Positions 1 to 64,000 of a DNA stretch of 64,000 bases are shown one piece after another (position 1 is the stretch's first letter; each line of letters opens with the position of its first letter). Location: positions 17,201 through 81,200 of the forward strand of contig JAKOGH010000662.1 in the NCBI GenBank assembly GCA_024811115.1, read 5' to 3'. The stretch comes from Terana coerulea. Taxonomy: Eukaryota; Basidiomycota; Agaricomycetes; Polyporales; Phanerochaetaceae. The position numbers and the translations under genes were made by a program. The notes beneath the pieces were generated by a model. It was not told where the DNA came from. It made no database searches and saw nothing but the letters and a program-made list of their open reading frames with translations.

Positions 1-734
1 AGCCCAGCCTCCAGAAACCGAAAGGCCGATGACACCTAGGCGGATCGGCGGAGTCATACCATCTCTACCAGTCGACATATAGTGAGCGCGAGATGACAGG
101 AGTAGTAGAGCCCACCGAGTCGAGGCTCGACCCTATTTGTATCGGCAGCGAATGGGAACCCCCACAGGGTGTCTGAAATTTGATGGGTCAGAGGAACTTG
201 AAGGCAACCGCTGAGATTACTTAGTGATCATGTTTACAAGCTGCTTACTTGGGCGTTTACTGCTACATTCCCGCGGAATTTAACGTATGGGTAACGCTTA
301 TACACCAGCTGCATTTTCCAGGTTTTCACGGTGTGCATGCAGGTGGCGGAGGGGAGGAACGGGGCGTGGGAAAGCCCCTCACTTGATCTCGATGTGGATC
401 AAATTCATAAGCGCCTAAAGTAAAAATCAGAGCTTGGCTGCTGTAGTCTTCGTGGACCAAAGCCCTGGAGCACCTTCAAGCTCAGGATCAATAGAACAGC
501 CAGAACACCGCTCAGAAAAGTCTCATGGACCAATCGAAAGCTCAATAGCTCTCAAAATCGAGTGAAGCGTAGCGGAAAACGGCGTGCGGTTTCAATCCCC
601 GCGATGCTTCTTCATATCCCCATTGAGCGGTCAGCGACGCACAGCTTTCCGGGCGACTTGAAAGGGCCAATTTGGGGCTTAGTGAGTCAAGAACAGGCCT
701 ATGTCTCTCTTACGACTTAGTGTGAGTCTCCAGG
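1..734. other. No gene seen; 5' flank of NRPS-like copy 1
   Basis: No reading frame with recognisable protein content lies here on either strand. The stretch immediately upstream of the ATG at 735 presumably carries the promoter and 5' UTR of the NRPS-like gene. I see no convincing TATA box or operator. Confidence 0.5.
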
Positions 735-2769
735 ATGGCGTCACCCACTCTCCCACCACTCGACGGAGCACTCTCCACCCTAGTCGAATTTGCCGATTTC
801 CAGTATCAGCACAACCCCGACTATCCGTCGTATATATTCCCATCCTCAGCAGACCATGAACAGGTGGCCGAAGTCTCGTACGCAGACATGGCCCAGGCCA
901 GCCATCGAATCGCGCATATCCTACGACCGGGTAGGCAGGGACTTGAAGGAGAAGTTATCGCCGTTTTACTGCATACCGATACCATCTTGTATGCTGCCGC
1001 GTTGCTAGGTATTTTGAGGGCGGGCATGGTGGTACGTGCTCGCACAATTATGCATACCCACGTCGATGACCTAAGCCTTTCGCAGCCCTATCCGATGCTT
1101 CCCCGAGTGTCAGTGGAGGCCATATGTACCATGCTCGAAGCCGCATCTTGTCGCCGTATCATCACACAAGAGTCTCTTCAGCCACTCGCGCACGCAGTAA
1201 AATCTTCAATGCTGAAACGGAACATTGTGATTCGTTTTGACGATCTCCCCACGCTGCATTCAGTATTTCCAGGTCTAGCTGGTGGCGAACCGGGCGCTGC
1301 AATGAGTGCACTGTATCCACCGCCAGCTGTGCCCAGAGAGCATGCGGCTCCTGAGCTGTATCTACACTCGTCAGGCTCTACAGGGCTACCGAAAACAATA
1401 CTCTTCACACGAGAGTGTTTCTGGCTTTGGCTTACTCAACGTAGGTCGTTGTCTGAGAGTCCCCTGATGAAGCAATATTGCTGACCTCTCGTCTGCATAG
1501 CGTTTTACGAAGGCTGTCGCCAGAGAAGGATTCGTTTCGGAACTATGGGCTTGCCAACTTCGCATATGATGGGCGTCTTGATCCAAGTGTGCTTTCCGCT
1601 GATAAGTTCTCAAGGTGTCGCGGTATACGCACCTCAGTCTCCTGCTCCACCCATGCTTCTCGAACCGCAGAGCTTCTATGAGGTCGCGAAGCTCACAAAA
1701 TGCACCGGGATGTGCACCGTGTCTTCATGTGTGGAGGTACGCTCCGAAACTAGACTCGACTTAGCCTAACTATACAACCCGCAATAGGCTTGGACGCATT
1801 CCACCGAAATCATGGACTACCTCAAGACACTCCACGTTCTAGTTCGTTTCTGACCTCGCCTGTCGCTATCTTCTGCTGACGGGAATGCAGATGTTCGGCG
1901 GCGCACCATTACCATCTTCCGTAGGCAACAAAATGGTTGCCGCTGGAGTGCCTATCCTCTCAGGATATGGAGCAACAGAGTTTACGTCGCCTATTAAGAC
2001 GTGGGACGAAGCCTCAGATTCCCCCGCGCAGTTGGAGCCCGACCCGGACTGGGACTATATCCGCATTTCCTCAAACGCAGCCGTGCGATGGGAGCCCCAG
2101 GGCGGCGGCACCTTCGAGCTCGTTGTGGTTGTGAGTTTTGTCAGTGTACTCTTACCGATGCAGTTCTCAAACATCTCGCTAGGACAATGGGAAGCTGGGA
2201 GTTGCCGTGTACAATGTTCCCGGAGAGAAGGCATACGCAACCTCCGATATCTTTGAGCCCCACCCTGTGAGGCAGGGGTTGTGGCGTTTGTAAGTTGTGT
2301 TGTTACCAAAGTCATATTTTCCCGTTGACAGCCTTCTGCTTCAGAGTAGGTCGCAAGGATGATGTGATTCTGATGAGTACAGGTGCGCGCGCGACCATCA
2401 CTCTGCTTGGTGTACCACCGACCGATCGATTGACATCGCAGGCGAGAAGATTGTCCCAATTCCGCAGGAGGGTCATATCACGGCCAGTGCCATGGTGAAA
2501 GGCTGTGTGATGTTCGGCAAGGGACATGAGCAGCCTGGAATTCTGATCGAACCCACGGCTGAGAACGCTGTTGAGTTGAACGACAATGAGGCACTCGCGG
2601 CTTACCGAAACAAGATGTGGTACGTGAGCCAGCTATGTGACTGGCTACGTGCTGAGGTATTTACAGGCCGACGATTGCAGAGGCCAATTTGCTCGCACCC
2701 TCGTTTGCGAAGATATTCAAGGAGATGATAATTGTCGCGGATCCCGCGAAGCCTCTGCCACGAGCAGGC

Positions 2770-3198
2770 TAACAAAGATATGCGCAGATATCTGAGTTCG
2801 CAAGGGTCCGGCTCGCAAGGCGGACGCGCGTGAGGCTAACAGACGGACGGTCAGTCCGAAGCTCAGAGTATGGGAAAGTCTCTGGTGTATGTATTCACCT
2901 AACAGACGGACGGTCAGTCCGAACTACAGCAGTATGTGAGTACATGACGTGTCCGTGAGAACGAAGGGCTACGCACGCTCAGAGTATGGGAAAGTCTCTG
3001 AGAGTGCTCGAACGGAGAGAGTGGGTATATAAGAGAGTGATCGGTTGCTCGTAGCGAGCCTAGAAATTAAGGGACAGGGACGGAGAACGAGTCAGGGGGT
3101 AAACGAAACAAGTCCGTACTAGGGAATCGATAGACCTTGTGGCGCTGATGCGCCGATGCGCCAGGGCGTCTATGCGCACTCAGTCTCCAACTTCGACA
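2770..3198 (-). repeat. 3' LTR of the Copia element (left copy on + strand)
   Basis: 429 bp, matching the copy at 7720-8148 throughout by eye. It contains a 23-bp block with a CGGAC...GTCCG inverted motif present twice (about 2837 and 2900), and a repeated block resembling CAGAGTATGGGAAAGTCTCT. A possible TATA-like GTATATAAG lies on the + strand near 3024. A polypurine tract, GAAGGGGAG on the minus strand (about 3199-3207), abuts the inner end and overlaps the gag-pol stop codon. Confidence 0.93.
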
Positions 3199-3205
3199 CT
3201 CCCCT

Positions 3206-6200
3206 TCAAGCCTTTGCGAGGCCTAAGGCAGAAGCGAAGTGCTTGGCCTTCATCGAAGGGAGCGCCTTCGTAAGGGTATCAGCGACCATATCGTCGGTAG
3301 GGCAGTAGACGACGGTGAGGTTCTTGTGGTCGATGTGGTAGCGAATGAAATGAAAACGAATGTCGATATGTTTAGTGCGAGAGTGGAAGCGGTCGTCCTT
3401 GGCTAGGGCGATGGCGCTTTGGTTGTCCGAATAGAGCGTCGTCGCGTCGGAGGGCATGAGCCAGACCTCAGTGAGGTAGCTGCGCAGCCAGAGCGCCTCC
3501 TTCGCAGCATGTGCGAGAGCGACATACTCGGCCTCAGAAGTCGACTGTGCCACAATTTCCTGTCGTTTCGACGACCAGGAAACGGCACCGCCGATGAGGA
3601 AAGCATAGCCTGAGATGGCCTGACGTCCTTCGGTACTCATACCGTCGGCGTCGGAGTAGCCAACCAAGGGCTCGCTGCTATCACCTCCAAGAGTGAGAGC
3701 GAAGTCGCGCGTGCCCTTGAGGTACAGCGTAGACGCGACGGAGCTGGTTCCAGTGGTGCATACCCGGGTTCTCCGAGTAGCGCGCGAGCTGAGAGACGGC
3801 GTACGAGATGTCGGGTCGAGTAGCGACTGCGGCATACATGAGCGCGCCAAGTGCCTGACGATAGGGCTTATGACGCATGGCGGCAACCTCCTCCGGGGTG
3901 GACGCACAGTCATCCTTGGACAACTGCACATGCGGGTCCATCGGGATAGCGAGCGGCTTGATGTCCTCGAAACCGTACCGACTGATGATCTGGTCGATGT
4001 AAGCACGTTGAGAGAACGAAATCGTACGCTTCTCAAGGTCACGAGTGATGGCCATACCAAGCAGCCAGCGAAGATCCTCGAGTGGCGTCGCCTGGACGTG
4101 CGAGTCGATCTTGTTGCTCATGTGCTGGAGAATCTTTGCCTCTGGAGCAATGAGAGTGAGGTCGTCAACGTGGGCAGAGATGATGGCGATATGCCCGCCA
4201 GGAAGGTGCCGAAAGAATACGGCGTGGTCGTGTTCGAACGAGTAAGACCGCAGTCGGCCATAATCCCGCTGAAGGACCAAAGCCCAGCGTCGGCCTGCCT
4301 GCTTCAACCCATAGAGCGCAACCTTGAGACGAAGGACTTGACCAGGCCTGATGCCTTTGAGGGTCACAGCCGGCGGCGGACGCATGTAGATGATCTCGTC
4401 GGGCTTCAGTCGCCCATAGAGGAAAGCCGATCGGATGTCTTTCTGGCCCAAGAAGTAACTGAGTCGAGCGGCCAGAGCTGCGTTCGCACGCTGCGAAGAC
4501 ATCTTCGCCACCGGAGCGAAGGTATCGTCTGAGAAGAAGTCGATTCCCTCGACTTGAGTGAATCCTTGTGCAACGAGACGTGCGCGGAAGGCTGAAATAG
4601 CGCTCAGCGCATCGAGCTTCGCCTTGTAGACCCAGCGAGAGCCAATGACATTCGCGCCATCAGGGAGGATCAGCGTACTCCCAGGAATCGCGAGACAGGA
4701 GTCGAGAGACCTCGTCATCCATAGCGTCCTGCCACTGAGGTGCGTACTGACCGCGAAGAGCTTCCTGGTGTGTTCGGGGATCGAGACCTAGCATCTCAGA
4801 GTGAGCTGCTTCAAGGTTCGCCTCCAGGACGTGAACATCCTCGTTGACTTCATCGCCAGAGATCGCTGTACCACCCTGCAGAGTGCGAATTCTCGCCCGA
4901 GCGGCGAAGGGGTGGGGAAGGGTCAAAGGATTTAGGCGAAGGCCGAGGAGTGTCATCGTTATCAGAGTTCTGCTCCTTGACTGAAATGTCGTCGCGTGCA
5001 TCGTCCGGGACGTTGTCAAGACTATAATCCTCCCCCTCAAGGAGTGGAACCTCCTGAGACGAGAAGGTGACATCGCGCTCGACTGAGATCTTGCGCTGAG
5101 ACGGCCAGTAGACGCGATAGCCATTCGACGTCGAATCGAAGCCAAGCCAACGGCACTCGACTGCACGCGCATCGATCTTGCTCGCGTCCTTGAGCTTGAC
5201 GAAGCAGATTGACCCAAAGGGGTGCGCGTCGGACAGATCGGGCTTCTTCCGAAGCGGCGCTCGAAGGGCGTAGCGAAATCGATCCCAGAATGGGGAGTAC
5301 GATTGAAAAGCCAGACGGCATGCTGCATAGCCTCGCCCCAGAGTGTGCGAGGCAAGCCCGACGAGATGAGGAGGGCGCGGACAATGTTCAGGATCGTACC
5401 GTGAGTTCGCTCGGCGGAGCCATTGTGCTGAGGCGTGTCGTGCACCGTAAGCCGCTGGACTGTACCCTGACGCGTGAGATGGTCGAGGAAGTCGGTCCCA
5501 GTAAACTCGCCACCAGCGGTCCGACTGGACAGCCTTGATCTTCACGCCATGCTGCGTGTAAAGACGGGCCTCGTAGCCGACGTACTTCGCGAAGGCTTCA
5601 TCCTTGGTGCGAAGTAAAGGCTGCTCGAGCCAGAGCGTGGCGTCGTCGAGCATGGTGAGCGAGTACCGGCAGTGGCTAGTCGTCTGAACAGGGGCAGGAC
5701 CCCAGACGTCCATGTGGATGCGGTCGCCAAAGTTCTCGCAGCGCTGAGAGGACCGATGTGGAGCGACGGGCTTGCGCACTGCCTTAGCACGCATGCAGAC
5801 AGTACACTCCCCTTCAAGCTGCTGCTCGGAATCGACCTCGATGCCCGCAAAGGAGCCTGCCTTGATCATCTTTCGCAAATATGTGAAAGAGGCGTGCCCG
5901 AGACGCTGGTGCAGCTCCATAAGCGAAACCTGCGGCAAGACGGCTGCAGAGTTTGCCTCATCGTGGTAGACGCGGTAGAGGCCTCGGACCTTCGGGATCG
6001 AACAGATCACCGCACCAGAACGTCGAGTGACTTGACAGTGGCCGTCACCAATACGCATGATGAGACCGGCATCGTCGAAACGACCAAGGGAGACGAGGGT
6101 GGCGGACATGTCGGGGGCGTACAGTACGTCCTTGAGAAGGATCTCAACGAAGGCATCGCCCTTCGGAGCTACGATCTTCATGTCGCCTAGACCACAGGCA

Positions 6201-7306
6201 GAGAAAGACGTCTTGCCTGCAGCGCGCACAGAGCGCTCGGGAATTTCGCGAAAATTCGACAGCATATGCCGGAAGGGGGACATATGATTCGTAGCACCGG
6301 AGTCGTAGATTTCGACCACCGTGTCGTACGTCGAGGCAAGCGCGTCGTCAATAGACTCGTCGGCGGCGGCCCAGCCCTCGTCGTAGACTTCGGCTATCTT
6401 CGCAGAGGCTGCTGGCGAAGACTTCGCAGCAGGTGTCGTCCCAGACGACGTCGAAGAGTTCCCTTGCGCAGAATGCGCACTCTCCGAGTACTTCTTCTTC
6501 GACGGGCATACATTAGCCCGGTGCCCTTTCCCAGAGCACTTGAAGCAAGTAACGTTGTCGTCAGATGACGACGACGATTTCGCACCTCCTCCGCCATTCG
6601 ACTTCCCTCCCCGCTGACCCTTGCCCTTGCCCTTGGCCTTCCATCGGGAATCCACCGCGATAGAGGCTTCGTCCTTCGGCTTAGAGCTCGAGCGAGCGAC
6701 AGTCGAGCGAGACTGAGCTTCAGCACGCAACAGCGGCATGAGCTCTGTGGAAAGGACGGTGCGAGGGGTGATAGGGTTCTGGGAGTTGTAGATGGTGATG
6801 GCGGCTTCATAGGCGGTGACGATATGTTTGAAGGATGTGGGGACGGACGAGATGAGAGCGTCCGTGAAGGTCCTATCCTCGAGAGTGATGCCGGCCTCCG
6901 CGATCTCCTCCTTCAGCTGAACGAGGCGATCGAGGTGCTCTTGCATCTTCTTGTCGTTTTCGCAGGTCAGCGAAAACAAGCGCTTCTGGGCGTTCGCCTC
7001 AGAAGTGGCGGTGGACTGCCCAAAGCGGACCTTCATCGCTGAGATGACGTCCTTCGGAACCTTCACCGTGGATGCGATGTTCATGAAAATCGAATCAGGG
7101 AGCTTGCTGACGAGTGCCGCCAGCAAGGCATTCCCCTCAGCCTCCTTGTCCGCAGGGACGACGGCATCGGTCAGCAGAGTCTTCGACGCTGAGCCAAGCG
7201 CAGCGAAGTTGACCCGCTGGATCCACGTCCGATAATTCGTTCCGTCCGCCTTCAGCGAAGGGACGGACGAGAACGCCTTCTGGATGGTGTCGGCAGCGCT
7301 CGGCAT
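3206..7306 (-). pseudogene. Copia gag-pol polyprotein with several frameshifts
   Basis: The likely start is the ATG at 7306-7304 (MPSAADTIQK); the frame is open further upstream to 7591. Order in element sense: UBN2-type gag; CCHC zinc knuckle CFKCSGKGHRANVC (about 6500-6545); protease DSGATNHMS (about 6270-6305); GAG-pre-integrase; integrase core (PQHNGSAERTHG near 5420); reverse transcriptase with ALYGLKQAGR (about 4290-4320) and active-site HVDDLTLIA (about 4150-4175); RNase H (STSEAEYVAL, then DNQSAIALAK). The stop is at 3208-3206. Reading frame is lost near 5515 (one extra base), 5247 (one base short), 4900, 4665 and 3765, so no single frame encodes the polyprotein. Either a defective copy was mobilised in trans or these are base-call indels. 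Confidence 0.9.
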
Positions 7307-7706
7307 GTCGACGGAAGTGGGCGTGAGCGCGTGGGACAGGGGCTGGGTTCGATTGAGAGGATGAGGACGGCGTAGGACTCGGAAGAGAAGCGCGTTGCCG
7401 TGCGATCCGGTGGACCTGTTCTGGAGCGATGGGAGCGGCCCAGGGTTCGTCACAGGCACCGAGAGGACGGTTTTCGCGGTTGGGGCAAGGTTGCTCCGGG
7501 CAGGCGATCCAATGAACGTCGAGTTCGGGGTCTGGATCGTACCAACGATCGGTGACGTCGGTCTTGTCGAAGACGTGCGAGGCGTTGTCACAGGGATGCT
7601 GCAAGCCGGTGCGGCGACTGGACATACGCCGGAGGGGGTGGGAACGAAAGGAGTGTGTGAGAGACCACCAGGTGAGCGAGAGTAGACGTCGATGTCAAAA
7701 CCTCTC

Positions 7707-7719
7707 GGGGCTCATAACC
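7707..7719 (-). other. Primer-binding site matching the initiator-tRNA-Met anticodon arm
   Basis: The + strand reads GGGGCTCATAACC directly next to the LTR. This resembles the anticodon stem-loop of fungal initiator tRNA-Met (GGGCTCATAACCC, known from yeast), not the tRNA 3' CCA end. It fits priming by a 5' half-tRNA, as described for Drosophila copia. The match is seen in the sequence; the mechanism is inferred. Confidence 0.75.
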
Positions 7720-8148
7720 TAACAAAGATATGCGCAGATATCTGAGTTCGCAAGGGTCCGGCTCGCAAGGCGGACGCGCGTGAGGCTAACAGACGGACGG
7801 TCAGTCCGAAGCTCAGAGTATGGGAAAGTCTCTGGTGTATGTATTCACCTAACAGACGGACGGTCAGTCCGAACTACAGCAGTATGTGAGTACATGACGT
7901 GTCCGTGAGAACGAAGGGCTACGCACGCTCAGAGTATGGGAAAGTCTCTGAGAGTGCTCGAACGGAGAGAGTGGGTATATAAGAGAGTGATCGGTTGCTC
8001 GTAGCGAGCCTAGAAATTAAGGGACAGGGACGGAGAACGAGTCAGGGGGTAAACGAAACAAGTCCGTACTAGGGAATCGATAGACCTTGTGGCGCTGATG
8101 CGCCGATGCGCCAGGGCGTCTATGCGCACTCAGTCTCCAACTTCGACA
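7720..8148 (-). repeat. 5' LTR of the Copia element (right copy on + strand)
   Basis: 429 bp, same sequence as 2770-3198. In element orientation this is the promoter-bearing 5' LTR, and the primer-binding site lies directly inside it. The outer edge abuts the CAGGC duplication at 8149-8153. Confidence 0.93.
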
Positions 8149-10097
8149 CAGGCAAGGGAACCGTCATCAGGAAGCAGGCCTTGGCTCTATACTCGGAAGA
8201 TATTGAGGAACTGTAAGTGTAGTCTTCGTTCATATTCCAATGCTTACTGACTTGCGGTGTAGATACAAATCTGTAGGACAAAGTATTGATCAAGGCGACG
8301 TAGCACCTCCCAAGTCATGGAAGATCGCGGACTTGGAGCCCTGGTTGGCAGAACGCGCGGCCTCTATCACTTGTCGGCCCGTCCCTTCTCCAACCGCGAA
8401 TTTATTTGAGCACGGCTTTGATAGGTAGGTGATCGTATGACTTGACCCGGCGCCGTTCTGACAGTCTGAATTGTAGTCTGAGTGCAACATTTTTCCGCAA
8501 TCGCATTATTGGCGCACTCAGAGCTTCTACTGAAGTGAGCGTCGCAAATGCGGCGGGGCGGATAACACAGAATTTGGTGTATGAACATTTGACCATCCGG
8601 CGGCTGGCGGCTGGAATCGCTCAACTGGTCGCACCCTCAGAAAGCTCCGGCGACCCTCTCGCCTCTATTTCTACTCGGATCGAAGACGTCCAGGAGGTAG
8701 TAACAAAGTATTGTGCAGGAATACACCACGTACACAGGTCTTCTTTCCCTTCAACCATCTTCAATCTCGGCCCGACCGTTCTTGTGACTGGCACTACGGG
8801 CAACATTGGATCTCATATACTTGCCGCTCTGCTATCCGGTCCTGCTATCGGTCACGTCTACGCTCTTAATCGCCCTTCTTCCGATCCTATGCGGCGACTC
8901 AAGACATCATTCCGCGACCGCGGTTTGCCGGATATCCTACTGAACAGCCCGAAGTTCACCTTACTCACCGGGAATGTGGCTGAGAGCACTTTTGGTTTGC
9001 CGGCGGCTCAATTCAACGAAGTACGCTTAGTACGAAGACATACATTGGTCATCCTGACACTCGCTGTTCGTAGGTTCTCGGCTTGCTTACCCATATTATT
9101 CACAATGCTTGGACTGTGAACTTCAACCTTCCGCTCAATGCATACCAGGACCAGATTGCGGGGATCCGATCGCTGCTCGAGGTCTCCGCCTCGGTCAACC
9201 CGTCTGTCAGAATCTTCTTCACCTCTTCCATCGGAGTCGCTAGCCTCTGGGACCCTTCAAACGGACCTGTGCCGGAGTACCCATTGTCAGATCCTGGGAC
9301 CGCAATTAGTACAGGGTACTCTGCGTCTAAATATGTCGTCGAGAAGGTACGTCTTTCAGGAAATATATAGGCTGAGGATCCCTTCTTACCTATATCACAG
9401 ATGCTAGAATACGCAAGAGCCCAAGGTCTCACTACTGTAATAGTGAGAATGGGCCAAGCGTGTGGCTCTCTAGGTACGGGGGCTTGGGGCACAACAGAAT
9501 GGCTTCCGATAATGGTGAAATCCGGTCTCGTACTCGGCTCTCTGCCCGATCTCTCTGGGGTAAGCGTCGAACACCAGTCTCCGCCAACCTTGGCGACTGA
9601 CTCACGACATCTTTAGCTAGTTTCGTGGGTACCGTTGGATGCGGTCGGCCGAACGTATGTCGACTTGGTGCTGTTGAAGGATAACCCGCCGCTCCTCGTA
9701 AACCTAGTACATCCCCATCCAACGACATGGGAAATCGTACTCCAGGGCATCGTCGAGGAGCTGAACGGACGACTGACCATTGTACCTTCCGAGGAATGGT
9801 TCGACAAGCTTGAGCGATTATCTGTGACGGCCACAGAGCAAGATCTGGCTCAAATTGTACGTTCTGCAGCCGCCGTCTAGTCGCGTCTCATCATACTGAT
9901 GCTCATTCTAGCCGGCCTTACGACTACTCCATTTCTTCCGCGGCGTTGCGAGCTCTTCTACTGCTAAGCTCTTTTACGAGACGTCCAAGTTAGAGGAGTC
10001 CGCTCCAACAATGCACGACCTACCCTCCCTCTCAGCTGAGTACGGCAGAAAGTGGGTACGATACTGGAAGTCAATAGGGTACATAGGACTGGACTAG

Positions 10098-10264
10098 AAG
10101 TAACTAACAACGAGTATGGTCTTTAGAATCCGTGTAAATATTGCATATTTAAGTTTTAGCAACGCTCTGCCTACACTTCAACTTACAGTAACGAGGGCTG
10201 TGGTGCTCGAGGCACCCGCTTCATCTGACTCCAGCCCCGTTGCTCGTGCCAAGCCGTCTACTGA
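10098..10264. other. Short intergenic gap
   Basis: Gap between the NRPS-like stop and the P450 fragment. No separate promoter or N-terminal P450 exon is recognisable. Confidence 0.4.
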
Positions 10265-10268
10265 ATAG

Positions 10269-11189
10269 GTATTTGTGGAGGTACAGCGGTTGCAAGAGTT
10301 CAATGGAGAGGCCAGTTACGATGAGCTGCAAAACAAACTATCATACCGGGATGCTGTCTTGAAAGAAACGTGAGTACCGTGTCTCATTTCTCAGACTTTC
10401 ACTAACTGCGTGCTCCACTTCAGCCTCCGACTATATCCAGGACTCCCCTACATAAAACGAGTTGCTACTAAGGGCGATGTCATCCCTCTCCCTGAACAAG
10501 TCACGCTATCCACAGGCGAAGCCGTCACGGAATTCCGCTTCGCTGCCGATCAGGTACGTACGCGCTGTGCGCTATTGACTACAGTGCTAAGCACCTCATC
10601 CAGGTCATCGTACTCCCAGTAATAGCAGTCCAGCGTATGGGCACCATGTTGAAGGACCCGGACGCGTTCCGTCCGGAACGTTGGCCGGAGGACCTGCCCC
10701 CGAGCGAGAAGCTGGTGTCGGGATGGGCGAAAATTCTGGCGTTCAGCGATGGTCCACGCAGCTGCGTCGGCATACGGCTGGGTAAGTTATTGCTTACACT
10801 GCGCAGTAATTGGTTAGGCGCTGACTGCTTCGTATATCATATCAGCTATCTTCCAGTACAAGGTTCGTCGCCCCTCACTCGTGCAATAGCACACCCCACT
10901 TATTTTGTGTGGAAATCAGGTCATCCTTATGGCTCTCATGCAACGCTTCCGATTCCACGATGCCGGCCTGAAGATTACCCTCAAAATTGCTTCCAGCTTA
11001 CAAGGATGGGTAGATGACCCAAAGGAAACCTCATCCCGACTTCCTATTGCGATTGAGCTTTTGCAAATAATGTATTCCGACTCTGCAAGTATGAATCTCG
11101 TCTGCCACGGTGTTTTCCCGGACGACATGAGGACGTTCCGTGTATCACTCGTATATTGTCATAAAATAGAATCGAGAGTCTTCACGTAG
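10269..11189 (+). pseudogene. Cytochrome P450, C-terminal fragment
   Basis: Only the C-terminal part of a P450 is present. The K-helix ExxR is in LKETLRLYPGLPYI (about 10360-10450), the PERW motif lies near 10670, and the heme-binding loop FSDGPRSCVGIRL is at about 10744-10782. The last exon (about 10918-11080) encodes a conserved C-terminus ending PIAIELLQ, with a short extra tail to a stop at 11187-11189. The exons are separated by short introns with good splice sites. The membrane anchor, I-helix and N-terminal two thirds are absent; upstream sequence runs straight into the NRPS-like 3' end. This is probably a truncated former cluster oxidase. It belongs to a different P450 family from the gene at 61650. 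Confidence 0.8.
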
Positions 11190-11192
11190 AGT

Positions 11193-12614
11193 TCAACTAC
11201 ACATGGCTACTGTACTTCTGAGGTAGCCATGGGACTGCCTACGGGACCAGGTAAAGTACATGTCAGTGGTCACTTTACAGCTAGGATCCTCAATTTCCCG
11301 AGCACATCGACAGCATAGCTCCTCAGTTATTCCGCTCTCTGAGAACCTTCGGGGGAAGTCACTCAGCACTTGAGCCGAGTTTGCTTTCCACGCTTGACCA
11401 AGACTTTGTATCGCGCCGTCTACAATATCCAGAGGCTTGTAAGTACCTACAGACGTACAAAGATCTGAATTTCGTACCTTCGCTTTGCGCAAATAAAGGG
11501 ATGACCACCTTCTCGGCATGAACTTCGGAGAAAAGACCGGTTGACTTCAAGATGCTCTCCAGCTGCGCTCCTATGCACGGCTCAGCACCCCGAGCACGCA
11601 TGAGCCTGTGCCATATCCGCATAAAGGCGTTCAGCGCCGGGCACGATGCGCTTCCTCCCTCGACCATTGGAGTATCGTCTGGGTCCTCGACTAACAGCCA
11701 TCCCCCTGGCTTGACTAGACTTGCTATGCGTCGTAGAACGTCCCCGCCGTTAGGTACCTAAAGTATGCATGAGTGAACAGCATTCGCAGAGGTGATACAT
11801 CTGACGCACGTGCATCATAACCAGTCGAGCGTGAACAACGTCGAAGCTCCCTTCCTCGAACGGCAAAGGACTGGTAACGTCAACCTTCAGGAATCTGACG
11901 TTCTTTGGAAGTGGTCTGCGTGAATGCGGTGTCAGACACTAGCCTATGACCCAAGACGCAGCAGGCTTCATACCGATCGGGTAGCGGATTCAAATCGGTT
12001 GCAACCACTTCTGCTTGAGGAAACTGTAAGGCGACTTGGATTGCCCTAAACATCATTAGCACCGAAGAGGAGGCTCAGCAGCAACGCAACGCACCAGGCT
12101 CCCACTTCCAGAGCTTGTAGTCCATGAGCAAGTGATTTTGTGGGCGCGCAAAAGAGATAAGGTCTTACCCAATCTCAAGGATAGTTGTGGGAGGGGTATC
12201 TGACTCTGAGATGTTTGCACGGGACAGCTGGCCTCCGAGAAATTGCGTAATTCCAGCATGCAATGCATCAAGACTACGATGAAGTTATGAGCGAGGAGAG
12301 TCTTCAGTAGGCAACCAGCACTCACCGCCGAGTTTCTTCGTCAACGGCGCCGGCGGCCTGTCCGTAACATTATGAGAACCCTCGACTTGAGCCGCCAGTT
12401 ACTGGATAGAGTACATGCCTGGAATGTGTATACGGCTGCTGCTTCGGCAGCTACGGCGGAACCGCCGATCTGTAGTAGCGGGTCGGATAACATGGCGCAA
12501 CGAGAGAGCCCTCCAGGGCGGGTTCAGAGCTGGGTATCGTTCGCAGAGTCTTAGGCAATTTGAATTTTGGGGTACGTGTTCAGGGGCTGCTTCGCTGAAA
12601 GACGAGTCGGGCAC
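11193..12614 (-). CDS. SAM-dependent class I methyltransferase (N-terminus uncertain)
   Basis: Read on the minus strand. Motif I is ILEIGSGSGSLAIQVA, assembled across two introns (about 12165-12035). Then come VVATDLNPLPDR with the acidic motif II residue, FDVVHARLVMMH, and LVKPGGWLLVEDPDD (about 11700-11650). The C-terminal helical part runs to the stop at 11193. The fold resembles LaeA-like and Methyltransf_25 enzymes of fungal secondary metabolism, which methylate small molecules or act as regulators; the substrate cannot be read. Splice sites are GT-AG and introns 50-60 bp. The N-terminal exon (a possible ATG at about 12614) runs into a stop near 12395 unless an unrecognised intron is present, so the start is open and the gene may be damaged. 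It is convergent with the P450 fragment, whose stop lies only 3 bp away. Confidence 0.72.
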
Positions 12615-13525
12615 AACTGGTACGGGCTTCGATGCATGAGAATACTAGACTAGGGACAAATGTCCCAAGCTCAGTCAACCCGACCAACCCAGAAACAATC
12701 GGAATCTCATACGGAACTTGTGCGCATGAGCTCGTTGCCCGTCCTGGAGTATCAGAAGTGCTTCGAAAGGCTGTTCTATCGGAGTTGCGGTGGTCATGCG
12801 CCTCGCAAGTTACCGTGACACAGATACGAAGCTCAGATCCGGATGGTATGCAGGAGAATCCAAGTTCTGGTCCCGTTCGGACACCGTCATCGAAGGGTAA
12901 GCTTCAAGGGTTCATGGGCACCTGCAGCGCGCAGTATGTAAGATGTGCTTCCATCATTCCAACACCATGATACTGTAGACGGCGCAGGTACTACACACCT
13001 TCGCGAAGCCGTGGCTCGTAGGTAGTAGTACTTGCATACTTAGACTTGAGATCATGATGCGTCGGAGAATTAGTAAGATGGAGACGTCAGTAGAGGCCAG
13101 ATTAGGCCTTCTTGTCTCTGGAAAGCCCCCTCCGCTCCTAATAGTAAGATGAAGATGTAGAATAGGAGGTAAGACCCAAAGGACAGCTGAACTATCCTAG
13201 GGTGGCTGTGCCCGGCACCCCCGAAGACGGAATGACCAGCAATTAGACGCCGATGCGCCTGCCTGCCAGTGTTGCGACAGTTAATAACTAGTTATGAACT
13301 AGTTCCGATAGCTAAAACCTTAACTGGGGTAAGTTAACTGTAACTACAACTATGCAACTATTCACGTGATCGGCAACTGAAGCATAAACGCGCAGCAGGA
13401 CGCTGGTAGTTGTGGGGTCCGTGCTCAGGTTAACCGTCAGGCCGCTAACTGAGGTCTCTGATTGGCTGGCGGAGAACGCCAAGATCAGGACCCGGAAACT
13501 GCAAAGTTGAGTTAAAGCGTGACTT
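12615..13525. other. Intergenic, no gene seen
   Basis: Short open frames only, none with recognisable protein content. The sequence becomes AT-richer towards 13.3 kb, at the border of the repeat-rich block. Confidence 0.45.
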
Positions 13526-14100
13526 GTTACAGCGCTTCGCAAAAATAATGGCACACCTCTCGTGCGAGCGTTCCGCGCGCGCGAACCCTAACGGGCCCTA
13601 ACCCTATTCTCGCGCCGTGCCGCGCGCGGCATCACGTCAAACGCGTACTGCTCAGCTAGCGCTCACCTTGCTTTGCCTCTCGATATTTCATCTGTTCTTC
13701 CTTACCAGTTTCACAAGCTCACAGTGGATTCCCCACAAGCATTCACCTACATAATTTTTTTGCGCTATCAATTCTAAGATATGCATATACCCAACTCATA
13801 CCCAACACTTTGCTAGTAAGCTTACTATACTGTATACCATGAAGTTCCATAGAGCCACACAGCAGTACATGTGACATTGGAAGATATTTTTAGTTGAACA
13901 TAGCTATCTATTCTACTAGTCAAGCAAATGTGATGTGACACTGGTGGGGAGACCTAGAGGTGAATCACTCGCGACAAGCAAGCACAGATGTGGTGCCGCA
14001 CACGACGTGGCGCAAGAATAGGCTTAGGGCCCGTTAGGGTTCGCGTCCGTGCAAAACGCTTGCACAAGAGGTGTGCCATTATTTTGCAAAGCGCTGTAAC
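13526..14100. mobile_element. MITE-like element with about 110-bp TIRs containing telomere-like motifs
   Basis: The arms at 13526-13635 and about 13990-14100 are inverted copies of each other. They begin GTTACAGCGCTT(C/T)GCAAA and share GGCACACCTCT. Inside each arm is a GC-rich segment with CCCTAA-type repeats (AACCCTAACGGGCCCTAA). The 350-bp middle has no coding content. A clear target-site duplication is not visible; the flanks read GACTT on the left and TAAGT on the right. The superfamily is not assignable by eye. Confidence 0.7.
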
Positions 14101-14709
14101 TAAGTTGCAACCGAGGGAGAGGCACAATTGCAAGCACTGATATCGACTTGCTCCTATGGCCTGCCCCGGTTTTCGGGGTCCTATTCACCTTAGCGCTTGC
14201 TGAACCAGGGAGGGAAACAAGCAGGCTTGCTCGAATACATCTAAAAGGAGCTCGTATTATAGGGAGTTACAGCTCTGGACTGTGAGGCATTTAATTATCT
14301 CTATAGAAGTAACCAGAGCCTTCTTTCTACCTGCAATCTTCACGTCTGACTCGAATTTACTTACTTTGAACTCAAGTTATATGCCTTGCACTCAAAAGCA
14401 GGGGGAAAATAAATCGGGTGTGGACTCTGAAAACTGAATATCCTGAAAAGTAATCATGTATTGCTTTTCCACGGGCTCACTAACTTGTATCTTGCAGCTC
14501 TGCTGCAGTCCTCTGTACTACGTAGTCTACACTTCATGCACAGCCAAATAATTTAGCTCAGATTATTTGAAAGATATATGTAAACAAATCAAGATAAACT
14601 TCAGAAAATCTGTACTTATTTATTCGAAGTATATTTTAAATAGCTCACATATAGAAAAGCAGAGCTTTACTGAGGCTAATGCAAGTTCTTTTTCGACCTT
14701 TCCTATAGT
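14101..14709. other. AT-rich intergenic, nothing recognised
   Basis: No reading frame or repeat boundary that I can support. The sequence resembles the interior of decayed repeats. Confidence 0.4.
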
Positions 14710-15675
14710 TTATTTATAATAAAAGATGCTGGCTTATGTGAGCAATAATTGAAGGGTATTTTAAATAACCTTTCTGAAAATCTCTGAAACCCTCTTAGTT
14801 ATGATCAGCAAGTTTCAGAAAAGAATAAGTGAAGCAGATGGCAATCTTATTTCAAATAAAGTGAGCAAGTCTATCTGAAGGTTATCAGTAACAGATTGTT
14901 ACAGGCTGTCACAATAAGCATCACAAAATCAGTTATAGATTATGTGAGGTGAGAGCAAAGATTATTCAAAATGAGCATTAGATTAGACTGAGGGGATTTA
15001 CTTCAGATTATATGAGACTAATCCCTAACTTATTCAGGACTTAGCTGGAGATTATCCGAAACAGTATTAGCATCATACCAACAAAGCTTTCAAATAAGCT
15101 ATGATGGATTATCTGAAATGAGAATGGCCTCGTATTCACATGTTTCTTGCTATCTTATTTGAGACATAAAAGTAATTATGCTTATATGTTGGCAGCACAT
15201 ACAAGCTGCCGCACAGCTGCACAACTTTGCAACAGTTAGATGAAGCTGAAACAAAGGTTCAGCTGTAAGCCAACACTAGTACTGTGAGTTAAAGCCAAAT
15301 AGACAAAAGAGGGTTTGCTGTCAGTAATTTGTAGTCTGTGGATTTTGTGTCTGTAAGTAACTTTAAACTTACTGTTGAGAAGAGGGTGTTGGAGATGTGT
15401 TGCTTGTCTATACATACGCTGGTCAGTCAGTATTTTGTGTGTTATTTTACAAGTCGCTCCTCACTTTGTCAGTGCAGACTCCCACAACTGTTATTCAGTT
15501 GTCAGTCAGTTGTCACTTAGTTGTCAATCAGCTGTCAATCGGCAGGTTAGTTCATTATTAGTCAAGATTTTGACAGTTAGATTTCTGTAGACTACTTTAG
15601 TATTATAGAACAGTGTCACATGATAGAGAAGTGTAAGCTCCATAGAATGTACAAAGGTAACAAGAAGCACACATC
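14710..15675 (+). repeat. Left inverted arm of the 3.5-kb element
   Basis: About 966 bp, the inverted copy of 17185-18257. Homology fades after about 15675. Confidence 0.7.
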
Positions 15676-17184
15676 AGGAAAAGGGTTTCAGTTAAGTAGC
15701 TAATATTGTCTATGGTATATACCCGGAGGTATTCATTAAAAACAAAGAATATTCTAGGCTAGTGTAGCCTATGATAGTCTATGATATATGGTCTGCCCTA
15801 CTGTGGTCTCTGAGAGCTGTGAGTAGATGTTTTTCTTCTTGGATAGCTTCCAGTTATCTGACTAATTCTATCGGAAATTCCCTGAGCATATGCGAGAGAC
15901 TATTTGCTATGACATCATATCCCTGGGTGGGCCGGGGCACACACAAAGGTAAAAGTCTGCGCATGCACTGTATATACCTCAGTTCTTTTCTATTGTCTCT
16001 TCCCTCACGGCATGACCTAAATGCCTGACAGGCTGATTCTAAGTCTTCAGGTGTGACATATATAAAACATGTAGTCCATCACCTTTAAAGTCTGCGTCTC
16101 ACTCCTATACATCACAGTAAGTCTCATATTTCACACATGTATGGCTATACTCACTTACCACAACAGAGCAGCTTTTCATGGACAGGCTACAGCAATGTCT
16201 AGCATCTCACAATGCCACCAATACCCTAGCAATAGTGGCATTCGGGATTGCTGCCAGCTGGTGAGTCTGTGTGCTACTACAGACAAGGACCACTGCTGAT
16301 ACTACTCACTCTTCACTACAGGCTCAAAATTTCAAAATTCCGTATAAGCAGCTGGGTACACATATAAAAATTAACTGCTTCACAAGGATTTGAACTGACC
16401 TCTGAAGCCCAAGACCTTGGCCTCGAGTACTACTTGTGTAATGGACCATGGTAGATACTGCCTCTGTTCTGTACTGCAAATCACAATTCTTTGCAATATA
16501 ACTCATTTGTAAATAAATATCCCGGAATTACCTAATCAACAAGTCGCTCTCTCCCAATCCAGCATTTTGATCCACGTGCCATGTAGCTGTTCATAGCAAG
16601 GTAAGTCATAGCTCAGTATAGCAAAGATACGATAGCCCCTGTTGCAGCCTGTAGCTAAAACCCAGGTATGTAGCACAATATATGTCAAGAAAGCCAATAA
16701 TGCTATAATCGCTATATATGCTATCTAACACAATGTAGGCTAATACCTCTTTCATAATGCAGGAGTGAAAGACTGGTGATTGCAAGAGCCCAGAACCTAT
16801 ATGCTAACTGATGCCAGTGCTCTATGTATACTGCCTGACAGGTAATCAGCCAGCCTGCTCAGAGTCAGATATAATTAGCAGCAATCTTGTTCAGATAACA
16901 ACACTTTCTACCATGCAATAACATCTAGAAACACTAGGTAGCCCCCACTGCTTGCGCCTCCACCCTTTAACAACACATAATGTACCAATGTACTTGATAC
17001 TAAAATGTGCATTCAAGACTTAGATGCTGAATCCAAGAATGTACACTAGATGCCCAGTCAGAATATCAAGTGCATGATTTTCCTGACATGTGCAATACTG
17101 AACAGGCTGGCCAATAACATGCCAAACAGTATAGGTGGGGCACTGGTATTGTTCTGCACATATGTTTTGGCAAGCACTAATCTT

Positions 17185-18257
17185 TCACTTCTGTGCCTCC
17201 TGTCACCTTCATATATTTTATGAAGCTTACACTTCTTTACCAAGTGACACTGTTCTATAACACTGAATAATACTGAAGTAGTCAGTAGCAATCTGATCGT
17301 CAAAATCCTGACTGACAATGAACTGACCTGCCAATTGACAACTAAGTGACAACCAAGTGACAGCTAACTGACGCCTAACTGACAGTTGAGGAAATCCACA
17401 CTGATAAAGCAAAGAATGACTTGTGGAGCATAAATGACACACATAACATCAACCAATCAACATACAGACAAGCAATGCCCCCTCCACTTAACATTAAGTT
17501 ACTTACAGACACAACATTAACAGACCGCAAATCACTGACAGCAAACCCTGACATGTCATATGAATGACATTCAAATGGCACATGATAGCAATGCTCTCCT
17601 TTGACAGCCAAACCAGTTTGTCTAATGGTCCTCAATTGTAGCTATGCCAATGAAGCTACAGATGGGGACCACATGTCTGTTTGACTCTTTAGTGGCTACA
17701 TTGAGTTGCAACTGAACCTTCATTTCAGCTCCATGTGGCTGCTACAAAGTCATGCAGCTTATGAGGTATGCACTGCAAATATGCAAGCATAATTATTTCT
17801 ACGTCTCAAATAAGGTAGCAAGGAACATATGAACATGAGGCCGTTCTCATTTCAGATAATCTATCATAGCTTATTTGAAAGCTTTGTTGGCATAATGCTA
17901 ATACTGTTTCGGATAATCTCCAGCTAAGTCCTGAATAAGTTAGGGATTAGTCTCACATAATCTGAAGTAGATCCCCTCAGTCTAATCTAATGCTCATTTG
18001 AATAATCTTTGCTCTCACCTCACATAATCTATAACTGATTTTGTGATGCTTATTGTGACAGCCTGTAACAATCTGTTACTGATAACCTTCAGATAGACTT
18101 GCTCACTTTATTTGAAATAAGATTGCCATCTGCTTCACTTATTCTTTTCTGAAACTTGCTGATCATAACTAAGAGGGTTTCAGAGATTTTCAGAAAGGTT
18201 ATTTAAAATACTCTTCAATTATTGCTCACATAAGCCAGCATCTTTTATTATAAATAA
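17185..18257 (-). repeat. Right inverted arm of the 3.5-kb element
   Basis: About 1,073 bp, the inverted copy of the left arm. Some internal segments (about 17500-17700) are longer than in the left arm, so one arm has gained or lost sequence. Confidence 0.7.
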
Positions 18258-18936
18258 GAATAGTTCCAGACCTAAGTTCTGGATCCTACGTCCGTATAAG
18301 GCATATCTCTGATGTTCATATGACAAGCATGTGGCAAACTGATCTAGCATCTTGTAACACTGTGTAACGACTTGGTGACATATCCTGTGACTTGATGTTA
18401 CACTCTAAGCACTGTGGATTAGTGCTGAGGGAAATTTGTAACATCACCATGGTAACCCAGTTACTAACTGTGCAATGCTGTCTGGAGGTTCCTTAGTCTC
18501 ATTCCCAGCCACCCCAGTATAAGGCGCAAGCACCTGATGTGTGAAATCGAGGAACTCGAGCATATCTATACTATAAGGCATCTAATGACTTTTGCAAGTG
18601 CGAGTGTAGATCGCTGTCACATAATGAGACCAGCCTGCATCTTTTGCTTACCTTGCCTGCTCGCAGGCTTGTACATCCTACATACTTTGTGACTGACATC
18701 TTCATATGTTTCCAAATGACATACATTGATTTTATATGAATTTATGTGAAATATAGAAGCCAAGTATGTTGCATGATCAAAATACCAGTGAATAGAAGTG
18801 TTTGAACTTCTGTCTGTGCTGAAGGGTTGTAGTTGTATAAGGGAAAGAATGAAATGATGCTCTTGCTCCATTGCATAATGCTGACAAAGTTCATAGTAAT
18901 TGTGGAAGACTAGGAAAAGGATACAAGGCGCGAGGG
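18258..18936. other. Intergenic, nothing recognised
   Basis: No supported gene. It lies between the inverted-arm element and the left LTR of the chromovirus. Confidence 0.4.
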
Positions 18937-19300
18937 TGTTGCAGACAGACATGCATACGTAGTACTATTTTTCATTTTCTTGCATTCATTAGCACAGATA
19001 CATAGCCTAGTAGCAGCCCCAGAGCCTCTGGACTTCATTTCGATGATCCCGGCGCTTAGCGCCCAAATGCGGCTCAGTTCTTCCCACGCTTCGAACACTT
19101 AGCACTTTGGACTCTCTAGCCTTGTCTCTCATCTTGACCTCTTGGTCATTGGGGACAAGTATTGGCACCTGCCTGTCTGTTTTGTGAAATCTACTAGGAG
19201 TTGGCCCTTGTTGCCCTCTTCGTACGCATTTTACCATCTATTCTCCATTCACTCCAATCCACTTCGTTCTGATTACGCTGTCGAGCTCGTCTCCGCAACA
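18937..19300 (+). repeat. 5' LTR of the chromovirus
   Basis: 364 bp, TGTTGCAG...CGCAACA. The homologous LTR at 26802 shares long blocks (for example around GCACCTGCCTG) but differs at many bases, so the insertion is old. Confidence 0.85.
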
Positions 19301-19640
19301 TTAGATCGAGATCTCCCAACCACACTAGTTCGATTGAACCCCTGCAAAGCACAGGCACTACAACAGTCCAGAGATACAGTGCCACTGAAACTCAGCTAAC
19401 CCCCTTTTTACCTTCTTCCCCTTGCTATGCTGCTATTGAGTGAGATGTCAGTGTGGTGAACTTTTGAGTTCCCCACTGTGTGCAAGGAGGTCCACTTGCA
19501 CACTACCTGTTGCTAACCTGTCTGAAGACACAGCCCCCATGCAGCAGTTTGACTGCTCGACGGTCTTCCATTACTACAACTTCAGTAACCAATACAATTA
19601 CCACGGCAAACTAGAGACATACGAGAGGTGTAAATAGCAA
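19301..19640 (+). other. Chromovirus 5' internal remnant
   Basis: Sequence between the 5' LTR and the nested Copia element, presumably leader and the beginning of gag. The reading frames are short and no zinc knuckle is visible. I could not identify a primer-binding site with confidence. Confidence 0.45.
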
Positions 19641-22600
19641 CTCTGCTCTAATCGTTATAATGAGGTCCGGGCAGAGTACGGAGGAGAGCATCCAGACCAA
19701 ATCTAGCAACCTCGAGTAGGAGAGCACCCAGGAGAACCACTGATCCAACCCCTAGCAGGAAGTTCAGGCTCACCAAGCCCTGCATTCTTTGTGTAGAAGT
19801 GTAGCGCATACAGCGGCATACACTCCTACCGAGGCCTAGAGAAAGCTAGAATAGTTACTCACCTGTAGGTTGGTTTGAATACATGTAAGTGGGTTGAAAG
19901 TTGTAAGAGTCTTATTAGAGTATGGTGCAAAGAGCTGCCTTATATACAATATAGGGTAGCTGTACTATAAACAGATACAAATAGGTATCAGAACAATAGA
20001 CAATAGGGATTGTCATAGTGGAACCTGGTAGAACAATAGAGAAGATATGAGCAGAGCGCTTACAGCGTCTATCTGACTCAACACTCCTCCTAACCTAGCA
20101 CGGCCGTATTGCCTGCACTGGTTTAGTTAAGCGCTAGTTAGCAGCAATGCGAAGTCCGAGCATTGGTCGGAACTTCGATCTTAACCCTGCTCAGATTCTT
20201 GGTGAATATATCTGCGGGATTGTCAACGCCAGGTACGAAGAGTACTTCAACGTGGCCAGCTTTGACAACATTGCGAATGTAGTGGTAGCAGATGTTGATG
20301 TGCTTGGTGTGCTTTTCAGCAACGGGATTTTCCAAAACGAATAAAGCGCCCCTGGTTATCGCTGCAGATGGGTACTTTCTTGAAGTTGTAACCGAAGTTC
20401 AGAGAGGATGTTTCGAATCCACATGACTTCTCAGGAGCAGTTGCTAAATGCCATGTATTTGGCATCTTTAGTTGACGTTGCTATAGATTTCTGTGCGAAA
20501 GAGCTCTAGTTAAAGGCTTCTCCTGCAAGCATTAGCAGGAAGCCAGTCTGAGAGCAACGGTTGGAAGCAGCTGCCCAATCTGCATTGGTGTACGCCACCA
20601 GGCCTAACTCAGAAGAGCTATTATACTCGAGAGTGTAGTTACAAGTGCCTGACAGATAGCGGCAGATATACAGCGCTTCTGTTCAGGTGGTCTTGGACGG
20701 TTTCGCACTAAATTGTGCGAGCTTTGTGACAGCGTACGCAATGTCTGGTCATGTGCCGAGCATGATATAAAGAAGTAAGCCTATCACAATTTGGAAACGG
20801 CTCTGGCAAGCCTTGTTAAGCTCTCCTTCATTTGGTTGAGGAATATGTTCCTCAGGAAGCGGAGTTTTTGCCATTTTGGCATTGGTCTGGCCACAGTGTT
20901 CAAGTACCTTATCAAGGTAAGCGCACTGATCAATCACAATCTTGTCACCGACTCGTTGTATGCGCATGTGCAGAAACTCCTTTATGTCGCCCATATCGCG
21001 ACATTCCCACCATTTCATGAAGGACTCCTTTTCTTGGAGTACTTGTGCCTTGCTACATCTGACAAATATAGTGTTGTCAATGTAGACTACGACAATGACC
21101 ATGTTGTTGCCTGTGCCTTTGATGTATACATCAGCATTGGACTTCAGTCTTTTGAAGCCAAGCTCAGCCATAGACTTGCTAAGGGCTTTCCACCAGGACA
21201 GTCCTGCCTGCTTAAGCTCGTAAAGGGCGCGATGAAGACAAAGCACTATGTGCTTTTTCCCTTGAGCAGGAGGCCATCAGGTTGTCCCATGTAGATCTCC
21301 TCATTTAATAGTCCGTACAGATATGTGTTGCGCACATTGAGGCCAGTGAGGAAGAAGCCTTCGAGTGCTGCAAGGGCAAGTACGAATCTAACAGTTTCAA
21401 ACTGTACGACTGGAGAGAAGATTTTATCGTAGTCGATTCTCTCAATCTGAGAGAAGCCGTGAGCTACAAGTCGCGCTTTCTTTCAACCATCTGACTTCTC
21501 ATCCAAAACCCATCGGTTTTTAATGATGCTTTGCCTTTCGGCCGCGGGGTGAGTTCGAACATGCCTCTTTTGCTTAATGCATCGAGCTCATCTTTGCATG
21601 CAGCACGCCATTCTACCTGCTGTTTTGCAGGCAGGCGATTTATGCCACGTGAAAGTCCAGTCTCGGACTGAAGACTTTGTTGCATCAGGATCGACTGCTT
21701 GGGCAAGCAAATAATTGTAGAAATTTACTCTCCCTTCCCAGCGCAGTCGTGCCAGTACATCATCTGACACTGGGCTTTCGCTTCCAATGTCTCCAATGGG
21801 CTCAGTGATATCCCGGAACAGGTTTGAGCTGTTCGGATGTAGAAGGGCTAGCAGGACGTGTGGCAGGGACACTGTTGAGCTGCTTGCTAAACTGACTGCA
21901 CCCTTGGTAGCCAACCTTAGTGGGCTTGGTCTGGCCAGTCTGCTTTTCCCAACTACAGATACCTCTATCAGCACCTAAAACTTGTAATGGTGCCTGTGAC
22001 TGGTCATACACGGAGCCTGGATTTCTGACTGGAATCCTTCGTTCGCGAGTACTACACCGCTAGCCCGGCAAGAATAACTGGTGGTGCCAGTATCTGCCGG
22101 ATCTACTGCGGATGGTGTCAGCTTGCAATGAAGCGGACTCAGGCTACACCCAACAGGAGGCTCAGGGGTAGAACTGTTCGACCTGCTCGGTCTCTTTTTG
22201 GCAGAAGGAGGGTTAGGACAAGGTGCAGCTCGCCTTTTAGGCGGTGGTACATCGTCATCACTATCGTCTGATCCTGCACCTTATGAGGACTCACTGTCAT
22301 TCGCATTGTTGGTGTTTTGCTGCAGGCAGGTCAGGCCGTGCGGGCATTTTGCCATCAGAACACTTGGGGAAATAAGTTTCGCACCACTCATTTTGAGTTG
22401 AGCAAAACATGACGTTGTTGGGTCCTCTCATAAAGGTCCAACCGTGCTCGTTGTGTCCGATGTAAGTCATCATTTCGGACTTAGGCTGTAGTTTGTTCTT
22501 GCGAACGCTTGGCAGGGATAAATACCCATGCACTACAGCCAAACACGCGGATATTATCAACGCGGGGTTTTTCACCTATAAGTGCCTCGTATACGTAATC

Positions 22601-23700
22601 TATTTTAATCGTGAAACAGGAGTGCGGTTGTAAAGCACTGTTGCATGCATGATCGCAAATTCCCACTACGAAGGAGGAATGCAAGCTGTAAAGCGCATAG
22701 CCTCGGCTTTGTCTATAAGGGTTCGATTGAACCGCTCAGCACGTCCATTCTGCTGTGGAGTATGTGGAACGCTAGTCAGGATTTTAATCCCTGCCTCCTT
22801 TAGCATTTGAATGAATGCGTTTGACTTGTATTCCCCCCCTGCATCCGACATCCAGCTCTTGACACTAGCTTTATGCTAGTTTTGAACCATAGAAAGAAAG
22901 TTTTTGTTGCTTGGATGGTGACGGATTTTAGCCTTAGGCAAATAATCCATGCATGCGATGTATAATCATCGACAAAGGTGCTGATATACTTGTAACGGTG
23001 ATATGAATCAACCGGGAATTCCTTCAAGTCACTGTGAATGAGCGATTATGCATCTTTTCTTATGCGCAGCCAGAGCAGGGTGAATCTGACTTATTATAGT
23101 CGATATCAGGACATTCCGTTGTTGCTGACAGAAGTTGACGTAGGATCTGCTCAGAGGGATGTCCAAAATGTCTATGCATTATTTCGTGCGAGACTAGCGC
23201 AAGGCCGTCTTGGTCAGTGTCTAGATAGTACACTGTTGCACTTGGATAAAGCGGCACGTATTGCAATAATTCCTGGCAATTATCACCATCCAGGATTTTC
23301 AGAGTAGCTGTGTCACCCTCAATTAACTGGTTCTGTCATAGCAGCTGACCAAGCGAGATAACATTCACGTCCTTCTGTGAAGGCATGTGTTGAACATTTT
23401 TCAGTAAGACTTCAATCGTTTTGCTCATCGCGCTAGGACGGTAGTTAATAACGGAGTCACCATTCTCAGAGATAGTTACATGCCCATTAGCCGTTTGAAC
23501 AACAATTGGGTCAATGTTGCGCAAATTGCGCAATAAACTTCTCTAACTGGTAAAGTGAAATGACGCTCCAGAGTCGAGCAGCCAATCACTTGATTTTGCA
23601 AAGTTTTTACCTTTGCAACTCTGACACACGTTGAATAACTTATTATGCACACATCGGTCTGGTTATTGAAGGAATCCAGCTCCATTCAATACAGTAGCAT
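19640..23700 (-). mobile_element. Truncated Copia retrotransposon nested in the chromovirus
   Basis: Opposite orientation to its host element. At left, an LTR-like segment (about 19640-20091) ends TGTTGAGTC in minus-strand sense, immediately beside a polypurine tract (GGTTAGGAGGAG, about 20092-20103). Coding homology runs from RNase H at 20138 leftwards-to-rightwards up to protease at about 23690. There gag and the 5' LTR are missing, so it is 5'-truncated. The outer left boundary and any target-site duplication could not be fixed. Confidence 0.72.
20138..23690 (-). pseudogene. Copia protease-integrase-RT-RNase H remnant
   Basis: Minus-strand pieces in Copia order: GAG-pre-integrase (about 23060-23270, with the H...C motifs); integrase core with SDAGGEYKSNAF and PQQNGRAERFNR (about 22850-22720); RT with ALYELKQAGLSWW (about 21235-21195) and VYIDNTIFV, where the usual VDD is altered; RNase H tail EKHTKHINICYHYIR (about 20320-20275). 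Frames are broken by stops and indels throughout, so no protein can be made. Confidence 0.8.
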
Positions 23701-23959
23701 ACATGTGATATCTACTGCTTAATCCAGCCCGCCGAGACATTCGCGCAGTCAGCTGCAAAGTATCGGTTAATGTTGTGCACTAGTTTGGAGTAAAGGGGAC
23801 ATACTCAAGTACATGTTGATGATGTCCTAGTGGATCTCACGATCGTCCATCAGACATCCGGGCGTACTAGTCGTCAATGACGTCGTTGCTGTCCTTGTTT
23901 CCGAGGGACACAGCTTCCTCGATGTCAGGGTGATCATGGGCGTCGGCCGTCCTCCCTGT

Positions 23960-26801
23960 CAAGCGACATTTGCATGTCAACTTCATCGGACCAGATGATC
24001 AGTGAGGGTTCACATGAGCTGCGCTTGGTGGGGCAAGAGGAGCTACCCTCGATGAACTCCGGCTCAGCAAACTTGCGTTTGAGAGTGATGTTGTTCAAGT
24101 CGATGTACAACAACATCCAGATTCATGAGTCAGATCAGTGGAAGGCAGTGTTTATCACCAATCGAGGGCTCTTTGAACCTAGGGTCATGTTCTTTGAACT
24201 GACGAACTTACCGGCCACCTTTCAGTTGCTCATAAATGCCATCTTCGCAGACTTGATAGCAACAAACAAGATGGCCGTCTACATGGATGACATTCTGATC
24301 TACAGTAGCAACTTAGAAGTGCATCGAGAGACAACACATGAAGTTCTGCAACGGCTAAAGGAGTACAACTTGTTCTTTGAAACCGAAAAAGTGCGAGTTT
24401 GACAAAGAGGAGGTCAAATACCTAGGTATAGTTATCCGAGCTGGGGAGGTGAGGATGGATCCAGCCAAGGTACGAGCAATCACAGAGTGGCACACTTCTC
24501 GAACTCTCCAAGATGTATGAGGATTTCTCGGCTTTGCAAACTTTTATCAAAGGTTCATCGAGGGGTTTTCACGTCAAGCTCACCCCCTAAATGATTTGAC
24601 CAAGAAGGACACACTCTGGCAATGGGGACTAGAAGAGCAATCGGCCTTTGATGATTTGCGCAAAGCCTTCGTTATGGCACCGATCCTCGCAATGTATGAC
24701 CCAACTAAGGAAACAAAGATCAAAGTAGATGCATTGAACTTTGCAACCGGAGGAGTCCTATCACAATGAGGAGACGATAACCTCATGCATCTAGTGGTGT
24801 TCCATTCAGAGACGATGTCACCGGCAGAGCGCAACTATGAGATTTATGACAAGGAACTGTTGGCCATCGTCAGAGCTCTAAAGGAATTTCAACATCATTT
24901 AGAAGGACTTCCAAAAGTTACTGTCTACTCAGATCACAAGAACCTGGAGCACTGGATAAGAGCCCAGAACCTAACCCGCCGACAAGCCAGATAGTCACTC
25001 TGGCTGTTGCAATTCCATATAGAGATGGTACATCGCCTAGGCAAGTTGCAAGGCAAGTCTGACATGATGACCCAAAGTGCATCATCCGAAGTTCCAGACA
25101 CCGAAGATAATTGAGAACAAGTAGTACTAGTTCTAAGACACCTGCAGACTATCAACGCAGCAGTCATCTTAGGTACAACAGAAGGAATGGAGACAGGAAG
25201 AGAGTTCAATAGAGAAGGATATCAGAAAGGCAGGGCTAAGAGAAGCAATAGTAGTAAAGGCACTGAAGGGACTGAAGAAGACAGGCACGTGATGACTACT
25301 TGATGGAATAAAGGAATGGGAGGAAGGGGATGGAATGGTATACTATCGAGAGAAGCTGTATGTACTAGATGACTTGGAAATATGGAGGAGGATACTAGCA
25401 GAGTGTCACGATGGAAGAACAGCTGGACATTCAGAACACGACGGAACCTACGAACTGGTGAGCTGGCACTACTGGTGGCCGCTCATGCGAGCCTTTGTCG
25501 ACCAGTATATGCGGGGATGCAAACAATGTCAACGATTCAAACCTGCTTCTCACCCATGAGTCGATCCACTTCCAATAGCCATACCAGAAGGACTCTGGCA
25601 AATTATTGGTGCAGACTTGGTAACAGGACTCCTACTGTCGAAGGGCTTAGACAAACAGCTTTACAGTGCCATTCTAACGATCGTTGACCTGTACACCAAG
25701 CAAGGACACTTTGTGCTCATCAACGACTTGATAACGGCAGAAGGAATTGCATCGCTATTGAAACAGGAACTCTTCAGACTCCATGGACTACCACGAGGGA
25801 TCATATCTGATTGAGGACTACAGTTTGCTGCCAAAGTCATCACGGCCTTGTACAAAAGGCTAGGAATTAACAGTCAGCTTACGACAGCTTATCACCCTCA
25901 GGCCAATGAGCAGACAGAGCGCGCCAACCAGGAGATTGAGCAGTACCTCTAATTATTCACCTTGCAACAACAAGACAACTGGGCTCATTTTATACTAGTT
26001 ACTGAGTTCGCGCTCAATTCCAGAGTACACTCAGCTCATTGATGATTGCCATTCGAAGTACTGTATGGGTACCAACTAGACTTCACCATCCCAGCTTGAG
26101 GGCGCGGCAACATGCTGGCAGCTGACTCCTGAGCAGAACTACTTGCCCAGACACGTAAGAATGCAGAAGCAGCTCTTTGAACTACAAAGAAGGGGATGTC
26201 TGCTAGTGCTCCTCCATCTAAAGTGTTTGATGTTGGAGATAAAGTCTGGCTGAACAGCCGCAAAGTGCAGATGCATCAAGCCTCTTGCAAGCTGGGATCC
26301 AGATAGCTTGGACCTTATGAGATCCTGGAGAGAGTAGGCAATCGGGACTACAAGCTCAAATTACCGACAGTGCTGAAAATCCACAATATATTCCACATTG
26401 ACCGGCTCTCACCATGGAAGGGAAATGAAGTCAATGAAGTCTTATCATCGCCCCCAGCCCCAGTCACAGTTAGAGAGGAGGAGGAGTATGAGGTGGAGGA
26501 GATACTTGACAGTAGAGTCTTCTGCCGGCAATTCCGATACCTTGTCAAATGGAAGGGCTACAGCTCGGGTTCTAACACCTGGGAATTGGCAAAGAACCTT
26601 GAGAATGCCCCAGAAGCCATCGAAACAATCCATAAGTCGCATCCCAGCACAGCCCAACACATTAATGCTGCCATGTTTGCAACTCTGCCGTGGCAACCAC
26701 TACAAAATTTCACCAATATTGTATCACCAGAGTTTGGATGGAAGGAGGGGAGATTTGTGGCACTCGGTTCATTGAGGACAATGGACTTTAGTGGGGAGTA
26801 A
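23960..26801 (+). pseudogene. Chromovirus pol: RT, RNase H, integrase, chromodomain (many stops)
   Basis: The reverse transcriptase shows the fingers/palm region and active site VYMDDILIYS (about 24280-24308). RNase H shows YEIYDKELLAIV (about 24838-24870). The integrase zinc finger has paired His and GCKQCQR (about 25430-25535), followed by the integrase core. The C-terminal chromodomain contains YEVEEILDSR and YLVKWKGYSS (about 26485-26575), with the aromatic/acidic residues of a methyl-lysine reader, the hallmark of chromoviruses. At least eight in-frame stops occur, most replacing expected tryptophan (TGG to TGA or TAG), for example near 24767, 24992, 25557, 25812, 26098, 26128 and 26303. 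This is a C-to-T/G-to-A decay pattern. Confidence 0.85.
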
Positions 26802-27915
26802 TGTTGCAGACAGACATGCATATGTAGTACTATTTTTCATTTTCTTGCATTCATTAGCACAGATACATGGCCTGGTAGCAGCCCTAGAGCCTCTGGACTT
26901 CATTCCGATGATCCCGGCGCTTAGCGCCCAAATGCGGCTCAGTTCTTCCCACATTCTCAGATACTTAGCACCAAGAGGGGCGCTTAAAAGTGAATTTCCT
27001 GACATGCACCTCTAAAGTTTTGAGGACCCCCGACTACCAAGCGGTAGCGGATGGTGTGGAGCATCACTCCACTTGCCAGCGCATGGCATCATTGGACGCT
27101 CATAACCAGTTGCATTCCATTTGCATCCTTCACAATTTCCTGTCTCTTCCTCAGCATTTACGTGGTGAAAAAGCCCATACAGCATATGAAAATGTTAATT
27201 GACTATAGATACTCATTAGTGCGATTTTTCCCCATGAATGGGCTCATTTTAAGTGGTGCTTACTTGTCAGCTCTAGATGATACAACTCCAAAAATTCAAT
27301 CTTCTTTCTGAAAATAGTCTTAGAACTATATGCATCATTAAACAAAACATCGAAGCCATGCATGGCTATGCAGGAACTAGACACGCTCTACAGCCTCTAC
27401 TTGGTGAAGACGCAACTTCGCGACCTACATAGTTCACACTTGCACGTGACTGACTTCCCAAATTAGCTGAGAGATCACTACCTTATTGCGTTCGTTGTTT
27501 TCTCCTCTCACACAAGAAATCGCCCAAAATTGAGGGGCAGCATCATAATATAGTGCTTATTATTTCTGTTCCAAAATAAGTACCCATAGCAAGGGTTAGA
27601 TCACATGTTTACAGGCTCTCTGTGAGAAAGACGCAAACAGGGACCTGAAACACTGCTATCACCCCGGCTCCACGTGGGCGGTGCATATCTCTGATTCAGA
27701 TCTCGCCCCCTCTTGTTTAGCACTCTGGACTCTCTAGCCTTATCTCTCATCTCGACCTCTTGGTCATTAGAATAAGTATTGGCACCTGCCTGCCTGTTCT
27801 ATGAAATCTACTAAGAGTTGGCCTTCGTCGCCCTCCTTGTACATATTCTACTATCTATTCTCTATCCACTCTGATCTGCTTGTTCTGGTTACATGTCGAG
27901 CTCGTCTCCACGACA
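26802..27915 (+). repeat. 3' LTR of the chromovirus, split by a MITE
   Basis: The LTR halves are 26802-26971 and 27716-27915, interrupted by a 744-bp insertion. A purine-rich tract (AGTGGGGAGTAA) immediately precedes it and is the likely polypurine tract. Confidence 0.85.
26972..27715. mobile_element. 744-bp non-autonomous DNA element inside the LTR
   Basis: The ends are inverted: CAAGAGGGGCG at left and CGCCCCCTCTTG at right. The flanking 8-bp duplication CTTAGCAC / TTTAGCAC differs at one base. An 8-bp duplication with short TIRs fits the hAT superfamily. No transposase is encoded. It inserted after the LTR existed. Confidence 0.82.
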
Positions 27916-30026
27916 CAGGGGGCCTGTACAATAGCAGGCTTCATGGTGTCGCTATGATTCAAGCATATATGCGCACCATTTGCCCAGAGCCTTTTCACAT
28001 AACATTCCAGCTAACATCTTCTTCATACATCACGTTGTACGAAGCCGCTATACAGTGGAAATGTCATATTTCCTACGATTTCTTGCAAGTTGCACACCGA
28101 GTGCAATGCTCGCACGTTCTGATGCAAATATTGCAGCGCTAACGTGCCAGAGGCCTCAAGTCTAAGTGGAGTGCTGAATGGAACGGCCTAGTAGTGATAC
28201 GAAGAGGATACGAGAGAAGCAGCGGTAAGGACATAGCAAAGGGAGCGTAGGATTGAGTCGCGAACTCGCGAGAGAGCCCTGGGTTGAGTCACATGACAAC
28301 AATCTACACTCGCGCTTGCGAAAGTCACCAGACGCTTGATAGCATTTTGAGCTTGGTTCCCACCGATTCTCGCATAGGCCCCGCGAAGAGCAAACACCTG
28401 CAGCCTCTGCTGCACTCAAACATCCTGTGAACGAAGACTAGAGGTTCCTCACAAAACCGGACCAATGTAGTGCTCTTCTGATATAGCGATGCATTCGCGT
28501 CACTTAACCCCGTTTTAAGGGTTGGTACACGGGCGCTTCATATTAGTTCGAGCTCACTGTGTTCGACAGCGGTGGGGGATATTATGGAGTTTGTACAAAC
28601 ACTTCAATGTGGTCGTTTTTGGTATATAGGGCTATTACAAGGTACTTATCGGCCTTTTATGCCTGTCATGAGTGTCTCAAGCTATGGTAAGGGGTGGATT
28701 CGCTTTGCTCGCGGTGGATGTAGGTGTGCTCACTGTTGCTCACAATGAGCCGTGCTGCAAATTTTTATTGTCTGTCTGTCTGTCTCAGGTTTGTCTGGGA
28801 TTCTGTGATAAGTATAGCCTCTTGGGCTGTTGTTTGGTGAGAATCATAGCCCTAGGGGCTCCTTTCTATTGTTTCCAGTTTTTTGACATGGTGGTCGTTA
28901 GGGTCCCCTTCTTCAATCATTGGATTACCGCGTACTTCCAGCATGGTGGCCTATCCACAAGCGACCCCGACATGCTCTCATATGTAGTAGTACCGGCGTC
29001 CTTCCGTCCACCCACTATCTACAACATGTCCAAGGAGTAGATTGCCAACGACTTCTATACCCTTCGGCCAGTGGCTCAGTGATGTCGCTCATGGTCTTCT
29101 CCATCCCGCAGCTGTAAGCCAGCTATAAAAAGGCATGCTTCAACAAAAAGCTGCAAGTATGAAGGTCCTTGTCGGACAAAATAGTGGAATTGAGCGACTG
29201 TGCACTCGAACTCGGACTGGGCGCGTCAAATAGGATTCATTAAGGTAAATTAACGGTAAATCTGCTTTATTTATGCTAAATCCTGGACTCGTTTGTCATA
29301 TCTCACTCTTGTTCTCATACTTGCGCTTTTTCTATCCCTTCTGTCAGGCTAATCGAGCTGAATATATGCTGATTTATATCTTTTTACTGTGATTAGTGCT
29401 ATTGTGTTCTCACGGGCATCTTTCTTCGTTGGAGGCCGGGGCACGTGGCAAGCGGCTGCCAAAACGGGCAAAGAAACAAACATAGGTGGGCCCTCAGATA
29501 AGTCACTGTCAGCAAATATTGTGAGAGTATCTGCATGTCGTCATTCTAAATATAGATGACAGTGTCAGCCAGCCGGATGTTCTTGTATAGCGACTTCCAG
29601 TTCCACCGGCATATCTCCGAAGCGAGTTCGAGTTTCTATAGACGCCGACGAGTTTCAGCGTAAACGCTGGTGAGTTTGTTGCCTCCTACCAGTCCCAGTC
29701 GCTATCCTCCTCATTAGGGCTTCGTTAAGACTAATTATCTTTTGATCGCCCCAGTTTACTTCGACAATTCCCAGCACCAGCATTTTGACTGCCATTGTCC
29801 CTCAGATGCAAGTGTTGCTCGTCAGATCATCGGACATCGGCTTGATTGTGCTTTGATGCGCCCCTAAGCTCGGATCATATTTTGTGCCTCTCGCGCGGGT
29901 GCTCGTAACACCCTTGGCTTTTTTCACGTTACGGTCTCCTTTGAAATATCTCACCTCAATTGTTACGTCAACACTAATGGCATATTCTATTCGTTCTACA
30001 ATGTTCGAGTGTACACAAGGTTCTAT
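27916..30026. other. Gene-poor region between repeats
   Basis: Apart from the short remnant at 28887-29110 I see no supportable gene. A short TCTG microsatellite lies near 28770-28786. Confidence 0.4.
28887..29110 (+). pseudogene. Short coding remnant, family not recognised (copy a)
   Basis: One frame reads as protein (NHWITAYFQHGG, then YNMSKE) and then hits a stop at 29038-29040, with residue-like sequence continuing. A second segment at about 31470-31660 is similar in the same frame (HWVTSYIKHGDLS, then YGMSDDELATNAG). Shared pattern: HW-T-Y--HG-LS--PD--SYVV. The pair look like fragments of one gene family. A position just before a P450 I-helix would fit, but this is a guess and no P450 signature is present. 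Confidence 0.35.
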
Positions 30027-30793
30027 TATCAAAATAAGGTCTTAGGGACAGCGTGGGCACTGCGCATAACGTCAAGGACGGTAAAGATGATGGTGAGCAG
30101 CACCCGAGAGGGTGCAAACACGTAAGGGATAGGTATAAGTATCATTCATATATAAAAATTATGGCACCAAAGTAACAAAAGCCTTCAATTCCGCACTGAC
30201 TCACCTGGGGCGTGTCCCTCTGCAGTATGTAGTATAAGTATATTTACTGACCTCTCTTCGATTTACCCGCCCCCGCGAATTTGTATCACGGATTCCGGGT
30301 CATTCTATCCTTGCTGATCCACACCACAGTCCGTCTTACTCGTCCTAACCCTCGCAGCCTCTGCTGATGTCTGGCATTCCAGTCAGGCCCGCCCGCTTCT
30401 ATCATTTTTGGGCAAGTACTTACTCATCTCCTACGCTTTCTGGTGCATATATGTACCAACTGAATCTCACCAGTTTTACAGGCAGCGGCACTGCTTTATG
30501 TATTTAGTTTATTTCAGCCGCAGTCATGGTGTTAGTATACAGCTGTAGTCGTAGTAAGTACTAGCGCTTTGCAGCCGGCGCCCTCACTGCCGGCACCCTC
30601 GCAGCCGGCACCCTCATATACGTAGCAGGCGCCCTCACCCAATGTCACCTTAACCCAACGCCAAGCTGGGCCACTCCCCGGAGCGAAGCGAAGGCACCTC
30701 TGTGTGAGTGACTTATATATGCTACGAGTGGTGTCCAGGTGCAGTAAGCATAGTGACGGTACCTTAATAACACTAAAGTACCAAAATCCGACA
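30027..30793 (-). repeat. Solo LTR of the 205-bp LTR family, split by a 561-bp insertion
   Basis: The halves 30027-30142 and 30704-30793 together match the 205-bp LTRs at 37648 and 38811. Flanks TCTAT (30022-30026) and CCTAT (30794-30798) fit a 5-bp duplication with one mismatch. The intervening 30143-30703 is not part of the LTR. It includes four imperfect copies of a GCCGGC(A/G)CCCTC motif (about 30572-30640). I could not find a duplication for the inner insertion. Confidence 0.78.
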
Positions 30794-33009
30794 CCTATAT
30801 CTAACAAGTTCTCGCGATTGCCGACCAATGACCTATGAAGGGACTAGCCGTGAGTCGTGACCAGAGTACTACATCGTATCTTAGTTGGTATGTCGGTCGC
30901 CTTTCTAACCATGTCGCCCCTAACTAACTTGTTCTGTTTCTCAGAGACGGTGCTGTACGTGTCACGAGAGCAAGAGCTAGCACATCGGCTGATGATACTT
31001 TCCTCAGGCACTCTCGACAGAGTAAGGGCACTGTGAAGCTCGGCGGGTGTGGTTCATCTTCATCGTCGGCCGCGACTACCCCGGATGTACTCCAGTCACC
31101 ACAGCTAGTGTTGCCTTGCTGGAATCCGGTAGAGAAGGGGACAAGGCTTCATGCCTGCGAACGAGTGGAATGGAACTCGGCACGTTTATCAGTAGTTTGA
31201 TCGTGCAGTACCACATCCCTGCACTTGTGGAAAATGCGCAGGGCGATGAATTTGGGATCGTTGGTTGATCCATGGGCTGTGCGTTCGTCCTCGCCAGCTG
31301 TAGGTAGTCTTGATGTACTGTCGAGAAACGTAACCGCCTGCTTCAGCTCTTGTTTGCAAGATCAATGGCGTTTTCGTGCGCAAAGAATCGGGTAAATGTA
31401 CTTACCGACGTTGCAAAACCAAGCTCCGCGATATTGGGAGTGCTCATCCCTTCCAGGGCGTAGACGCATTTGATCGACGAGTCCATACCCGCCGAGCTCA
31501 GGGTCTTCATCCACTGGGTCACATCGTACATCAAGCACGGCGACCTGTCCGTGCGCAACCCGGATTCGCCGTCATATGTTGTACCCACGACTTCCCATGC
31601 GCCAAGCTCCTACGGCATGTCCGATGACGAGCTCGCCACTAATGCAGGCAGGAGGCAGACTTACCTTAGACTTTGACTATCAGCGACCCCTAATCTGTCC
31701 TTCAACCCTTCCTCGCCTATCTGCCACCGAAGAAATCTTATGAAGCAATCCTTTGGAGGAACGTAGACAGTTCAAATTGAGCATTGCAGAGTATCGTCGA
31801 GACTCAAGCAAGGGGGCAGATAGTGAATGCAACGGGCGTAGTCAATGAAAATGATAAATCATTCGCATGGCGAAACGCAGTCGCCAAGTGTGTAGACATT
31901 GCCGAATATCGTTGACCCTTGGGGACGATGACGAAGTTGGACAGGATGAAGATGAAGTATGCCGTATGCGAACGGAGAGATGCACGGCGCGTTCACAGAG
32001 TGGTCGTCTGCATATTCCAGTAGCCATTCGGTTCAGTCCACCTATTGTCTAGGCCTTAAGGTGGCTGTGTTTACGGCGCATGAAGCTTGAAGAGGAGAGC
32101 GGAACACGTTACCGGAAGCAGGAGCCTGGTAGGACAGGTTAGAACAGTCTTCCCTTGGAAAGACGATACGCTTACCAGTGGAACGTCTCCTTCAGGGCCT
32201 AACCATCGAGATGAGGGGCAAGTAACAGGGTGTTCAGGAGTCCAGTATCGTGGGTGGTGGGTGCGCAGGTGATGGACGGACAGTAACATGGGCCCGGGGT
32301 GGCGCGGCAAATGCACGCAGGTGGTAATAAGCAGTAAGCGCTACATACAAACTAACCATTAACGGCGTTAACAGGGGGTCAATATGGCTACTGACCGGCT
32401 ACACGATTTTGCCGAGTCCGGTAAGTGCTGTAAGTGAAGCAAGTAAGTACGCTGGTGAGACTATCGGTGTACGAAGCTTACCGTCCTCTAACCTCGCTCC
32501 GAAGGCCTTGTGCTCAAGCAGCAAGGTCAGCTTTCACCCTGGCTGAAGCCTCTTCGCGGTCATGTCCCTCAACGGCTTTCACGAGATGAATACGATACGG
32601 AAGTTGGGGACGTGCACTTCTACCTTGGAACATCTCGCTCAAGCGTTTCATACACATGTCAGACGGTGTGGGCAGCTGGGAAATTGAGGGAACGCATGCA
32701 CCCGTAAAGGTACGCATATCATTTATTCTCTGCAAGAGCGACTTGCGCGCGTCCACCGGGTTTATGTTCGACCAGTGTGCGAGATCCGGACTCGCATGCT
32801 TGGCAGTCACATCCATCCCAAAGCATAGCTCCGTCTAATAACCTCTAGTTTTAGATTCGCCGGAGACCGTTTCTATCACGAGCTGGTTCTCACTCAGAGC
32901 TTTGTGCTTATAGATGGATCTCACGGTACTTGCGTGCTTTATTCCTGCCGACCTTTAAGGCGCGCATCCCCACCACCGTGGCGCCCCATCCCACTCACGC
33001 TCGTCAACG
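30794..33009. other. Mostly non-coding, no intact gene
   Basis: Several open frames on both strands (for example 32514-32816 minus and 31047-31268 plus) have no recognisable motif. Apart from the remnant at 31440-31672 nothing can be supported. Confidence 0.4.
31440..31672 (+). pseudogene. Short coding remnant, family not recognised (copy b)
   Basis: Similar at protein level to the segment at 28887-29110. The + strand frame has G/C-rich third positions and reads DESIPAELRVFIHWVTSYIK, ending soon after NAGRRQTY. The opposite strand is also open (31343-31588), so the strand call rests on codon bias. No flanking exons could be identified. Confidence 0.35.
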
Positions 33010-34498
33010 ATGTCCATGTTGACTAATGGACGTGTCCTGTTCAACGAGATTCCAATAGGTGAGTGCTCTACACTACGCGATGATACCACTACAACTCACT
33101 ACGCCTTAAGGCTATCCTGAACCTGGAAGAAGCACCTTATACGACGAATCCCATTCAATTGACCCTGATACTGTCGCATTACGAGGTGGCATTCTGGTAA
33201 AGAATTTGGTCTTGTCTATAGACCCCTACATGCGCGGAAAGATGAGGGACGGTCCGAAGCCTGAAAGTTACTTCGTGAGTGTCCGTATTCTTGATCGAAT
33301 ACTTTGCTCTAAATTATTGGGAATATAGCCCGCATTTTCCAAGGGGGAGCCGTAAGTTGCGCTTCAATCCTTGCGGCATCTCTCATGACAATTTTGAATG
33401 TCAGTCTAACGAATTTCGGCGTCGGTCAAGTCATCCGCTCAGAGGACCCCGCGGTCAACGCAGGCGACCATGTCTATGGAGTCTTTCGTACGTCGAGCAT
33501 TACTATGAGCCCATGTCTGTATCTTACGGAACGAACCTTTAGCATTTGCGGACTACTTTATTGAGCCGGATACTGGTAGAGTGCGAGTGCTGGACAACAA
33601 GGAAGGCCTCCCATGGTCCGCCTACGTGGGTATTGCAGGGATGCCAGGTAATGGCTATACTGCTTTTTTGATCGCAACACCTCCTAACACAAAGGCTAGG
33701 GCAGAGTGCATTTTGTGGGTGGAAGGAGTACGCTCAATCGAAGAGGGGTGATGTGGTTTTTGTGACGGCTGGTGCTGGTGTGTGCCTCCCCATCATGGCC
33801 AAGTCACATCTCAATTCATGTCCTGGTGTAGGTGCCGTTGGATCGTTGGTCATACAGCTGGCAAAAGCGGATGGTCTGAAGGTCATCGCGTCTGCAGGGT
33901 CGCAGGAGAAAGTCGAATTCATGACAAGTATCGGTGCAGATGTTGCATTTAACTACAAGACCACGGCGACCGCGGAAGTGTTGGACAGGGAAGGTCCTAT
34001 TGACATGTACGCTCATGCCTTATTATCTCTGACGTTCGGCTTCCAGTAATCTCGTCGCCTTCAGATATTGGGATAACGTAGGAGGAGAGACTTTTGACAC
34101 CGCCCTCAGATATGCGGCTCGCCATGCGCGCTTTATTGTGCGTACACTGATCATGCTGTCCATGGGCTCGTTTCGTCTCATTACGCCTTATTTTCACTTA
34201 GGAATGTGGTACCATCTCCACCTACAACGGACAGGCCCCCCTCATCACGAACCTGAAGATGATAGTACCCAAGGAGATCAAAATCCAGGGATTTCTTGTC
34301 TTCTCACTGCTACCGAAGTACTTGGAGGAGTTTTATAGCGAGGTCCCTAAGCGTGTTGCAAGCGGGGAGTGGAAACATCTCGAGGACGTTAAGCACGGTC
34401 TGAGGTATGCTGGCGAGGCGATTCTTGACGTGCAGTTGGGTAGAAACTTCGGAAAGAGTATCATCAAACTCGCCTCCGCTTCAAAACCCAACTCATAG
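33010..34498 (+). CDS. NADP-dependent alkenal/double-bond reductase (MDR superfamily)
   Basis: A zinc-independent medium-chain dehydrogenase/reductase of the leukotriene-B4 12-hydroxydehydrogenase / 2-alkenal reductase type, which reduces activated C=C bonds with NADPH in the cytosol. The start ATG at 33010 gives MSMLTNGRVLF. Family motifs across the exons: LSIDPYMRGKM (about 33207-33242); GVGQVIRSEDP (about 33418-33450); GIAGMPG (about 33630-33650); Rossmann motif AGAGAVGSLVIQLAK, joined across the intron 33779-33830; YWDNVGG; CGTISTYN near 34205. The C-terminal exon ends at 34496-34498. About eight exons with short GT-AG introns join in frame by eye, giving roughly 345 residues, normal for the family. 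It sits 0.6 kb upstream of the UbiA-type cyclase on the same strand, suggesting a tailoring role. Confidence 0.88.
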
Positions 34499-35101
34499 AC
34501 GTTTACTACAGCTACGCGGATATTCAGGCTCACACAGACCAACATGGCCGTCATCACAGAATCGTACTTGAGTCATTCACATAGTACTCCCTGTCGTTGG
34601 TATAACAGATGGTCACAATGAACTTTGCAAGCAATCAACGTCTGCGATAAAATATAGACGCTGTCCATTACCATTCGAACTCTCCACGATGCCCCAGCAC
34701 GAGGTAGATCAAGGGTTCAAACGTTCACTTTCAGGTTCTGCAAGCCTCTGTGATACTTGATAGGGCCCAGCTCCGTCACGCCCCCAAGCAGTCCGGTCGG
34801 AAGGTATAGTGGGCCCTTCCCATCCGTATAATTGCGCGCGTCCTGATCGCATTACCTTCTATAGAACGTATTCACACACCACTGTATCATGAATGAAGGC
34901 GATGAAGCCTTCGCAGTTAACGACGCCGATTGGAGTAACCGATAGCTCATGCTAGGATTGCGTGCACGGCTGACGCTAACCTTGCATTATCCCCGGTGTA
35001 GCATTTCTCCACGAAATTCTTTCCGGTGCATTTAAGATGAACCCTCGGCGGACCACGCCATCCGTAGGATTGAAGGCTCACTTGCGCCGGCTTGTTCACC
35101 A
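34499..35101. other. Intergenic; probable promoter of the UbiA-type gene
   Basis: Contains the 3' UTR of the reductase and the upstream region of the cyclase. No coding content recognised. Confidence 0.4.
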
Positions 35102-36122
35102 ATGCTTCGAGCCAGGCTGCTTTACCACGCCAGAACTATTCTTCTGTTTACCCTAGCAGATTTCAAAACAATATTCATCCCTATTGTGAGTAGCTTGTCA
35201 ATCGCATGCATGTGAGGGGGAGCCCGAGGTGCTGACAGTTGAGCTTTTTAGTCCGTCTTCGCATGCGCCACCGCTCCTCTGCACTCGCTCTCGCGTCTCC
35301 CTGCGGGCTTGTCCTGGATATGGTTGCACCAGTTTATGTGCAACGTTTCAAACCAGTCCAGAGGATGCGCCGAGGACAGGATTAACAAACCGTGGCGACC
35401 TCTTCCTACGGGAAGAATTTCCGAAACTCAAGCCATCGTGTTACGCTGGGTCTCGGTGCTTTTCTGCCTGCTCTACTCTGCAGCATACGGCAGAGACTTG
35501 GTCCTGACAACTCTCGCCCTCATCCTCACCACGCTTCTGTACGACGAGATGGGATTGGCTGGGCATTACATCGGCAAGAGCTTCTGCAACATCGGCGGTT
35601 ATACCACGTTTGAAATAGGTGCCACGAAGCTCATGGGTGTGTGATGTTCTTCGTAGCTGCGACCCGAACTGACGTGAATGCGGCAGGAATGAGCCGAGAG
35701 ATGGATGCCATTTCATATACAGCCGTCTGCATTAGCGGAAGTCTGATTTTTACAACAATCCAGGCGCAAGACTTCGCAGATGTCGGAGGGGATAGGGAGC
35801 TTGGGCGCATCACGTTTCCGATTCACTCCCCCGAACTTTCACGAAAGGCGACGCTTCTTGCGCTCGTCTCATGGTCGCTGTTCCTGGGGCCGTTTTGGGG
35901 AGTGGGACCCATCTGTCAGACGATATTCACTTGTTTGGGTCTTCTTATCGGCTTGCGCTATTATCTGTGGCGAACACCCCATTCCGACAGGGCCTCCTAC
36001 ATCTTGTACAACGTACGTCGTATCAATTAAACTTGCTCAGCCACTGAATATACTGCTAGATATGGCTTGCTGCGGCGCACATGCTCCCATATCATACTCG
36101 AAAAGGATTGCTAAGATTCTGA
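35102..36122 (+). CDS. UbiA-type integral-membrane terpene cyclase / prenyltransferase
   Basis: Four exons read cleanly: 35102-35185, 35252-35636, 35687-36012 and 36060-36122, all GT-AG, giving 285 residues. The first Asp-rich region has EDRINKPWRPLPTGRIS (about 35367-35417) and the second QAQDFADVGGDRELGR (about 35763-35810). Both match the Mg-diphosphate binding sites of UbiA enzymes. Repeated hydrophobic helices (FACATAPLHSLSRL; LVLTTLALILTTLLYDEMG) and the short C-terminus HMLPYHTRKGLLRF fit a multi-pass protein. The closest fungal families are UbiA-type sesquiterpene cyclases such as fumagillin Fma-TC. The reaction (cyclase versus aromatic prenyltransferase) cannot be decided by eye. Start: the ATG at 35102 is the first in frame; the same frame upstream soon meets a stop. 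Confidence 0.85.
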
Positions 36123-36139
36123 CGTATCCGACCTGATTA

Positions 36140-36651
36140 GACCTGTAGGTACCGGAGAACACCATAAAAACCGGCGGGGTGCTGAAGTCTTATGTCGCAG
36201 ATATCTGTTACAAAACTCCCAAGAATGGCTGGTCTTCTATCTGCTTGCTGTTGGCCCCATTCCCCAAGGGCCTGTACGCCCCTGGCACCATCTGGTAGGT
36301 AATGGATATTGGCTTCTGCGATCTCATCGGCGCACATTCTTGCCTATACCAGGCAAGATGGATTTCAAGCGGGGCTGGTACAGTTTGTTCGATGCGAGTT
36401 CCATCTGGCAGCATGAGTACCACTTCTTCATATTCTATCAGATATGGCTTGGAATACCGCACATGCTTCCATATGATGCTCCTGAGGCCGTGCCAAATCC
36501 CACCTTCTGTTTGTCGTCTGCCGGTCCTCGGCATGCGTCGGAGAAGACCGACCGCTTTCCATCTCCGCGAGAGTCGCTGGCGTCCATGATGGTGATGAGC
36601 GACGAGACCTTGCTATCTGAAAAGACAGGCTCACGAGCCCGGCATCCGTAG
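36140..36651 (+). CDS. Unrecognised ORF(s), possible C-terminal membrane-protein exon
   Basis: A + strand frame reads KMDFKRGWYSLFDASSIW, then HMLPYDAPEAV, and ends in a Ser/Glu-rich tail with a stop at 36649-36651, like the cytosolic tail of a membrane protein. An upstream piece (CYKTPKNGWSSICLLLAPF, about 36208-36264) is in a frame that does not join it through the obvious intron (36293-36352). The segment YQIWLGIPHMLPYDA recalls the end of the neighbouring UbiA gene (NIWLAAAHMLPYHT), so this may be a damaged duplicate 3' end. The opposite strand is also open (36208-36534). Low certainty. Confidence 0.35.
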
Positions 36652-36691
36652 ATAGTTCACTTCTCTCCGTGTGTTTCACATTGAACTGTAA

Positions 36692-37359
36692 TAGTGTTGC
36701 CGAAGTTCAGTTCAGTTCGGTTCGGGTCCATTTTTGTCCGAACCAGAACCAGAACCAAGTGTTTAGCAGCCGAACCTGAACTGAACTGAACTGAACCAGT
36801 ATGAACTGGTTCGGTTGGTTCAGTTCAGGGTTCGAACTGGTTCGAACCATTGAACCATGTATATATCAGCTTTACTCTGTCAAATCAGTATAATTGCAAT
36901 GGTAGATTATAATAGAGTTATATATTGACATCTAGAAGAGTTTGTATAGTGCAAAAGCCTTACATTATGATGTTTTGAAGCTCAGTGTCTGATAGAGGCT
37001 GCCAGTTGCCTTTTTGGCAGCTATTGATGGCATCATATATACACCAAAACATAAGCAGAGTGACATTTGATGCTCAGTTTACAAGCACAACAATGAAAAA
37101 ATAGTTTAGACATGCTATAGTAAGTAAGTTCATGTACTTTTCTCATGAATCCCAGTACAAATACACTACATAACATATACATGGTTCACGGTTCGAACCG
37201 GTTCGAACTTGGTTCAGAGCGTGACAGCCATGCCCCGAACCAAGAACCGAACCAAGTTATCTAGAGGCCGAACCAGAACCGAACCAAACTGAACCACACG
37301 GTTCGGTTCATCGGTTCTGGTTCTGAACCGCCGAACTGAACTGAACTTCGGCAACACTA
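36692..37359. mobile_element. hAT-type MITE, copy 1, two bases upstream of the NRPS-like copy 2 start codon
   Basis: 668 bp with TIRs TAGTGTTGCCGAAGTTCAG and an exact 8-bp duplication AACTGTAA at 36684-36691 and 37360-37367. Subterminal regions are packed with GAACC/GGTTC/TTCAG short repeats in both orientations. There is no coding capacity. A second copy in opposite orientation lies at 46183-46847. Confidence 0.92.
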
Positions 37360-37647
37360 AACTGTAAGGATGGCCGCGCCCATTCTGCCTCCTCTCAATG
37401 GAACACTCTACTCTAACCGAATTTGCCGATTTTCGAACGAACACAACCCGGATTTCCGTTCTATGTGTTCCCTTCCCCAAGATCCCGCTGAAAGTGGTGA
37501 TAGTCTCGTATTCAGCCATGGTTCAAGCTAGTCATCGAGTTGCGCACATTCTGCAACCAGGTCGCCGAGGACCCGAAGGGAAGTTATTGCCGTTTTGCTG
37601 CACACCAATACTATCTTGTACGGCGCTGTCCTTCTTAGTATTATGAG

Positions 37648-37852
37648 TATCAAAATAAGGTCTTGGGGACGGCGCGGGCACTCGCGCATAACGTCGAGGA
37701 CGGTAAAGATGATGGTGAGCAGCACCCGAGAGGGTGCAAACGCGTGAGGATAGGTACAAGTATGTAAGTGACTTATATACACTATGAGTGGTGTCCGGTG
37801 CAGTAAGCATAGTGACGGTACCTTAATAACACTAAAGTACCAAAATCTGACA
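37648..37852 (-). repeat. 3' LTR of the TRIM-like element
   Basis: 205 bp. It differs from the right copy by one inserted base near 37681 and one missing base near 37798. Confidence 0.88.
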
Positions 37853-38810
37853 CTCCCTTCAAGCCCCTGCAGTGAGAAGACGAGCTGTAGAGGCTTGCAG
37901 TGAAAGAACAAGAGAGCAAGGGTAAAGGGAGATATAAAAGAATGAATGTGGATATGGTGTTCAATGGATATGTGCGAAGCAAGACTTGGGGACATGGACG
38001 AGACGAAGGTGACAAATGGGGGTAAACAAAAACTCAATCCAACTGAGAACGTCACGAGGGCAAAACCGAACGCGCATCCGAACACATCGGATGGCGCACC
38101 AAATCGCGCGAGTACTCCGACTCCAGCGCGTGCATCAAGCCAACACTTGGCGATGCTGGTCACCCAATCCAGGGGACGGCGGCACGCATGCCGTGCACAA
38201 CAGCGCTTCGCCCTCGCGAAGGGGAGCCTGTTTGCGTCTGCACCTTGATACAACCAGGAGTATCCAACTCCTAACCCTAGACCATATACTTGTACACCAA
38301 TCGCAGATGGCGCTCTTGAAGGCGCGCGAGTGCTTGCGGAAGGACGCACGGATGAACGAACAAGGATGCCGACAGTCGGGATATCAGCGACAGCGTCGGT
38401 GTCGAGTCCTCTTCAGGACACTGATCGGATAGGCGGTGACGGCGGCGGGACAGCTCAGCGCATGAGCGTCGACGAAAGCACGATGGGCCGCGAGATCAAC
38501 TCGACCGAATGACGACGGGAGTGGCGCAGGCAGGCATGGCTGCCAGCGCGGATGAACGGATAGAGCTCAGGCCAGGAACGGCTAGCGAAGCGATGAGCTG
38601 ATTCGGGCGCAGCGAAGCGCCGAGAGTCGCAGAGGGCGGCGTCGGCCGACGACGACGCAAAGTCGTACGAGGGTGTGGTCGACAGCGAGAGCGACGTGGG
38701 GAATAGCGACGGGGCCATAGAATGAACGAGAGGTCCCCAAGAGTGCCGGTCGAAGGGGTAAGAGACCGACGGGCGGCTTTGGTGCCGGGAGCCAACCGGA
38801 GACGCGTTTG

Positions 38811-39015
38811 TATCAAAATAAGGTCTTGGGGACGGCGCGGGCACTGCGCATAACGTCGAGGACGGTAAAGATGATGGTGAGCAGCACCCGAGAGGGTGCA
38901 AACGCGTGAGGATAGGTACAAGTATGTAAGTGACTTATATACACTATGAGTGGTGTCCAGGTGCAGTAAGCATAGTGACGGTACCTTAATAACACTAAAG
39001 TACCAAAATCTGACA
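38811..39015 (-). repeat. 5' LTR of the TRIM-like element
   Basis: 205 bp, start TGTCAGATTTTGG and end CTTATTTTGATA in element sense. Confidence 0.88.
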
Positions 39016-39145
39016 ATGAGGGCTAGACTTCGCTTACCTGTACCGTTCGCGAAATTCACTGGTCCTTGGTTCCCTAACGGGAAGGTCCGGGCCGGACCTC
39101 CGAAGGACGTGAGCTTCGCGAACGGACTGGGATATCCTGGGCCCT

Positions 39146-39213
39146 AAACCAAGACCCTCCCTTTAGCGCCTGCCAAGACTGCAGATGCGTCGGACTTAGC
39201 AAAATCGCACGAG
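39146..39213 (+). repeat. Left internal inverted repeat of the DUF6589 element
   Basis: Contains AAACCAAGACCCTCC and GCAGATGCGTCGGACTTAGC. It is matched in inverse orientation at 47449-47515 with about four differences. Confidence 0.88.
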
Positions 39214-39297
39214 TTGCTCTCTGTCAATAGAGAGGTCATCCCTCCCATACATATATACTGCCTCAGCTTGTAATTATATCTGGTTCATGTATATAAA

Positions 39298-42200
39298 TCA
39301 GTCCATGTCAAAATCAACGTCATCCCAAGTATCCAGACTGAACACATCTTCATGCTCGAGGAGCTTGTCCCAGTAATTGTCATTGTACACCGGATCCTCG
39401 TCTTCGTCATCGAGTATGCTGACTTCTGAGGTAGAGCCCGAGTCAAAGACGAAGACGGCGAAGGTACATCACTTGCGCCATTCTCCGAGCTGCGAGAGCC
39501 TGACCCAGCGTTTTTAGTTGCTATCAGCAACAGCCACTGTCTCCGAGCCGGCATTGGCTGAGGGCTGGCGAGAGGTTGCCGCAATGGTGTGTGCAAACGC
39601 CAATACCGGAGTTGGAGAGAGAGTCGTCCGAAGTTGTTGAGGGGCCAACAGGCGCAGGAATAGCACCAGCCTGCGAGCCTAGGGCTGTGTCGCCGCCGGA
39701 TGATTGAGTTTGCACTTGGCCAAGAGCTGCAACGTTGGCCTGCGTAAGGGTTTCCCAATGAGTGGCGTGAGCTTCCGTCGGTCGAAGTCGCGCGAACAAA
39801 GCATTGTACTCGCGCAATGGACCGGTGAGATCAATCGACCCTTGCAGGAGCGCGTCGGAAACGGCTGCCTTCTCCAAGCCCTCGATGGTGCGCCCGGGAT
39901 CCACCACGTAGACACGACGTTCTTCCAGCGACTTGAGCAGGTGGGTGATATCCTCAGATATGTCCGGGGAATGGTGTTTCTTGCCTTGTGCGGAGCCGAG
40001 CGTGGCATGCATCTGTTCTGAAAGCTGTCGAAGGATTGTCACACACGGTGACAGCATGCGAAGCCAGTCCCATGACGCGCCGCTGCCTTGTGCTTGATAC
40101 ACGGTCTATTCCCAAGGTTGGTACGTGATTTTTAAAAAAGAGACAGCAAGCCACCGGCGTACTTTGATCCATCGGTTCATATGTTCTTGAAGTAAGTCAA
40201 CAGGGATAAAGCCGTTCGGTCGTCCTGTGGTATTCACCAGCCAATTGTTGAGAATGATGCGCCTGATAGAACTACAAATGAGCGACCATAGACAGCGTGA
40301 GAACGAAGCGACACGTACGGGAGAGGCTTTGGCCATACATGCGTGAGATTGTGCAGCAAGTGCAGCATCTCATACGCATATTTGGACTTCCCGGTGCCAC
40401 GGTAATATAGTGCGAGGACCTTGATCATAAGGACGATGCGCCCAGAGTCGCCAGACTTGATGGCATCCTGGAACTCCCGTACAAGAAGAGCGTCCCGGTT
40501 GAAGAGAACTGCGTTCTCGAACACCATATCCCCCGCGTATACACTACCTCATCCCCATCCTCGAAAGCAGCCTTTGGCCGAGCACCTAGCACGGTCAGCG
40601 GACGTCTCCATCATTTCGCGTCTCTCCCCTCTCGCTCTCCACGAAGCTTCTCAACGACCTCCGAGCTTGCATATCGGTCGAGGATGCGTTCGGCGTCGGC
40701 CTGTAGCTCCTCGAAGGTAGCCGTTGCCGCATACAAGTCGAGATCCTTGCCGCTGACGAGTTCTAAGCAGTGAATAAGGCGCGCATACAGCGAGACTAGA
40801 GAGAGGTCGCGGCAGGTACGATAGGGTGGTAACGAGGACAGAACGATGGGTTTACGGTCGAGAACGACGTTGTGGTGCGTTAAGGATCCTGGGTCCCGTG
40901 GGCCGAGATGAGGGTTGCCCCAGTGAGTAGCCAAAGTCCGAACACGCAGTGCATCTGACCGTGGAATAGGCCAGGCGAGAATGCGAGGTTGAGGTAGGAG
41001 TTTTGGGGCTGTCGTGGCCAACGCGATTCATGAGGATGGAGCGGCAGCGAGAGAGAGTCAACTGGTCACCGCAGACAAGGCGAACCGTGTCCCAGGCTTG
41101 CTGTGAGTACCCGAGCTCCTTGAAAATCGCCTCCAGGACCTCAGCATTCCCTGTGATAGAGCTTTCGTCAATATCCATCGCAGGCAGAGTGTAAACATCC
41201 GTCTGGTGCACGGAAATCTTCTCCGGAGTTTCTGGCTTTGTCTTGTCCACGTCGGCCTTGAAGCGAGCGAACCGATCGCCACCGTTGGAGACTATAGACC
41301 GGATTATTGTGTGTACAAGGCATTTTCGTAAGAGGTTGTTCTCGTCCGGCGTGAGGTCTATATCTGAAACGCTCAAAGGTGGTGCAGCGTCGTGGGCATC
41401 CAGGAGATCCTGCGTCTTCATGTCCTCCTTGCGCGCATCGTACAAAGGGAAGATAGTCGCGCATGTCCCGTTCTCCTGTGCGTCCTTTCGTCCTAAGATC
41501 TGTTCAGCGGCCTTCGAGACAATGTTGATATTGTCATAGACATGCTGGCACATGTACGTCCTTGCGATACGGCCCGTTGTACTGCGTCTAGCTGAACATA
41601 CCCGTTGAATAATTCCAAGGCCTACACCGCCAAGCAAAGGAGTTCCGGCAAGCCGCGTCGCTGTGGTAGAGGTGGTCGAAGACGCGTCGATCTGAGATCC
41701 GGGCGCGTCTTGCTTGACGCGCTTCAGCATTGTGATGAGCGGCTCGTCGTCGCTCTCACTTCCTCCTTCCTCACCCTCCTCTGGCCGAACTCTCTCCATG
41801 TCATCGTCATCGCTGCTATCACTACCGGCCTCCTCATCAGAGCGCTGTAGGCCATCGTCTTCCATGCTGTCCTCTGCACCGGCGTATTTCCGACTTCCAC
41901 TGCCGACAATGGACGACCAGCTGCTGGCCAAGCCCAAGCTATTGAGGACGGAGATAGTCTGGCGCTGCGCACCGCTGGTGTACAGGTAAAGCGCGGTGAT
42001 ATGTTTGAAGTAGCTATTGGCTTGACTCCGTTCTCCGAGTAGGTTCAGCAATGCCGCAGCAAGACGCTAATTAACCAACCAAAGCTCATCAGCAACTGTA
42101 TGAGGCATAAGAGGTAAAACATACCTTCATCTTGCGCTGCAAGCTTTCCGTTGTTTGCTCACGTATTTGGCGGGCAGTTGTGCAAAATGCTTCAAGCACC

Positions 42201-43188
42201 GGGACCATTGTTGGGCAGAAGCCCAAAATCTCGGTGTACAAGGTCGACAAGTCAAACTTCTGAACGAAGGATTCATCGACCGGCATTCTGCGAGACTGTA
42301 GAAAGCCTGACCGCGTTACTCGGTTTCCTTCGGAGTTGACCTTTCTTGTGATGTATGACATGACCCACTCGTGCACGGTACGTCGTGCTGTCTTGCTATT
42401 AGCGCCATGAGGTCCAGTGCCCGAGAACGCGGTGAACGCGTTCGGGCTGGTCGAAGAAGCCATAGTATCGAATTTTGCCTTGGTTATTCTTGGGATCAGA
42501 GACGTACTCGAGGAGGTCTCCCCACGTGAGGCCTCTGTTTTGAGATACTGCATAGCACCGTCTAACCCTTCGACGTCTAGGGTTGTTAATCTGAACTGGG
42601 AGGCTGGCGTTTGAGCTGGTGCAGTGTTCGGAATGGCACCAACAGGTCCTCCACTACCACCGAGATCATCGTCTTCGAAGTACGGCAGCTCTTGCATGCC
42701 TTCGCCATGCTGGAGCTCATCATCTGGCAAACCGGAATACCAGGCATACCGGGAGGTACGTCGAACTGAGGGATAGGAGATGCAGCCTGCGCGCTGACAG
42801 CGTCCTTCTTCCGTCTAGGCTTCTTGCCCGTTGTTCCAGCCGCCGCCTTCAACTTCTTGACCCGTTCCTGCTGCCCAAGTTCTTTTCGCATCTGTTTCCG
42901 CGTATTTGGTAAACCTCGAATGCACACTGTGGGCTCAGGTCCATCACTGGATGGCTCTCGCAAGCTGTATGCCTCGTTATTGATTCCGGTTTATAGTAGG
43001 TGTCCTCGGGGTAACAGATGGGTCAACCCTTAGTGGGAATGGACCTGACGGAAGGCGGCTGGCAAAGGGGCTGCTTCTTGGTCCTGGCAGGGTAACGAGC
43101 CTGAGGCTGGTGGTGAACTAAGGGGTGAAGAGAATTGTTCAAGGGAGCGGGGTCTTGGAATTATAGGTGGGTCTGGATCTTCCTCCAT
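39298..43188 (-). CDS. DUF6589-family protein (candidate transposase), some frameshifts
   Basis: Read on the minus strand from ATG 43188 (MEEDPDPPIIPRPRSLEQF). A Pro/Ser-rich N-terminus is followed by a Lys/Arg-rich stretch with GKKPRRKKD and the DUF6589 core: VYDNINIVSKAAEQILGR (about 41545-41490), QENGTCATIFPLYDA, VCGDQLTLSRCRSI (about 41085-41045), THHNVVLDRKPI (about 40880-40845), DMVFENAVLFNRDAL (about 40530-40485), YAYEMLHLLHNLTHVWPKP and NNWLVNTTGRPNGFIPVDL. The C-terminus is very acidic (DDEDEDP, then DVDFDMD) and stops at 39300-39298. DUF6589 proteins are abundant and multi-copy in basidiomycetes; function is not established. Conserved Asp in YDN and GDQ would fit an RNase H-like transposase core, but that is my inference. 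Frame breaks near 41005 and 40925, plus an unresolved exon junction near 42730, indicate damage or base-call indels. Confidence 0.8.
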
Positions 43189-43370
43189 GGTAAACAATTG
43201 CTCAAGCGTTGGACTGGTGTAGAGGTTGATGTATTGTATAGCAAGTATGCAGAGAACGTAGTGGTCGTTGCGGTAGAGTTTAATTTGCAAGCGCGTGCGC
43301 CGTATAATGACTCTTGACTGTGTACGCTCGCGATCTTAACTCTTCCACAACCTCACCTCTGCTTCACGTC
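43189..43370. promoter_or_regulatory. 182-bp bidirectional promoter between DUF6589 and helicase genes
   Basis: The two start codons (43188 minus, 43371 plus) are only 182 bp apart and face away from each other, so both promoters and 5' leaders must lie here. TATA-like GTATAATG is near 43301. The head-to-head arrangement implies co-expression of the two element genes. Confidence 0.6.
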
Positions 43371-45662
43371 ATGGTTCGGGCACACTCGCAGAAAAAAAAG
43401 AAAGTGGTCACTGGACCAAAGTCTCACAAAGGGATGCCAGCCGGCAGAGCTTCAATTCAGCCGAAGGATGCTGAGGTTACAAGGCTCGCTGAGAAAATGC
43501 GCAATGGTTTCGTCCACCGTGCTGAGCCAAAGCCATTCCAGATAGTGGGTACAAAGGCGCAAATTGAGGGCCAGGACATTATCCTGCAGGCATCAACTGG
43601 AGCAGGGAAGACTGCGCTTCTGGCAGGACCACACCGCTGGTTCAAAAGAAGTACACCATCATGGTGGTTCCGCTTATGTCCTTGGAAGATGAAATGGTGT
43701 GTTACCTTGCCTTCCTGGCCCGCTTGCCTCTTCTGAGCATATATTAGGTTAAGACGATAAAGGACGACTTCGGCTTGGACGCCATAGCCATTCATAGCAA
43801 GAATGGGGGCTGACTCGTGCAAAGATCGAGGTGCGCAAAGATGTCAGTCTGGTATCTGCATCGAGGCTGACCGCTTTACCTCTCTCATAGGCTATTCTGC
43901 AAGGGAAGTATGATGTCATCATCGTCTCTCCCGAAATGGCCCAAACAAAGAAGTTTATCAATGAGCTCCTTCGGAACCCCCAGTTCTCGGGGAAGGTCTT
44001 GTCTTTATTCATCGACGAAGCGCACACAATGTCGCATTGGGGTGCCGATTTCGCAAGAAGTTGGGCACGTTGGGTATCCTTCGGGCATTCCTTCCTGAAG
44101 GTACTCCTGTCGCCGCCGTCTCCGCCACACTGACACCTCGCGTTCGACGAGACATCCAGTCGAAGATGCAGTTTCCCAAATCTGGAAGCCTGTTCCTTAA
44201 CATCGGTAACGACCGCCCCAATATTTCCATTGTCGTGCGCGCGTTCCACAGCCCGATGAACTCATTCCTTGACCTTGACTTTGTCGTTCCGCTATCAGCG
44301 ACGGATGTCAGCCAGGTGCCGAAGACATGGATCTATATTGACAACATCTCGGTGGGAAACGACATAGTCGACTATCTGGCAAACCTCTTTCGCACTCGTT
44401 TCACCGAACATCAAGGTGACAGTGCTTCGGCCCTCGCAGTCGAAAACGCCGTGCGCCCCCTTCAACGCATCTCTTTCTCACGAGTACCGCACTGCTGCCA
44501 TGGAGCATTTTCGCAGCGGCGCCATTCGGGTTCTTGTCTGCACAGATGCAGCGGGTATGGTGAGTCATCTGACAGAATGACAACGGGCTTCACTGTCTGA
44601 CTCAGTATCATAGGGGTCAATATACCAGGCATCAAGGTCGTTGTGCAGTTCAAGCTTCCTGCTACACTGTCCAACTTTGTTCAGCGCGCGGGACGTGCGG
44701 CGCGCGGTCCTAACGAAGTCGGTCTCGCCGTTTTGCTGGTGGAACCTTCAGCGTATACTACCAATCTGTTTACAACAACACCGAAGGCAAAGACAGCTGG
44801 GACGGAGGGGCAAGAAACGACAGGCAGTGAAGAAGGACAACGAGAATAAGGAGCAGAAGCCAGCGGTGTCAGCTAAGGTGGCAAAGGCGTATGCGCGGGC
44901 GCATGGGCGGGAACGTGGTGGTAACAGCAAAAAGATGCCGTTCCTACCGGTGAGCAACCTCCTTTTGACCCGGAGGCTCTCGACGAAGGGCTGCTACTCT
45001 TTGCTCAAAGTACAACGTGTCGCCGGCATATATGGGCCAAGATGTTCGACAATGACCCGTCCAAGCTAGGTGTGTACTGGTTGAAATGCCACTCAGTATG
45101 AATCTAATTATGATTGAACTAGTGCATCTGCCCAACGTACCATGCTGTGATGTGTGTGATATCACACTACTGAATCGAACACGCCCAGCTGCGGCCAGCA
45201 TTGTACCAGGCACGGAAGGCAAAGGTCCGCCGAAAGGAATTCTAATCCCAAGCACGCGAGCTAAACTCGAGGAATGGCGGAAGAAGGTTTACAACCGCGA
45301 CTATCCGTCATCATTCCTCATGACGGCAGCTACTATCCTGGATGATGATCTTGTCCGCTTGCTATCGTCTGTTGGCCCGCTTACGTTTGCCAAGCTCAAA
45401 CTGCTCTTAGAGGCCCGGTGGACACGTTGGAACAAGTACAGCGACGAGCTTCATCAGTTCCTCCAAACTCTCGAGCTCACGCTTTGTCCCGCTCCCCAAA
45501 AAACCAGCCAAACCGAAGGCCGCCGGCGTAAAGGCAACATTATCAGCTAACGCGAAGAGTACTGATTCTGCAAAGACGAAGAGCACGAAGTCTGCGAAGA
45601 CGAAGAGTACAGACTCGGACTCTGCGAAGACAGTGACCTCCAAACTCCAAGCGCAGCACTAG
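43371..45662 (+). CDS. RecQ-like superfamily 2 DNA helicase, element-encoded
   Basis: Starts MVRAHSQKKKKVV at 43371. Motifs: Q-like PFQIVGTKAQIEGQDIILQA; Walker A ASTGAGKTA (about 43588-43614); DEAH in LFIDEAHTMSHWGADF (about 44005-44055); motif III VSATLT (about 44116-44133); then a second RecA domain with YRTAAMEHFRSGAIRVLVCTD (about 44485-44545), GMGVNIPGIK and QRAGRAARGPNEVGLAVLLV (about 44683-44742), the RecQ motif VI. The C-terminus has a Cys-rich patch (VPCCDVCD, about 45135) and ends with a Lys/Ser repeat tail (KST-SAK units) in a shifted frame to 45660-45662. Several exons need introns or small frame corrections (near 43620-43760, 44430-44465, 44800 and 45490). Helicases of this type recur beside DUF6589 genes in basidiomycete genomes as far as I recall. 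A role in strand unwinding during transposition is inferred. Confidence 0.8.
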
Positions 45663-46174
45663 GGCAAACGGCAACGCATCTGTGGTGATGGAACCCGCAC
45701 CTGGCGCTGCACCATCACACACCTCAGCATTCGCTCCAGCCGAGTCGCAAGCTGGTCCTTCCCATTCCCTCCCGGCACCGCTGAACAAGACAGCCAGTTT
45801 CCCACGTCCAGACGCCATTAACATCCCATGACATGAGCTACATGCCGCCGGCTGATACTTACCTTTACCAGCCGACTGTCACCTCCTCACATCCGAATTC
45901 TATGTCCCTTGCAACCCCGTACGCGCTTCATCATATGCGCACCCATCGACATACACCCATCAGACGTGCACCCATCAATCCTGGCCAGGGGTAGCGGCGA
46001 AATACCCACCTACTCTTCTATGGTACCCGATACACGCTTGACTGGGCCCGCGCGTGCAGTACCCGCCGTCACCTCAAGGTTGCTAAACGACGGTCCGAGT
46101 CAACACTGGTCATTACCGCTACAATACAACGCGAATCCTTGGACGACGTCGACTTCAATGGCGCCAATCGCTCC
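45663..46174. other. 3' flank of helicase, low-complexity frames
   Basis: Frames rich in Pro/Ser/His/Tyr (for example MSYMPPADTYLYQP near 45836) might continue towards the ORF at 47030 if the MITE is removed. Not established. Confidence 0.35.
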
Positions 46175-46182
46175 TTCAAGAA

Positions 46183-46847
46183 TAGTGTTGCCGAAGTTCA
46201 GTTCAGTTCGGCGGTTCAGAACCAGAACCGATGAACCGAACCGTGTGGTTCAGTTTGGTTCGGTTCTGGTTCGGCCTCTAGATAACTTGGTTCGGTTCTT
46301 GGTTCGGGGCATGGCTGTCACGCTCGAACCAAGTTCGAACCGGTTCGAACCGTGAACCATGTATATGTTATGTAGTGTATTTGTACTGGGATTCATAGAG
46401 AAAAGTACATGAACTTACTTACTATAGCATGTCTAAACTATTTTTTCATTGTTGTGCTTGTAAACTGAGCATCAAATGTCACTCTGCTTATGTTTTGGTG
46501 TATATATGATGCCATCAATAGCTGCCAAAAAGGCAACTGGCAGCCTCTATCAGACACTGAGCTTCAAAACATCATAATGTAAGGCTTTTGCACTATACAA
46601 ACTCTTCTAGATGTCAATATATAACTCTATTATAATCTACCATTGCAATTATACTGATTTGACAGAGTAAAGCTGATATATACATGGTTCAATGGTTCGA
46701 ACCAGTTCGAACCCTGAACTGAACCAACCGAACCAGCTCATACTGGTTCAGTTCAGTTCAGTTCAGGTTCGGCTGCTAAACACTTGGTTCTGGTTGGTTC
46801 GGACAAAATGGACCCGAACCGAACTGAACTGAACTTCGGCAACACTA
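46183..46847. mobile_element. hAT-type MITE, copy 2, inside the DUF6589 element
   Basis: 665 bp, inverse orientation to 36692-37359 and highly similar. TIRs begin TAGTGTTGCCG and the exact 8-bp duplication is TTCAAGAA (46175-46182 and 46848-46855). No coding capacity. Confidence 0.92.
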
Positions 46848-47029
46848 TTCAAGAACATCATCTGCACATGGATTTGTGACGCCCCTAGCCTCAACTTCCT
46901 TTGACCTAGCTCATACTCAACCAGAGCCGAGTGGCCGCGGGAATATGCCTTCCACTGTGTTCCTGCCTCCCACACACCACAGCGAACACCGTCCCTTCAC
47001 TGTAAGCACTGTCCTCCTTTCCGCAACAT

Positions 47030-47350
47030 ATGGCTGACTTTGTGTATTCTCAGGACATTGCTGTTCCAACACCGACATCATATGAGTACGCTCCTTACCA
47101 TGCAGCCACTCCTTCCACCTACTACCCGAACCTTGCACCTGTACCACATACCACCTATGACCGCCTACCACCATCTCACGACTTCCCGCATACCACCACA
47201 CATCACGTCACACGTCAGGTACCTTCACATGCTCCTCAGCATTCCAGTTTTCAGCCGCCTCCGCCGATGTCCACGTCCATGTCCTTTCCGCATGCTCAAA
47301 ACTGGCCATATACATCTGAGTATTCCACAGAACAGAACAAATCCCTATAG
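47030..47350 (+). CDS. Small Pro/Tyr/His/Thr-rich ORF in the DUF6589 element
   Basis: 106 codons from ATG 47030 to the stop at 47348-47350. The sequence is a low-complexity mixture (for example PTPTSYEYAPYHAATPSTYY) without a fold signature. It may be the last exon of a disordered protein whose earlier part lies at 45830-46180, on the far side of the MITE, or an independent small protein. No homologue recognised. Confidence 0.4.
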   Translation: MADFVYSQDIAVPTPTSYEYAPYHAATPSTYYPNLAPVPHTTYDRLPPSHDFPHTTTHHVTRQVPSHAPQHSSFQPPPPMSTSMSFPHAQNWPYTSEYSTEQNKSL

Positions 47351-47448
47351 CTGATACTCATTTATGACTATGTATCCAATATATTACATTTTCTTTGGTG
47401 ACCTAGTGCTCGTCCTGGATGCCTACTTGATTTTGTCTGAAAAGCGAC

Positions 47449-47515
47449 CTCGCGCGATTTCGCTAAGTCCGACGCATCTGCACTCTTGGCAGGCGCTAAA
47501 GGAGGGTCTTGGTTT
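47449..47515 (-). repeat. Right internal inverted repeat of the DUF6589 element
   Basis: Inverse copy of 39146-39213. About 80 bp of weaker, GC-rich terminal homology (GGTCCGG / CCGTAGCGG motifs) lies outside it. Confidence 0.88.
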
Positions 47516-50500
47516 GGCGACGAATTATCCCAGCCGCTTCGGTGACCCGCAGCCCCCTCCGGTCCGGTGGCCCGTAGCGGCAGGGAACGAGCCTAAATGA
47601 GGGCCGGCATGGTGGTCTGTATTCATTTTATTGCGTCCATTCGAAAAGAAAGAAAAACTCTAAAAATCATTCGCAGCCATATCCTGTACTCTCCCGCATG
47701 TCGCCGGGAGCTATATGCGCTATGCTAGAAGCAGCATCCTGCCGTCGTATAATCACTCAAGAGGCTCTGCAACCTCTTGCGTCGGCGGTCCAATCCGCAA
47801 TGTCGGATAAGGGCGTAGAGATCCAGATGGAGGACCTTCCAGCCTTGTATACTGTGTTCCCTCATCTCGACAGTCATGAGTCGGGAGTGCCTTCAGCCCG
47901 GGTCGATGCACCGTACCCCTCGGAGGACACTCCGAAGGAAGACGGCGCACCGGAGCTTTATTTGCACTCCTCTGGATCTACTGGCATACCGAAGACTGTT
48001 CTGTTCACGAAGGAACGTTTGTGGGTCTGGCTTACTCAGCGTAAGTGACACTTCGGCAGGCCATCCCCAGAACAGTATCACTGACTGCCAGCTTCCATAG
48101 CGTTCTATGAAGGCTCACGCCGGAGGAGAGTTCGCTTTGGAGCTATGGGATTACCGAGCTCGCACATGATGGGCATTCTAGTCCAGCTGTGTTTCCCCTT
48201 GATAGGCTCCCAAGGGGTTGCCGTATATACGCCGAAATATCCTGCTCCACCAACCATCCTCGAGCCAAGAAGTTGCTACGAGGTCGCAAAGCTTACTGAA
48301 TGTACCGGGCTGTTTACAGTGCCCTCATGCTTGGAGGTAAGCTCGGAAGCAAAACCTGGTGTAGAAGCGGTCTGAAAATCTGCATTAGGCTTGGTCACAC
48401 TCCGCTGAAAGTATGGAGTACCTCAAGATGATGCATGTAGTGGTTCGTCTATTACTTGACTGCTTTTGTTCTCCATTGAAAAGTAATCAGTTGTTCGGAG
48501 GCGCGCCTCTGTCGTCCTCCGTAGGCAACAAGATGGTATCTGCCGGAGTCCCCATTCTTTCCGGCTATGCAGCGACCGAGTTTATGTCGCCCATCAAGAC
48601 ATGGGACGAAGATTCGGAATCTCTTGCACCATTGGAGCCAGATACAGACTGGGATTACATCCGCATGTCCCCAAGTGTGGCTGCACGGTGGGAGCCCCAG
48701 GGCGATGGCACATTCGAGCTTGTTGTGATTGTAAGTCCTCCTGCAGCTCAATCGCAACTACCAGACCTCATGTATCTCGAAAGGACAATGGAAAGCTAGG
48801 AATCGCAGCTTACAACGTCCCTGGAGAGAAGGCCTACGCTACGGCTGATATTTTCGAGCCACACCCTACGAGACAGGGACTATGGCGCTTGTGAGTCGCA
48901 ATGACGCCAGGTCCATTTAGCCTGCCGGATTGACTTGGACTATAGAGTAGGCCGCAAGGATGATGTGATTCCCATGAGCACAGGTAGGTCCATGCTTTTC
49001 CCTTGCACGACCCACCCTACCGAATATTATCCATGACGCAGGTGAAAAAATTGTTCCAATCCCGCAAGAGGGTCAGATCACAGCTAGTCCTCTGGTGAAA
49101 GGCTGTGTTATGTTTGGCAGAGGGCACGAACAACCTGGAGTGTTGGTTGAACCAATGGCTGAGAACGCCGCCGCAGCCGACGACCAAGAGGCACTCACGG
49201 CTTTCCGCAACAAGATTTGGTGCGTTCTTATGTCATGGCGGCGAGGCACTGACTCATCGAAATGCAGGGCGACAGTTGCAGAGGCGAATTCGCTTGCACC
49301 TGCGTTTGCCAGAATTTTTAAGGAGATGATCATTGTCACTGACCCTGCGAGGCCTTTGCCACGCGCGGGAAAGGCACAGTTATCAGAAAGCAGTCCCTAG
49401 AATTGTACTCGAGCGAGATCGAGGAACTGTACGTATGAAAATGACTTGCGTTGTAACAACCACTGACGTGCATCACAGATATAAGTCTGTTGAGCAAAGT
49501 CTGAACATGGGCGGCGGTTCACCTCCAAGATCATGGAATGCGACTGACTTGAAGGTCTGGCTGGCAGAGCATGCAGCCGCCATTGCTTCTCGACCCGTCC
49601 CACCGCCGAATGCAGATCTGTTTGAATATGGTTTCGATAGGTGCGTCTTTGAACCATGCTCTTGTACTAGTTCTTACTCTCAGTTGCGTAGTCTGGGTGC
49701 AACGTTCTTCCGCAACCGTGTCATTGGGGCTCTCAGAGCCTCGAGCGTGGCGTGCGTGGCACGTGCGGCAAGGGCATTACCTTCGAACCTGGTATACGAG
49801 AATCCGACAGTCGAACAGCTAGCAACTACAATCTCACGGCTGGTCGATCGTTCAGAGGATGCCCAGAGCTTCCTCACATCCACTGGTCCCCGAGTAGAAG
49901 AAATTCAGGAGCTCTTGTCCAGATACTGCTCGGAGCCTTTGCACATAAGCCGCTCTGTGATCGCAGGTACATCGAGCGAAGGGCCGGTCGTTTTAGTAAC
50001 CGGTGCGACAGGAAACTTAGGGTCCCATATACTTGCCTGTCTTCTCTCCAACTCCGCCGTCGCACATGTCTACGCACTTAATCGCCCCTCCTCTGACCCT
50101 ATTCAACGCCTTGAGTCATCGTTCCGCGATCGTGGCTTGCCGGAGATCCTTCTGCACAGCCCAAAGTTCACCTTGCTCGTCGGTGATGTTACCCAGACCA
50201 CATTAGGGCTTGCAACAGCTCAGTTCTCCAAGGTACGATTACACGTCAACTCACAGATGGCCGTGCTGACACACCCGAATTTTAGGTTTTCAGCTCACTG
50301 ACCCACATTATTCATAATGCCTGGACCGTCAATTTCAACCTCCCACTCAAGGCTTACGAGGATCAAATTGCGGGGCTCAGAAAGCTACTCGAGACGTGTG
50401 CATCAGCCAACTCATCTGTCAAGATTTTCTTTACGTCTTCGATTGGAGTCGCTAGCCTTTGGGACCCGTCAAATGGACCGGTACCCGAGGATCCCTTGCC

Positions 50501-51309
50501 CGACCCCAAGGTCGCAGTCAGCTCGGGATATGCTGCATCCAAATATGTCGCCGAAAAGGTTAGTATCTGACAGTGACTACTACCAGTTATGCGAACCTTA
50601 CAACGCGATGGTATAGATGCTTGAGCAAGCGCAGGCCCAAGGACTCGCTACGTTGTCAGTGAGAATGGGTCAGGCTTGCGGTCCACTTGATACAGGCGCT
50701 TGGGGTACGGCAGAGTGGTTCCCCATCATGGTGAAGTCTGGGCTCGCGCTTGGATGCCTACCTGACCTATCTGGAGTACGTTCCACATTGGAGTTTCCAC
50801 CAATTTCGAGAACTGATTCAGATATACTCAGCCTATTTCATGGGTACCGCTAGACTCAGTCGGCCGAGCGTACGTTGACTGGGTAGTGTCAAAGGACAAC
50901 TTTCCACTTCTAGTGAACGTTGTGCATCCCCGTCCCGTGACGTGGGATGTAATATACCGGGGTATTCTTGGGGAGCTGAATCGAGAGATCACGCTTCTAC
51001 CGTTCGAAGACTGGATCAATAGGCTAGAGCAAATCTCCACTACAGCAACAGAGCGCGAGCTGATTCAGATTGTACGTACCGCGAAGCCCTCACCACTCAT
51101 CATATTAATCACTGCTACAGCCTGCTTTGAGACTGTTCCACTTCTTCCGCAGCCTGCAAAGCTCCTCCGCCGCCGCCGTAGCATACAAGACCTCCAAGTC
51201 GGAGGGATCGTCCCACACAATACGCTCTTTGTCAGTTCTTTCGGATGAGTATGGACGCAAGTGGGTAAAACACTGGATCGCGATAGGATACATAAGGGAC
51301 ACCACGTAG

Positions 51310-51985
51310 CTAACACAATCTTGTATGGGGTTTATGGAAACGGTTCATGCCCTCTGTATTGCAATAAAGCTGCGCAGATGCTGTAGGCAATCGAGTAACG
51401 AAATCGACGCCATGCTCATCTGACGTCGCCGTGAGTAGCAGGAATGCCTGGATGCGCCGCCGATTAATTGGCATGCGTTCCTTCCGGCGTGCACATGAGA
51501 GCCTCGGTACAACACAAAGCCTCGATCCCTCGTTTGAAGTACTTATCCATTCCGCTCTTGCATGAGGCCTGCCTAACCAAGCCAGGTGCGAAGGAGTGGT
51601 ATTTCACTATTGGAATTTCTATGACTAAGGGCAATGGTATGGATGGCGGCTTTGTGAAGTGCAGCCGACGCTCGCGAAACCACTTTATTGCGCCGAGAGC
51701 CAGAGCACTTCAGATGCAGATATTTACACTTCCGACTGAGGATGTCCGCCGCCTGGATGATTGGAATTTGTATAAGATCGCGAGAACATCGAGCTTGAGA
51801 ACACACCTTTTCACCAATAGTACACGCAACCGATTGCGTATGGCACAATAATTGCTGTATTGACGTATCAGATGTAAACTCTGTAGCACAGCAAAGTGCT
51901 TTTACCAGTGATAATATCGAGGCGTCGACTTATAAGCAAGACGAAATCAGACACAACCTCCTGACGACCAAGTAAATACCCATAC
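51310..51985. other. Intergenic, no supported gene
   Basis: An open frame at 51468-51851 (+) has no recognisable motif and no neighbouring exons. I do not call it a gene. Confidence 0.4.
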
Positions 51986-51989
51986 CACG

Positions 51990-52660
51990 CGTAGGTTGCT
52001 TGTACCATAAATCTTGAGATCCGCATCGACAGCACCACCGTCAATGGCAGGGGGCATAGCCGCCGTGCCTAACACATGATAAACCGGACCGCAGAAATCC
52101 TTGACATACTTAGTCAGCCCTGTCTTTCCCTTGGCGATCGTCTTCTTGGACGGAAGATGGGCTCCCTGACCTGAAGGCCGAGCGGCGGGGTGACGAGCAG
52201 CTTGAGGGCGTACTGCAGGATGTGCACCACAAGGTCCCAGATCGGCTCGTGTGCGAAGTAGTTGGGGTTAATCGCGGGCGGTGCCAACGGGTCGGCCGAG
52301 CCTATGTGCACCGTGCCGCGTGAGAACAGGTGGGTGAGCGCGCAAAAGAACGTGGTGTAGCGCTTGACGGGCTCCGCAGGAGGAACGCACGGCATGGGTT
52401 GGTGGCCGGCCCACTGCAACAACCAATATCGAGTCAGTCATTGCGTTCGAACCTCGTGCTCGAGCGTGACTCACTCGGCTTGCGGGTGCCGCTGGTCCGC
52501 AAACAGTCTCATTTGTACCTCTACTGTTTCTGCGATCCAGCTTGAAGGGAAGGACCGGCGTTGGCGAGCACTTCCGTGCTACAGGCCTCCACTTGCGCGT
52601 GCCAACCGGCTACTTCTTCCTTGGTGCCAAGAGCGGGGGCAGGGATGAAGACGTGAGACA
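51990..52660 (-). pseudogene. GMC oxidoreductase (FAD-dependent), C-terminal fragment
   Basis: Minus-strand pieces match the C-terminal substrate-binding region of GMC flavoenzymes (aryl-alcohol/glucose oxidase-like): PAPALGTKEEVAGWHAQVEA (about 52640-52580), then after an intron WAGHQPMPCVPPAEP, and SRGTVHIGSADPLAPPAINP (about 52325-52266). A segment with VYHVLGTAAMPP (about 52090-52055) carries the catalytic His region. Two frame breaks are visible, near 52526 (one base missing, giving a stop) and near 52155. The FAD-binding N-terminal half and the final exon are absent. Inactive. It may once have been a cluster oxidase. Confidence 0.75.
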
Positions 52661-55600
52661 GCCAATATAACTACAGCCTGCACTTCTCGAGGCGCTCGGA
52701 TTAGCGGTCTGGGAGGTGTATAATAGTAGCCAAGGACAACAATAAAAACGAACTGACCGTGATCAAAGGACACAACAGTGACCAGAGTATATGCCTGCTC
52801 TAGAGCACGAGCGCACGGTTATGTACCGCCTGCGCTGCTTGCGCGAGCAAATTCCGGGCAATCTTCGCCTGTGACAGAATCCCTCGTCCAGAACCTCGGC
52901 CAAGGCCAAGCGGCATGGTGAACGTTGGTGGACCGTGGGACAGCAGTGCGTTTGTGTAGGTGCGAGAGTTTCCTGACAAGAGGTGATCCAGACATGTGTC
53001 GTGCGCAGTGAAGGGTACGCATAGTAGAAGGTAGAGAGGGAGCAAGCTGAAAGGCTGGGCCAGATGACAGGAGAGAAAGTGCAACGAAAAGTGTCGGAGA
53101 GGACACGTGGCGCCGTGATCCGCCACGGAATGATCGTAACCGGGGCGCCCTCAGGCATACCGGGATATGCCGACGCAGCGTTGGCGCGTCGACCTCCGCG
53201 TTTGCCTCTCAACCTCTCTCGTCTCCCAGGCGTTCTCGCACCGACATACCAAGACATGCGCAGCTTCTCTTACAATTCCGCCTTGCACACGAACCTGGCG
53301 ATCACTCAACACTCGACGCTTCCACTAGCTCAATCTTCCCGTCTCGTCTGCTGACTGGCGTATGCGCTCCATATCGGAGCTCGCTACCAAAGCCCCTCGA
53401 CTTGCTTGCTCTCTCGACTCAATCCTTCGGCAAACGGTATCCCAGCTGTTCTTGCTGCCAGTCCCACTTCCCGCAGCCTGCGTTCGCGCTTCGGTGTGCC
53501 TGCCCTGGCAATGCATTGAGATGACGCCGATGTACGTCCATTATCTCGACGTGTCTCCACGCAACCACTTACCGTTGCGATGACTAGGCTCGCAGACAGC
53601 GCTCCCAGCCATACAGCATCTCCCTCAAGCTCTTTACTGCTGTCAACACACGTCCAGTCGCCACCGGCGAGGCCAGCAATGGGTCTACCTTGGGTGCGTA
53701 GAGTTTTTGCTGCATGCTTGTGAACTTTAGTGACAGGCACCATTCCTTTCAGCAGTCTCGCAGTACCTTGGGCCTCCGGACGGACCGAAGGCTGTACCTC
53801 GCATTCTTGTCGGATGGCAGTCCAAAACACCATCCTGTCGGTGTGTCGTTAGGTTACCCCACACCTGACCACTCTGACCTTGAACATAGTCATGGTGGTA
53901 TCTAAGGCGAATTTGTGACGCATAGTGAAAGATCACGAGGGCTGGGGGTACGCACAGTGCTCCGCCTGCAGTCTACTCCCCTCTGACGATTTCGTGATGT
54001 GAAGGTGCCGACATCAATGCAGGCTGTTATACCCTTCTTCATCGGACGTCGGTGGACCCTTCACGCGCAGGCTTTGAATTGACACCGGCATCCCGAGAGA
54101 CATACGAAGGGCGTGCAGCGCCCCAACAGGAAAATACCGACTTGGCGCGCGCAACTTCATTCATCACGCTACAACGCCTTCGAATGATATGGTACGCATT
54201 CAGGCGACAGCAGGACCACGAATCCATATCCTCGACGAGAACAGTACCTCACCAACTCCTGGTCATTCTACTCATAGTTGCTCCATATCAAGGTCCAAAA
54301 TTGTTGCACTACCCCTGATGCAATGACGTCGTTCCCCCACCCATCGTGACGCTGCAAGGGTTGGCGACATTGATATCACACCACGGTGATTATCGCCGCA
54401 CACACGAGTTTCTCCAGTTGGACGATATTTTCGGCTGATTACTTTTATAACATGCGCGGATCGGAGTACAGATACTAAGAACAGTAGCCGGAGCTGGTCA
54501 GGAAGGGTTGGCGGTGGAGCTTCTTGCTGCACAGGTGCGTTCGCCGCTGATGTATCCCGACTGGTCGTTGACCTTGACCATACAGATATCTCGTAAGTGC
54601 GCGCAACGACGGCATGGGTGACCAGGCAACATAGGGATTTGGAACATATTCATCGAGCGGAAGGCAAAACGCTTCGATAGCCATGTGCGAAGACCCAGAG
54701 GCTTGTCGAATGCCACGCTACGCCGTCACTCATTCTCTCCGACAGTGGTTGATATGGAAAAAGAAACATGGAGCATCGAGATTCGGCGTATTTGTTCCTG
54801 CTGCATCTTTCACGCTCAGCTTACCTCCCGCCTGTCAATTCCACCGCCTGCGCCACAGTTGCATTGACATAGAATGCGCTACGTTGAAGGTCGTCAGCAG
54901 GCCGGACAGGAGGCGAGGAGCGACTGGGATCTGGGAAGCTTGACTGAATTGGCTGGATGCTTTCAGTTTGCTAGCAGAGGTACGCCCCATTGCCGCTTCT
55001 TTTGTGCCTCCTATGTAACCCTTTCACTTGCCTTTCACCAGCAGACCCGTCTCTCGACTATGCCGGGACTACCGGCCGGGTTGCATAGCAAGGAAGTGTG
55101 TCGCTTGAAAGGCCTTGGGAATAGTTGGACTACTTTTTGTACGCGCAGTTCTTACATGTTCCGTCCTCTGCAGACTGTGTGGTAACTTTGAACACAATGA
55201 ATGACATAAACGCTCACCAAAGACTGCGAAGTTTGAACGCGACGCTGCGCTCGATAGCGTGCCGACCCTCGCTATGATCGACGCGTCCAGGTGTCTGCTC
55301 ATCGATGAGTATCGCAATGTCTCTCGAAGGTGTCGGCCAAACGTTTGGCAGTGGAAGTGCATGCGATCGCTGACCAGCGGGTCCAGTCCCGGTCCCGCCC
55401 CTCGCGTTCTCACCCGCCGCGTCCTGATTGGCCAGGCTTCCATCAACTCCTAATCAGACGCCCGCTCAGCTCTTGCCTCTGCTCCTTCACTTAAGTGCTA
55501 CCTCCGCTTTCGATACTCGTCCTCTGACATTGCACATTTGCCGCTAAGCCCACTATCTGTGTGATATCAAGAAGGCTCCAGCTGCGGTGAGTTCACACTT

Positions 55601-56182
55601 GGCTTCATCGACACGCCGTCTGACTTCTTCCTTAGACTCGCCCTCGTCCTCGCCCATGTCCTCGCCAGCTTCAGCATCCCGCAATGTCTGCCTCCTGAGG
55701 CCAGATCCACGAGTTTCATGCAACAGGTGCGTAGTTTTGCGAGTACACACTTCTATTCCTCGTCCCAGGCTAATCTCGCTCGCAGGAGCATGATATTCCT
55801 CGGCCGTCATGTTACAACTGTAGCCACGACGGTCTCGATGATACCGTCCAAGGAGCTGAGGCTGGCTTGAAGGAAATCAGGGCTCAAGGTGCGCGCACTG
55901 CTTGGGGTACGCGATGCAGAGCATTGACTGCCCGAAAACGTCTTAAAGCCTGCACAGTGTACCTAAGATTCTCGGATTTGCGCTCGAACGTTGGCGAACG
56001 CCTGTCGAAGAATTCATCCCAGCTTGTGCATATAGCCATCACCACGGCGTCAACACCATGCATTGGCGATTATCCCTCTCGGATGCACCGCTGGACAATG
56101 TTGAATGCTGCCTCGCGCATCACGGAGCCTCACTTCCCTCAAAGGGTGGATGACAAGCGAACCAGGCCATCCACGCTACGCC
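52661..56182. other. 3.5-kb stretch without a supported gene
   Basis: Many open frames of 60-160 codons on both strands (for example 52763-53257 and 53384-53833 minus), but none shows a conserved motif or plausible exon chain. It may include further eroded GMC sequence just upstream of 52661. Confidence 0.4.
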
Positions 56183-56621
56183 CGTAGGATCCGAAAGGTC
56201 GCGAGAATGATTTTTATGATGCTCGAGCACGAGGCGTTCCACGCTGAGGTGAGTGCCCATCCTTAACTCGTAGACTGCGACTGAAGCCAGCTCTCGCCGA
56301 TGCAGACCTTACTTTACATGCTCCTCCAGCGTGCCGGAACCGGTACTGTTCCCCGAATGGCTTGATACCGCCCGCACGGGACGTCCGACCGCGCAATCTT
56401 GGGATACCGCATCCAAGCCGTCGTCGAGTACGGCCGCACTTGGCCCTGCGACCATCACACTCGGCCACGATGACGTCGAGGCCTACAACGAGTCGACCGA
56501 CGTTGTTGGACACGAGTTTATCTGGGATAACAAGCACCCGCAGAGGGACTTGCACGTCGGCGCGTTCCCCACAGAGTCATGGCCCGTCTCGAACGGCGAG
56601 TTTTACCAGTTCCATTCATGA
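56183..56621 (+). pseudogene. EGT1 (ergothioneine biosynthesis) internal fragment
   Basis: The exon at 56183-56248 encodes RRIRKVARMIFMMLEHEAFHAE, cut here to its key part LEHEAFHAE, the iron-binding HxxxH of the EgtB DinB-like domain. After an intron, 56306 onward encodes TLLYMLLQRAGTGT. A frame change near 56345 is followed by GHEFIWDNKHPQRDLHVGAF and PVSNGEFYQF (about 56508-56615), the start of the formylglycine-generating-enzyme fold. The fragment then stops at 56619-56621. In fungi this domain is the C-terminal half of Egt1, which joins cysteine to hercynine. The EgtD methyltransferase half and the rest of the FGE fold are absent, so this is a relic or a translocated piece. Confidence 0.75.
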
Positions 56622-56985
56622 ATCTGTCATATACGCTCGGCAGACCTTCTGTGTATCATAAAGCGGTGAACCACTCATGTCACTATTATATCACAGGAAA
56701 TGGATGCTGTACATGTTCACACAAAACACAGTTCCCTTGCGACATGGGAGAACAATACTGTATGCCACGCTGTAGATGTTCGGGGACAGACAGATTTCAT
56801 CGATAGCCATGAGATTCAAAAGCGCGCCTTTTCATAACCCTCCCGCCTACTCGCCATAAATGACGGGTTGCGTCAAGCACCGCCGATGCTACTCTGCGGA
56901 TTCGTGGTCAGCCTTGAGTGTGCAAGGAAGGAGAAAAATTGGTCCATAAGTGACGACTTCAAGTGGAGTTCTCGATGTAGGCCAG
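56622..56985. other. Intergenic, nothing recognised
   Basis: No coding or RNA signature seen. Confidence 0.4.
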
Positions 56986-59046
56986 TCACAAAGAGAAATA
57001 CATACGACCCTCTTGACCAGTATGTATCTCAGCCTGTGAGTAGCCCACTGTAAAGTGCGTTGCCACAACCGGGCCGATAGAGCTCAAGCCATGATGTGCT
57101 TACCTTTCCATCTTGCTTGCCGGACTCCACATCGTTGTCAATGCTGCTGTCTGCAACCCTGGTAGTGTCGACGTGGATCATGATTGCTGGCTCCTTGAGC
57201 TACAATAATCAATCACAGGATAGGGAGCAAAACGAATCACTAACCTCATTGTCCGCTGTTAGTCCTTGGATCTTAGGCATGCTTCCGCCCCCACTCGGGT
57301 TGCGAGATCCACGCGTAGTTGAACTGCCACCCGTTACAGGTCGCATATGGTAGCTGTTGATCTCAACGGGCCTGTCGCGAAGGAAGTTACGGGCATTGAG
57401 GTTTGCAAGCATCGCATTGAAGTAGAGCGACCCCAGAGGCGCTTCGAAAATCATCATCATCAAGGTGTCTGGAGAGCCAACGACCTGGCGGTGATGCTGA
57501 GAATCAGTGCTTGACCGAATGCACATGGACCAAAGTCTTACTAGCGCTAGAACCACGATCGCGACGACAGCAGTCCACAAACCGCTGTTAATTGTTATCA
57601 ATATGAGATGAAATGCAAGTTTGTTCGTGCTGCAAATTCGATGAGCTGTAAAAGTATACAGCTTATAAAAGTATTTTACCGAGAGAAGCTTGCGCGGCGA
57701 GTGTTGCAAAGTAGAAGAACCATTGTACCGGCTATGATAACATCTGCAACAGCAGATGTAGCACGTAATGCAACGGCGAGTCCCTGTGAGGTAATCAGGT
57801 TAAATGGAGCAGATGTCTCGTATCAATTGGACCATACCACCATCTCTCCAGATGATACGACGGCTATAGAGGGGCTATCCGCTCTGTTGCATTTAGTGGT
57901 CAGCTGTGGAACCAAAGGGGATAGGGAGGATGTACGCACAGAGACACGACATAGGCTATACCAAGAAGATAAGTGAATCCGTAGTTCACGTTAAGTACCC
58001 TAGCACGCACGAATGGCACCAACTGAACTTGGCTCGTCAACAGAACAAACCATACGCAATGTTAAAGGACTTGCCTATTTGCCAGATGGAAAGCGGAGCC
58101 TATGAAGAGGGTCTAAGCTCAAGATATGAATACGACAGCCATCCACAAACCACTATGAGTGGGACGAGCCACTTGCGACGAGATTGAACTTGGTCTTGGA
58201 GTTAGGCGGACGGAGGACCAGGGATGTGTACTCAAACGCACATTTGTAAATGCGGTGTAGGAAAAACAACTGCACAGCACAGGCTCCGAGACCCTATCAA
58301 GGATATCAGCGAGTGGTCTGGAGCTGCGTATACAGTAGCTTACTAGTAGCCACACATGGTGCTTATTTTCGTTAGTTTAGTACCAGATAGACACGCGTAG
58401 TGGCTGCAACACACCGCTGTTCCCCTGCATGCCATCCATTATTGGTAACGTGCAATTGCGTTTACATATCAGGCGACTCACGTCTGTGGCATGGAAAGCT
58501 GTAAAACCGAGCCCCATCTCGTGATGAGCACAGGCCATACTACAAAAGGAGTTAGAAGCGCAATGATTGAACTTTCCGGATGACTCACGACTCGACAGCA
58601 TTATTATCTGGTTTGCGGTGTCAACCAGCCTGTGTTTTTATTGTGGTGAGATCGGCAGCTTGCTCATGTGTACACCTATTCGTACCATACAAAGACGACC
58701 TGAAGTGCATGACAATGGGTGACAAGCTTTGAATAAGCGGTGAAGTACTCACGTAAAGCTTGAGCATAGGAGGGTCGGTGTCGTAGCTGGGGTCGCATGT
58801 TGGGTTAGCCACCTACGTTCTACTGATGCCTGGCGACTACGTGCTTACTTCAGAAAATAGAGGAACCTGCAGTGCAATCAGTGTGAGAGTACACCCTGCA
58901 TATTGCTACAACACTCACATCTGCATACATCCAATCCCCCACAGAACACACGCGAGAATGCCACCGAGAAGAACGGGTCCAAATCCAAAATTCACAGTCA
59001 TGAGGTTGAGAATGATGGGGTTTTCCTCGGGCATGTCCGCGGCCAT
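56986..59046 (-). CDS. DUF6534 multi-pass membrane protein
   Basis: Read on the minus strand from ATG 59046 (MAADMPEENPIILNLMTVNF), with a first membrane helix GPVLLGGILACVLWGIGCMQ. About ten short exons follow: DPSYDTDPPMLKLY; VVFVW/LVDTANQIIML; LFFLHRIYK (about 58280-58255); WLVPLIVVCGWLSYSYL (about 58165-58115); GLAVALRATSAVADVIIAGTMVLLL (about 57795-57720), cut here to the key motif ADVIIAG; TNKLAFHLILITINSGLW; and MMMIFEAPLGSLYFNAMLANLNARN (about 57470-57395), where the SLYFNAMLANLNAR signature is diagnostic of the family. The C-terminal tail is hydrophilic with IHVDTTRVADSS and ends about 56988-56986. This family is expanded in basidiomycetes and has no known function. Several exon borders are provisional. 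No frame break is evident. Confidence 0.8.
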
Positions 59047-60900
59047 GATGTACGCTAAGAGCACAATGACTGGTCCAGATGAAGGGTGAAAAACGAATGC
59101 ACTAGAGTCTGAATAAAAGCCATGTCATTAGGGTGCGTCGGCGCTGTATGGATACGCACCTTCGGCGTGTACAGCCCCTCTGATACTTACTAATCAGCGC
59201 AATAAGTAGTAAATATCCGGGTAAAGGCGTTTCGTACAGAGCACAGGCATGGTACGGCCTTTTATAGGACCTTCGAAGATACTAAGTAATCTTCGCAGGC
59301 GAGAATGGTGGATAGTGATCACACACCGAGGGTGGAATACAATCATCATCATTGCGCTCAAAGGCAGTTCTGAGGTGTCATATGTCTGTTGGTAAGATAT
59401 CGAGAGATGGGTTGATTCTTCTGCAAGCGTGCAAGTAGTGGAAGCAGGCTAGAAAACGATGCGATAGGTAGTTCTACCGCTACCAACGGAGTCCGAGTTA
59501 CTATGATGAGTCTTGAAGCACTTGATAGATGAAGGAAGTCATGCGAGCACATCTAGACAGCGCGTGGTGCAGGGTAGAAGCTCAGAAGGCGTGTACCCTC
59601 TTCTCGCTTTCCAGTTCACAGTGCAGTGACTCCGACAAACCCCCTGTCGCCGTATTTGCGCGCTTGAATGGGCGCTCGACTGAGCGCTGAGCGCCGTGGC
59701 CCAACGCGCATAAGCAAATTCCCACGGAAGGTCATGTCTATCCTTTACCTCACACGAATCCCTGTGTCGCCAAAATGTACCTACCGGCATGTGTACCCTT
59801 GAAACAACACTCTCCAATGAAGTAATTTCATCACGCTCATATATGTCCCTTTGCCTAATAAGTACAGAAGCGCGGATATTGTGGCGTTTTCCGCCACGAA
59901 GCGCACCGGGTTCGGCCACTGTCCCGGGAACGCTACCATCTTCAAACCTCAAAGTTCAGCACCTATGATACCGAGGTCTGGTTCTGCCCTCATGGTCGGC
60001 TGCATCTGTACAAGCTCCAATGAACGGTCCGCTGATGTTATTGAAGCCGCTGTGCCAGAGGGAACCTGGTTACCTTACTAGTGGTAAGCTTCAGTTGACA
60101 CATGTGAGACTGTGGGATTAATCTCCTTCCATCTCACCTGCGGTCGAAGGCTATACCGTGCGGAGCGCAGAGATGCCGGACAGTTGGCGAAGGTTCGACT
60201 TCCATGCAAACTCTACGCTTTCGTATGTCTGCATCTTTGGTCGAATCCCCTGCAATCACGATACGGTATCTACCGGTGACCACGGCGCGTTCCGGGCACA
60301 CGTTGCTTCGCTTCCACGGGCTTCTGCTATCCCCAGGCCTCGACATAGAGCAATACGAAGATACAACAGACCAGACTACCGACACACTGGGACTCTCATG
60401 TCATTGGATTGCAAGCTTGCGCGCTGGGCAAGATACAGCAACGGAAGAGGCCAATGCTATAGGCCTCCGATTTCCGGTTCTCACGTTCGCTTCTATTGGA
60501 AGACTCATTTGCAGGCGGCGGTGAATTTCGCAATACCTTTACAGGCTGAGGCCAACTAGTATTGTTCCGAACCTTGAGATTACCCTCGTATTGCCAACTT
60601 AGGGTGTGACGTAAAGTACAGGTACGCTGCCTCATTGGTAGGAAGCCTTGAAAAATGTCCTGACATGGGCATAATATGGGGTCGGGACGCACGGAAGCCT
60701 GCAGTCGCATCTACCCGGCACAATGAACCCAGATGCTTGCGCTGAGCACGTGTACCTGAAGAATTCTCATAGTGAGTGAGTATTTTGCATATCATGATTC
60801 ATACTGATGTGAAGCTCGGACAGATTTTAGGATGTGTTGTGTCTCTCACGTATGGCTGCTCGACGCTTGCACAGGCTTGAAAGATGACAGTCACGTCTAA
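59047..60900. other. Intergenic, no supported gene
   Basis: Open frames such as 59539-59952 (minus) and 60158-60559 (plus) overlap in several frames and lack motifs. Nothing can be supported. Confidence 0.4.
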
Positions 60901-60914
60901 TTCAGGCGTGTGCA

Positions 60915-61012
60915 CGGCGGTGTTCCTCACGGGGAAAGTCCGGGCCAGCGGACCTCCGAAGGACGTTTGTAGCCCTCCGGTCCACTGCCCCGTAGCGGAA
61001 AGCAACGAGACA
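60915..61012. mobile_element. Short relative of the DUF6589-element termini (MITE candidate)
   Basis: About 100 bp similar to the two outer ends of the 8.57-kb element joined directly. Left-end blocks (GTCCGGGCC, GGACCTCCGAAGGACGT) are followed by right-end blocks (CCCTCCGGTCC, CCCGTAGCGG, AACGAG). This is what an internal deletion derivative would look like. Exact boundaries and a target-site duplication were not found. Confidence 0.6.
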
Positions 61013-61649
61013 AGGTGCTATTGGAAAACGCAGAGGCGGGGCGCATGTCATCTCGATCTTACACCCGTTAGGTACGCAGATTAATTAAGCAAGAGTCATG
61101 CAACCACTTCAGACGACCGATATGATACAGTTCTACGACACTATCCGGTACTTTCAGGGCGTAGGCACGGGCAATACGCTGGCTCTGAGAGAAGCAGAGT
61201 CATGTGTAATTGCGCTGCGGACCTCACTTGTGCCCGGAGTCCCGTGGTCAAGCAGTACCGCCCTGTAAGCCTTCCCTTCCATGTTGCGCATCCAGGGAAT
61301 CTTGATGCCGTAACGCTCTGCTGCATGCATCATTCAACTTGGTCAAACAGGACATTGGGAACGACACCTGTTAAGAGCGCAGGCTTACCGCATCGGTGCG
61401 TGCACGCTGCTCCTTATCGGAGCGTGGTATACAGCGTAACTGATGATAATCTCCAATTTAGATTTGATGATGTTGTGGTAGCTTCACGGTGTCCGAAGGC
61501 TCCATGTTCCACCGCGCGTTATGATCCCAGGGTACCTGCACCTTACCATTGAACCACCTCGTCGTGCGTTAAGTCCTCCCCCGTCCTTTGAGCTTGTGGA
61601 GCCGCCGTGCAGGCCAAGCTTACCCGATTTCCTTCGCAGAATCTCCATA
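61013..61649. other. 5' flank of the P450 gene
   Basis: Likely promoter and leader of the P450. No coding content recognised. Confidence 0.4.
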
Positions 61650-63692
61650 ATGTCCCAACTCGCTATATATGCTTGTTATGCCATTTCCTTAACCTTCCTC
61701 CTTAGTTGTTATAACGCGATTCGAGTAAGTGCCATATACTTGCTGCGTACCGATTTTGGGCTTACAAAACAACGTCTCAGCTTCGTCACATCCCTACGGA
61801 AGGCGGGTCATCAATACCCATACTGTCTTACGTTGGAGCGTACAGGTTCGTAGCAGATGCAAACTCGGTTATACAACGAGGCTATGAGAAGGTGTGGTAC
61901 GCTTTTAATTGTACTCATACCTGTACTCATGCGCGGCAACGCATCTTTCAGCATAAGGGCAACGCGTTCAAAGTCGCCGTATTCGATCGTTGGGTGGTTG
62001 TCCTTACCAGCGCAAAGCTCATTAACGAAGTTCAAAAGCTCCCGGATGAAGTGGTGTCACTTGCTAATGGGATCTGTGATGTACGTGCAACCACAGTATG
62101 TTGCACTGTGACCCTGGACCGTCTGATGTCTCGAATGCAGTTTCTTGGCTTTCATTACATCTTTGGGTCATGGCTTCGTGATGATCCAGTCCAGTCGCAA
62201 GCGAGAATTGTACAAGCGCACTTCACCAAGAACCTCTCTGTATTCTTCAACGACATTTACGAGGAAATAGACATGGCGTTTCAGGAGCTTGTCCCTGCTC
62301 GCGACACAGGTTCGTCATTTTATGTTCTTTGAACGCAACGTGATGCTGACCGTAATGCTACTTCGCATTGTATAGAATGGATAGCAGTGACAGCCACTGA
62401 CGTTACGCTGCAAAATCATTGCTCGTGCAGGCAGTCGCATCTTTGTCGGCCTTCCGCTAGGTAGGTGTTATCACCTTCAGCGAAGCTTACACTTTACTCA
62501 TAACCTACAGCTCGCAATCAGGGGTATCTTGACAGCTCCGTTCAATTCACTGCGGACGCCGCTGTGGCCTTGAAATTCCTCGCTTTCCTCCCTCCATTAG
62601 TGAAGCCTTTGGTCGGGAGATTCATCTCCGCTGTTGACCGCCACATCAGGCACACTCTCGACTATCTCCAACCGGTGGCACAAGAACGCATTGCGCTTTT
62701 GGACAAATGGGGGATAAGTGGATTGACAGGCCGGTGCGTAGAGTATGTGCTCAAGCTGAGGCTACAACTGAGTGTTGGTGCACCAGAACGACATGCTGCA
62801 ATGGTGCATTGAGGAGCTCAAGCTCCGAGGCCTGGGTATGGAGGATTTGGCGCGCATGATGCTCTTCATGGACTTTGCGTCCATAGATGCGACTACTGCT
62901 GTATGTCATGAGCTTATGTGACGGCTAGCCTGGTCGATACTCATGGACATTTTGACCTTACAGTCTTTCACACACGCACTCTATGCCCTTGCCGCGAGGC
63001 CTCTGCTGACCCAACTTCTCCAAGGCGAAGTTGATGAAGTAGTCGCAGCACGGGGATGGTCTAAGGACGCCATCGACCACATGCATAAGCTCGACAGTAT
63101 GCTGCGGGAGAGTCAAAGGTACACAGGGTTGCATCTCAGTGCGCATCGTCCTCGTCAAAAACGGTTTTATGACTGACATAGAGGCTGCCTGCATGCACAG
63201 CATCACTATTTCGCACCTCCCTAGTACCATTCACTCTGTCTAATGGGTTGTATGTTCCAAAAGGTACTCTCATTGCAGCAGCAGCCCGGGCAACGCATCT
63301 CGACGATGAGTATTATCCGGACCCAACCCTATTCGACCCATCGCGTTATGTTCAAGACAACCAAGACAATGAAGAGAACCCGTCGTCTAGGAACGCACAT
63401 TTTGTTACTACCTCCGCCACTTATCTTCCATTTGGGCATGGCAGGCACGCATGGTGAGTTTTCCTGCAGTCCATTCAGTGTGTCAACACCTGCTCATGAG
63501 CCTAGTCCTGGGCGTTTCCTCGCTGCCATGGAGGTTAAGGTCATGATGGCCTACATTCTCTCTCGCTACGACATTTGCCTAGAAAACAATGGCGGGCAGC
63601 CTGATCCCTTATTTGTCGGACTCAGTATATTGCCGGACCCGGCTGTAAAGGTCATGTATCGGAGAAGGACAAGGAGCGCAAGCGATATGTAA
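61650..63692 (+). CDS. Cytochrome P450, CYP512-like (ent-kaurene-oxidase-like group)
   Basis: Exon 1 (61650-61724) encodes a short N-terminal membrane helix, IYACYAISLTFLLSCY. Exon 2 (from 61781) begins LRHIPTEGG, typical of this group. Then FKVAVFDRWVVVLTSAK; FHYIFGSWLRDDP; MLQWCIEELKLRGLGMEDLA; the I-helix region LFMDFASIDATTA/SFTHALY around the intron 62900-62963; K-helix MLRESQR (about 63097-63117); and the heme loop LPFGHGRHAC-PGRF (about 63424-63510). The cysteine codon is split by an intron (TG at 63454-63455, then T after 63511). The stop is at 63690-63692. Exons join in frame as far as I checked, length about 500 residues, so it looks functional. CYP512 members in polypores oxidise terpenoids, which would suit the UbiA-type cyclase 25 kb upstream, but the link is inference. 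Confidence 0.82.
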
Positions 63693-63810
63693 TAGCATGT
63701 ATCAGAGTCCTAGTGTTGTAGTCAATCAACTCTTCTCAGTTTCTTCGCCCCTCTATCTTTGCATGGTGGATATCTCAATACCAGTTGAGGCGACTGCGCC
63801 CGTGTCCAAA

Positions 63811-64000
63811 TCAAATCCCACGAGAGTGCAGACAGGTTTTATGTAGGATTGTTAGTTCGCTTAATAGAGGTCGGCCGGGTCTCCATGTCACAAGGCCATA
63901 TGGGGCGTTGCGGCGATCTTTTGCAAGGTGTTCGTACTGCACATCGTTCAAGTCAAAGACGAGCACGGCGTGCGAGTGCAAAACGTACTTAGCTAGCAGC
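63811..64000 (-). CDS. Partial ORF entering from beyond the window edge
   Basis: Minus-strand frame open from the window end to a stop at 63813-63811. It includes HAVLVFDLNDVQYEHLAKD and RRNAPYGLVTWRPGRPLLSE. Codon use looks coding. The family is not recognised and the start is outside the window. It would be convergent with the P450. Confidence 0.4.
   Translation of the reverse strand, partial: LLAKYVLHSHAVLVFDLNDVQYEHLAKDRRNAPYGLVTWRPGRPLLSELTILHKTCLHSRGI

Follow-up and report, generated by a model that had tools for sequence, protein, structure and literature searches.

The question raised by this locus is what kind of unit interrupts an NRPS-like gene of Terana coerulea, and what the DUF6589 protein encoded within that unit may do. 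The window, i.e. the whole stretch of 64,000 nucleotides that was analysed, is part of contig C508 of the genome (48.4 Mb, 896 contigs). In annotations DUF6589 figures as a protein family whose function is unknown, and many of its fungal gene models carry the name 'hypothetical protein' (at least 201 and at least 323 matches in two lists of relatives taken at E up to 0.001). The unit is best read as a decayed cut-and-paste DNA transposon of the AcademH lineage, with DUF6589 as its putative DDE transposase and a RecQ-like helicase as a travelling partner; the probability of this reading is put at about three in four. Most likely the element is not new in kind and fits an already described lineage. 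The useful result is a likely transposase function for a large and unexplained fungal protein family.

The extent of the element was determined from its relatives. The genome was searched with each end, and seven short elements with both ends, each of the form TAG...CTA, were obtained. Their target-site duplications are 9 bp each at C488 (AGGCCGCTG), C728 (CCATTTACG), C534 (ACCTGGGGT), C55 (CCATTCCAT), C410 (CTTGTTCCA) and C133 (ATGATATGC), and 8 bp at C604 (AATAGGGG). At C728 and C55 the 11 matching flank bases ran 2 bases into TA and were trimmed at TAG. Because these copies fix the same ends, the boundary of the window copy is marked by a duplication of 9 bp and not of 8 bp (Table 1). The original prediction had placed an 8-bp duplication, ATGAGGGC, around a block of 8,573 bp; that sequence sits within the 9-bp repeat AATGAGGGC, and the block is real but measures 8,572 bp. 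The imperfect terminal repeats and the near-perfect inner repeat that it described are both present. Its recognition of a DNA transposon is supported by the ends, the exact 9-bp duplication and the seven short relatives. Counting the window copy, there are thus seven 9-bp duplications and a single one of 8 bp. The end search also returned C117, with the left end only, and further partial matches.

Table 1. Positions of the transposon copy, its genes and the adjoining insertions in the window.
Feature	Position	Strand	Length	Remarks
Transposon copy	39024..47595		8,572 bp	Ends common to seven short copies with their own duplications
Left target-site duplication	39015..39023		9 bp	AATGAGGGC
Right target-site duplication	47596..47604		9 bp	AATGAGGGC, exact
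Left terminal inverted repeat	39024..39042	+		TAGACTTCGCTTACC, imperfect
Right terminal inverted repeat	47577..47595	-		TAGGCTCGTTCCCTG, imperfect
Palindromic arms	39043..39125		17 bp each	39043-39059 and 39109-39125, within the left end
Inner inverted repeat, left arm	39146..39213	+		Near-perfect
Inner inverted repeat, right arm	47449..47515	-		Near-perfect
DUF6589 gene	39298..42963	-		PF20231; frame-broken, start not firmly placed
Candidate catalytic E codon	40369..40371	-		YxxE (KYAYE)
Candidate catalytic D2 codon	41065..41067	-		GDQ
Candidate catalytic D1 codon	41533..41535	-		YDN
RecQ-like SF2 helicase	43371..45517	+		Conserved part; true gene may extend further
Older LTR-bounded small element	37648..39015		about 1.37 kb	Adjoins the left end; 5-bp duplication ATGAG
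Later hAT-like MITE	46183..46848			Nested in the transposon; 8-bp duplication TTCAAGAA

The short copies range from 1,477 to 2,378 bp. Those at C728, C534, C604 and C55 contain 75-81% matches to the window DUF6589 gene, mostly to its last part, and the C728 copy matches the DUF6589 Pfam domain itself. They derive from a related DUF6589 element by internal deletion. C488 and C410 are 99.3% identical over 1,475 aligned bases, and C534 and C604 are 99.5% identical over 1,533 (gaps not counted in either case), with different target sites within each pair. The occurrence of pairs more than 99% identical at different sites indicates that the family moved recently. Since the window copy looks dead, the enzyme for these recent moves was presumably supplied from elsewhere. 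The left end of the C728 copy is doubled in tandem, at contig positions of about 28427 and 28540, and the duplication fits the outer one.

The two divergent genes proposed for the interior of the element, DUF6589 on the minus strand and a RecQ-like helicase on the plus strand, are borne out by matches to Pfam and to solved relatives. The DUF6589 profile match lies above its Pfam cut-off, and the encoded protein ends in DVDFDMD-stop, resembling the DVxLDMD that the consensus of alignment A2 (see below) has close to its C-terminus. The helicase comprises DEAD (PF00270) and Helicase_C (PF00271) domains with the motifs GAGKT (43599), DEAH (44014), SATLT (44121) and QRAGRAAR (44679); its best solved relative is RecQ (4tmu, E 2.1e-29), and human RECQ1 is matched at about 1e-24. 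In blastx, the window DUF6589 is about 50% identical to its closest relatives among the matches listed, which are from Phlebia brevispora. Frame changes are seen in it, three of them (near 42402, 41005 and 40937) at places where the relative continues without a gap. From these frame changes and the hAT-like insert, the window copy is probably dead. When the nine open reading frames of the window were compared with Pfam at E up to 1, no other transposase family and no nuclease domain were found.

The structural comparison with RNase H-fold transposases that had been suggested along with the original prediction was carried out on two AlphaFold models of DUF6589 (pLDDT 87.9 and 84.4). DDE transposases rank above all other structural matches, the nearest structures being Hermes (hAT; the best match), the P element, RAG1/Transib and ISCth4. 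In Foldseek against the PDB, transposases occupy ranks 1-7, yet at E 0.038 or more. Compared by sequence with solved chains, the DUF6589 profile gave no detectable similarity (best E 0.86). The viral structure library gave no match below E 0.001, and no relative was found in viral contigs, none of 30 pattern-matching stretches being confirmed. Conservation was followed in two alignments: A1, with 71 of the 120 rows listed for the first set of relatives, and A2, with 79 of the 120 listed for the second set and 7 from the first. The candidate D, D and E are kept in 70, 71 and 70 of the 71 rows of A1 and in 84, 84 and 86 of the 86 rows of A2. The aspartates of YDN and GDQ, already named as candidate catalytic residues, are thus near-invariant; the third likely residue, E in YxxE, had been missed. 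These models suggest that DUF6589 is very probably an RNase-H-fold DDE transposase, and the predicted fold supports the earlier suggestion of a transposase. A C/DxxH motif between the second D and the last E is described for Kolobok, hAT, P, MuDR and Dada in the available text of PMC9587614. In DUF6589 the position compared was the invariant His of the insertion, which is preceded by G as GxxH (G486/H489 in A1, G590/H593 in A2) and not by C or D.

The helicase, which had been proposed as an accessory of the transposon, is a conserved partner of DUF6589. In this genome it adjoins DUF6589 at seven of ten loci (the window, C376, C366, C16, C282, C788 and C497), with the weakest single helicase matches at C788 and C497; none was found beside DUF6589 at C278, C400 or the deletion derivative C728. 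Among public sequences, 60 of the 120 listed helicase relatives share the species and a contig of equal length with one of the 120 listed DUF6589 relatives, the lists being the best 120 of 466 helicase and the best 120 of 323 DUF6589 matches. 'Same contig' was inferred here from the equal lengths, and the species agreement of all 60 pairs was checked by eye. The DUF6589 list of another lineage, a weak control as it is rich in metagenome contigs, gave a pairing of 1/120. Distances of the paired proteins are correlated (Mantel r 0.80), and none of 2000 permutations came near this value (maximum 0.12). The spacing within a pair is known only where the contig is short (under 100 kb for 12 of the 60 pairs) or where the gene names are neighbours (NM688_g6203/g6204, NM688_g2307/g2309 and EVJ58_g10195/g10196). 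The putative transposase gene and the helicase gene move and evolve together.

A terminal-repeat scan for ends covered eight further DUF6589 loci; it demanded ungapped agreement either at 11 of the 20 terminal bases or at 7 of the 8 outermost. At C16, TAGTCT ends with an exact 9-bp duplication enclose both genes. At C376 the terminal repeat agrees at 17 of 20 bases and the duplication at 8 of 9; at C366 the repeat agrees at 17 of 19 bases and no duplication was found. With regard to the expectation that DUF6589-helicase pairs lie between terminal repeats and duplications, the results within this genome are mixed. None of 28 real decoy placements matched in the control, and Markov resamples matched in 0/100 cases for C16, 10/100 for C376 (2/100 at a score of at least 15) and 2/100 for C366. 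Owing to these requirements the window element itself is not listed by the scan, which therefore misses true elements. Inverted repeats are long at C278 and short at C282, with a duplication at neither, and no clear ends were found at C400 and C788. At C497 (24230-32400), DUF6589 and helicase remnants are enclosed by inverted repeats that begin with TACGG and measure about 375 bp, with a 7-bp duplication, ATCATAC, and no other transposase was recognised in ten open reading frames. These ends resemble those of IS3EU of rust fungi, for which the available text of PMC12730594 gives TAYGG..CCRTA and 6-bp duplications, against 7 bp here; they may be part of the DUF6589 unit or of some host element.

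Two of these loci show further structure. At C278 a large inverted duplication (22579-31172), with serial arms of up to 294 bp, contains the DUF6589 fragment. At C376 the element (1434-8971) is enclosed by a second TAGRCTCG end pair (820-9148), whose duplication matches at 8 of 9 bases. The outer pair scores 14 and the inner pair 22, compared with 15 for the C16 pair. The double ends are perhaps those of an element nested in a short relative, or else chance, which the 10/100 matching Markov resamples allow for the outer pair.

The AcademH lineage of the Academ superfamily was reportedly described by Kojima in 2020. As far as the published descriptions go, AcademH elements have a helicase and duplications of 9 or 10 bp, and AcademX elements a nuclease and duplications of 3 or 4 bp, the difference in length being linked to helicase versus nuclease (PMC10045372, in part); AcademH elements occur at low copy in Basidiomycota, Ascomycota and Mucoromycota (PMC10799480, in part), and the Academ superfamily is listed with a DDD/E transposase (PMC9587614, in part). 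Compared by these descriptions, the window element agrees with AcademH in its helicase, its 9-bp duplication, its basidiomycete host and its DDD/E type, the last by prediction from the fold and the near-invariant D, D and E. It differs in no compared feature, although the 7-bp duplication of C497 would be unusual. The named DUF6589 and helicase relatives among the matches listed are Agaricomycetes, which fits the AcademH host range. AcademX has 3-4-bp duplications and a nuclease, whereas the window family has 9 bp and no nuclease domain in the nine open reading frames. The window element is a probable, not a proven, member of the AcademH lineage. The statement that no named superfamily has this pair of genes is doubtful, given the helicase and the 9 or 10 bp duplications that the available text of PMC10045372 ascribes to AcademH.

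A less likely explanation assigns DUF6589 proteins, as transposases, to a separate, unnamed DDE superfamily or lineage of Agaricomycetes, non-homologous to Academ, with a co-inherited RecQ-like helicase, mostly TAGnCT ends and 9-bp duplications and, in at least one lineage, TACGG ends and 7-bp duplications. The likeness to AcademH would then be convergence. In favour of this, the ends of the C497 pair are of another kind and its duplication is 7 bp long. RecQ helicases have also been joined to unrelated transposases, as in KolobokH (PMC9587614, in part). Against it, the element matches AcademH in having a helicase, in its 9-bp duplication and in host range.

It is improbable that the unit is a hAT, MULE or Zisupton element which acquired a helicase by chance. 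The best structural match is Hermes, and the duplication length by itself would suit a MULE, since MULE duplications are about 9 bp. In hAT and Zisupton elements an 8-bp duplication is expected, for hAT as a rule (PMC12730594, in part), but seven of the eight copies here have 9 bp. The nine open reading frames of the window contain no other Pfam transposase family at E up to 1, including PF10551, the MULE transposase domain (PMC8290104, in part); PF20231 is the only precomputed domain of the 240 listed DUF6589 relatives; and the helicase accompanies DUF6589 stably and is no chance acquisition. The systems nearest in structure, Hermes, the P element, Transib/RAG1 and ISCth4, differ in duplication length (hAT 8 bp), and their transposases are not known to have a RecQ partner.

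Very improbable is a role of DUF6589 and the helicase as cargo, serving for example in silencing or repair, with an unseen transposase moving the ends. Short copies that lack a complete DUF6589 gene do move, which makes ends and enzyme separable, and C497 holds the pair inside quite different ends. This explanation is opposed by the predicted transposase fold and the DDE conservation, by the same kind of ends at C376 and C16, which carry other DUF6589 lineages, and by the lack of any other recognised transposase among the scanned open reading frames (nine in the window, ten at C497). The helicase core resembles that of the RecQ family, but the gene lies beside DUF6589 within inverted repeats and not as a host repair gene. 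Identity with KolobokH, which shares the fungal host and the RecQ helicase, can practically be dismissed: its helicase lies downstream of the transposase domain and Kolobok duplicates TTAA (PMC9587614, in part), while TTAA is found in none of the eight duplications here, and the helicase is a separate, divergent gene on the opposite strand.

For a decayed AcademH-type transposon moved by DUF6589, the following course may be proposed. DUF6589 would recognise the terminal TAGnCT repeats, perhaps also the inner repeats, excise the element and join it to the target with a 9-bp stagger, and the RecQ-like helicase would probably open the ends or the target, or aid gap repair. If this is true, DUF6589 genes can be removed from host gene counts and masked by annotators, and a catalytic triad is available to test. 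The tight co-inheritance of the transposase and the helicase also makes a helicase role in cut-and-paste transposition testable. No paper naming DUF6589 was found in the open-access papers searched; the link may be known in subscription papers or Repbase.

The target of the insertion is an NRPS-like gene, whose first exon starts from about 37370 and resumes at about 47601. Joined, the flanks read LLSIM-RAGMVV, similar to LLGIL-RAGMVV in the unbroken paralogue at 735-1484, and the predicted interruption of a coding exon with an uninterrupted paralogue is thus confirmed. Overlooked at that time was the LTR-bounded element that had been inserted earlier at the same point, with two repeats of about 206 bp that are 99% identical. 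The LTR-bounded element came first and the transposon then struck its right junction. Of the 9-bp duplication, the first A therefore derives from the LTR end, whereas the remainder is gene sequence. The host exon also shifts frame upstream of the insertion, and the host gene was therefore probably decaying.

The LTR-bounded element is seemingly non-coding and TRIM-retrotransposon-like, with relatives at 30027-30142 and 30703-30793. The hAT-like MITE is about 670 bp long, with ends TAGTGTTGCC, and a second copy lies at 36691-37359 with the 8-bp duplication AACTGTAA. Of 156 genome candidates 40 were scored, with identities of 93-99%, and the MITE is therefore young and numerous. Mobile elements break both of the paralogous NRPS-like genes: the one at about 37370-50500 is broken by the LTR element and the transposon, and that at 735-9286 apparently by a Ty1/copia-like element with open reading frames at 3206-7591.
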